From contig CM049316.1 in NCBI GenBank assembly GCA_026874595.1, forward strand, positions 56,677,676-56,741,675: a stretch of DNA of 64,000 bases. The letters are read 5' to 3'. Both the position numbers and the translations under genes were made by a program. This document shows positions 1-64,000 of the stretch, piece after piece. This DNA is from Sipunculus nudus. Its lineage: Eukaryota > Annelida > Sipuncula > Golfingiida > Sipunculidae. The notes beneath the pieces are model-generated. The model made no database searches. It saw nothing but the letters and a program-made list of their open reading frames with translations, and was not told where the DNA came from. Position 1 is the first letter of the stretch; each line of letters begins with the position of its first letter.

Positions 1-927
1 TTCCTATCAGACATCTGAATGTCAGGTTTCATATACACAATTCTGGGAATAATCATTACATAATGAGTCAGGAGTCAGGACAGGCTTAAAGTCCTAGTCC
101 TGGATTTAAGAGTAGAAGGTACTTGGTTCAAGAACCCTTCAGTGTCTCAACAGAACAAGAACACCACAAATGGTGTATAAAATGCCGTTGCATATCTTGT
201 GACCTCATTAAATAAGCACAAATTTTGCAGATAATTTAAATAAGTAGTTTTATAGTACTGTTTAACATTTCATGAAAATTTATCAAATTTCTGGTAGGTC
301 ATCAAAACACCACCAACGTCTGGTTACTTCTGACCTCATTAGATATGCATGGGTTTTGCCAGGAACAAAACTTAGGTGAGATATTATATTGATGAATATT
401 TTTGTTGAGTTTTATAAAAATCATTCATATTCCTGGCAAGTTATTGTTGCGACACCACATAGTAGTCTAGTCACCTCTTACCTCATTAAATATGTGTGAA
501 ATTTGTCTCACCCAGTATTGATAATCTATTGGTTAAAAGCTATGGAGAGTTTTTGTGAAAATAAAAATCAAAGGCCGTCAAGTTATTGCTGCAACATTAC
601 AAGTAACAGAAGAACACAGATGGAGTGTGGGTATGCCACAATGCATCCCGTCACAGACAGGCATATAAAAATGGGGAAATCTCAATAGAACCTCTCAAAT
701 TCACTCTATTTTCTCAATTGCAGGTAATGACTTGCAGATAATTCTTAAAAAAGAATAAAATATTATTATTATCATATGATTACTTACATCTTCGAACAAC
801 CAGAACTGTCATAAACAAGTCATGGACTTATCCTTTAAAATAAAACTGTAAAATTTTTAGAGCAAATTTCTTAAGTTTTATTGAGATTAGTGCCAGTCTT
901 GAATCAGACAGTTCAAGCATCACTCAC
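1..927. repeat. DUS2 intron at the left edge with a diverged tandem repeat
   Basis: No exon of DUS2 or another gene is recognisable here. A diverged tandem repeat covers about 195..615. The phrase tgacctcattaaataagca recurs as tgacctcattagatatgca (about 331) and ttacctcattaaatatgtg (about 479), a period of 130-150 bp, each followed by a TTTTG-type run and a GCAAG/GGTAG-CACCAC segment. Confidence 0.5.
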
Positions 928-10445
<9,518 letters not shown>

Positions 10446-10494
10446 TTATAAATTTATAATTATTGATATATATGTATATAATATATGTATAAAT

Positions 10495-10495
10495 A

Positions 10496-10570
<75 letters not shown>
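10495..10570. repeat. (TA)n microsatellite
   Basis: Nearly pure alternating TA interrupted by TATT/TTATA steps. It lies about 65 bp upstream (in transcript sense) of the DUS2 start-codon exon. The IYIYIY reading frame over it is an artefact. Confidence 0.95.
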
Positions 10571-10571
<1 letters not shown>

Positions 10572-10939
10572 GTCCATCTCTGGACCTTATGGTCCAGTAT
10601 TACCTATATATGTTGGATCTCCATCTGTCCAACAGATCAAACATGATGATATATTAATATCATTATATATACAGTATTTGTGATATTCTCTTTAATTCAG
10701 TAGTTTAATGACTAATGCAAACCATAATATCACATATGACTTAATGACATAATAGGCTACTGGAGTGGGGAGAAAGTTAGAACACAATTTGACACGACTA
10801 TACTATTACTATACTAGAATTACATGGCACTTGTGTTTAGCTGCATGTATTTTGTTTTTCCCACTTATTTTTACCTGCCTCTTACTTCTTCATTACATGT
10901 ATTCTAATCATCACATCGTCCGTCTCTATACGCACATAC

Positions 10940-11160
10940 CTCTTCAAAACAGTGCGTGAGTGCTTCTATAGTTGCTCCGGCAATACGACTTTCTTCAGAG
11001 AGAGGGAGAGACTGAGAAAGATCAGACGGACGGATGGAGAGAAAAAGAGGGGATTTTGAGTCTGACAATTTATTGTGGTCAGACACTGGTTGTAAACATA
11101 GCCACCGTTTGGAAGCTATCGCGATATCGTCCGTTGCTGATCGTTCATGAACATCAGTAT
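10940..11160 (-). promoter_or_regulatory. Putative DUS2 promoter and non-coding first exon
   Basis: On the minus strand TTTTGAAGAG is followed by GTATGT, a good donor ending at 10940. The start-codon exon has a possible acceptor about 7 bases before the ATG (TATCCAG). The stretch 11080..11160 is locally CpG-richer (GCGATATCGTCCG) than its surroundings, as a TSS region might be. No TATA box is assigned and the transcription start cannot be placed from sequence alone. Confidence 0.35.
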
Positions 11161-11299
11161 GACTGGATCAGTGACTTACTGTATCAGATCTGTAGGCCGT
11201 GGAAGCAGCAGTCGGATCTAGCTATCACAACAACATGCAACACGCACGTTTTGGCTAAGCGAGACTACGCTCGTTTATTTTTAGTCCGGTAGGTGGCGC

Positions 11300-12780
11300 T
11301 GAATCAATTCCACTTTGCCTCAGAACTACCAATGCGCTAAAACTTTATAACAATGTATTTAATTATTTTAATAGCCCGTCAATCTGTGTAGTTCAAAAGT
11401 ATGAGGACAGATTAAAGGTAGTGACCCTTGATATAAATTCATCTAAGAACATATGTCCTAATTTCTGTGTTGTATTTTTTATATTTTAAATGTAGCCCGT
11501 TTGTATAATTATCACAATTGAGTCTTAGGCAAATTTTTTTGAAGCACGAGAATCGAATATTTTTATATACTGCAGTATATTTTTATGTTCATTTGTATAA
11601 TAAGCCACGTTTACAAGTGTATCAAAGTTAAGCAAAAAATATTGCACGTATTGAAAACCTCGATCAAAATAGAGAAGAATTCAATGGACCGAGTTTAAAA
11701 ATACAACGCATTAAAATTAAGTAAGTTTTCAGTCATTTAATTTGAATATAATTGTTACTTATCCCTTCCATCCCTCCGTCTTATAATTTAATAAGAGTAG
11801 TTTTAAGAAGAGTTCATAAATGGATTTTATCCGTTCCTGTGCCTCATAGTACGAAGAAAACTAACCTAGATACATACGAGAGAAAACGTACAGAAAGTTA
11901 CGATTAAGATTCAAAATTATTAACTTATATTGACTTCAAATGGATTCGATGATATTTTTGAACTTAAATGGGTATACGTCGGCAAGTGAGACCCTTATCG
12001 GACAAGGAGGTGGGTGTTTCGGTTCAAATCTATATGAATATCTTAATTTTTTGCTCTAAGAAAAACCCTTTAGTTTTAGTTATTCCTTTTCATGATGTAC
12101 ACTTTACATGTCTAGGAAGTGAAGCCTATTAATCAAGTCCTGAATGCCCATTCAGATATATATGCCCAGTGCATGTAAGTCCATTACTGTAAATGGCCAA
12201 GCCAAAGAAAGAATTAACACACTGAACGTTATAATGATAAATAAAATCTTTTCGCAGATATGTACATTTGAGAAATAAAGAGATCACATAGTCCATGGAA
12301 AGAAGAAAATTGTTTTGTGGATTTATATTCCTCATATTTCCCCAATCAGTTTTAATGTGCCTCAAGTTATTAGTAATGCTCTTAAGTATGCCTCGATCAG
12401 GCTCTATACAAATGATTAATTAATGAAGGTATAATTCAAATTATATTTAACCTTGTGTTGTTCACGTATGCACCAATTCGAAAACTGGAGCGCAGGTTTT
12501 CCTGGGTGCTGGCAAAGGTGCATGTATTAATTCTCGACCTGCTAACTATGGAAAATAAATCGCCTTTTGTTCCGGGTGACTAGGTACATCCTTTTCATGC
12601 CAAAAACAAATTAATATTCTGTTCAGCCTTCGATACCTTGCTCTGTAGGCCTATATAGTTTTTAGTTCTATAGATAAAGAATTGTTAAAGTATTGCTTCG
12701 TGGAATATAGGGACACGCATCACAAGAAAATTTTCAGGGAAAAAGGTGGAATCTACGTTCTGTGAATAGGGTAATCAATT
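11300..12780. other. Spacer with no recognisable gene
   Basis: AT-rich intergenic sequence between the DUS2 5' region and the retrotransposon. I see no splice-consistent coding exons, RNA gene or clear repeat structure. Short reading frames (such as 12129..12365, minus) resemble no protein I know. Confidence 0.6.
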
Positions 12781-12785
12781 AAAAA

Positions 12786-12931
12786 AAACTGGTTCAGTTG
12801 ATCGGCAGACTGGGAGTGGCAGGCCAAAGACTGCAAGAACTGAGGCGAACTGAAGAGGACATTCTTTATCAAGAGGACAATCAGGGGTACACATGAGTCA
12901 CAGAGGAAAATTGCAAGTAACTTGGGGATAA
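12786..12931 (+). pseudogene. Tc1/mariner-like transposase fragment
   Basis: One frame reads SVDRQTGSGRPKTARTEAN, and after a stop and a frameshift another reads GTHESQRKIASNLGI. These match the conserved GSGRPRTARTEEN..GTHRSQRxIARELGI linker and helix-turn-helix region common in animal Tc1/mariner-superfamily transposases. The match stops at ATA, one base before the LTR begins at 12932, so the retrotransposon probably interrupted or replaced the rest. I did not find the downstream half after the retroelement. Confidence 0.7.
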
Positions 12932-13581
12932 TGTAACGGGGAGTGGAAAGTAAGACATGGCCGGTTTAGTCTGCCGGTACCTGTCAGACCTGCTTCCGCC
13001 TGTCATACGAGCTTCCGCTGGTCAGACGGTCTTCCGCCGGTTAGACAGCCTTCCGCCCGTCAAACGGGCTTCTGCCAGAACATCTATGAAAGGGGGCGTT
13101 CGCCAGTTTCTGGGTCAGATCGTCTCGACAGCTCAACGTGTGCCCATCGCCCAGACAGCTCGATCCAACACAGCGAGGCAACAGTGATCAGCGTCTGACC
13201 TTCTCATTAAGTGCGGCGAGATCTCCTGACCAGTCAACTAAAAATTGTGTAATTCTGGGTACTCTGTGTTCAGCTTTACGATATTTCTGGCGATATTTAA
13301 ATTTTTTTAATCTTTAGGAAATCATCTTTAGCATCTTTAGCGGTTTCTGTAAATTATCGGATTTGTATTTAAATACTATATTGTGGAACCATCCTGCATT
13401 ATTTGAAATTGCTATCGTAATTGTTATCGTAAATTGTTGTTTGAATAGGTAGTGTTTAAGTTTATCTGAATCTTTTATAAATTTTCTTCCAGTAGTGAGG
13501 TATGTGAGCAAGTGGTGAGTGATCAGCATGAACTTTTACTTGAATACGACCTCTGACCTTTAAGGTCACTGCTACGTTACA
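12932..13581 (+). repeat. 5' LTR of a Ty3/gypsy-type retrotransposon
   Basis: Starts TGTAACG and ends CGTTACA, a perfect 7-bp inverted terminal pair with the canonical TG..CA ends. It is followed at once by a TGGCGGCAGC-type primer-binding region. The 650-bp length fits gypsy LTRs. A matching 3' LTR could not be found by eye downstream of 17600. Confidence 0.8.
12968..13077 (+). repeat. GC-rich minisatellite inside the LTR
   Basis: About five units near 19 bp with consensus CTTCCGCCGGTCAGACGG, markedly richer in GC than the flanks. It lies in the first fifth of the LTR, where U3 regulatory sequence is expected. The frame at 12957..13187 arises from this repeat and is not a gene. Confidence 0.7.
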
Positions 13582-13600
13582 AGTGGCGGCAGCACTTCGA
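13582..13600 (+). other. Putative retrotransposon primer-binding site
   Basis: AGTGGCGGCAGCACTTCGA directly follows the LTR terminus. The TGGCGGCAGC type next to a CGTTACA LTR end is the expected place and form for minus-strand priming. Which tRNA it pairs with was not determined. Confidence 0.5.
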
Positions 13601-13979
13601 TCCTAGGCTATTACAGTTCTGAAGTGAATAAATGTCTAACAGTAGTCAATATTTTTCATACTTCTTGAATTCATGCCGCATCATATTTTCCCAACAAGCT
13701 TTCTTAATTGTAGTGTAACTACTTGAAAATATTATAACTAGGTCTCATATTTGACACCAGGTGTCACTGCTGCATGTACAGAACATTAGTTGACAGGTGA
13801 AACTGTTTGCAACAATTTAATATTACATTTATCCAATTATACAAATTGAACAACAGAAAGTTCAGTTGGGTGTTCAAACTGCATACAACTTTAAAACATC
13901 CCAGAATATCCCAAGAATATCTGAACCAGGTTTAAACAATTAAACGCCACTGCTCACCAATGAAAGTGATCGAGATATC

Positions 13980-14348
13980 ATGGCCAGCAATCAACATCAG
14001 CCTAAAACACAGCAACTAAGCAGTGATTACAACCAGCTTTCTTCAAATATTGATGGCACTGATCCCATCTGTGACATAGATGGCCCCCTGCTAGTTGACG
14101 CACCTCTTCATGCATGGGGCTCACTGACATCGTTTGACCTGGGCGGTATGATAAGTTTACTTAAAGATATTCAAGCTTCAATGGATCAGCAATCACGCGA
14201 ATTGCAAGAGATGTATATTCAGCACAAGCAACAGGTAGAGATGCAACAAATTCAAGCTGTTCAACATCATGACTTCGCTGGATTAGTCGATCTAGTCAAC
14301 AATCAATTACATATCTGCAACAGCAAATGGATTGAGGATAAAAGGTGA
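13980..14348 (+). pseudogene. Gag-like N-terminal remnant
   Basis: A 122-residue frame beginning MASNQHQPKTQQ. Its middle contains SLLKDIQASMDQQSRELQEM, a Gln/Met-rich, probably coiled-coil stretch typical of gag N-terminal regions that precede the capsid domain. It stops before any capsid or zinc-knuckle sequence. It is placed as gag only by position after the LTR and primer site, and by composition. Confidence 0.5.
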
Positions 14349-15154
14349 CCAACCCCCTTGTGGTGGAAATACGCCAATGGCATCAAATTACCATGCGATG
14401 CAGCATATGAATCGGCGCTCAGCTGCCTAAGCCCAACGTCACTGCACCCACCGCACTGCCATCTACGTCAACACCTGTGTGTCAACTTCAAGCAAACGTG
14501 ACTGACGGATTGTTATCATCATGCACAACTTCACAGAGGAGAAAATTTCCACCACTGCCGAAACTCAAAAGGTTTTGTGCAACGAGAGACTCCAATTCTA
14601 GACCGGGTCCCGAAGAAGTCAAATTATTTTCACCGCTTAGACATACCAGATACAATGAAGTGCGTTTTCGGGAGAAAAGTCAGTGTGATGAGATACATCC
14701 AGCACATGTGGTATATTAGCTCCACCCAACATTACATACATCCGTGTTTCACAACTGCTGGTCATTCTCAAGCTGCACCATCAAGTTTCACGCAAGCATT
14801 AAAATTACCCATGCCATCCCATGGTTTCAGATCATCACCTGCTGTGAGTTATAATGGTTTAGGAGTTCGTCAGGACAGTTATCTTCATAACATTAATTGT
14901 TCACCAGCACAATTTGAATCGCTCCATGGAAGACCTGCACTGTCCACAGTAATGAAATTACGGAGCGGAGACTCAATTTGGTGCAACTACCAAAGGTTCG
15001 ACCGATGTCAGTCAACCTGATCCTACACATGTTAATCCTACACAATACTTTAAAATGCCAGAAGATGTACGTCCCCCTCTCAAGGACACTAAAATCCAAA
15101 TTAGAAGGGGTGATGGAGAATCGTCGAGTCATTTGCAATTGGTGAAGTGGACCT

Positions 15155-15315
15155 TCCTGTGAAAATTGCACAGCGTGTGTTAATCCATCAAGTGATAGTT
15201 GCAGAAGTGGAAGCGGATGGAGTAATAGGCTTCGAATTTCTTAAACAGCATGGTTTCAGCATTTATATTCAAATTGGTTGTATGCGGGTTGGGGACAATG
15301 ATATTGTCATGTAAA
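15155..15315 (+). pseudogene. Aspartic protease remnant of the retrotransposon
   Basis: The frame reads EVEADGVIGFEFLKQHG followed by IGCMRVGD. This matches the C-terminal half of retropepsins, where an ILG/VIG-x-D/E-FL motif follows the last beta strands. The catalytic DTG half is not recognisable upstream. Stops flank it on both sides. Confidence 0.6.
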
Positions 15316-15484
15316 CAGGGGAGAGAAGGGTTCACAATTTCCCTACGTGAGAAGATGACCATCCAAGCCTTAGTGAAATCTTTGTAGTAGGATACATAAA
15401 CGACCCAAAAGACTGCTGTCTTTTGCTGTCGTAGTACCTAATGAAAGATTTCAAGGTGATAATGGAATTCTCGTAGCTAAGATA

Positions 15485-16700
15485 GTGGTAAACCCCAAGA
15501 AAGACTGCATTCCATTGCGATTCACTAATCTCAGCGACTTACCTTTTCAACTTGAGAAAAATGACATGGCTGTTCATGGACATCATCTGGCCCAGGTCAC
15601 TGATATTTCAACTGAACCTGAGAGTGAAAATTCCTTCACCTTTGTGCAGGTCCCTGGACACCTTACAACACTTTGGGAAGAATATTCATCCGAACTAGAG
15701 GAAGAACAACGCCAAGCTGCTCTACAGATGCTCTGCACGGTTCAACATGTGTTTGCTAAGGACAAAGGTGATCTTGGTAGAACTGATCTGATCTAGCACA
15801 GCATCAGCACTGCATGGAGACGCCCAACCTATAAACAGGCAGCACGGCGACTTCCATTAAAAAGAAGGGATAGTTTATCCAGGATATTCAGCGGATGCCC
15901 AAGCAGAAGGTCATCGAGCATTCAAATAGCCCCTGAGCAGCCCTATTGTGCTGGTCAGAAAGAAAGATGGGTCAACACGTTTTTGTGTGGGTACAGGAAA
16001 TTAAAAATGTAACGCTCAGAGGCAGTTATCCACTTCCCTAGACGCCGTTGGTAGAGCCAAGTAGTTTTCCACACTCGAGCTTGCCAGTGCCTACTGACAA
16101 GAGGTTATGAAACTGAAAATGTTTAGAAGATAGCTTTTGCCACAGTCACAGGATTTTATCAGTTCAAAACAATGCCACTCGGTCTGTGCAATGCACCAGC
16201 GACATTTGAACGCCTGACAGAATGCGTTCTGGCAGTCTTACTATGGCATACATGTCTACTCTTAATAGACGATGTCATAATCTTCAGTCCTGAGTTCAAC
16301 AGTCACCTTGGGAGACTTTAAGAGGTCATCTGTAGGATCGGCAAAGCTTAACTTAAGCTGGCACCGAAAAAAAGTCACTTATTCAAGAAAAAGATTGAAT
16401 ACCTGGGACATATTGTTTCTGCAGAAGGAATTGCGACTAATCCTGAGAAACTTTCCACTATGAGATATTGGCCCATCCCCAGCAGCGTCACCGAGCTAAA
16501 GAGCTTCTTGGGCTTCTGTTCCTATTACAGAAGGTTTGTCAAGAACTTTGCAACTATAGCCAGTATTATACATACTATTTTGAAACATCAAACCTCTTGC
16601 TACTGGAATGATGCCTGCCAAGAAGCAATCTGTAGACTCAAGAATGCCTTATTGTCAGCTCCCATACTCACCCCACTGGCACTAACATTTTCATTCTAGA
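15485..16700 (+). pseudogene. Reverse transcriptase remnant
   Basis: Recognisable blocks in order: the pre-RT linker HVFAKDKGDLGRTDLI, the S-P-IVLVRKKDGSTRFCV-type block (about 15940-15990, frameshifted), a YPLP block near 16030, GFYQFKTMPLGLCNAPATFE (about 16150-16210), the polymerase box reading LIDD in place of YLDD (about 16265-16276), EYLGHIVSAEGI (about 16400), and the FLGFCSYYRRFVKNFA thumb/connection motif (about 16505-16555). Multiple stops and frameshifts make it non-functional; the altered tyrosine of YxDD is further decay. Confidence 0.85.
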
Positions 16701-17115
16701 CACGGATGCTAGCCATACAGGTATTGATGCTGTACTATCATAAGTCCAAGACGTTTACGAGAGAGTCATCGCCTATTACAGTAAGTCCTTTTCAGCAAGT
16801 GAGAAAAACTACTGTGTAACAAAGAAAGAACTGCCGGCAATAATCAAAGCGGTCCGCCACATTCATCACTACCTGTATGGTCGTTAATTTCTAGTGAGAA
16901 CCGATCACGGTGTTCTATCTTGGCTTTTTAATTTCAAGGAGCCAAAAGGCCAACTCGCTAGATGGTTTCAACAACTTGGTTGTTACGAATTTCACATTCA
17001 ACCTAGAGCAGAGCAGGGTCATAGCAAAAAAATTATATCGAGACGCCCATGCTCTACTTCTCTTTGTTATCACTGTGACGGCTATGAAAAGCGGAAAACA
17101 ACAGAGAGAGTTTAA
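16700..17115 (+). pseudogene. RNase H remnant and finger-like segment
   Basis: TDASHTGIDAVLSQ carries the first catalytic Asp. YYSKSFSASEKNYCVTKKEL carries the conserved Glu. VRTDHGVLSWLFNF carries a later Asp-His, followed by QLARWFQQLGCYEF. This is the typical Ty3/gypsy RNase H series. CYHCDGYEKR further on is a Cys-x2-Cys segment usually found between RNase H and integrase. A stop codon (CAA to TAA type) splits it near 16886. Confidence 0.8.
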
Positions 17116-17319
17116 CTCCGGTCAACTGATACCCCGCAGTTCTGTACAATGTAAGGCATGCCTTCAACTGCAGTTTCCTTGCTCGCCGACAGATCTTCAG
17201 TAGAGATTCAGCAACTCCAGCTTGTGGAGCCAGCTATTAACCCAGTTTTTCTGTGGAAAGAAGAGAGAGAGAGACCAACGCACTTCTTTCCAAAGAAGTC
17301 TAGCATTTTTCTCTATGCT

Positions 17320-17600
17320 AAGCTACACCACATACACGAATTGGCTCGTGAAAAACTTATTGCAGCTAGTGACATGAAGAAAAGTACTATGGCCAGGGGG
17401 AACATAGAGAGGACTATCAGCCAGGTCAAGCAGTCATGATACGGTATACCTTATAGGCGCCGTAGAGGTTATTCACCCAAGCATCAGAAGCGATGGGACG
17501 GCCCTTATCTGGTGCTGCGGCTAATCAGGGATTTTATACAGGAAGTCAGAAGACTCACCGAAGTAAACCGTTTACCATCCATCATGACAGGATAAAGCCT
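17320..17600 (+). pseudogene. Integrase C-terminal remnant
   Basis: The frame LHHIHELAREKLIAASDMKK is typical of the helix after the integrase core. After a frameshift the region RRGYSPKHQKRWDGPYLVLR matches the conserved K-x-W-x-GPY/F motif of gypsy integrase C-termini. The HHCC zinc finger and DDE catalytic core that should precede it are deleted. Confidence 0.75.
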
Positions 17601-17649
17601 TATCATGGCACGTATGACAATTGGCTTGAACAACTGACAATGGCAACTG

Positions 17650-19190
17650 CAAAAGTATAATTATATACATGTATTTATTTTTATATTTTTGTTCTCTGAG
17701 CAACAATAAAGGGTCATTGTTTTGTTTTCAACTTATTATTGAAGTGACATGTTTTTATAAATCATTGTCCTCTGCTGTTTTACACAATGCTGATGCTTTC
17801 TTTCGTATCAATATGTATTGAAGTATAATAAGAAAAATTTCTATACAATTGATTAATATTATGCATTAAATACATAGACCTATATGAACTCTCTATATTA
17901 AATTTATAACATACGATTCATAAGTTTTTCTTAATTTTCAAATCACACTTAAACCACTACATTACTTACATTCAACCAATGTCAAATCGCATCCTTCCCT
18001 GCCCAGCAAATTCTTAAATTCAAGTCAGCTCGCCCCACGCTGCACAATTTGCATGGCCTATATTCTAACCACCCTGCCCCACAAGGTAACAGTAAATGTT
18101 TTATTGTTGTCACGAAAATCAAACCCAGATTTTGCGATTCACGTGTAGTATTATAATATCACATTTATTGCACAGTTTACTGCGTCTGTTAAGGCCTTTA
18201 TCCGGGTTTGTTAAATATTTGAACAAATATATGTAATAAAAAAATATATTTAATAAAAACAGTAAAATTCTTCAATTTAAATTTATTTTTAATGATACTT
18301 AAATAAATGGACTGAACGGCTTGCACCGGTTCACCTAAACTGCTCCGAACCATGCATCCACAGCTTGCAATTGACTGGACCAGGACCGGACCGCTTATGT
18401 TATGGACCAGGGGACGGTAAGGTCCCCACCTGTAGACAACAGTTTCAATATCAATCATTAAATTTGTTTTAGGTAACATATTTACATATACTTCTTTACA
18501 CTTTGAGTCCTTACCACATGAGGAATGATTTAGGGGGATCGATTAAGTACGTAGCATCGCTGGCAAAAATCTCCTTGAAAAATATCAGCCCAAAAATCAT
18601 TTACGTTTAATACTAGGTCCATGAGGTATATACATGTATCATTTTAAACTTTTGTGATATTCTTTCTGATGGTGTATGTATATATGAAATTAACATTTAT
18701 TTCTTATGAAATTTTAACAAATCTGAAAACTAGATTTGAAGTGATGATTCGATCCTTTCGCTGTATTATGTTAACACACATGTACTTTAGTTTAGAATTC
18801 TTTCAATTAATGTTCAAAAATTATATTTAATATACCGCATGGAATTTGAAACAATCTTTTCAGTAAATAAACATACTTATTCTTATGTTATGCTTTTATA
18901 ATACTTTAAATTAACAATTAACCAGCTCTGAATAAATAAATATCCAAATGTACATAGTTTCTACCAAAATGTACACCACAATGCCCATTGCATGCAATAT
19001 GTTTTTCATCACAATGTTATGTAATTAATACTTTCAAAATACAATAAAAAAATTTAAAAAAGAAGTTGGTTAGACAGGAATAAAAGAAAAGTATTACATT
19101 ATATTATACGAAAGAAATCTGCTTTTGTGATAGCTTCAGTTGGATAACTGTTACACATAAATTGAGTGTGATGAATTTTTTTTTATTTTT
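17650..19190. other. Spacer upstream of SACM1L with no recognised gene
   Basis: AT-rich sequence between the retroelement and the SACM1L 5' region. I see no exons and no clear repeats. The 93-residue minus-strand frame at 18198..18479 resembles nothing known to me. Confidence 0.55.
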
Positions 19191-19199
19191 CTTTTAAGA

Positions 19200-19383
19200 G
19201 TTTATAAGCAACTTTAACCCAAATCTCTTACGTGGCCTGAAGCTGCGTCTCCCTGGCGAAGCCGCCGCAAATGGGCCCTGAGGGCAGTTTACACCGTACC
19301 AATCTTACTGCTGTGATGGCTGGTATGACGATTCTTTACGGTAATCGAATGAAGGTTAAGGTCATGTCGTGTCAGCAGGAACC
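19200..19383 (+). promoter_or_regulatory. Putative SACM1L promoter and 5' UTR
   Basis: GC-richer stretch (GGCGAAGCCGCCGCAAATGG, about 19255-19275) immediately before the start codon. The start context is AACCATGG, with A at -3 context and G at +4. A TTTATAAG at about 19200 could be a TATA-like box but is not decisive. No upstream splice acceptor was needed to explain the start. Confidence 0.45.
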
Positions 19384-22300
19384 ATGGCGCTGCTACACGA
19401 GTCTATGCGCCTGTGAGTTCCTTTATTTATTGTTTATTCCATTATAATTACACATGATCATTGTCTAATGTAGACTGCCGTTAAGCACGCATATAACTGA
19501 AAGTTCTGAGTAATTTTATATTATCAGCTGATGCCAAAATTTATCTGTATAACGCCGCCTTTCTCGGTTCGTTTGGACTGGTCCTCAACTCAAGCCGGCG
19601 AAGTTTGCAGACGAGATCCTAAACAGGGTGAATCACCAGCATAAAGCTGAAATATCGCCGGGTTTTTGCATTTTCTAAAAGAATAAGTGTGAATGAAAAT
19701 TGAGAAAGATGGCCAGTGAATAGAATCGCCATCAAATGTGTATGTAAGTGCTTATTTCGACTTCTGCCTGGCGTTTGTTGTCAAACGATCTACTTTGTTA
19801 AATGGGAGGACGGCTGGCTGTCAAATGTGGCCACGCCCCCGTCCTGGGGGTTGACCCCATCTGCTGTAAGTCTGTTCCAAAGATATTTGTGACATTCAGT
19901 GGTGTTCACCTCAGTTCTTGATACATAAACATAAGTTCAAAATCTTGTCATAATGAACTCACACTTTGCTGTTTGAAAGGTAAAATTTTTACTATAGTCC
20001 GTTCCACCAACCGTGACACTAGGTTTTTTTGGGTTTTCTTCTCATCCTGGATTTATAATGTGTGTTCATAGCGGTACGGCGAATGCTGAGAAAACGACCT
20101 AATTTTGTGTGAAGTTAGCGAAAATTGATGAAAAACAACTTACATCACGACGCCGAGTTGTTGTTTTTCTTTATGTGAGAACTGCAATGCCAACTCAGCG
20201 CTATATGTGAAAAATTTGCCGTCATAATGGAATGACGTAACCTTGACGTCACGGTCGTCGCGTGAAATTTCCTGAATACACGTTATGAAGAAGCCAGCAG
20301 GTGGCACAGTGGTCAGCAGCCAAAGTTGAGCTCTTCTATTTTATAATACTGTATATGGCCGATTTTTAAATTGATAGTGTACGGTACACAGAGCCCTGGT
20401 CATGGCTATGCCCGAAGCTTCATTCGTGTAACTGGTGGTATATGCGTGAAAAATCGCTTTGCTAGGCCCGTCAGCGCGTTTAGTTCTAGACTACAAGTTT
20501 TCTAGCGACAGCCGGTGCGAATCTATTCACATTTTATAAAAATTGCGAATTTTAATTCCCGTCAAATTAACGAATAGAACGTTAACAAAAAAATGCAAAA
20601 AGTTTACAAAATTCCATGCGAATCTACGTATTTCAGGACCCCGAGACACCGGCACTGGCATCTTATCATCCCTATTTAAAATGAACTGGTCAGAATATTC
20701 GCCTAACTTTTTACCGCTTTGTGCGCACTTGCCTTGCAATATGGGCGATCCCATTTCAAGGTTGGGACGACCCCGCACACTTTAGATTATTTTATATACT
20801 AAAGATTTATCCTAGTCCGTACGCGCAGGTTTGGACTAAATTTTTGCTCAAAATTAACATTTTACACAAATTGTTTTTTTGTCATAATCACTGGATATGT
20901 GTCCCATAAAAAAAGGTAGTGCATGGTAATGAATATATATGTTTCTGGGATCGCCAATAAATGCAGATTTGGCCTAAACACATTAATTTAAATCCATTTC
21001 CAAGGAAAATCGTCCAAAAATCAACGCAAGGCAGGCTTGGTACCATGTTAATCAAATACAGTTGTTATTAGTATTGATTTAAACTTTGCCAGAAAATGTA
21101 ATTTACATATATATAAATGACTGTATGAGGGCGAACATAGTTCACTGAAAAAAATGCCCGAGCTTGAAATTGACACAAATGGATTGCGCGACCCCCGCTC
21201 AGAGAGCCACCGGTGATACATTGTAAAAGAAAATCGCTGGTGCTGCATGCCCGGTACACGTGCCTGGGGGAAATCTAGGGCACACAGGCACCGGGTACAA
21301 GTTTCTGGCGTTTTATTATTATTGTTATTGCATCGCCTTTGACCAAAAGGATATTACCCTTTTATCTATATCTAAAATGGGGGGGGGGGGGGACACTTTA
21401 TTTAGAAATCGCGTTCTTTTATGATGAATACGACACTTTTTAGCCGAGATATCAAAATAATTTTATTGTTAATTTAAAAAGAAATTAAGTGTCTTGTATT
21501 CTCAAACTTAAAAAGGATCTCCTCTGACTCTGAAACAATGTACAGTCGTGTAACACGTGCTATATACATGTAACTAATGACAGTGATGTACTGCTGCATT
21601 TTATTATTGATTGACCACTCCACATAGCCAAACAGCTGGAACCTCCCACCTGCAAAATGGAACACCGCTTATGACGTCACGCGCGTGCGAGGCAGAATCA
21701 AATCAGTTGACCAGGCACAAAATGTCGTAAACGCCTGCAGAGTTTCTCCTGGATTTTGATTTTTGTTCATTACAGGCTATTCATCTCGGGTATGTGGCAT
21801 TTTTCCTGTCAGAAAATTAGGTCGCGTTCTAATTTAACTCCTCACCAAAAATCTTTGTTTTGTTTTGATTCTGATTCAAAATATCGCGAAAAAACCTAGT
21901 GTCACGATTGGTGGAACGGAGTATAAATGTAAATTACTATAGTCCGTTTCATCCCCTCATGTCCACCTGTTTTTTGCTATGAAAATTTTTATTAGGTACA
22001 TTTCAAGGGATACAATTATAGTCTAGAGGAGAGGATTACAGAACCTAATTTTCAACTAGGTAACTAAATTCCTACCTTATGCCATATTTGAGTAACAGAA
22101 TTTTCTGAAAATATGAGAAATCAGTCTACATTTTACAACATATCAGACCCATTTATGGCGGTCAAGGTCATTGGTCACATGCAAAAACAGCCTCAACTGA
22201 CAGCTGCTGATTGGATGATCTCATGTAAACACTCTAAAAAATATTACCAGCTAAAACAAAGATGGCTACTTATGGAGGGACACACAATATCTGCCAGATC

Positions 22301-25300
22301 ATGATAAAGAGACTAAAATGTTGTGAAACATGAACGGGGGATTTATTGTAAAATTCTTAACTGCCATATTAGGTTGTCACTTCCATATGTTGTTTACTTG
22401 GAAAATATTGAAAAAAATAAACTTTTAAGTTAATCATCTGCAAAAAACAGGTGGACAGCAGGTGGTGAAATGGACTATAAATATCATATATAATATATTT
22501 AAGTTGGATTTTTTTATACATTCTACTACACAGAGAGGTCCCCTTCACTTTTTGCATTAATGTTTATTCCAACAGGGATCAATCATAGACCCTGATATGT
22601 GGTAAATGTGTACCGATATTTTAGATTTTTTTCAGTGATCTGTTTTACGATCTTTAACATAAATTATAAACAAAAGTCATCTTTGGTGATATACAGGAGA
22701 TGTATAATTTTAGAAAAATAGCAATTATATAATGAAAGGTGGTGTGTTGTTTGAGAGTCAATGTGTCCGTTAAGTCGAATTTATCAGTTAAGATTTTCAT
22801 CTTCCTCCATAACCTTATGCATGACGTTGATGACTTGGCGAGGAAAACTTTGCATTGTTCAAGCTATATTTGAGCATTTTTTGTCAATACATATTAGATA
22901 TACTGGTTATCAACTCTATATACTTTATTCTTATATAAGTAAACATTTCTCTTAATTATAGAATAATAATATTTTGGACATTATGTGATAATGATAGTAA
23001 AATTAGTTTAAAAAAAAACCTCTAAAATGCACAATTAACTTATATGTAACACCAGTTCTCATTATACATCACTGGATGCAAACTTGTTCACATCATCAGT
23101 AATGTTCCCTGGATCAGATGTTTCGGGTTTTCAATGTTATACATCATTTTATTCTATAGATTTAGATCCGTTTTTATCATCCTGCCATTCTTTAAGCAGA
23201 TTATGAATTTGTTTCTCAGAATACCATGACTAACTCTTATCAAAACTAAACAAGCTATATCCATTATGTTCAAATGCACCCACTCCATATTGACTTTCTT
23301 GCCAGAGATCTGTCAGTTTTTACTGGAACACTGTTTCATTTTTATATCTATTCCCATGAATGGCAGTTTCAGGTCCTGACACAAGTGAGAATCAAATATA
23401 TGAACAGAGTATGAAAAAAATGAATGTATTAAGGGATATGGTCCCCATTGCTGCACATTTTCATTTTATATATTTGGATTTGTTTATCCATATGTCACAT
23501 CTGCATCTCATCATGTTAATGTTATATGAAGGTTTCTTAATTCTTTTATTACTAGATTCTTGTCATATTTTTGTTAATGTTTAATGAGGCAGGTTAAATT
23601 GTTGGACTTGCTTCGGATTCAGTGGCCATGGTTGTTCCTTAACCTCTGACATTTGTGAACTGATAATAATGGGAAGATATGTGGGATCAAAAACTTGCTT
23701 ATTTTTACAAGATGATCAGATTACTAGATGACAATCAGTTAAATAACAAATGTTTATCTTGATATAATAGAAAATTCATGATCTGAGCTGTAAAGACTAC
23801 ATTGTGACCTATGTTTTAAAAAGAATACCGTAGTCACAGTTTTTTGTCTGTTTAATCAGTACATTTGTCCACCACTGTGTTAAGTGATGTCCTAAAATGT
23901 CATTTCATCTTGATGTACCCTTATTTTCCAGGCTACAATTCATTGCAATGTGGTATTCATTATTTAAGGTCCAGTGATTTGGTTCCCGAGTACATGCAGT
24001 TTCTGTTCCTGTGAACCTTTTCACAAAGTGATGCCTTCTTTTCCGCCACCATCACTTAGTCACTAGTTCCCAAGGTTATGGTGTTATGGGAAAACAAGGT
24101 TTTTCCTGAATGTTATAAATAATCTAACAGAAATATGCATTAATGGAGAACAAATAAATGCATAGCTTTGTAGATAAGACAAAACAAAATCAAAATGTTA
24201 TGACTTGTATGGGACTATGTACTATGCAATACCAAAATGGTAATGGTATGGAAGAAAATATAATCCACTCCCAAATGGCATGTGTTAAAGGAGCAAAATG
24301 TCTAACATTAAATCAGAAAACAGAAGGAAGTCTGATATTGTAATATACTTAAATTTATTATTTATTTTATATATTTGTGTTCAATGTATTGATCCAGGCT
24401 AATGACTAATTAAATTTCATTCAAATTAATTACTGGTACTATTTGACATGACAAAGGTTTGGTCACTGCATTTCACTGACACAGTCAATAGATCTTCTTG
24501 CTATTTGATTGTAGCCACACCACACCAGACAAATTCTATATTGAACCAACCGACACTGGCACCAATGAACTTCTAATTATTGATCGCCTGACACAGGAGC
24601 TCAGATTAGAAGGTATGTAGGAAGACGTCTGTCAATAAAGCAGATTTTTACAGTGCATGATACTTCTTATCATGCATGAATAGTAGAATATATTTCCTGA
24701 GACCATTCATAACCATGGATATAATAAGATCAAAGGATTAAACAGCATTCAACAGTTTTTCTGGTTGATGAAAGTATTGAAAAGTCAGAAATATAAAGGA
24801 TATGATAAAGATTAATAATTTTATAATTTTAGTGACAGTTTCTTTATTCATCAGTACTATGTGTTGAAATTGATATAGCTAAATTGTGTTTCCTGCTTAT
24901 TTTGGCTTTGCTGAAGCTAAGTGCCATACAGAAGTACTCTAACTAGTTGGCCAATGAATGGCGATATTGATATTTATTTGATATTTCAAGGGTCATTGAT
25001 CTACATAATAGGTGTTTCATAAGATCAAAAGATAAACCCTACCCTGTAAGGTTCATGCATAGTGTCTAAATGAAGGTAGGTTAAACTGTTTCTTGTTAGT
25101 TTCATTCAGATGTTGATCATACCTGTATTATTATTGTTATTGCAGTTTCAAGTAATGCTACTTGATCTGAAGTTATGATTCATGGTACTTTTCACTTTTT
25201 TTCAGCTAATGATGGTCAAATTCCTGCAGCAGCTGTTGTGAAATATATAGATGGCATTCTGGGTATTGTCAGGATCCTTGCAGGTAATATCCTGACTTTT

Positions 25301-28300
25301 TGGTGATTTTGAATTGATTATTTTTATAATTCCATTTAATTTTTCAGAAAAATTTATTAATAGAATATTATTAGATTGCTCAGGTTCATAGAAACAGTCA
25401 AATTTAATCAAAATTAGATGAATATACACACACACACACATATCTATCTATCTATTCTTTTTTATATTTTAATAACTGTTGTTTTTTACAAATAGATTCT
25501 ACAGGAACCACTCTGCATTGAGATATGTATTTCATATGATTGAATCATACAGATACTATATATTTTGGTTTATTATCCTTTAATCTGCAATCAAAAGTCA
25601 ATTGTAAGTTACAGAATTCTGTAATGTGTATTGAAATATTTCAGTGTTGTCAAAAATACACAAGAGGTTTGTAGTTCTGTGCTGAGGCTTTAAGTAATGT
25701 ATTTCAGGTCCTTACCTGATTGTCATCACAAAAAAGGTTAAAGTTGGGGAGATCAATGGACACAGTATATGGAAGATTGCTGGAACAGAGTCAGTTTCAT
25801 ATAAGAAAACACTATTGCACATGAATGAACAACAGGTACATTGTCATATAAATTTGTAGTATTTGATAAAAAAAGTTCTTAATTGTAAATTGTTAAGCTT
25901 AATGAATAAGAATTTTTTCAGTAATAACTTATAAGTGTGCCACCTGTCTATTGTTAATAAGTATCTTACCAACAAATTTAGCTGAAATTAGTAACAATCG
26001 CATCAGCTGTAAGATATATTTGCCAGCTAGCTTGCAGTAACACATGATAAAGAAACCAATCAGTTAACATTGAATTTTAAAAAGATGTTTGATGAATATT
26101 CATAAGCACAGGCATATATGCGCACTTTTAATATGTAAAATGACCAATAATAAAAGAGTAATGGAATTTTTAAATTTCTAAAATTTCACATTTATAGATA
26201 TGAAGTCAACATAAAACATAATTTTGACATTTAATTTACTGTGTCATGTCATTTTGCAGTTAAAAATTTTATGGAATTTATGTTTTCTATTACATATTCA
26301 ATTTTTGTTGCTTTTTGCAGTCACAGGACAATGCACGGTACTTGAGTATGGTAGAACACCTCTCCTCTGTGGAGAGTTTTTATTTTTCATACTCCTATGA
26401 CTTGAGCCATACCCTGCAACGTCTTAACAACACTAGTCCAGAGTTCCTTGTTATGCCATTACATGAGAGGGTAAGTAAATTATGGAAATGAGGTTAATAC
26501 AACTTTTGTATACTTGTACAGTTTGTATTTAGCGTTGACCATTTATGTAAAAAACTCGGGGAATGCTATCATGCACCGTAACGTTTGAATGCCAGGCATT
26601 TTAAGTGTTAATCATCTTTCTAACTTTTATTAAAAAGCCAAAAAAGATAATTATAAATATCTTAGGATCTTCAAATGGTGTTGGGAGGCTGCATTTTATT
26701 TACTTACTGAAAATATTAGAGAATATTATTTCCCAGTGACAATCAGTGATGAAATATGAATTTTTTTCTGAGAGATAGGTTACCACATAACACTGAAAGG
26801 CAATTAAAACATTTGATGCCGGGATTGGGGTGGGGGAGGAGGGTTTAAGTGCCCATGTGCTCTGTTGCTTAGCGATTGTTCTTGCATCTTTGGCAACAAA
26901 GTGGTCTCCTGCAGGGATATCTACATTGTTTGTAAGAAACTGTCATATGCTTAAGTTGAAAATTTGTTACTCATAAGTCTATAGCCAAATGTTTAATTTA
27001 CATTGTGGCATAATCAGTGAAGTTCCAGAAACGAACAAATGGTTCAGAAGGGCAGTCATTATAGGATCTGCGGGTCATATCAGCGGCATCTCTTTATGCC
27101 ATGGATTAACTAGTTTTATGGCCTGTCAGGCACATGGGGCACAGACCAGGCATGGACTTGTGATTCCAGTCCTATAAACTCCTAGCTTAAACTAATTTAA
27201 AAAAAAAAATCAGGTCAGCCCTTTTGTAAAAAATATCATATAAACTAAAAAATTCATTGTAGTTTGTCCACATTAAGTGGAATACAAAAGTACTGGCTTC
27301 TCAATAGTGGTTGCATGGTTGCAATGGTTTCCCTGAAATTTGACATGCTTGGTGACCATAGATATTCATATCTATTGTATAATTCTTTCAGTTTTATACA
27401 CTGTAACAACTATATTGTGAGCTTTCAGTTCATCAATCATATGTTTTACACTGAATCACATGTTGGAACTTTGCTTCACGCAGACATATCCAGTCTTCAT
27501 GCAATGTTTAAAGAATATAGAGTCATTCAGTCTTCAATATGTTGCCAACATTTGTGAAATTTGGCCATTTTGTGCTGATCAACTGAGTGTCACTTGTCAT
27601 CTTTGCAGGCAGACCAGCGATTTGTGTGGAACCTTCATTTGCTGCGTGAATTCACATCTCAACCAGAACTCGCCAACTTTTGCCTTCCCGTCATTCATGG
27701 ATGTATCCTTACATTTGCAGCATGCTCGTTTGACATTTATGCTGTTTTTAGAATGTATGCCTTTAGATTATAATGGAAAACACTATATGTACTACTTTAT
27801 GAGATATATTCAAGGTATATGCACAACCATCGCCAGGGTTGCCTGTGGTCGGGGGGAAAGTCAGGGAAATGATATAAATTATAATGTTTTAAAGGAAGGT
27901 GAAGAGTCAGGGAATGTCATTAAAAGTTATGGAAATGTGTGATTATAAGTGAAAGTCATGGAAAAGTTTGGGGTAACAGTAGCGAGTTATCAGGTTACAA
28001 AGGTTTGACATTCCTTGGTTTAAGGGTCACAATAAATTCATCTGTATATATTATTCATTGTCTTTCAGTTAAGGTTATAGTCTGTATACAGATTTAACTT
28101 TTGTTTTTAGTCAATTTTGTGTATTTGTGGTAGGTCCAGGTTGGCTGTAAAATGAGGTAGTGGAAGCCATATTCAGGTTTTATGTGTTAATTATCGTTGA
28201 AAACCAACTGAAAGTCTGTGAAATGTCAGGGTATTCTTTTTGGGTTTGCTCTTGGAAACCCTGATATCTCATTCATTTCTGAAGGCTTGTTTCAGAAGAG

Positions 28301-31300
28301 TGTGCCAATTCTAACACTTTTTTGAGGCTGATGCCAAAGATGTGCTTGAGATTTAAAGTTAAATATGGTGATGTCATCAGTGTCACTGTAGTTTGACAGA
28401 TTATTTTATTATTTTAAGTGTAAGTCATGTGATTTAAACATGCCCCAAAACCATGACTTCCATGTTACCATGATCCAGTAGAAGGTCGGAGGTCTCTGAC
28501 TATAAAAATTACTGCCCTTGATCCAAGGACATGAACAAGCGGACATGAACAAGCCGAGGAAAAATTGCACTGTAACTTGGCCTTGTAATGTAACTCGAGT
28601 GGTCCAGCTTCATGCTTTCTTAACAATTTTGATCATATAAAATGTAGGTAAAACAGCAACAGTCATGTTTTAATGACACATAAATTATCATGTTTTATTG
28701 ATATCAGACATGAACAATCATTAAAGTTTAAATTTAATGTGCAATGACAGAATGTATGAGAAATCCTTGGCTCTACTATTAGTCTTGAGTGTCAGATGAT
28801 TTTCATATCTGCAAAATACTAAAATACCAGAATAGCATGAAAAAGTTTAAACCTGATATTAACCCTAAAAAGTTACCCTCGACCTATGCGGGGTCCACTT
28901 ATATGCATATTTTTACGGTAGTTTAGGTCATAGGTCAAAGCCTCATTATAATGATGACTCTTAACTCCAGTCAGTCATCGCCATCACACAGTGCAATATC
29001 AAGGGTAGGTCGTTCAACTACATACTGTTGTCCCGGCGACAGACTTTCAGGGCGGGCACACGTTACTATATGCGTGGCCTTGACACAGAGGGATATGCAG
29101 CAAACTATGTTGAAACAGAACAGATCATCGAGTATGAAGGCAGCAGATCAGCATTTGTCCAGGTAAAGTTTTCTGTATACAGCTCTACCATCTGAAGGTG
29201 GGATATTACTTGTATCTAAAGCATCAGACTAGAAAAAAGCAAGCTCCACCCAGCCAGTGCATATGGTGGGTTTTTAATTATCAGTCTGCAAGCCCGGAAG
29301 TTTATGTAAGATTTAAAAATTTGTAATGTGGACACACTGGTGGCATTTCAGTTCTTACAATTGTGTTTGACATGTTTTCAGCTGAAGGCCATGTGTGTTG
29401 CTGAATTTCCCAATAACATCTCTCACTCCTGTATTTTAGAGGTTCTTTTATTAGGCAGTGTGTATTCCAAATAATATAGACATCAAATAGTTATGTCATA
29501 AACAGGATTTTTTTTGACTTGGCAAAATTTTGAAAAGAGACATGCTCTTGAATTTTTTTATTCAGTGCAGTTTGCATGCTATATATCCTAAATTTTTATG
29601 TCACAATGAGCCCTCATAATTTGCATATCTGATGAATCTATAAACACGTTCAATGCATCAAGTCTGACACATTGTAGAAATATAAGCTAATTTTATTAAG
29701 CTTATTTACTTGAGTTTGACTTCATAAATCTGTTTCTTTGTATTTGGGTATCTACAGACAGTACAACAGTTTTCTCAAATTTAAGGCTCTGTACAGATAA
29801 ATATAAAAGTAACCTGTGTGATATCCAGGTAATAATAGTATACAAACTTATTCAGGCTTGCTATCTTTTCAGACCCGTGGTTCCATCCCCATGTACTGGT
29901 CCCAACGACCAAACCTGAAGTACAAACCAGACCCAGTTATCAGCTCAACATTGGACCATGTAAGTGAATACCAGCATATACAAAGTCTTAAAAGTTAAAT
30001 CATTGTTTAAAAGAGTTTATTTTGTATGTATTGGTAGTCTCCATTTCTGTGATCATTTTAGTTAGACTCTCACCTGCTGTTATGGGTAGCCAGTCTTCTT
30101 ACTGTGTAATTTTTTACAAATCACTCAGTTTAGGCCTTTTATTTAAAAATTTTGACTTTTGGAATCAATGTTTGATTGCCAACTTGCTTGCCAAGTGTTC
30201 TCTCCCTCTTTCTCTGTCTCCAGTTTACAGAAGGGAAATTGCATTAACTGAACTTATTGAGCTAAATTCAGTTTTATTTTATGAAGTATATTCACTTGTG
30301 TTTTTGCAGATGAATGGCTTTCAGAGGCATGTAGACTCTCAAATCTATCTTTATGGGAAGCAAGTCTTTATCAATCTTGTAAGTACCTGACTTATTATTT
30401 ACATTTCTCTGTTACAATAACTACAGTAATATTGCTTAATGCAAGTCAGCTTGTAGCTACATATATCACATTGACATAATTTTTGCAGTTTTATTGTGCT
30501 ATTATGCAAGGTCAGAAACATAAACCCAGACAACATGGTATTTCACATAGAGATTTTCTCATTGAATCAGCCATAATATGTGTGAGGTAATATAAGCAAT
30601 ACTTGTGTACTATTCACAAAATTAAATAAAAGGGTATGTATAACCACCATACAATTAATTACTACTCAAAACTTATTTATTTATAATTAAGGTTGGTCTA
30701 TATCAAATTCATTGGGTAAACATAGCCAAACATTTGTATGGTTTCCTATATGTGGATCAGTGACAGTACTGTGGTGGGTTTAATTCTATTTGAACTGCCT
30801 TCCCTGCTAAGACCTCAGGTAAATGTCTGTAACACAAGGGTTCACCCTCTCCACCCAGGAGCCAATGGCTGCTGGCAAATGCAGTATGAATAATCACCCA
30901 GGCCTATCACAGCTGCTTTGGATGTTTACTCTTCACGAGGCTTAGAAAGGCTGCAAGAATTAGTGTTCCCAAAAGAACAGTAAGGCAAAATTAAAAATCA
31001 GATGATGCTGACATCTTCAGTGAAATTAGACTATAAATTAACCTTTACCTTTATCATATACTGGTACATTCTGAGGAGTAAGTCAACAGCAAACTGGTTA
31101 GTGAACACTGCTGACTTAAACTCTAATATTTTACAGCAATTACATAGTCTCACATCCACCAACACACTGTAGTAGCTCCAAAAATGGTAAAATTATCAGA
31201 CAGCAGCCCAAAAAAATGTTTTGATAGACATGGCTCCCAACTCAGCCTTGACAGTCAAAGAGTAAAACATTTGGCTCTCTCTGCTGGCAGTCCGGGTTCG

Positions 31301-34300
31301 ATCCCCGGAGGCACCATGAGAGTGGGTTGTAGTAAACCGTCCAAGGTCGGTGGTATCCTCCGATTTCCTCCACCTTTAAAGACTACTGAACTCCACCACC
31401 CCAGCCATGGAGAGTGCCACCTATTAGTTATTATAACTAGTTTTACAACTCATGTAAATTAAATTAAGTTTATAAAAAAAAAATATAACCAACTTCCAGT
31501 AGTCCTGCATAATTGTTCCTGGACTTGTTGTAAGTGTTAAATGTTCTTTTTGCTCTCTGTTTCTAGTGAGAGTAGTTGAAGGCTTTATATGAGGCAGAAA
31601 GATCTACAAAAATATGGATATGGGATAGAATGTAGCTATAGGGTAAGAGATGGTTGGGGTGAGGGACATGCTTAGGGAGATAATAACATAACAGCCAGTG
31701 TACACATCAACCAAATTAAAGGACAAGTAACAGCAAAGATGTATTGTTGTGTTCCTGCAGCTGCCTCCTCAAACAACAATCCTGTCCACTGCAATATTTT
31801 AAAGCCATAAATGTTCCACAAATTGCATACAGGAAAGAAAGCAAAATGACAGCATGTTTAACTGTTTACTGACATTACCTGTTTCATTCAAATGCTGATT
31901 TCACCTTAAGTGTAAGATTTTAAACAGTGCTTTATAAAATGGGATTATAACTTTGTTATCTATGCAGTTATTGGCAGTCTTGCAGTGGATGTATCATGTT
32001 GCTTCTTTAATGTTTCTAACTGTTTAAACCATGATCTTTCAGATTGACCACAAGGGCCAGGAAGATGCTTTAGAAAAGGCATTTGCCCAGACTGTGAAAA
32101 ATTCACAGAACACTTACATCAGGTGAGTCAGTGTGAATAAAAGCAGAGCTCAACATTAACATTTGTCCAATCACCCATAGCTAATTACCAGTATTCTTTT
32201 GTGAGGATGAGCTTTCCTTGTATCAAAACTTGTTTAAACTAGTTGAAAAGCTTTAAACAAAAATGCTCAGGATCTGATTACTGTAGTTATACTATAAGTT
32301 ATTAAAAAAAAACAGTAATGGGATTTTCCAGGATTTAGTTTGCATATTCAGTGACTAGAAATAAGAAATTCTAATGAATGCCTGCCTCCACCATGTGGGA
32401 GGGAGGGTCTCTGATGTGGGATGCTCCCCCAACCCATGTTCGCATTCACTTAATAAGCCCATATCGAGTGATTCGATCTTGCATAAGTGATGGTACATTT
32501 TTCAGTATTCCTCGATTTTCCTGAATCCAGATCATGAACCAGATCCACACAAAATTTAATAAATTCTTCATCGGGCCATTCCCAGAATCCTCTAAAAATT
32601 TCATGAGATTCTGTTCATAATTGCATGAGTAATGTTGTGAACAAACACAGATACACAAAAAATACACACACATGAATGGGGGTTAATGCATACCCTCCTG
32701 CAGGAGACTATAAGCGTGTGGATTCACCAAACAAGGAATGGGATACATTGACTGATAGAATTAACCCAAACTTTGATAGAACCCATGTTTAAAAATGACA
32801 TTTATAAATAAATATTACAGATGTCTAAGGGATTAGTTTACCGTCTTACCCTGCAAATAATCCGCATTTTTTTGTCATTAAATCTAAACTAATATCCTTG
32901 GTGCATATTATACTTAGAGGTATAATTTTCCAACTATTTTCTGGTGCATTGAACCAGTCTGGTGCATTGGTAGGCGGTGAGACTGCCAAAATATCAGCTG
33001 GTGTTGAGCAATAATTTTGGAATTTAAAAGAAATGATAAGTATTGGTTAAATTGATCTTATATAGGAATGGGATACATTGACTGCTGAAATTAATCCAAA
33101 TTTTAATGGAACTCATGTTTAAAAATAAATATTACAGGTGTTTTAGGGATTAGTTTACAGCAAACATTTTGTGTCTCTTAGTACAATAAATACTTGTGTG
33201 TTTGCAGGTATGAGGCATTTGACTTTCATAAAGAGTGCAGCAAGATGCGATGGCATCGCTTGTCGATTCTTCTTGACCGGGTAGCAGAGGATCAGAGAAG
33301 CTTTGGGTAACAGAGTCTTCATACATTTTCGCCTCTGTCTCTGTCGTCATCTTAACATGTGATTTGGCAAAGTGATGAAAAGAAATAAGAAAAGCTTCTG
33401 TTCCAAAATTATTTTATTATTTGGATAATTAGTGTAATTGCATCCTTTCATTTATTATCTCTCTTTGTATTTTATGTATGTGTATGCATGATTATAACTT
33501 TCCATGTGAACCAGTTTCCTTGAAAAATTGTCATAACAGGATTGACATATAAGATCATGCAAGTCATAGTCTGCGTATGGTAAAAAATAATCTCTGAAAA
33601 AAGGAGTACCAAGAAAAAGATTTAATATCATGAGGCTCTTATATAAAATAAGTCAATAACAATATTTATAACAAAATGGACATTAAAGATTGTGAGATAG
33701 ATAGTTTATTTAGTTTTTATCAGATCAAGGTACATCAAAGTAAACATGTTTTCGTTGCTTATAAAGAAATTGAACTTGGTGCTTCAGGTATTTTATGGCG
33801 GTGCGTGATGGGAAGGTGATATGCAACCAGGAAGGGGTTTTCCGTACAAACTGCATTGACTGTTTAGATCGGACAAATGTAGTGCAAAGTCTCTTGGCCA
33901 GAAGGAGTCTACAAGAACAGCTTATTGTAAGTAAACTTTATGTTATCCATGACCTCAGGAGTAAAGGAGTTCATTATGATAATGGATGCATTTTAATCAA
34001 TACTATAAATTTGGAAACATTTTGCATGAGTATTTTTTAATTTGATTGCTGCAACATGCATTATTTTGTGTTTATATTAAAATAAGCTGTGCATAACTGT
34101 ATGATGTTCATAACCCTAAATTTTACTCTAAAAAATTAAAAAATTTAATTAGCATTTGGTATGCTGCATAAATTTAAATGCATTTCCAGGGCACTTTGAG
34201 CTAAGACTTTATAAGAGTATAACGTCTTGCATGTGGTGTGTGTACTACATAAAAGATTCATTAGTAACCTGTAAAATAATATATATATGTAATCTATACC

Positions 34301-37300
34301 GTTGATAACCATACAGTATTTACTCAAGCGTTTACCATTTAGATTTATTTTAGATTTTTGACAAATTCTGATACAGCTTATGTACATTACAGGAAATATC
34401 TTGCTTAGCTGTATTAACAAAATGTTTTGGAGTTACCACAAAGGGGATTTGCTTAAGGTTAAATGAAATCTTTAGAACTGAAAATATTATGCAATAAGTT
34501 TAACATCAGAACCTCCAGCCAAAGAAAAAAATCTACGTGCCAATCTTTAGTGGTCCTAAATGACCATCTGGACAGTTAAGGGTTAACATGAATTTAGTGG
34601 TAATTTAACATATATTAGTTCACTTGCTGTTATAAATTTGTTTTAGCCTTTTAAGTGTAATTCTTTGATAAAATTGACAGCTGCTGTGATCAAGAGCTAT
34701 AGCATTTGCTTATTTATGTCTTTTCAGCGACTTGGAGTTCTAATGCCAGGAGAGAAGGTTGAAGAGCAAGTGGAATTTGAGTTCATGTTTAAAAATGGTG
34801 AGTCAGTATGGTCACATTCCGCTTTCATCATTCAAGCATCCTGTCAAGCAGATAATCTGCAAGTTTTGTCTGATTTAAATGAGGATTAGAAATTTATTCG
34901 AGTGGTCAGTCATTTTTAAAGAGAATGCTGATGCATATGGTTTGTCATGATTAAGCCTTTTGTATATCATGACTATTGAGAATATTCAAATTTTCATTGC
35001 AACAACTGTAAGGCCTAACTTTTGTTCCACATGTCATATTGTTTGAAAAAAAGTAGCAATACAATTGTTATATATATGTACTTTTTTAATTAAAGCTATT
35101 GCTGAAATCATGACCACTATGTGCTTAAATATATGTTTTGTTCCAGTGCATTATTATGATAACTTGTTATGTCATCATATGATATCTTTAATATATTGTT
35201 TTCTTTTCACCAGTGTGGGCAGATAATGCAGATGCATGTGCTAAACAGTATGCTGGCACAGGGGCTTTGAAAACAGATTTTACAAGGTAATGGTTAACTG
35301 TAGCATTTTTCAAATATGGTACATCTATGTGTAAGCTTATTTGAATATTATAGGTCATTTTGGTATGTAACAATTCTTGTTTAAAAATATCACATAAATG
35401 TATTTTCAGATCTGCAGATTCTGATTTATATATCAAACATTTTAAAATTGTTCCGTCTAATATGTATTACCACCATTGCACTTGAAAGAGGAATTATTGT
35501 TCCAACATTGAGTATGTGTAGACATAAATAATTCATTTTAACTATACATTTTATACATTTGCATAAAGTTTAGGGATTGTATATGAAGCATAAAATGCAC
35601 TGCCCCCGAACTCTTAAAAAACTATGTAAGGAGTGTGTTTGTTATTTTATATTTTTAATTCTTTTACTATTATGGTGTATGATTCAATATATGAAATGCT
35701 GAAAAGGTATGGCAGTTTTATAAGAACAACATTATTGCAAATATCAACATTTGAAACTTCACTCAGATGACTTTGCTTGTGGTTTGATCTACACATTCCC
35801 CTATTATAAAATTTTACATGATTAGTATGGATTATATAGAACTGAATATACATTTTTTACAGGACAGGAAAGCGTACAATCTGGGGATTGATCAAGGATG
35901 GCATTAACGCATCCTACAGATATTTAATGAACAATTTCTATGATGGATACCGGCAGGTGCAGTGATAGGTGCTGCCCTCTGGGCTTGCTTCAACATTAAT
36001 GTTGCTTGATCCTTGTTGATGCACTAAATCACATAATTTAAATTTATGTAAATCTGTGATATTTAGCAACAATGGTTTATTGTAACTTTATCTTACTGTC
36101 TGTCATGGAAGTGTAGAGGATATGTGTATGTAGCTATATGTGTATTTAAAATTAAGCAGAATATTTATACTTTGTACTTTGAAAATTCTGAGAAAGATAC
36201 ATAAGGACTTTGTCTCAAAATAAAAAAGCTCTTGTATTTTGGTCTTATCCAGTGTGCATTCATTTGAAAAATCTTTATTTGAAAAATACAAATATTATTT
36301 TTTTAAATGAAACAATCAAATATTAAAATGTAACTTGTGAATAGAAAATAAAAAATGAGGCAACATAGCAATTAGGAAATATACTTTCTGGAATGTATGT
36401 TTAATACAATTTAGTTAAAGGTGTAAAAAAATTAGATTTTGCTTGAACTAGAAAGAAAGATGAAAAAAGTTGGTATTTGTGAATTCATCTATCCTAAATG
36501 TAAATTTACAGCCAAACATTTTGGAAAGTAAATGCTTATAATAGTTTCTTTGGACCTTTGGACAGAGGATAGTAAAATGTATTTAAAACATGTTGTCATT
36601 ACTTTATGAATTTGTGCATCAAAAAGGACAAGATTTTTTTAAATAACTCTTGCTTTTGTTTTCAACACCATTTTTTGTTTTGCTCAGCTTAGCTGTTGCA
36701 AGCAAGCTAGGCAGACCACTATGCTGAAATTTGGCTGATTCATGCGTTTGTGAATTTTCTTTCTTTATGCTTGGGATAGAAGTTTCTGTTGGCTGGCATT
36801 ATAGCTCCCATGAAAATGACCAGTTTTGAGTGTTGTGACAAGTTTTACATTCTCAGACATTCAGATATGATATAGTTTGTGTGTGGTATAACCATGTTTC
36901 TAGAACTGACAGCTTGTTGTATAATTTTGTATTTATTTACTCTGGCTGTTCCTCAGAATCCTTAGATGCCCTTTTTTGCATGGCCATATATACCATGCCA
37001 CCATGAGATGATGTACCAGGCCTCTCAGCTACCTCATGCATAAGATTTATCTACATCTGCCTGGCATCACCCCCAATTTTTCAAATCAGTAAGGCAGTAC
37101 CGCCTAGAAAAAATTTGCTAATATGTCTATTTTACCAGCATGACTAGAAGTCAGGATGGGGCCTGCAAACACAAATTAATTACAAGTGTTTTCCTTTAAG
37201 TATATACCCAAATGGGCACAGTTAAACTTTTTCAATTGCAGAGTACCAGCCGATGAATTAGTCTAGTTCTAACTTGTTTCATTTAGAAGGCAACTCAGAT

Positions 37301-40300
37301 GTTACAGACTTTTTGTTTTATTTTTTTGTGGAGGTAACCGTCACAATTTTTAATGCTTGCCCAACTAAGTACTATGTACATCTGCAGAAATCCCATTCAG
37401 GTTTTGGACTATGTAACAGGGGCTTACAGTTACATGTGATAAATCTGGCACCAACCAGGCTTGGTGTATCACTTCTGTGGGTCCTGGGTGTGTGTTATCC
37501 CTAATGCTGGGTCATGAAAACACTGAGGAATCCCTGAAAGGCTGACTTGTTTGTGAATGAAAGATGACTGTTGGGCACAGTCTCTCCATTATGCATGCAG
37601 AGTGCTCGCACTGGATAGGGACTGACCATGAAAAATCTCACTGCCTCGGTTGAGGTTCAAACTCAGTCTCCCATTTTTGAGCCCTTTTGTCTACCCCCAG
37701 ATCAGGGAAGATCACTAGAAATCTGAGTTTTCTATTTAATTTAATTTTCTCATGTTCACACACTTTTTGTCTTTTCTTTATTTGCCACCTAAAGACACCA
37801 CCCTGTGGTTGTTAATGAATTCCCTTTCCAGTTTTCCAATTTTCCTATGTTGTATTTATTTAGAAAAGGAAAACGTACCAAATTTGGACTGTTAAAGGAT
37901 GGATACAACTCGGCCATCCGCTACTTCAAGAACAACTTCTATGATGGTTTTCGTCAGGTAACAAATGGAAAGACATTGTGTCTTTATGCCAGCATATTTT
38001 ATGTTTGCCTACTGTTTAATCTTAATGAATAATACTATATTTTCAGAATGTAACCTGAGTTATTAAAGCACAAATATTTTTGTAAAATGTCACAAAGGTC
38101 TGCACAATACGTTTTGTCACAGCCTGTAGAAATTCTTTAATATGCCTTCACCAAATTTTGTCAGTGCAGAAATATGCAGTAACATGAGCACCTGAGGCTT
38201 TTGCAGTCTTCTTTTTGCATCATTTGCGGTATGACATCAACATTAAGTTGCAATTTTTTATAAGTAACCTTGCCTGGTTTCACTGTTTGTTAAATGCTGC
38301 TTGGCTGGCCCTTGCTAGCAGAAAAATACAGTTACTTTTGGCATGCATATATTATGTGTTTGTGTGTATATTTACTCTTTCATTATGCTTTTCATTTGAA
38401 AAAGATGAAATATTTCTTTGTGATTTGCTTGCATTCTTTCATTTCTTTTTGGAAAAAATATGTTTAATTTGATTAACAGAGTAAGAGCTGTGTGAATCAC
38501 AAAAATACCAGAAAAAAAGGTGGAAATATATAATAACATGTACATGGAAAAATAGAAAATGTATTTTTCAGTTTTATTTTTCATCATACAGTTTTCATTT
38601 GCAGTTATATTCTGAAAGACACAGATATAGAAATGCAAAATTAGTAGATAATATTACACTAATGGGATTGATAATCGTGCAAGAATGAATAACATGGATA
38701 TATATAAAATGAATAAAGAGTAGCTGAACTTTATCAGTATGAACATTTGTCAATAACATAAACACTGGCTGCATTTTCTGTGTCCTTGTCATATATAAGT
38801 ATTTCTATTTTGCCATTTTTAGGACTCGATAGATCTTTTCCTTGGGAACTACATCGTGGAGGAGCAGGAAGGAATCAGCAAGTCATGTCCGCTTCGTGAG
38901 GAGCGAGACTGGAAATTCTATGCAGTGAGTATTCCCTTGAGTTACTCCAGTACCACAACCATTAATTAAGGACTATTCCTAGTCCTTCAACAGTGAGCAC
39001 ATGTTTTTTTTCAATTTAAACTTTTTTGTTATTTTTAATTAAAGTGGAACATTTAGCTTATCAGTGTACACAGACATTATTTTGACTCCTTGGATTATTT
39101 AATACTGGATTTGGTCAGCATGAGTTTAACTAAGGGCATTAATTTAAAAGTAGTTGTTCAAACAACACTGGAGAATGAAGTATGACTGAAATCTATTCAG
39201 TGGTTTTAAGTCTATGACAACTTGTGATTGAATTCATATTCAGTGTACAGTGTTTTTTTTTTTTGCTTTTCTGTGTTTTTTATTCAATGATCACTTTTAG
39301 TTGTGTCAGATAAACTGAAAACATATACAGTCAAGCCCACTTTGTGTCATATCAGTTAATAGAAAATCCTGTTTATTGACACATAAATCTAAAATCCCAT
39401 ACCATTTCCTATTTAAACAATGGTAAACCTGACCGTTTAATATCATGGAATATTGTCATAATCCCGTTTATTGTCACGCTTGGAACCCTTGACAGTGATG
39501 TAAGTTCGTTGTTAATATCACATCAAATGCCGAAGCGGCGATCAACAAGACCAAGAGCCTGTTATCTGTCAGGCGTAACAGACCATCACATCTCCCACCC
39601 GTGTGTGGCAGACAAGTGTGGTGATGCATGCGGGTCACTCCACATCACTTAGCTAATTAACGTCTTAAGATACCACTGTAATCTAGATCATTGTGTTTCT
39701 TCATACGACAACAAGGGCGACTTTTGCAATCACATGTCATACATAATGAACTTCTGGCCTTGGCAAGGCCGCGGTTAACACCTCGGTGACGTTTCGCAGA
39801 GATGATATGAAGCACGTGCTGTTAACGTTGCTTATGACTCGAAATCCCCTTTAAAGGTCCCTGAAAGGCTGGAGGTTATGTGAGCACTTGAGGAGATACC
39901 CCGTCCAAAACCTACATTGCCGCAAAACTTCAGAATGTTGACAACAGCTTGATGATGCCCTCTCCCCAAACAGTCCTATCTTAAAGACAGTCATGGAAGT
40001 TTGAGTCATTAATAAGACATCTGGAAAATAAGGCGCAATAGTCTGGAAAGAATATCAACAAAAATAGTTTCCCTTCGCATAATGTTATAAATGTGCTGCA
40101 TTATTCCCAACATTTGACCTCATGACCGAGACTATACATCTTCTTCTGTTGGCAAGTCGGTTATTGCGGCATGCTACACAAAACTTACAGGAAATAAGGT
40201 GTGCATAAACGTAATTTGATATGCCTTTGTGCAATAAAAATCTTCATAAACGTTTCAGGTTCCTTTTTATTAACAATTTATTTAATATAATTTAAGACAC

Positions 40301-42471
40301 AATGCTTCTACTATGACTCAAAAGAACATGTTGAAGCTGCATAATATCACATCCATGTCATTATCATAATTCAAGCAAGCACCACTGACATGACAATAAG
40401 CGAGCTTGACTGTACAGCAGAACCTGTCGTGAGGGGACACCTGTGGGATATCCCCAAAGTGTCCCTACATAGCAGGTGTCCCTTCATAAGAGGTTGGGAC
40501 AGTTGCAGGCAGGGATAATGATTACTGTTTGGAGATTCATTCAACAATTAAAACAAAAGAATCACATACCTATAAGCATATAAAATAAAATGATTTTATA
40601 TCAGTAATATATATAAAAAAATATTTAAATGGACATCTGACCAAAGAAAGCAGATTCTTTGATGTCATGATTAAAAGTCTTTAATGAGCTGGTCCATATA
40701 TAAATACAAATTAAATAAATGGTGAATCATGACTTTAATTTCATAGAAATTATTACTATTTGCTAAAAAAATTTAAAAACAAATTTTTATTCAATAAAAT
40801 AGGATATTTGTAATATTTCTTAATTACATATTGTTCTGAATAAATAAATAAATATGAATAAAAGTCATCCTACAAACCTCTTGTTTAGCCAAATTTATAT
40901 GATAGGAGAATGATTTTTAATAAAAGATAAGGGTGTCATTAGGATATAGTATTCATTTAAATTTTTAGTGAACAATTAAAGTTATGCAACATTCTTTCCA
41001 CAGCACTGAATAATAAATTTATGTCTGTCAAAAGAGTAAGGTCTCTGAATGTCCCTACAGTCCACGGGAAATTATTCAAATGCAGACACCTCTAATTCAG
41101 TATTGAAACAAAATCAATTTTCAACATCAGAATTTTATCCCAACATTGAAATTATGACCGATGCCTCCTATTCAGCAATGGTTTTGTCAGATTGACATTG
41201 AATTGACCCTGAATAGGCTACACATCAGGCGGACATTCAATATGGCAGAAATGCTGGGGTGATCAGGAGCGTTTGGTGGACTTTGGCAGCTGTCGACAGC
41301 CTGTGCTACTCACAATCAAATTTGAACAATGTACAGTGATTTTGTCAGCTGAAATCAATTCAAATAATCAACTTCAAACTCAATATTTGGACAAAAATTA
41401 TTTTCTAACATAAGAAATTTATCCTGACATTGAGATTATGACTGGATGGCTCAGATTTAGCAGTGATTTTGTAAGATTTATATTGCATTGACCGGGCCTC
41501 ATATGATGCGGACATTTAATATGGCTGAAACAATGGGATATTTGGGAGGGTCTGGGGGCATTCAGTTGCTGTCACCTGCTGGTGCACCCGCAATCATATT
41601 TGGATTATACCTGTTAATCAACATTTTGACATCTTTTGCAACAGTTAGAGTTAGAATCTTCAAATGCTATCATTATTATTTTTGCAGCTTTAGAATAGTG
41701 ACCAAAGTTTGCAAGCACAAAACATCTTGTCTGCCATGTTTATACGACAGAAAAAAACTTGGGTCAACCGATGTTGATGCCCATTGGTCGAGTCAGTCAT
41801 GTGTTACAAAATTCCCGTAATTATATGAGATCTATGAATAAATCTAAATAAATGCTGTTCACGGTGTGCATGAAGCGTTTCACAGGGCTGCTTAGCTGCT
41901 ACACTCTTGCAGCATATCTGGTGGCCGCTGATATATCGGACTCAGGTGTCCATTCATTACAGGATTTTTGGGCCAAACATAAGTGTCCCTGTCCGTGTTT
42001 AGCAGGTGTCCACTCATGACAGGTCAATTTCAATGGGAAACGGGTCTGCACAATGGCTTAGTGTCCTTACATTGAAGGTGTCTGCTCATTGGTGGGTCCT
42101 GCTGTGTATATATATATATATACACACATATATTCTTGTTTTAGCTTCTTGCCTCAAGGATATAGATTTGTAGTTTATTGTAAAACCTTTTACTCTTTTA
42201 GTTGCCTTGACCTGAAGTTACCTTAGGGATACTTATGTGTAATACTTGTTTTATTTTAGCTTCCTGTGATCTTCATGCTTGCCTTCTCCATGTGTGTCAT
42301 CAGTGTAGCCATCCCTGATGGTAGGTCTTTACAATTACTTTTATACATACACCACCTCACTTAGTATTATGGCTTAATGTAGAACATTCAGGCCTGCTAT
42401 AATTCAAGGTACATGTAAAGTTGGACAGTATACATCAAAGTAATATCACAATATATCACTGGATTCATTTG

Positions 42472-42529
<58 letters not shown>

Positions 42530-45500
42530 TTAATCTACATGTTTTCTGCAATCTATTAATATATATATTATTCATGATCTGAAAATATTAGCACAAGATA
42601 TGATCACTTTATGTGAGTCTCACATGTATCAATGTTCTTTTTGCACATTCCTGTCAATATTAAGAAATCAAATATTAATAAAAATCAAACACATTTCTTT
42701 GATTGCAATGCTTGTTTTCACCAGTACATGGTGACCCAATTTAAAAAGTGTTGTGACATTGTTTTTTCTGAGGCAGAGGTGTTAAATTTCCCCATCTCGA
42801 TATATTTTACACTTACCAGTGTTTTTAGCGAACCTGTGAGCTTATGCGATGGTGCGGCGTCGTCCGTCGTGCGTCGTCCATCGTCTGTATGTTTACCATA
42901 GCTATCTCAAAAACGGCAGGAGCTAGCATCGCCAAATTTTTTTGCAAATAATCAGTCATCCAAAAAACTGTATCGTATTTTGTTTTTTTTTTCTAACTGC
43001 ATTTTTATAGATTATATAGGGAAAAAGCTTAAAAAGCTTTAAAAATCTTCTTCTCTGAAACTGTCCAGTCAAATAGTCCAATATTTCACAGAAATGATCC
43101 CTGGAACAATCTTTCTCAAATTTGTTCAAATGGTTCCAGTTCGGAGATTTTTGGCCGAGTTACAGGAGGTTGAACTTTGTTAACTGTGCAAAAAAGCATA
43201 TTAAAATTTAAATCTCAGAAACGGCTGGAGCTATCATCACCAAATTTTATGCCAATGTTGGTCACATAGGTCATATCTGAAATTGAGGTATTGGTGGCGC
43301 CACCTGCATCGGCCTTTTTTGTACGGGGTCATCAGTGCCTGTATCACACTGAGGGCTACAAAAAACTTCTTCTCTGAAACCATATGGCCAAAATGTTTAA
43401 TATTGCACAGAAATGATCCTAGGGTAGTGCTTTCTCAAGTTTCTTCAAATGGTCTCTTTTCAGTGACTTTTGGCTAAGTTATGGGAAGCTGAATTTAGTC
43501 ATATGCCATAACAGCCCATTTTAGCTCAGTGGCTACAAAGATCTTCTTCTCAAAAACCACTTGGCCAAATTCTTAAATCTTACACATTAATTATCCTCAG
43601 ATGTTGATAATTCAAGTTTGTTCAAATGGTTTTGGTTCAGTGCTTTTTGGCTGAGTTACGGGAAGCTGAACTTAGCCAGTTTGCTGTATCTTCCTATATA
43701 AGTTATAAAACCTGTGAAACATTTTTCGACTGATGCCACTGAAGCCAGTTTGTTTAATATTTTACAAGAATAATCCCTACAATAATTCTTATAATAATTG
43801 TCATTAATGGTTCCACATGAATGATTTTTGGCTGAATTATGGAGATTGAATGGAGTCATTTTACCATATATGTTAGCTGTGTTATGCTGTTACATCTAGC
43901 CTGGCACCAGTTTATCAGCATCTATTACATCATGCCACTAGACATTTAGATTTCAGGTTATCTTTGGTTAATATTGACAAGAAAGTTTTTTTAAAAGCTT
44001 TTAAAAAATTTAGATTTATGATTTAAGTTATTCATCATACCAGGCAATCTTACAATCATGGATATTCAGTTCTCTGTGGCCAAAACTGTACATGGATTAT
44101 TAATTATTGGTATCCCTACTCAACTTAATTCAAGAATTTGCCATCAATGAGATATATCTGTATTTTAATTTTGCATTCAGTATGCGTCCGTAATAATTTT
44201 ACATATATTCCTGGTTTCTTTTTTTTTATAAAAAGTCAGCTGAAAAGCATTTTGTATTAGGAAAATAAATTTCAAAGTTATTTCAAGTGAGACCACTTCT
44301 GTGTACAGATGGCAGCACTTGGTTTACCATTGGTAGATTGTCAGTGCCTTGATGTTGGCTATTAGCCAAGATGATGTCAGCTCTATAAATAGTTTTGGCA
44401 TAGTGCCAGGATTGGAAGAAGTGCAGCCAGGTATAGGCCAAGAGTTCACTCAGTGCAGTAGCTGCATTCTATTTATAGCTTTGGCAGACTGCTCACTGCA
44501 TCATATTTGGCACCAAAGTTCAGCCTGAATCTATTAATAGCTTTGGCAGACTGCCAACTGTGTCAGATTATGCAACAGGTCAAGAGTTCACTCAGTGCAG
44601 CCAGGTACAGGTCAAAAGTTCACTCAGTCTAGCCAGGTGCAGGTCAAGAGTTCACTCAGTGCAGTAGCTTGAGGCAGCAATTTGTCACAGGTCACTCGGG
44701 GGGCAACTGCCTTACTCACCTAAGCCTTGTCAGCCCAGTGCATCAAACTCTGGAGAAGTTTGACCTGTCTATGCATCTTTGATGGTATTCTCATTTACAA
44801 GACAGGTGGTGCGACCTACATTAACTTTTGCAGTGTATGCGCCTGCTTATTTCTACAGAGGAATTTGATACATCAGCCTAAAATTGGGCATGTTTATACA
44901 TATCGGGTAGCTTTATAGTGTACAAGACTGGTGGCCCCACCTACAATAATTTTTGCACAGTGTATGTCCCTGCTTATTTCACAGGAGGGGTTTGACATAT
45001 CAGTCTGACATTGGGCATATTTATATATCTCTTCGTTGTATGTAAGACTGATGGTGCCAGCTACAATCATTGTATCTGCCAAAACAGAGTTCTGCGGATA
45101 CTATGTTTTCAGTCATACGCCGAGGCTGTCGCCATTGCCACATAGGTTTCTGGAGAACTCCTCCATAACCACTGGGCAGAATTTTTTAAAATTCGGAATT
45201 ATGATCAGTCACATGTGAACTGCTGCGCCCTCATTTTTGGTTGACCTCTGACCTTTCCATTCTGCCCAGGGTCCATTTGTGCATCTGTTTCCACACATAA
45301 ACCCACATATCTCGGGAACCATTAGACCAATCAGGCTAGAAATTTTGCACAAATGTAGCCCTTTGATAGCTTTATAACATACACTAAAAATGGTGGCGCC
45401 ACCTGATACCATTCTTGCACAGCGTCCACCTGTTCATCTGCCTTGCAATAAAATCACTCATATCTCAGCAGTGGTTTGACTTTTCCACCTGAAATTTTGC

Positions 45501-47329
45501 AGGTTTATACATCCTGGACAGCTCTCTTGATTTTATGACAGGTGGCGCCACATGCATTCAGGTTTACTCTGCAGACATCCAAGCTCATATCTCGGGAACC
45601 GTTTGACCGATTGGGCCAAAATGTTGCTTGTTAGATCTCACATAGCTCTTCATCATACGCAAAAGTGGTGGTGCCACCTGCAACCACTTATGCACAGCGT
45701 CCATCTGTTCATCTGCCTTGGGATAAAATCACTGATATCTCAGCAGTGGTTTGACTTATCCACCTGAAATTTTGCAGGTTTATACATCCTGGACTGCTTT
45801 CTAGATTTTATGCCAGGTGGCGCCACCTACATTCAAGTTTACTCTGCAGACATCCAAGCTCATATCTCGGGAACCATTTGAAAAATTGGGCCAAAATGTT
45901 GCTTGTTAGATCTCACATAGCTCTTCATCATACGCAAAAGTGGTGGGGCCACCTGTAACCATTTATACACAGCGTCCATCTGTTCATCTGCCTTGGGATA
46001 AAATCACGCATATCTCAGCAGTGGTTTGACTTTTCCACCTGAAATTTTGCATGTTTTATACATCCTGGATAGCTCTCTTGATTTTTTGACAGGTGGCGCC
46101 ACCTACATTCAGGTTTACTCTGCAGACGTCCAAGCTCATATCTCGGGAACCTTTTTACCGATTGGACCAAAATTTTGCATGTGTATAGATCTCACATAGC
46201 TCTTCATCATAAGCAAAAGTGATGGCGCCACCTGCAACCATTTATACACAGCGTCCAGCTGTTCATCTGCCTTGGGATAAAATCACTCATATCTCAGCAG
46301 TGGTTTGACTTTGCCACCTAAAATTTTGCAGGTTTATACATCCTGGACAGCTCTCTTGATTTTATGACAGGTGGTGCCACCTGCATTCATGTTTACTCTG
46401 CAGACATCCAAGCTTATATCTCGGGAACCGTTTGACCGATTGGGCCAAAATTTTACATGTGTATAGATCTCACATAGCTCTTCATCATAGGCAAAACTGG
46501 TGGTGTCACCTGCATCCACTTATGCACAGAGACCATCTGATCATCTGCCTTGGGATAAAATCACTCATACCTCAGAAGTGGTTTGACTTATCCACCTGAA
46601 ATTTTGCAGGTTTATACATCCTGGACAGCTTTCTCGATTTTATGACAGTTGGCACCACCTACATTCACGTTTACTCTGCAGACATCCAAGCTCATATCTC
46701 GGGAACCGTTTGACCAATTGGGCCAAAATTTTGCTTGTGTATAGATCACACATGCTCTTCATCATAGGCAAAACTGGTGGCGCCACCTGCAACCACTTAT
46801 GCACAGCGTCCTTCTATTCATCTGCCTTGGGATAAAATCACTCATATCTCAGCAGTGGTTTGACTTCTCCACCTCAAATTTTGCAGGTTTATACATCATG
46901 GACAATTTCCTCGATTTTATGACAGGTGGCACCACCTACATTCACGTTTACACTGCAGACATCCATGCTAATATGCAACACACCTCACTCTATTCCCCTT
47001 GCCACTTAATCCATGCCTCACTTCACCTGTCCTACTCTGATTTCTGCGAATACACATATTCGCTTGTCGACTACCCATATTCTAGTTTTAAAATGTCCTA
47101 GTCTGAAACTTGCAGCTCAGAAATGTCCATTTTGCTTTAATAATAATGACTAAGGTAGATATGCAGGACTTAAGAGGATCACTATTAAATTTTAAAAATA
47201 AACCTCCATTGATACTCCCAAACTTTGCACTGGTTCGCATTAGGCTTGTAGGCCTTGTTTAACATGACAGTGAACACAAACATCAAAGGTCACCATATTT
47301 AAGTAATTGCAGTTTAGTACATTAAAGTC

Positions 47330-47392
<63 letters not shown>

Positions 47393-47560
47393 TCTTATAT
47401 AAACTTCTTATAAAACTGTTTTACAGAGAATCCAAGTGAGCAGATGATGTATGTATTGTTCTGGGGCGGAGCAAGCATGGTGACCCTAGGGGTCATTTAC
47501 TATTATGGGATGGAGTTCGTTGACAAACCCAAACTAGCCCAGAAGATAAAAACCGATTAA
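19384..47560 (+). CDS. SACM1L: Phosphatidylinositol-3/4-phosphate phosphatase SAC1 (SACM1L)
   Basis: Integral ER/Golgi membrane phosphatase that removes phosphate from PI4P (and PI3P). Exons: 19384..19412, 24515..24612, 25206..25283, 25708..25835, 26321..26470, 27609..27702, 28975..29162, 29873..29959, 30310..30378, 32043..32122, 33208..33306, 33788..33926, 34728..34797, 35214..35286, then either 35863..35956 or 37864..37957, 38823..38924, 42260..42320, 47427..47560. With either alternative exon the CDS is 1773 nt (590 residues plus stop; human 587 as I recall). The catalytic Cys-x5-Arg motif CIDCLDRT puts Cys at 389, the human position. Other matches are [41 protein letters not shown] and [16 protein letters not shown]. 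Two C-terminal membrane segments lie at about 527-545 and 555-574, and the C-terminus KIKTD is a KxKxx retrieval signal. All junctions are GT/AG with matching phases. Confidence 0.97.
19993..21925. mobile_element. 1.9-kb terminal-inverted-repeat element, TATAGTCC ends
   Basis: Left end TATAGTCCGTTCCACCAACC then GTGACACTAGGTTTTTT. The right end is its reverse complement with about two mismatches over 37 bp. The interior has no transposase I can recognise; the overlapping short frames near 20530-20785 on both strands match nothing known. Located in SACM1L intron 1. Confidence 0.8.
21379..21392 (+). repeat. Homopolymer run of 14 G
   Basis: AAAAT, then fourteen G, then ACACTT. A G14 run in AT-rich intronic sequence can form G-quadruplex structure and is prone to length error. 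Confidence 0.95.
21938..22479. mobile_element. 542-bp terminal-inverted-repeat element, TATAGTCC ends
   Basis: Left end TATAGTCCGTTTCATCCCCT followed by GTCCACCTGTTTTTTGC. The right end is the reverse complement with a few mismatches over about 40 bp (ending GGACTATA). It shares the first 14 terminal bases, TATAGTCCGTTYCA, with the 1.9-kb element that ends 12 bp away. Non-coding; in SACM1L intron 1. Confidence 0.8.
27834..28263. mobile_element. Possible hAT-like non-autonomous element
   Basis: Ends CAGGGTTGCC and GGAAACCCTG form an imperfect inverted pair of the CAGGG..CCCTG type seen in hAT elements. The interior carries repeated GTCAGGGAAATG / GTCATGGAAAAG phrases. An 8-bp target duplication is not evident, so the call is weak. 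It lies in SACM1L intron 6. Confidence 0.4.
31216..31484 (+). repeat. tRNA-derived SINE
   Basis: GTCCGGGTTCGATCCCCGGAGGCACC (31290-31315) contains a perfect pol III B box and the T-arm stem of a tRNA. It is followed by a SINE body with TTTCCTCCACCTTTAAAGAC and CAGCCATGGAGAGTGCC, and an A-rich end at about 31472. The body matches the fragment at 7145..7270. It is not a functional tRNA gene: the anticodon arm and acceptor pairing are not intact. In SACM1L intron 9. Confidence 0.75.
32390..32712 (-). repeat. Dispersed repeat, copy 1
   Basis: On the minus strand it reads GGAGGGTATGCATTAACCCC, then CATTACTCATGCAATTATGAAC, AGAATCTCATGAAATTTTTAG, GGCCCGATGAAGAATT and GATCTGGATTCAGG. It is colinear with the plus-strand copy at 55240..55545, about 23 kb away and in the opposite orientation. 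The frame at 32446..32673 is part of this repeat. Confidence 0.7.
32736..33160 (+). repeat. Local duplication upstream of SACM1L exon 11
   Basis: GGAATGGGATACATTGACTG through AAATATTACAG and AGGGATTAGTTTAC occurs at 32736-32845 and again at 33064-33160, an offset of 328 bp. The intervening sequence (CCGTCTTACCCTGCAAATAA onward) occurs once. The second copy ends about 48 bp before the exon at 33208. Confidence 0.75.
33788..33926 (+). CDS. SACM1L: SACM1L exon 12, catalytic P-loop exon
   Basis: Encodes residues 367-414, including [20 protein letters not shown]. Cys389 and Arg395 form the SAC-family Cys-x5-Arg(Thr) active site; Cys392 and Asp394 of the loop are also the conserved residues. The acceptor is TTCAG, the donor ATTGTAAGT, and the exon ends in phase 0. 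The reading frame runs past the donor to a stop near 34038, which explains the longer open frame seen at 33795..34040. Confidence 0.95.
35863..35956 (+). CDS. SACM1L: SACM1L exon 15a, upstream alternative of a duplicated exon pair
   Basis: This 94-bp exon (acceptor TTTTTTACAG, donor CAG/GTGCAG) encodes residues 461-492, beginning [14 protein letters not shown] and ending NNFYDGYRQ. It enters in phase 2 from 35286 and leaves in phase 0, exactly like exon 15b. Compared with 15b it keeps the SAC-family GKRT, DGxN, RY and NNFYDG residues, but has Ile-Trp for Lys-Phe at 467-468, Ile for Tyr at 475, Tyr for Ile at 479 and Leu-Met for Phe-Lys at 482-483. The donor GTGCAGTGA is weak, as often seen in regulated exons, and reading through it gives an in-frame stop two codons later. 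There is no sign of decay. Confidence 0.9.
37864..37957 (+). CDS. SACM1L: SACM1L exon 15b, downstream alternative of a duplicated exon pair
   Basis: This 94-bp exon (acceptor TATTTATTTAG, donor CAG/GTAACA) encodes [16 protein letters not shown] through NNFYDGFRQ, 21 of 32 residues identical to exon 15a. The [11 protein letters not shown] stretch and the FRQ ending are closer to the human sequence as I remember it (NSMIRYYKNNF, GFRQ), so 15b looks like the ancestral version there, while 15a keeps the human-like RTGKRT. It follows 15a by 1907 bp of intron. Same length and same phases as 15a, so only one can be used per mRNA. Confidence 0.92.
39328..40412. mobile_element. 1.1-kb pogo/Tigger-like non-autonomous element
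   Basis: Left end CAGTCAAGCCCACTTTGTGTC, right end GACAATAAGCGAGCTTGACTG, inverted with a few mismatches, and flanked by TA (39326-39327 and 40413-40414). The interior repeats CCTGTTTATTGACAC-like phrases. No transposase is recognised. It occupies SACM1L intron 16. Confidence 0.75.
40415..42104. mobile_element. 1.7-kb element abutting the previous one
   Basis: Left end CAGCAGAACCTGTCGTGAGG, then GGACACCTG. The right end GGTGTCTGCTCATTGGTGGG, then TCCTGCTG, is its approximate reverse complement. It shares the TA at 40413-40414 with the neighbouring element; the right-hand TA appears mutated to TG. Inside, a diverged tandem duplication covers about 41110-41640 (ATTGAAATTATGACCG.. and ATTGAGATTATGACTG.., both followed by TCAATATGGC or TTAATATGGC). 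The frame at 41488..41820 lies in this element and is not convincing as a gene. Confidence 0.6.
42476..42523. repeat. (TA)n microsatellite
   Basis: About 24 TA units in SACM1L intron 17, 156 bp after the exon 17 donor. Confidence 0.95.
42822..43900 (+). repeat. Dispersed repeat with GTCGTCCGTCGT head and internal 160-180 bp units
   Basis: Head TTTTTAGCGAACCTGTGAGC then GATGGTGCGGCGTCGTCCGT. The body has diverged units recognised by TTCTCTGAAAC..AATATTKCACAGAAATGATCC at about 43058, 43374, 43551 and 43729, each followed by TTCAAATGGTT..TTTTTGGCYGAGTTA. A GGTGGCGCCACC palindrome occurs at about 43293. A head-only relic lies at 60952..61004 on the other strand. In SACM1L intron 17. Confidence 0.65.
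44420..44690 (+). repeat. Short minisatellite, about 35-bp units
   Basis: AGGTCAAGAGTTCACTCAGT with GCAGCCAGGT recurs at about 44434 (variant), 44576, 44611 and 44645. A second motif, ATAGCTTTGGCAGACTGC, occurs twice between them. Confidence 0.7.
44800..47095 (+). repeat. Composite element with a 276-bp higher-order array in the last SACM1L intron
   Basis: A unique-like segment (about 45065-45330, including GAGAACTCCTCCATAACCAC and TTTCCACACATAAACCCACA) leads into about six copies of a 276-bp unit. Its anchor TTCATCTGCCTTGGGATAAA or a variant recurs near 45433, 45709, 45986, 46261, 46537 and 46813. Each unit holds two related monomers of about 126 and 150 bp, each opening with GGTGGCGCCACC or a variant. 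The right end (TATGCAACACACCTCACTCT to CGCTTGTCGACTACCCATAT) matches the end of the inverted copy at 53391..54905. Three degenerate monomers of about 121 bp precede it at 44805-45055. Confidence 0.85.
47335..47390. repeat. (TA)n microsatellite beside the SACM1L last acceptor
   Basis: About 28 TA units ending 36 bp before the AG at 47425-47426, so it lies in the branch-point neighbourhood of the terminal intron. Confidence 0.95.
47427..47560 (+). CDS. SACM1L: SACM1L terminal exon, second membrane segment and ER-retrieval tail
   Basis: Encodes residues 547-590. A hydrophobic run [20 protein letters not shown] (about 555-574) is the second transmembrane segment; it is followed by [14 protein letters not shown] and TAA. 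The last five residues KIKTD fit KxKxx, the COPI retrieval signal type of animal SAC1. The acceptor TTTTACAG lies only about 36 bp after a long (TA)n tract. Confidence 0.95.
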
Positions 47561-48731
47561 GCTGCACCAGAGTTCAGCAGCTCGTACATGACACAAACAC
47601 ACCAGTCACCAAATTAAATGGGCACAGTTTTGGAATGTATCCAATTGTTCATCCAACTAGTGTTTTGCTGGTTTGTCTCATGCGTTTCTTGTCAAATAGC
47701 ATCTATATCTTTGTCTAGCAAGTCAGAATTCTCTCTCAAATGATTAAAAATGGTGTTATGAAAACATATACACAATTATGCATTGATAGGACTGACTAAA
47801 TTTGTTTCTAAGATATGAAACAGTATTTTTCTCTGGTGATTGATGGGTTTAGGAAATATTTTTCAAAATTCAGTATATAGGAGTATTTATGCTGGATATT
47901 CATTTAAAGAATACAGGTTTGAAGTATATTAATGAATGGATCAAAAGTTTATTGCTCAGTTTATTTAAAAATTGTAAAATTTAGGAAATTCACAGTTATT
48001 TATTGACCAAGTAATTATTATTTTTATTTTCTTCAGTGTTTCCTGAATGGATGTACATGCATAAAACAAGTGGCATTTTAAAGATTTAAAATGAAATGAA
48101 TTGTTGGTTATAATGCTCTAGTTCAGTGTTTAAAGGAAATTGCACCAATCAGACATGAATGGACAAAATGGATTTGAAATTTGTACAATCTTATCCAATT
48201 TCAAGATTAAATGTGTTGGATAAAGTTTCCTTATTTATAAATCCTATATTCTGTTCTAACACCCCCTGTCCACCTGATTTTTCACAAAATTTCGTTCAAA
48301 TCTTTTTTGTTTTGAACTATTCATTATCTTTTATCAGAGGAGATGTGTTTATTTATGATGATTTAAATAAGTATGATATAAATATATTAACTTTTGCCGG
48401 GACTTGGTGACCTTTCTAGAAAGAGCTGAAAAATTTATGGCATCATTTCAGGTGGCCATATCTGTTTGTCCATGTATAGTAGGAGGGATGTATGTGCGAT
48501 GCAACAAAAGCTTGATGTACAAATACCATTGTGATATCATCTAAATATTGTTAAAAGTGTCAGGTTTAAGGTTGTAAGCTTAGGTCATCACTTATATATG
48601 TTGCAAGACCATAGATCTGCTCAGTAATATTTCTTATGAGATATAATATTAAACATATTTAATGCAGTCACAGAAAAATATTATTTTTCTGATAGATAAT
48701 CACCACATTTGTCTGATTTGTCTCGAAGCTA

Positions 48732-48737
48732 AATAAA
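48732..48737 (+). terminator. Candidate SACM1L poly(A) signal
   Basis: AATAAA about 1.17 kb after the stop codon, followed by TTTTGTGCATTTT-type U/GU-rich sequence. Position and downstream context are acceptable, but transcript data are needed to choose between this and 51294. Confidence 0.4.
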
Positions 48738-49942
48738 GGTAAGCTTTTGTGCATTTTATAAAAATTATTGTAAAAAAACTGGTTGACGTGGGTAGTGGAA
48801 TGTAGTATAGTTCGCTAGATCCCTGGTCCATGGTCTCATTTTATTATCCTCTTTTGGCCTAAGTGAATGCTGCCTACACATGTTCATTAAAAGTTGATAG
48901 ATAGTGGTTTTGTCCTTCAGACATTATGAGCTGATTATTCATTGACTTAATAATGACATAATTATAATGATAGACTTCTCTTTTAAGAAGGCCATATTTA
49001 CTGGTGCTGCATGTGTCACTGTACACAGGCACTTCATTTTACAGCTGTATCTGTTGTGTGCTATATACAGTACTAATACAAATTTCATCAGATATGAATT
49101 ATCTGTCATTCAGCAATGACACAGGATTACTCTGCATCTTAATGTAATACCTCAGAAGATATAATGAATATCCATTAAGTTCTGTTTATTTAAAAAATAA
49201 AAAATAAAATAAGGACATGATCTGTTAGAAAAACATTTTTGAAGCAAACTTTGTCAGAACTTTGTCCTCTGTTTGGTATTTCTAATTGTAGAATTTATCC
49301 AAATAATGAAAATACTAAAGATATTAGATCACAAGTCAGATTGACAAATAGATGTTAGCCAACCTTATAGCATGTATCTGCAGAACTGCAGTTTATTCAT
49401 CATTTTGTACAGGATGAGTTGAAGGGTAGTTTTAAATTATTCAGCTCACAAAGAGTCCACCAATTCAGCAATAATCAGATTTAAAATTTATCTCGGGTGG
49501 TTCCTTTATAGCAGTCTTGAGATTCAGTATCACAAGACAAAAGTATTAAACTTGAATTTACCAGTTTGGTGATATCAGCATTAAATATTACTCCAGGCAA
49601 CTCCGATACTAAATTTAACAAACAGATATAAGAGGCACCTCTTATTCTGAATATCTTGAAACATGAGCAAAATACAATGGACACTGCAGAATTTTATTTT
49701 AATTTAGGAAAATAAACAACTGCTTCACTACAGAAAATGTATCGAGTACAGGGTAATCATGTATTGGCTCCACATTTGGAAACTGAATGTTTAGAATGTG
49801 AAAATGCATGAAAATTGAATTTAGACCAGACTAAATAGTGTTAATTTGGTAATTTGTGAAAGATGTAACACTTGACAATCAGGCCTGACAGTCTGTTAAC
49901 CTTTCTTTCTCTCCTTCTCTGTCTCTCTCTACATATTCATTT

Positions 49943-50051
<109 letters not shown>

Positions 50052-50224
50052 TATCAGCACCTTTGAATGAGGTATATTTTATCATAACAATGCCATATAA
50101 TGTATGCAGTCAAGAAAAGGTTGCCAGTTGCATTTTACAAAAATAGCAAGAGGAAGAGCTGAGCTGTTGGTGATCACTGCAAGAATTTGAAGAAATGTGT
50201 GATATTTATTTGTACATTATTCAA

Positions 50225-50238
50225 CACACACACACACA

Positions 50239-50294
<56 letters not shown>
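50225..50294. repeat. (CA)n(TA)n compound microsatellite
   Basis: About 24 CA units with one CT interruption, running directly into about 11 TA units. Confidence 0.97.
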
Positions 50295-51293
50295 GCTCTA
50301 CTCTGTTGTCTTCACTATATAAACACCTCAGGTGATAGATTTTATTCTATGTATCTAATCTATTTGTACTTTAATTTCTATCTAAAAAATTATCTATGCT
50401 GTTGTGTAATGAGAGTAGGCATTGGTGCATACTGATTGACATTCAGTGTGGTTGATCTATTCATAAGTGTACATATATATGCTCATCTCCTGATCAGGAT
50501 TTGTTCTTTAATTTCATTATTTCATTATCTGTATGACCATTATTCTGGTACAATTCATGTATAATTATAAAAAGAAGACTAGTTTCTTAAGTTTCATGGG
50601 AAACAGTGAAACATGATGATGACACAATTAGATAGCATGCCTGCAGAGCACATCCTAGCCACAGCTCTCTAATGGGCAAATCTTTCATTTTTGCTACATA
50701 ATTTGATGTGAGGACAGACAAGAATGACAGATTAGCATATATATCATGTCTGAACATTTCTATATAGTATGCTTTTCAGTGGCAAGGATTTAAGGTATAA
50801 TTAACAAGAAAATCATGTTCCAGACTTTAAGATTACAACAAGTATAACAATATTGCTATTGTGCTACTTCATTAGGCTGTAATGGTGTGGTACAGTGAGC
50901 TTGACCTAGACAGTTATAGCATGCTTTATTTAATATTCATCAGGGTTCCGGTTATGTAACTTATAGTCTTTGCACATTGCATCATAAGTACAAGTTTTTA
51001 TTTTAGGTAATTGAGTAAAACTTGGTTGTATCAAATTCCCAAAGAAGAAAACCTCATCTGTGTTAAAGTGAAAGGTTATATGGCCCTCAAAATCCAATTA
51101 CGTCAGCACCAAGGCAGAGACTTGTGCATTGAATCTTTGATATGTTTTAAGTTTTGTATTCTTTCCCTTGGACTGTGAAGCAATGGTAGTGCGCTGGGGT
51201 TAGAGGTGTTGGTAAAATGTTTTGAGATGGTGGAAATATTTATACACAGGAGATTATGAGAACATTTTGTAATTGTTGAGTCCTCTCACGAAC

Positions 51294-51299
51294 AATAAA
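51294..51299 (+). terminator. Alternative distal poly(A) signal
   Basis: AATAAA followed by ACTTTGTGTGTTGCTGCTT, a good GU-rich downstream element. Use of this site would give SACM1L a 3' UTR of about 3.7 kb containing the TA and CA microsatellites. Confidence 0.35.
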
Positions 51300-52192
51300 G
51301 AACTTTGTGTGTTGCTGCTTATACAGTCAAATGCTTTAATGTAATCAGAGCAAAAGGTTTTCATGAACGCACCTATTATACTATAAATAATGCATTTTTT
51401 ATTATATTATGCATTTATATGGATTTTTTTTATCAGTGAAACTATTAAAAAAAATAAAAGGCAATATGGATTCTGTCATTTACTTTAAAGATGAATCCTT
51501 CAAACTAAGTGTTGAAGTACTTTGTGAATGGCCATTTTAGAAATATGAGTAAAATATAGTACCAGTGACACTGTCACATGAAAGTATACAGTTGTTTATC
51601 CTATTATTATTTGTATGTTACAAATCTGGTCTTATTTCAGTATTCAGGACATAAATATTTATCACAGATTAAAAAAATAAAATTTAAGTCACCACTTCTG
51701 AAAACAGCATCAGAAAATCTTTGATAATGGTTTATTATAGGAGAGAGTATAACATAAGAGTATGATCAGAATTGTATTATTTATTTTTAGACAGCACATC
51801 ATTTGTTTATTACACAGAAGTGATTTAATGGTGAGAGGGGTCAGTGAATGTGTTAATGGTTTTGATTCTCTGTTATTGCCAGAATGGGTAGAGGAGACAA
51901 GTACATCTGTGCTTAATGACTGGGATTTATGTATATGCATTAATAAAATTCATAATACAATCATTCACAATGTTTTTTCCCCCCTTGAACTGTACAGATG
52001 AGGTGTCTTTCATTATCATAAGCATGAACTACAGCTCAATCCAATCTTTCCCAGAGTAAAGACTTGCACTTGTATATGAACTTGACACCCCAACTGGTTG
52101 TGCAATGCTGACAATAGTGTCTGGCTGAAAAAGAACACAAAATTGAGAAATTAATGTATTTGGTGCCACTTTTCTTATGTTATTATAAAAAT

Positions 52193-53200
52193 TAAATTAC
52201 GGACCCATGTGTCTCAATGCTCAGCTGAATTTGCCTATAAGGATATTTTTTAAAGATTTTTGAGACCAAAAAGTCTTAGAACTTATTATTCTTGAACTTG
52301 CAGCATTTAGATTATTGTAACAACTTTTAATAAGTGACCTTGACCTCTGACCAGGTAAGCACAAAATCTACAGATTTCCTCACTTTGGGCAAGCAAGACA
52401 TGTGTGAAAGATGGAGAGTTCAGGATGAAAAGTTTCGTTTACAGTGCATCCACAATCTTTTTAAAGATGTTGCTCGTGTGACTTTCAACTTTAATCTCTG
52501 GACCCTGAAAATCAAAATGATTTACTTAAGTGGTGGGTCATTATTAAATAAAGTTTGAAGCCAATCTGTCTTTCCAAAGCAGAATTATCATCCTTAAACT
52601 AATTTGTGAATGGATGTGACCTTGACCTTTGACCCTAAGACCCCAAAATCGAACAGAATCTTCCCCTATTGGCAGGTTAGCAATATCTTGAAGATGGAAG
52701 GTTTGCAATGAAAAGTTTGGCTTCAAATGCATACTCATTCTTTTTAAAGAAATGGGTCCTGTAACCTTTACCTTTGACCGTTAAACCCAAATTCGACATG
52801 ATTCTTACTTTAGTGGTGAGCCATATATAATTAAGTTTGAAACCAATATGTCAAACTAAACTGGAGTTATCATCTGGAAACTAATTTGTGAACAGATGGC
52901 CCCTGTGACCTTGACCCTTGTGACCCCAAATTCATTTATGCACTCCCCATACTGGCAAGTCCGCTAAATGCACAAGATGGAAAGTTTGGGATAAAAAGCT
53001 TGGCTTAAACAGCCATAATCTTTTTAAATAAGCGAGTCCTGCGACCTTGACCTTTGACCTACTGACCCCAAAATCATATAGGTTCTTGCTTTAGTGGTGG
53101 GTCAGATGTTTCGATCCAACCTTGAGTTATCTGGAAACAGATTTGTGTGGACGAAAGGATGGACAGACAGACAAACAGGGTGATTACTATAGGGCATCCA
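52193..53200 (+). repeat. Composite dispersed repeat with TGACCTTTGACC-rich units
   Basis: Head ACGGACCCATGTGTCTCAAT then GCTCAGCTGAATT, like the heads at 2482 and 5440. The body holds four units (period about 140 and 290 bp) containing TGACCTTGACCTTTGACCC with TTCTTRCTTTAGTGGTGRGYC and AAAGTTTGGCTT phrases. The tail is GGATGGACAGACAGACAAAC followed by GTGATTACTATAGGGC. The frame at 52334..52558 is repeat-derived. Confidence 0.7.
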
Positions 53201-53390
53201 CTTGTGATCAATAAACACACCAGGTTTTGGGACACTAGATGTAATCAAAGCTGAGAAACTGACATGATTGTTGTCATTTTATAGTAAAAAACTGAATAGA
53301 AAAATATTCGTTAAAATAAACAAAAAAAATTCAGGAACTGACAAAGCTAATCTTGGGCAATAATCAAGGCAAGATTCATGACAATTCATG

Positions 53391-54905
53391 CATAAACTAG
53401 AATACAGGTATTCGACAAGCGACTATGTGTATCTGCCAAAATCAGAGTGAAACGAGTGAAGTGAGGCATGGTTTGAGTGGAAAGGGGAAATAGAGTGAGG
53501 TTTGTTGCATATTAGGATGGATGTCTGCAGCCGAAAAATCTATATAGGTGGGGCCACCTGCCAAAAAAAATCAAGAAAGCTGACCAAGATGAATACACAC
53601 GCAACATTTTAGGCAGACCCTATTCTAGTCAAACAACTACATGTATATGAGTGGTTTTAGCCCATGGCAGACAAACAGACTGACATTGTGCAATAATGGT
53701 TGCAGGTGGCTCCTCCAGTTTTGTGTATGATAAAGAGCTATGTGAGATCTATACACAGGCAAAATTTTGGCCCAATCGGTCAAATGGTTCCCAAGATATG
53801 AGCTTGGATGTCTGCAGCGTAAACTAGAATGTAGGTGGTGCCACCTGTCATAAAATTACTGACCAGGATGTATAAACCTGCAAAATTTTAGGCATATATA
53901 TCAAACCACTGCTGAGTTATGAGTGATTTTATTGCAAGGCAGACAAACAGACGGACCTTGTGCAAAAATGGTTGCAGGTGGCTCCTCCAGTTTTGCATAT
54001 GATAAAGAGCTATATGAGATCTATACACATGCAAAATTTTGGCCCAATCGGTCAAACGGTTCCCGAGATATGAGCTTGGATGTCTGCAGTGTAAACTAGA
54101 ATGTAGGTGGCCCCACCTGTCATAAAATCAAGAAAGCTGTTCAGGATGTATAAACCTGCAAAATTTTAGGCAGATATGTGAAACCACTGGCGAGATACGA
54201 GTGATTTTATCCCATGGCAGAAAAACAGACTGACGCTGTGCAAAAATGGTTGCAGGTGGCCCCATCAGTTTTGCCTATGATAAAAGAGCTATGTGAGATC
54301 TATACACATGCAAAAATTTGGTCCAATCGGTCAAATGGTTTACGAGACATGAGCTTGGATGTCTGCAGCGTGAACGTGAATGTACGGGTGCCACTGTCAT
54401 AGATCAAGAAAGCTATCCAGGATGTATATGCATGCCAAATTTCAGGTGAATTAGTCAAACCACTGGGGATATATGAGTGATTTTAACCCAAGGCAGATGA
54501 ACAGATGGACACTGTGCAAACATGGTTGCAGGTGGTGCCACCAATTTTTTGTGTATGTTATAAAGCTATCCAAGGGCTACATTTGTACAAAATTTGTTTC
54601 CTGATCGGTCAAACGGTATCTGAGATATGTGGGTTTATGTGTGGAAACAGACGCACAAATGGATGCTGGGCAGAGAGGAAAGGTCAGAGGTCAACGCCAA
54701 TTGGTTAGGCACCAGTTAACATGTGACCCGATAATTGGTGTAAGTTTAGGAAAAATTTGTCCTGTTGTCTCAGAGGAGTTCTCCGGAAATGAATGTGGCA
54801 GCAGCGGAACCCAGTCAAAAAGACAGTATCCGCAAAACGAACCTTTTGGCAGATACAGTTATATAAATCTGACCAAGATCTATGGTCATGCAAATTTCAA
54901 AATTT
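53391..54905 (-). repeat. Inverted copy of the 276-bp-array element
   Basis: On the minus strand it is colinear with 45065..47095: first the segment with GGAGAACTCCTCTGAGACAA and TTTCCACACATAAACCCACA, then about four units of 271-280 bp (anchor ATGAGCTTGGATGTCTGCAG on the plus strand near 53799, 54070 and 54350), then the end with TATGCAACAAACCTCACTCT and CGAATACCTGTATTCTAG. The last segment contains a perfect GAATAC-CT-GTATTC hairpin, and homology with the other copy stops close after it. Confidence 0.8.
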
Positions 54906-55239
54906 ACAAATACTGTGAACAACTATTTTAGTGTCCACTAACTGTTTGAACATTAAAGCATAAATTATCCAAACATAGTGAGAAAGAATGATATAAATTT
55001 GTCAGTAGTCTAACTAATCTTGCATGAATAACTTATGCACATTAACTACAAACATGAAAAGAAGTGCCCGCATTCATCATCAAAGGAATTTAGACATGAA
55101 GGAAATGCTGTCTCTCCTCAGACTAGCTGTCAATGATTGGGTTGAATAGAGGGAATTAAAGCTAAAATGGTGCTGATATTGTATCATGCAACCAGTTCAC
55201 ATCAGGGGATCATTGTCAGCAGGACTGGGACTGCATGAT

Positions 55240-55545
55240 TGCCCCCACAAGGAGGGTATGTATTCATCCCTGTTTGTGTGTGTTTGCTCATAGCATAACT
55301 TGCACAATCATGAACAAAATCTCGTGGAATTTTCAGGAATGGGCCAATGAAGAATCAGATTTTGGTGTGGATCCTGTACATAATCTGGATTCAGGTACAT
55401 CAAGGAATATTCACAAATGTACAGTCAATTATGCATGAATGAACCTGGGTATATTGGTCCGAATAAGTAAATGCAAACAGGGTTTGGGGAGCATCCAACA
55501 ATAGGGACATAGTGGCGACTTGCATTGGAATGCAGGTTTCTAGTA
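55240..55545 (+). repeat. Dispersed repeat, copy 2
   Basis: GGAGGGTATGTATTCATCCC, CATAACTTGCACAATCATGAAC, AAATCTCGTGGAATTTTCAGG, GGGCCAATGAAGAATC and AATCTGGATTCAGG are colinear with the minus-strand copy at 32390..32712. The 67-residue frame at 55235..55438 comes from this repeat. Confidence 0.7.
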
Positions 55546-55603
55546 CCTCTTTGGATCATCTGAAAATTAAAAGAAAGACCTGTCTGCTTCTTGTGTAATT
55601 ATT

Positions 55604-57372
55604 TTTATTGAACATTCAGAAATTCAAATGTGTCACACATTTTAGTATTTTTAAATAACATTAGCAAGAGTTAATAAAACTATCATCTAACAAATTATGT
55701 CAACAACTCTGGCGACCTGTGAAGAAATGAACTTGGACATTAACCTAAACTTTAACAATACAAAACAGTCGAAAGCTCCAGCTTCTAACTTTGTGTCAGT
55801 GAAGACGAGAGGTCATATACTAGTACATGTATACGCATTTCTACACTACTGGTGTGGTTTATCATTAACGTGTATACTTTAGTCTCATTTGGACTGTGCA
55901 ACTTTGAACTAGAGTTTTAATATTTGATTCTATTCTTCTTCAGATGCCATAATTTGATTCACAAAAATATATCTCTTCAATTTCATTTGCACTAAAATAA
56001 AAAGATTATAAATAAATAAGAATATTGACTATTGCAAAAGGACCAATACAATTATTAAAGAATCAATGTGATTTTTAATGCCTCAGCAAAGCACTGATAT
56101 GATTTCAAATGTCAGACAAAAATTAAGGCTGTGAAAAAATTAAATAAAATTTTCATTAAAAAGTAAACCAAACCAAGTTTTCAGATTATTCTTCATCTGT
56201 GTCTCACAGAAACCTTTAAAACAGCGTTTGTGAAAGTCTACCAATGCATTTCAAGGCAAAATGAATGTATATGAAACCCTTTTTTTGTTTCATCATGTAA
56301 TATGGTAATTATTCTATTATTAGGTAACAGCAGATGTACGTGTACTGATGCCAGGAATGGACATTTAAATGACTCACTGATCAAACAGGGATAATAGATG
56401 TATCATTTCTGATACTAGCCCACAATTTTATCAACTATCACTTGCAAATACTTAGCAATGACCCATATTAATATTTCACCCATTTTAATCCAATGAAGTA
56501 TTTTGTGCAATTTTAACTTGTTCTTTATCAAAGTACCACACTAACACAGTGATCAATATATACAAGTGAGGAAATGCCAGGAAGACTTTGCGTTTCTTGT
56601 CATCAATAAAACGTCATAAGAGAAGACCATTAAACATGTAATCATTATCAAACATGTAAGAAAAAGATATAAAACAATTATGAATACTCATCAGAAACCT
56701 TATGCTTCAGATTTCTGTACAATCCTATTTTCTTAACCATGATCAATTGCTTTTATACTCCAGCTCTTGTAAGCTGTGGCCCATGCTGTGCTACTGCAGT
56801 GCTGATATTAATCCATCCAGACTGCAATTAAAATGCAAACATGAACAGTAAAGATGAAAACAAATACCAAAGAGTAATCAGATTAATATTTAAATGCTTA
56901 ATGGTACATATACTTCAATTCTGCTGCATTAATATACTCCTATAATGCTTACACAGTTATGAAGTTTTAATGGAACTGTTGTGTTACATTTTTGCTCCAG
57001 TGACTAAGATTTGACTTACATAATTATTAAATACTTTAATTGACAAATCAATATTATAGTGAGGTGGAATCCTGACATTACAAAAGTTTACATCAATTGC
57101 AAACAAGATTTTAGTGCTCCTGTGACCTAATGATAATGGGTACTTTGACAATTCTTTTATACATAACCTGCTTATTAGTGTCATCTAGTGTACAGCAAAT
57201 GAATTACATAATGAATATACCATACAGGAGAAGTTGATAAATCGGTGGTGGAGGTAATAACATCAGTGATTTTAAAATACCCAACTAAATCATTGCACTT
57301 GGTTCCCATTGGTAGAAAGTCTTAGAACTGAGATTTAAGATATGTATGAGGTCTAGTGAAGACCAAACAGAT
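55604..57372 (-). other. Probable 3' UTR of the KLHL gene
   Basis: Sequence following the KLHL stop codon on the minus strand, with no competing gene. A minus-strand AATAAA lies at 55609..55604 and could end the transcript, but other signals are possible. It is largely free of the dispersed repeats that crowd the region to its left. Confidence 0.4.
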
Positions 57373-60300
57373 CTACATATATCTCGGTAGGATAAGAACA
57401 CAACAGGCTCTTCCATAGATCCGCGTGGGAAATCTTGTCACCACGGCAGTGGAGTCTGACTGTGGATCATACTCCTGTATGAGATCAGAGAAATAGTGTT
57501 CCCCATTTATCCCACCAATTATGTAAATTTTGTCTCTCAGAACTGTGGCTCCTGCCTCGCGAATGTTGAAGGTTGATGAACAGAATGTCCAACATTTTGT
57601 ACTGGGATTAAATACTTCCACTGCGATTGTTGGCACGGGAAACCCATACGCATCCTCTGTATTGCCACCAATGACGTAGATTTTATTTTTCACACATAAC
57701 ATCACGTGATTGCTTCTGGCGTTTAACATTGACGGTTCTTCATGCCATGCTTTTTTAACTGGGTCATACGATGTCATTTGCCTGCTGTCCCCGTTGAACT
57801 TTTGACCTCCTGATATGTAAATGATATTTTCACATGCTACACCTGCATGGCCACAAACAGTGCAGCTCAGACTCGTTTGGAGGTCCCATTCATTTTTCTC
57901 AATGGTGAAACATTCAACAGAACTCATGACTATATTTTCATCCTGACCAGCTATTGCATAGAGTTTGTTGCCAAGTGCAACCAATGAAAAGTCTTTCCTT
58001 GCCTCGTTCATAGAGGCCAACTCAAACCATGTGTCAAATCGTGGGTCATACCTAAAGCAGCGAGCTGTTGCAATTTCGTTGTTCTCATTGCTGTCATATT
58101 TACCTCCACATGCATACATAAAATTGTCCACTACGCTCACACATGGGTTGTACATTGGCATTGTGGCATCTTTTAAGAAAGCATGTCGATCTTCCTCAAT
58201 TTCATAACTTTCCAAGTTCACAGCATGACACAACATAAGACATTGTCGATCTGAACGCACTTGGGTTCTTTTCGTCTGCAATAAAGGCTGCTTGCTCACA
58301 ACAATGTGATAGTCTTTGGCTTGAGCCAAAAGCTCACTACATTCTTTGTCTTTCTTCATAACTTCAACTCGGCTCACTTTCTCAACAAGTTCTTCACCAC
58401 TGAGTAGGGGAAGTCGGATTCTGCTCATGAGGGATGCTGTGTATTTTTCCCTATTTGCATGATCATGGTTTATCCACTGAAGAACATACTCAAACAGCAA
58501 GTATTCTGAACTTATCGTTAGCTTGTTCTCACTCAGTAATATTTCAAGTTGGGTGTGGCTGAGTTTGAAATAATGTTCATCTTCACATAATTTGTCAAAA
58601 TTTTTCATGATGAAGTTTCTTGCCTTTTCTTGAGCTCTGGTAAGACTGAACAGCTCACTCAAGTTCAGGAAGTCAATGCAGTTATCATGTGTGATGGCTA
58701 AATCCATGTACTGACAACACAGCTCCACCGCCTCATTCACCTGAAATAAAAATGTAGCAAGTATAAATGTAAGAATACACAGAGAATAAACACTGACTGT
58801 ATTATATATGAAGGCAATAATGCATGGTATTTTAGTTTATTTAAATGCATCCTGGCACTGATTGTGCCTTTAATATTTTGACTTCCTAACTGTTACTAAA
58901 ACACTGTCACCAAATGACCAATGAAGCTCATAGAAATATCAGTTTTATCTATGTTTTTCAATTCTTCTATATCTTCTTTTGTGAAAGATACACCTTGAAG
59001 AATGAACTAACTTTGTACATCTGTCAGGAACTGAGACTGATACTGGTTTCTGGATAAGAACCTTGGTACTAAGAAAAATAGGTTTTCACTATTCAAGCAA
59101 ACAGGTACCAGTAGCTGAAAAAGTTTTTCACATAATCAGTCAATGCAGTTGAATTTTCCCTTGCTGTTTCTATTTCTCTGAAGTCTGAGCCTTGGGCTGA
59201 GATTATGGGCATGATGTCATTGATATTTTTGGGGTGAAAAAGAAGGAAAATACTTTTGATTCCCAATTTATAAATGTTTCAATGACTACAAATAAATACA
59301 AATGCAATACGCTCAAACATGTCTTCAGTCCATGAACTTATTCACATGTTTATACATGAGATGTCTTCTACATGTAACATACCTTAGACATGGTGCAACA
59401 TACCCTTGGATAAGGTGTAATGATTTGTAGATGTGGAGAATTATTTTAAAATTTGCATGATGTAAACTACCTGTGGAGTGTTGAGTAACTGACCTATACA
59501 TGTAACATGAATGAAGACATAACAACGTACCAGTAGATGATATTTAACATACCTGTAGATGCGATGCTGCTGCTAGAATCTCTTCCAAATTATCCAGACA
59601 CAGTTCCAGCAGCCCTGTGTAAGCGAAGTGGACTACAGCCTGCAGCCCACGAGCAGTGACACCCTGTAACACCACCCCACTCTCCTGACTCTCACGCATA
59701 CTGATACTCAGCATGGCCTGGAAGTAGTCACTGCATGACACCATCACACACTTGTGTACCTAGAGAGAAAATACATAAATTATCACTATCTAAAATGTAT
59801 CATGGTGTGCAGTTTGTAAGTGCCAGTAAATACCAATTTACAGGTGAACTACTTGCAACAGCATTTATATGCTTCTTTAGTAATATAAATGCGCTAACCA
59901 TTCGCAGACATAAAAAGATCCAGCCATTGGCTTAGAAACAAGAAAGTGTTTAAAATTGCATGTAATTGGGGCCTAAACATAAAAAAGTTTAAAATCCATT
60001 GTAGGGGTATAACCAATCCCATAACCCTACCCCTGAATCATTTACCTTTAAGTGTACTATACAATATTGCTTGTGTTAATACTTTATGATCTTCACATAT
60101 TTAATGTGGTAAAACCTACAGAATAAACATAAAATATACCTGTCATATAAATGTCTTCATACTTACGGATAATAAAGTAACTAAATCGTGATAACAATTA
60201 CACATTAGGTATTTACTGTGGCTTAGACTACTCATGAAAGATTAAATGTTTGTGGTAACTTTGGGTTTTTCAAAACACTCAGCAAAGAGAATGGCTGGAG

Positions 60301-61235
60301 AGGTAAATATATCAATAGAACAAACAAAATTACAGAGTTGGTCATTCAGATCAAAATACCTCAAATTTAAGAAAGGAATTTTCTTATTAAGACAGAATTT
60401 ACTTTCAGTTAATGGATAATTTCAGAACTTGGTATTGGTGCCCTCTTACAGGTTATTATCAGATTCCTCATCCAGCATGTTAGCTAGGAATGTACTGTTG
60501 CCAGTAACAATGAGCCAGGCTTAATGAATATACCCTATCAGCTGTATAAGTAACAATTTAATAAATTATGTTGAACAAGCTTGGATAACAACATACAGTT
60601 ATCATCTGTATTTCCAAGCTGATGTTTAAATGATCATACTTTTAGAACCTCAAGCTCCAACCTAGATCTTTCTGAGAGCTGACATTAACATAAATTGAGA
60701 GTTCATGGCCTTTAATGTTATGATTTGCTCCTTGCTTATTGACAGGAATGTTGAAGAAGGAAATAAAAACATTGCTCCCTACAAATGTGTATTAATAACA
60801 AGGCATATAGGCCTAATGCAAACCTGTGCAATGGAATAAACATCAGGTATAATGCTTCTATGCTGGACCATTACTTTTCAAGTACAAGTGTGAACATATA
60901 TATATATATGTAAAATGCAAGTCTTGCAATTTTTTTAGATAGTATGGGTAAATGTACGGACGATGCTACACCATCGCATAAGATCACAGGTCCGCTAAAA
61001 ATTCAGATACCTGTGCTTAAGCAAGTTGAGGTAAAATTCTTACAGAAATGATTGTTGCCTATACCTTTAGGGTCATACTTTCTGCTGTGACAGTGTAATC
61101 ACACAGAGAACCTTCCTTGCGCAGCATGTTCAGCCCCTGCAGGATTTTGCTGCTGTAGTTAGAGGATGCCAATGTCATCACAATCCTGGTGATCTCTGGC
61201 TCCAGCACCATCTGAATCTTCTTGGGCGAGGCCAT
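57373..61235 (-). CDS. BTB-BACK-Kelch protein, KLHL family
   Basis: Likely a substrate adaptor for CUL3 RING E3 ubiquitin ligases, by family. Coding exons: 61235..61065 (57 codons), 59759..59553 (69), 58740..57373 (455 plus stop). All junctions are phase 0 with GT/AG; total 581 residues. The ATG context CAAGATGG is good. A BTB domain spans about 35-130 and is split by intron 1 inside the CDYTVTAESMTLK/VHKCVMVSCSDYFQAML motif; MRESQESGVVL and GLQAVVHFAYTG follow. BACK covers about 131-246 (NFIMKNFDKL, LLFEYVLQWINHD, RIRLPLLS). Kelch blades carry glycine pairs at 338-339, 437-438, 484-485 and 535-536, and a variant Ala-Gly at 390-391, giving five visible blades; a sixth may be degenerate. The linker QPLLQTKRTQVRSD resembles the KLHL9/13/15/26/36 group, but I cannot assign one orthologue. 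Confidence 0.93.
60952..61004 (-). repeat. Head-only relic of the GTCGTCCGTCGT repeat family
   Basis: On the minus strand TTTTTAGCGGACCTGTGATC then GATGGTGTAGCATCGTCCGT, matching the head at 42822. It lies in KLHL intron 1, about 60 bp from the first coding exon's donor. Confidence 0.65.
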
Positions 61236-64000
61236 CTTGAAATGGCTAAAATATGTACAAAATCAGTATAAGTACCAGGTTTTATTCTGATAATTATATA
61301 GTAAGTACTTAATCTTCTGCTCTGTACTTTTTTTCAGTCTAGTCAGTTGGTTCTAGGATTGAGCTGTCTTTACAACAAGGTGCAAAACTAATATATACAA
61401 TACACACATGTATACAAACATATGCGTATGTATAGAGTAAGACACTGGTGAGTAAAAGTCATACATCAGAACAACTGATTACATATCTGAGGTTCAATAG
61501 CACTAGACTTATTATCTAGACATAACTTATATTTTAAAATATATATCTTATGAGATTGTTTAACTCATATTTCATTGCAACCAAGTCCTCTGATACAATA
61601 ACATATGAATACACCTTTTTGCAAATGTCTACCTTGCCAGTCAGTGAAGAAAAAAAAAGCTTTTCATGCTGCCTTTATAATAAGACTGAGGCAACAAATA
61701 AAACATGACTAGGAGGTAATGTTGGTTAACTGACGTTAAGTACTGATATATACTAATACATACTGGTACACTGATATATCAACCTAGTTCTACATCAGAT
61801 AATATTCATTATGGATACTATATGGACACCGGTACCCCACCATCATCTAACTGTCGATACAGTAAAGAGTTTAATTAAATCAGTCTGCAGCACTAATGTT
61901 TATCCACATTAAACTGCCCCATAACTGTATTCAATGAAATAGGACTAATTAGTAACAAATAACAAGTAATTGGAATAGTGTTAATTAATTATACTAAAAC
62001 ATAATGGTGTCACTTGATATACGGTCAATCTTTACCTTAACATCCATTTTTAAGAGTGCTCAGGGTCCCTTTGTATTTATCTTATAAAACATGCAGAAAT
62101 GGTTAATTCATATTTAATACATGCAGTTAAATTATACCCATTTATAGTAATTCCTAGAGTTGAGGCTATATAAAGTTATAAATATAACTTTTATTTATTT
62201 TACATTTATCTACCCATTTTTATGTATATCAACTTATAAGAGCCTAAAGGTCAAGAAAAGAAAAACATTGCATATTCTTAGATGATTCATTATATATTAT
62301 GAAATATTAAAAAATATGACACTATTATGGTTTGTGGACATGTGTAAATTACAGAAAAGACCTGATAGGCAACAGAGCAACTTCCTGCACTGCATATATA
62401 CAGATACCTAACATGACATGTTTAAAGACTTACCTACTGCAACCTAAGTCCTTTAGGCAAAGATTCATGTTACCACTACAGGTAGATGAAAGCCAGTATA
62501 ATGCCAGGAAATAACTGAGAAATGTCCAGCACAACATGCATAGAACATCAACCATGAAACATGTTCAGACATGCCCACGGATTCATTAGACTTAAGAAGA
62601 CTGGCCATTTGTAACCACAAGAGGTTCATAATTATCAGTTATCCACACTAGCAGTTTACTTGCATTAAGGATACTGCCAAATGACAATATGATTCTGTAT
62701 TTGATCATAATGTACAACACCAACACAAAACACTCATGGTTTTATGATGGCCTGACAGATCAGTCATCATGAATATGCATCATTCAGGATCTGGATGTAA
62801 AGCATCTTGCCTGACACACAGGTTCTGTCAGGACCACTCATTAACTGGACAACCTAGTCTGAGATAAAAGCAAGCATCACTAATTAATCATTGTGCAATA
62901 CTGCCTTATTTGATCCTTCCTAGTGCTGACATTAAGATGTTCATAAACTCTAACATCAAATCAGTTCATATACTTACAAGAACATCAAATCAGGTATGTG
63001 TAAGGTATACTGCTTTGATCTTGATTTTCTAAAAAAGATCAACCACTGGTATCCTGGTTATAAAATTTACAGTGTCATATAGTTTAAAACCCTGTACCAG
63101 ACAAAACTGTATCATAGATAGACTCCTTACACATCTTAGGCTGCACAGCATTATACTTCTATAGTATAGTACAGTATTTAAAAATCTTTGTCTGAATCCA
63201 AGTCAAGACCACTTGTATGAAGTGTATCATCAGTGAATTATCATGTTTGTTGTCATGTCAGGAACACCTGTAGGTTGGTCTGATTATTCAGTTTTGAGAC
63301 TTTCGACTGTTCGAGACCTAACAGGATCAAGCCGAAATCATTGTAAAACAGTGACTGGGATTGTAGGGAGCTCAGGGATCTGCTTTATTATTTTCTACCT
63401 CAATTAAATTCAAGGTTGAAGCCTGGGATAAACTTTATGATTTGAACATAAATATATTTGTAAATTGAGCTAGACAAAATATTCCTGAGATAAACCATAT
63501 TATTTAAAATAAACAAAGAGTATTCATAAATTAAGCAAGAATAAATATTTACGCTTTCTGAAAAAAATTGTATGACCCCTATTATGCAAAATTTTGAACT
63601 TTTTATATTACAGGAAAAATTATATTTTAATTGTTCACTATAACATTCCTCCATACCATTAATACTTTTGCTTATATAAAATGTACTATTATTAGTATTA
63701 ATGAAAATTAAAATAAGCGTAAAATGATGATTAAACTGTGAGTATGAAGATTTTTTTACAAGGATTAATATTATCAGGAATGCAAATCAGGAATAACATT
63801 TTTATAAGCAACACAAGTATAAACATACTTAATTTTTCACACCCCGCTGTTTCAGGATGGGGTTTAGCAATGCAACCTGAACGCACAAAATCAGGTTACC
63901 AGATTGCCCAATAAGCTCAACAGGTGCATCTGCATTTTTATAAAGTAAATTTGCATTATTCTTGGTAATAATGACTAACAGGACTAGCGACCTAAAACTG
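61236..64000. other. Upstream part of the KLHL gene, no further exons identified
   Basis: A possible acceptor (ATATTTTAG) 14 bases before the KLHL start codon suggests a non-coding exon further upstream on the minus strand, but I could not locate it. The remainder is AT-rich; frames such as 63400..63654 (minus) have no recognisable product. Confidence 0.5.

What the first reader, a model, noticed from the sequence alone, without database searches (positions are those of the whole stretch)
35863..37957. Mutually exclusive exon pair in SACM1L
Two 94-bp exons 1907 bp apart encode alternative forms of SAC1 residues 461-492, with 21 of 32 identical. Both have splice sites, both enter in phase 2 and leave in phase 0, and neither has stops or decay. 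Including both, or neither, breaks the frame, so each mRNA must choose one. The segment lies in the SAC domain after the Cys389 loop and before the membrane anchor. The differences cluster at 467-468, 475, 477-479 and 482-483, while GKRT, DGxN and NNFYDG are kept. This implies two SAC1 isoforms, possibly differing in membrane contact, regulation or substrate access. I know of no described SAC1 isoform pair at this site, and human SAC1 as I recall it has one version. The upstream exon has the weaker donor (GTGCAG), suggesting it is the regulated choice.
Basis: partly seen in the sequence, partly recalled or inferred. Interest (0 to 1): 0.88.

Follow-up and report, generated by a model that had tools for sequence, protein, structure and literature searches.

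The report
Alternative helix exons in SAC1 phosphatase
A worm's gene for the lipid phosphatase SAC1 carries two interchangeable versions of one exon, so it probably makes two enzymes that differ in the helix next to the membrane; this is a new example of a well-known kind of gene arrangement, not yet confirmed by RNA.

Summary
A complete SACM1L gene model (18 coding exons per mRNA, 590 aa) carries two 94-nt exons, 15a (35863-35956) and 15b (37864-37957), encoding alternative residues 461-492 (21 of 32 identical). Either one gives the full ORF; both, or neither, give a stop 176 or 153 nt before the last junction. Both look selected: differences fall 7/7/16 over codon positions; neutral drift from 15b to the same distance keeps 12.9±1.9 of 31 residues against 20 seen; each exon keeps 18 of 19 columns conserved in relatives; the 200 nt beside them are no longer alike. 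The duplication is probably old.

Corrections: the host groups with annelids, probably Sipunculus nudus, not molluscs. The donor argument is weak. One intronic pairing with the 15a acceptor is a lead, unproved.

Added: exon 15 encodes a loop and most of a long predicted helix before the membrane anchor. Alignments to both yeast Sac1 crystals end before it; that to the membrane-bound cryo-EM chain runs past it. I read the pair as a mutually exclusive switch tuning the membrane-proximal helix. RNA evidence is missing. New member of a known kind.

The parts
19384..19412 (+). SACM1L exon 1, coding part ([10 protein letters not shown])
   Evidence: one of two candidates of a loose scan, chosen for likeness to the Capitella N-terminus; completes a 590-aa ORF. 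Inferred, no RNA.
24515..24612 (+). SACM1L exon 2
   Evidence: tblastn with human SAC1 written from recall, splice sites
25206..25283 (+). SACM1L exon 3
25708..25835 (+). SACM1L exon 4
26321..26470 (+). SACM1L exon 5
27609..27702 (+). SACM1L exon 6
28975..29162 (+). SACM1L exon 7
29873..29959 (+). SACM1L exon 8
30310..30378 (+). SACM1L exon 9
32043..32122 (+). SACM1L exon 10
33208..33306 (+). SACM1L exon 11
33788..33926 (+). SACM1L exon 12, catalytic CX5R loop (Cys389)
34728..34797 (+). SACM1L exon 13
35214..35286 (+). SACM1L exon 14, constitutive exon upstream of the switch; ends in AG, first two bases of codon 461
35835..35860 (+). 15a acceptor tract; candidate partner of 38552-38578 (lead only)
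35863..35956 (+). exon 15a, alternative codons 461-492 ([31 protein letters not shown]); donor CAG|gtgcag
35957..37863 (+). intron between 15a and 15b (1907 nt), too long for steric exclusion
37864..37957 (+). exon 15b, alternative codons 461-492 ([31 protein letters not shown]); donor CAG|gtaaca
38552..38578 (+). A+T-rich intron stretch that could pair with the 15a acceptor tract, -21.6 kcal/mol (lead only)
38823..38924 (+). SACM1L exon 16, constitutive exon downstream of the switch
42260..42320 (+). SACM1L exon 17 (first transmembrane helix)
47427..47560 (+). SACM1L exon 18, last coding exon (second transmembrane helix, KIKTD C-terminus, stop)

Best explanation
This is a tandem duplicated, mutually exclusive exon pair in an annelid SACM1L gene. 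Shown from sequence: each exon alone restores the 590-aa frame, and both together or neither give early stops. Inferred: wrong mRNAs are removed by nonsense-mediated decay, and splicing factors, perhaps helped by a pairing that hides the 15a acceptor, make the choice. [quoted passage not shown] Helix length and the conserved polar residues are kept; 15b has net charge +6 with lysines at 462, 467 and 483, 15a has +3 with Thr, Ile and Met there. The isoforms would have the same reach but a different grip of that helix on membrane lipid or on the catalytic domain, and so tune PI4P hydrolysis or compartment choice by tissue or condition.
For: Frame logic and stops. Constraint on the pair: codon-position differences 7/7/16, dN 0.25 with dS 1.98 (NG86) or 0.78 (LWL85; YN00 failed), simulation 12.9±1.9 against 20 residues. 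Exon 15a keeps 18 of 19 columns that are >=90% conserved in 102 distinct relative segments, and every 15a residue is seen in at least two of them. Had the 15a branch taken 0.2 neutral changes per site, so much would be kept with P 0.003 to 0.012 depending on the starting sequence, and at 0.3 with P below 0.0005. The 200 nt upstream and downstream are not alike beyond shuffles. Predicted helix 467-499 in window numbering (466-498 in the Lineus model, pLDDT about 84-90). The alignment of the model ends at residue 454 in 3LWT and 449 in 4TU3 but at 590 in 8C81; exon 15 is yeast 464-495. Removal of human 452-587, which also takes the membrane anchor, abolished activity, and the 70-aa stretch was reported essential by Cai et al. 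as cited there (PMC5829913, passages).
Against: No RNA reads: use of either exon is unproven. No a-like protein among the hits listed in three protein searches; 90% clustering would hide full-length isoforms, and the closest relative is only 68% identical. The relatives used for the column counts were themselves found with these queries. Helical moments of the two versions differ little (0.52 and 0.59), and the variable helix positions cluster on one side only modestly (P 0.025). That the helix touches lipid is inferred from its position and from PMC10550967, which names an amphipathic helix without residue numbers in the passages I saw. Intron a-b against intron b-16 scored 20, reached by 2 of 40 shuffles, so faint intron similarity is not excluded.
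Confidence: 0.72

Rival explanations
1. One copy (most likely 15a, the less similar to relatives) is a relic: a once-used duplicate exon that lost its use recently and is now skipped.
For: 15a is less like relatives (mean 19.8 of 31 identical against 22.5 for 15b); its donor matches the consensus at 5 of 9 positions; no listed relative carries it.
Against: No stop, intact AG/GT sites, 18 of 19 conserved columns kept, every residue seen in relatives. 0.2 neutral changes per site would leave this with P 0.003 to 0.012; only a recent loss (0.05 to 0.1 changes per site, P 0.56 to 0.07) fits well.
Confidence: 0.13
2. Unproductive-splicing control: the duplicate exists mainly to make double-inclusion or double-skip mRNAs that decay and so set SAC1 level, with the protein difference secondary.
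For: Both wrong forms place stops 176 and 153 nt before the last junction, which by the recalled 50-55 nt rule predicts decay.
Against: A poison exon needs no coding constraint, yet both copies look constrained at the protein level.
Confidence: 0.08
3. Exclusive use is enforced mainly by RNA structure: the 15a acceptor tract (35835-35860) pairs with 38552-38578 downstream of 15b, or with weaker competing sites at 35624-35653 and 36111-36141, and the pairing hides 15a so that 15b is used.
For: The pairing energy of -21.6 kcal/mol is reached by 0 of 60 intron shuffles; for that intron it is the strongest of the gene's 18 acceptors, 1 of 63 composition-matched tiles is as low, and 0 of 60 blocks elsewhere in the window pair as well. 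Competing structures are known in such clusters (PMC6071210, abstract).
Against: Found after looking at 12 site-intron combinations. The sites in intron 14 and intron a-b are not exceptional: 3 and 10 of 63 tiles and several other acceptors pair as well or better. A+T-rich; six larger intron-piece comparisons showed nothing; no relatives' introns for covariation.
Confidence: 0.14

Closest known systems
COQ-2 exons 6a/6e (C. elegans, parasitic helminths, annelids, molluscs), PMC7434440, passages
   Same: two internal exons used in a mutually exclusive way in an enzyme; present in annelids; few residue changes with a functional consequence
   Different: coq-2 is backed by RNA-seq and exon deletions and switches a quinone product; here no RNA, another gene and fold
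Mutually exclusive exon clusters of the human atlas, PMC5740500 (passages)
   Same: similar length, same frame, sequence similarity; frame conflict on joint inclusion leading to decay is one of the modes described
   Different: the string SAC1 does not occur in that main text
OGDH exons 4a/4b, PMC7969005 (start of abstract in a search listing)
   Same: two mutually exclusive exons in a metabolic enzyme
   Different: there enforced by distant branch points that restrict intron length; here the intron is 1907 nt and the AG-free stretch before 15b is 30 nt
Yeast and human SAC1 (3LWT, 4TU3, 8C81; PMC5829913, PMC10550967, passages)
   Same: orthologous enzyme: CX5R loop, region before the anchor, two transmembrane helices
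   Different: I know of one version of residues 461-492 in each (recall; no isoform pair in searches)

Membership tests
Mutually exclusive exon pair from tandem exon duplication | neighbouring internal exons of equal or similar length, same phase | tested here: met
   94 and 94 nt, both phase 2 in, phase 0 out
Mutually exclusive exon pair from tandem exon duplication | homologous sequence between the exons | tested here: met
   64 of 94 nt, 20 of 31 aa; 0 of 200 shuffles reach the score
Mutually exclusive exon pair from tandem exon duplication | exactly one exon yields an intact frame | tested here: met
   a or b 590 aa; both or neither early stop
Mutually exclusive exon pair from tandem exon duplication | transcripts with each exon, and none or few with both | not testable with these tools
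   no RNA data available
Docking/selector RNA-structure MXE cluster | competing long-range pairings in flanking introns | tested here: inconclusive
   six intron-piece pairs show nothing; one notable pairing of the 15a acceptor with intron b-16, picked from 12 looks; no covariation test possible
SAC1/SACM1L phosphatase | SAC homology domain and CX5R catalytic loop at 389 | tested here: met
   Syja_N 1.9e-86; Cys389
SAC1/SACM1L phosphatase | C-terminal membrane anchor of two helices | tested here: met
   helices 521-542 and 548-571 in the model of the Lineus relative and homologous sequence here
SAC1/SACM1L phosphatase | closer to SAC1 than to other SAC proteins | tested here: met
   against solved structures, yeast Sac1 358 bits, FIG4 183 bits; the 120 hits listed of 5042 are named SAC1 or SAC domain or are unnamed/hypothetical. 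SAC2 and synaptojanin were not compared.
SAC1/SACM1L phosphatase | PI4P phosphatase activity of each isoform | not testable with these tools
   needs an enzyme assay

The most novel reading that the evidence does not exclude
Annelids of this lineage splice between two SAC1 enzymes that differ in the membrane-proximal helix needed for catalysis: a weakly charged form and an exceptionally basic one, with an intron pairing that hides the 15a acceptor as the switch. This would be an isoform control on PI4P breakdown and PI4P-driven lipid exchange at the ER of which I found no report in vertebrates, and a natural test of what that helix does.
Probability: 0.3. Interest if true: 0.67.

Novelty: new member of a known kind. 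Interest (0 to 1): 0.45.

Why it matters
SAC1 sets the PI4P gradient that drives lipid exchange at the ER, and how its catalytic domain meets the membrane has been debated (cis or trans action, PMC5829913, passages). The two yeast Sac1 crystal structures align only up to a point before the segment that this gene offers in two natural versions of identical length. If both are expressed, swapping them is a ready-made test of the helix that changes sequence without changing reach.

Tried and rejected
Rejected: a mollusc host (tree; note that the single most identical row is a nemertean, Lineus, 67%); a retrocopy or second SAC1 gene as the source of an exon; an assembly duplication (30 of 94 bases differ, neighbouring 200 nt unlike); steric exclusion (intron 1907 nt); a distant branch point (30-nt AG-free zone); a described RNA family in the window (0 matches at gathering score); conversion of SAC1 to trans action by a longer linker, since both exons have the same length and PMC5829913 (passages) reports that about 6 nm extra is needed.

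Led nowhere: protein searches for the a-form (best hit to the 15a region 80% over 44 residues). A scan for the segment being unusually diverged between close relatives gave mainly sea urchins (Lytechinus against Diadema, 0.74-0.77 in the segment, 0.87 upstream), mild and unresolved. U1 energies allow a shifted register, so I do not rely on them. Of 224 proteins held, 4 had no readable segment and were left out of the column counts; 218 entered, compared without gaps. My first conserved-column simulation counted 15a against 15b's residues with the consensus threshold; I repeated it with matching thresholds and use that. On review I also withdrew a statement that no repeat links the exon flanks: one search lists pairings of the 15a acceptor tract (I13, I19) and of exon 15b (I20), which led.
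Full report
What is there. The + strand carries a SACM1L gene with an unbroken frame. Guided by a human SAC1 sequence written from recall and by splice sites, I placed exons 2 to 18 between 24515 and 47560, and the coding part of exon 1 at 19384-19412, one of two candidates of a loose scan. The joined coding sequence is 1773 nt, 590 aa, with Cys389 in the CX5R loop and a KIKTD end. At position 15 there are two exons of 94 nt, 35863-35956 (15a) and 37864-37957 (15b). Each alone gives the full frame. Both together stop at 37942-37944; neither stops at 38830-38832; the stops are 176 and 153 nt upstream of the last junction, which by the recalled 50-55 nt rule predicts decay.

Is it more than chance. 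The exons share 64 of 94 bases and 20 of 31 residues, or 21 of 32 with the junction arginine. The alignment score of 35 is not reached by any of 200 base shuffles (mean 7.6). Differences fall 7, 7 and 16 on codon positions 1, 2 and 3; dN is 0.25 with dS 1.98 (NG86) or 0.78 (LWL85), and YN00 failed. Mutating 15b at random to the same distance keeps 12.9±1.9 residues and leaves no stop in 32% of runs; none of 20000 runs reached 20 residues (starting from 15a 0.025% did). Against 102 distinct segments from 220 of 224 relatives held, 15a keeps 18 of the 19 columns conserved at 90% or more (it loses Ser477) and 15b also keeps 18 (it loses Thr462); these relatives were found with 15a and 15b as queries, so they lean towards likeness. 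The 200 nt on either side of the two exons show no similarity beyond shuffles (200 of 200 upstream and 53 of 200 downstream shuffles reach the observed score); whole intron a-b against intron b-16 is borderline (2 of 40) and intron 14 against a-b is not (34 of 40). If the 15a branch had evolved without constraint for 0.2 changes per site, the observed retention would have P 0.003 to 0.012, at 0.3 below 0.0005; at 0.05 to 0.1 it would be unremarkable. So only a recent loss of 15a escapes these tests. Among relatives, the 6415 pairs whose 250 upstream residues are at least 80% identical do not fall below 0.74 in this segment; 15a and 15b are at 0.65, a level seen here only in pairs less alike upstream.

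Which animal. A tree of the rest of the protein (44 rows, segment removed) puts the gene in a set of 9 rows at 99/93 with Paralvinella, Capitella and six unnamed rows; Owenia joins at 93/88. The most identical single row is the nemertean Lineus (67%), but it groups with the other nemertean and the molluscs. The assembly has 1,426,538,692 bases; Sipunculus nudus was published at 1,427 Mb, with Sipuncula placed in Annelida (PMC10212961, abstract). I infer S. nudus or a close relative. One gene in the assembly matched across SAC1 (18 of 20 listed matches).

What the segment is. The model of the Lineus orthologue (mean pLDDT 89) shows a short helix 456-461, a long helix 466-498, then no helix of four or more residues until 521; window numbering is one higher. 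Exon 15 thus encodes the GKRT loop and about 26 of 33 residues of that helix. In the VIA-align comparison the aligned range ends at residue 454 of 3LWT and 449 of 4TU3 (yeast Sac1 crystals) but at 590 of the membrane-bound cryo-EM chain 8C81_E (ranges give only first and last aligned residues). 3LWT has 457 residues in the library against a 505-residue sequence. By the alignment, exon 15 corresponds to yeast residues 464-495, so I take it as unresolved in the crystals and ordered in the complex. [quoted passage not shown] and that the region is structured, with an amphipathic helix, in the membrane complex (PMC10550967). That the amphipathic helix is this helix is my inference.

How the versions differ. 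The 11 differences leave GKRT, DGxN, RY, NNF, DG and RQ intact. Ten lie in the helix and cluster on one side (P 0.025; mean direction 336 degrees, conserved positions 181 degrees; the two sets are nearly complementary, so not independent). Helical moments are similar (0.52 for 15a, 0.59 for 15b). 15b has net charge +6 with lysines at 462, 467 and 483; 15a has +3. The 102 relative segments span +2 to +5 and none has a basic residue at all three places; none has Lys462. So 15b is unusual in charge, while 15a is less like relatives overall (mean identity 19.8 against 22.5 of 31). Neither is simply the ancestral form.

Mechanism. Most likely one-of-two splicing, with frame conflict and decay removing errors. 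Steric exclusion does not apply to a 1907-nt intron, and a distant branch point is unlikely. Six comparisons of 300-nt intron pieces showed no pairing beyond shuffles. On review I tested the four splice-site tracts against the three introns (12 looks). The 15a acceptor tract beat all 60 shuffles for each intron; the best case is 35835-35860 with 38552-38578, -21.6 kcal/mol against -12.7±2.1. Controls: for that intron it is the strongest of the gene's 18 acceptors, 1 of 63 composition-matched tiles is as low, and none of 24 blocks elsewhere in the gene or 36 downstream pairs as well. For the other two introns it is not exceptional (3 and 10 of 63 tiles; several other acceptors pair better). After 12 looks, in A+T-rich sequence and without relatives, this is a lead: such a pairing would hide the 15a acceptor and favour 15b. 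The donor of 15a is poorer by consensus (5 of 9 against 7 of 9), but three other donors of the gene are as poor or poorer. Because both exons have the same length, reach should not change; tuning of membrane grip or of the catalytic domain is the simplest effect. This step is inferred.

Limits. No RNA data. The protein hits I saw include no a-like form (120 of 389 listed; 120 of 5042; 4 of 4), but clustering at 90% hides full-length isoforms and no close relative is held, so absence is not shown. Literature searches for SACM1L with mutually exclusive exons (0 papers), Sac1 with mutually exclusive, alternative splicing and phosphoinositide phosphatase (3 papers) and SACM1L with alternative splicing, isoform and exon (11 listed of 12) listed no report of such a pair; I judged these by listing, and the library lacks most subscription journals.

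Verdict. A real, constrained tandem exon pair, most likely mutually exclusive, in a gene where I found no report of one, at a functionally important helix. It belongs to a known kind; its interest would rise with RNA proof and an activity difference.

Noticed in passing
window 57373-58740, - strand: 455-aa open frame with BACK and Kelch repeats, a KLHL-type gene; no BTB match in this frame, so an upstream exon is probably missing from it.
   Followed up: partly
window 4304-4591, - strand: Frame matching dihydrouridine synthase (Dus, 1.6e-07); a frame at 6340-6633 on the same strand may be another exon of that gene (by eye).
   Followed up: partly
window 13980-17439, + strand: Several short frames and a fragment at 16696-16794 with an in-frame stop look like remnants of a Ty3/gypsy-type retroelement (recalled motif); three of these frames gave no Pfam match.
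   Followed up: partly
window 35543-35557 and 35847-35861; 36924-36939 and 37847-37862: The sequence just before each alternative acceptor has a near-copy further upstream in the same intron (15 and 16 nt, 93-94%); possibly chance in A+T-rich sequence.
   Followed up: no
window 35835-35860 and 38552-38578: Candidate long-range pairing of the 15a acceptor with the intron after 15b; needs relatives' introns or a minigene.
   Followed up: partly
P0172/P0178 (Lytechinus) against P0208/P0212/P0219 (Diadema): In sea urchins the same SAC1 segment is more diverged (0.74-0.77) than the 250 residues before it (0.87), against the general trend; could hint at a similar exon choice or at plain drift.
   Followed up: no
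G000 C1:14179096-14179221 (-) and C14:53275158-53275379 (+): Partial matches to SAC1 (60% and 36%) elsewhere in the genome, probably other SAC-domain phosphatases.
   Followed up: no
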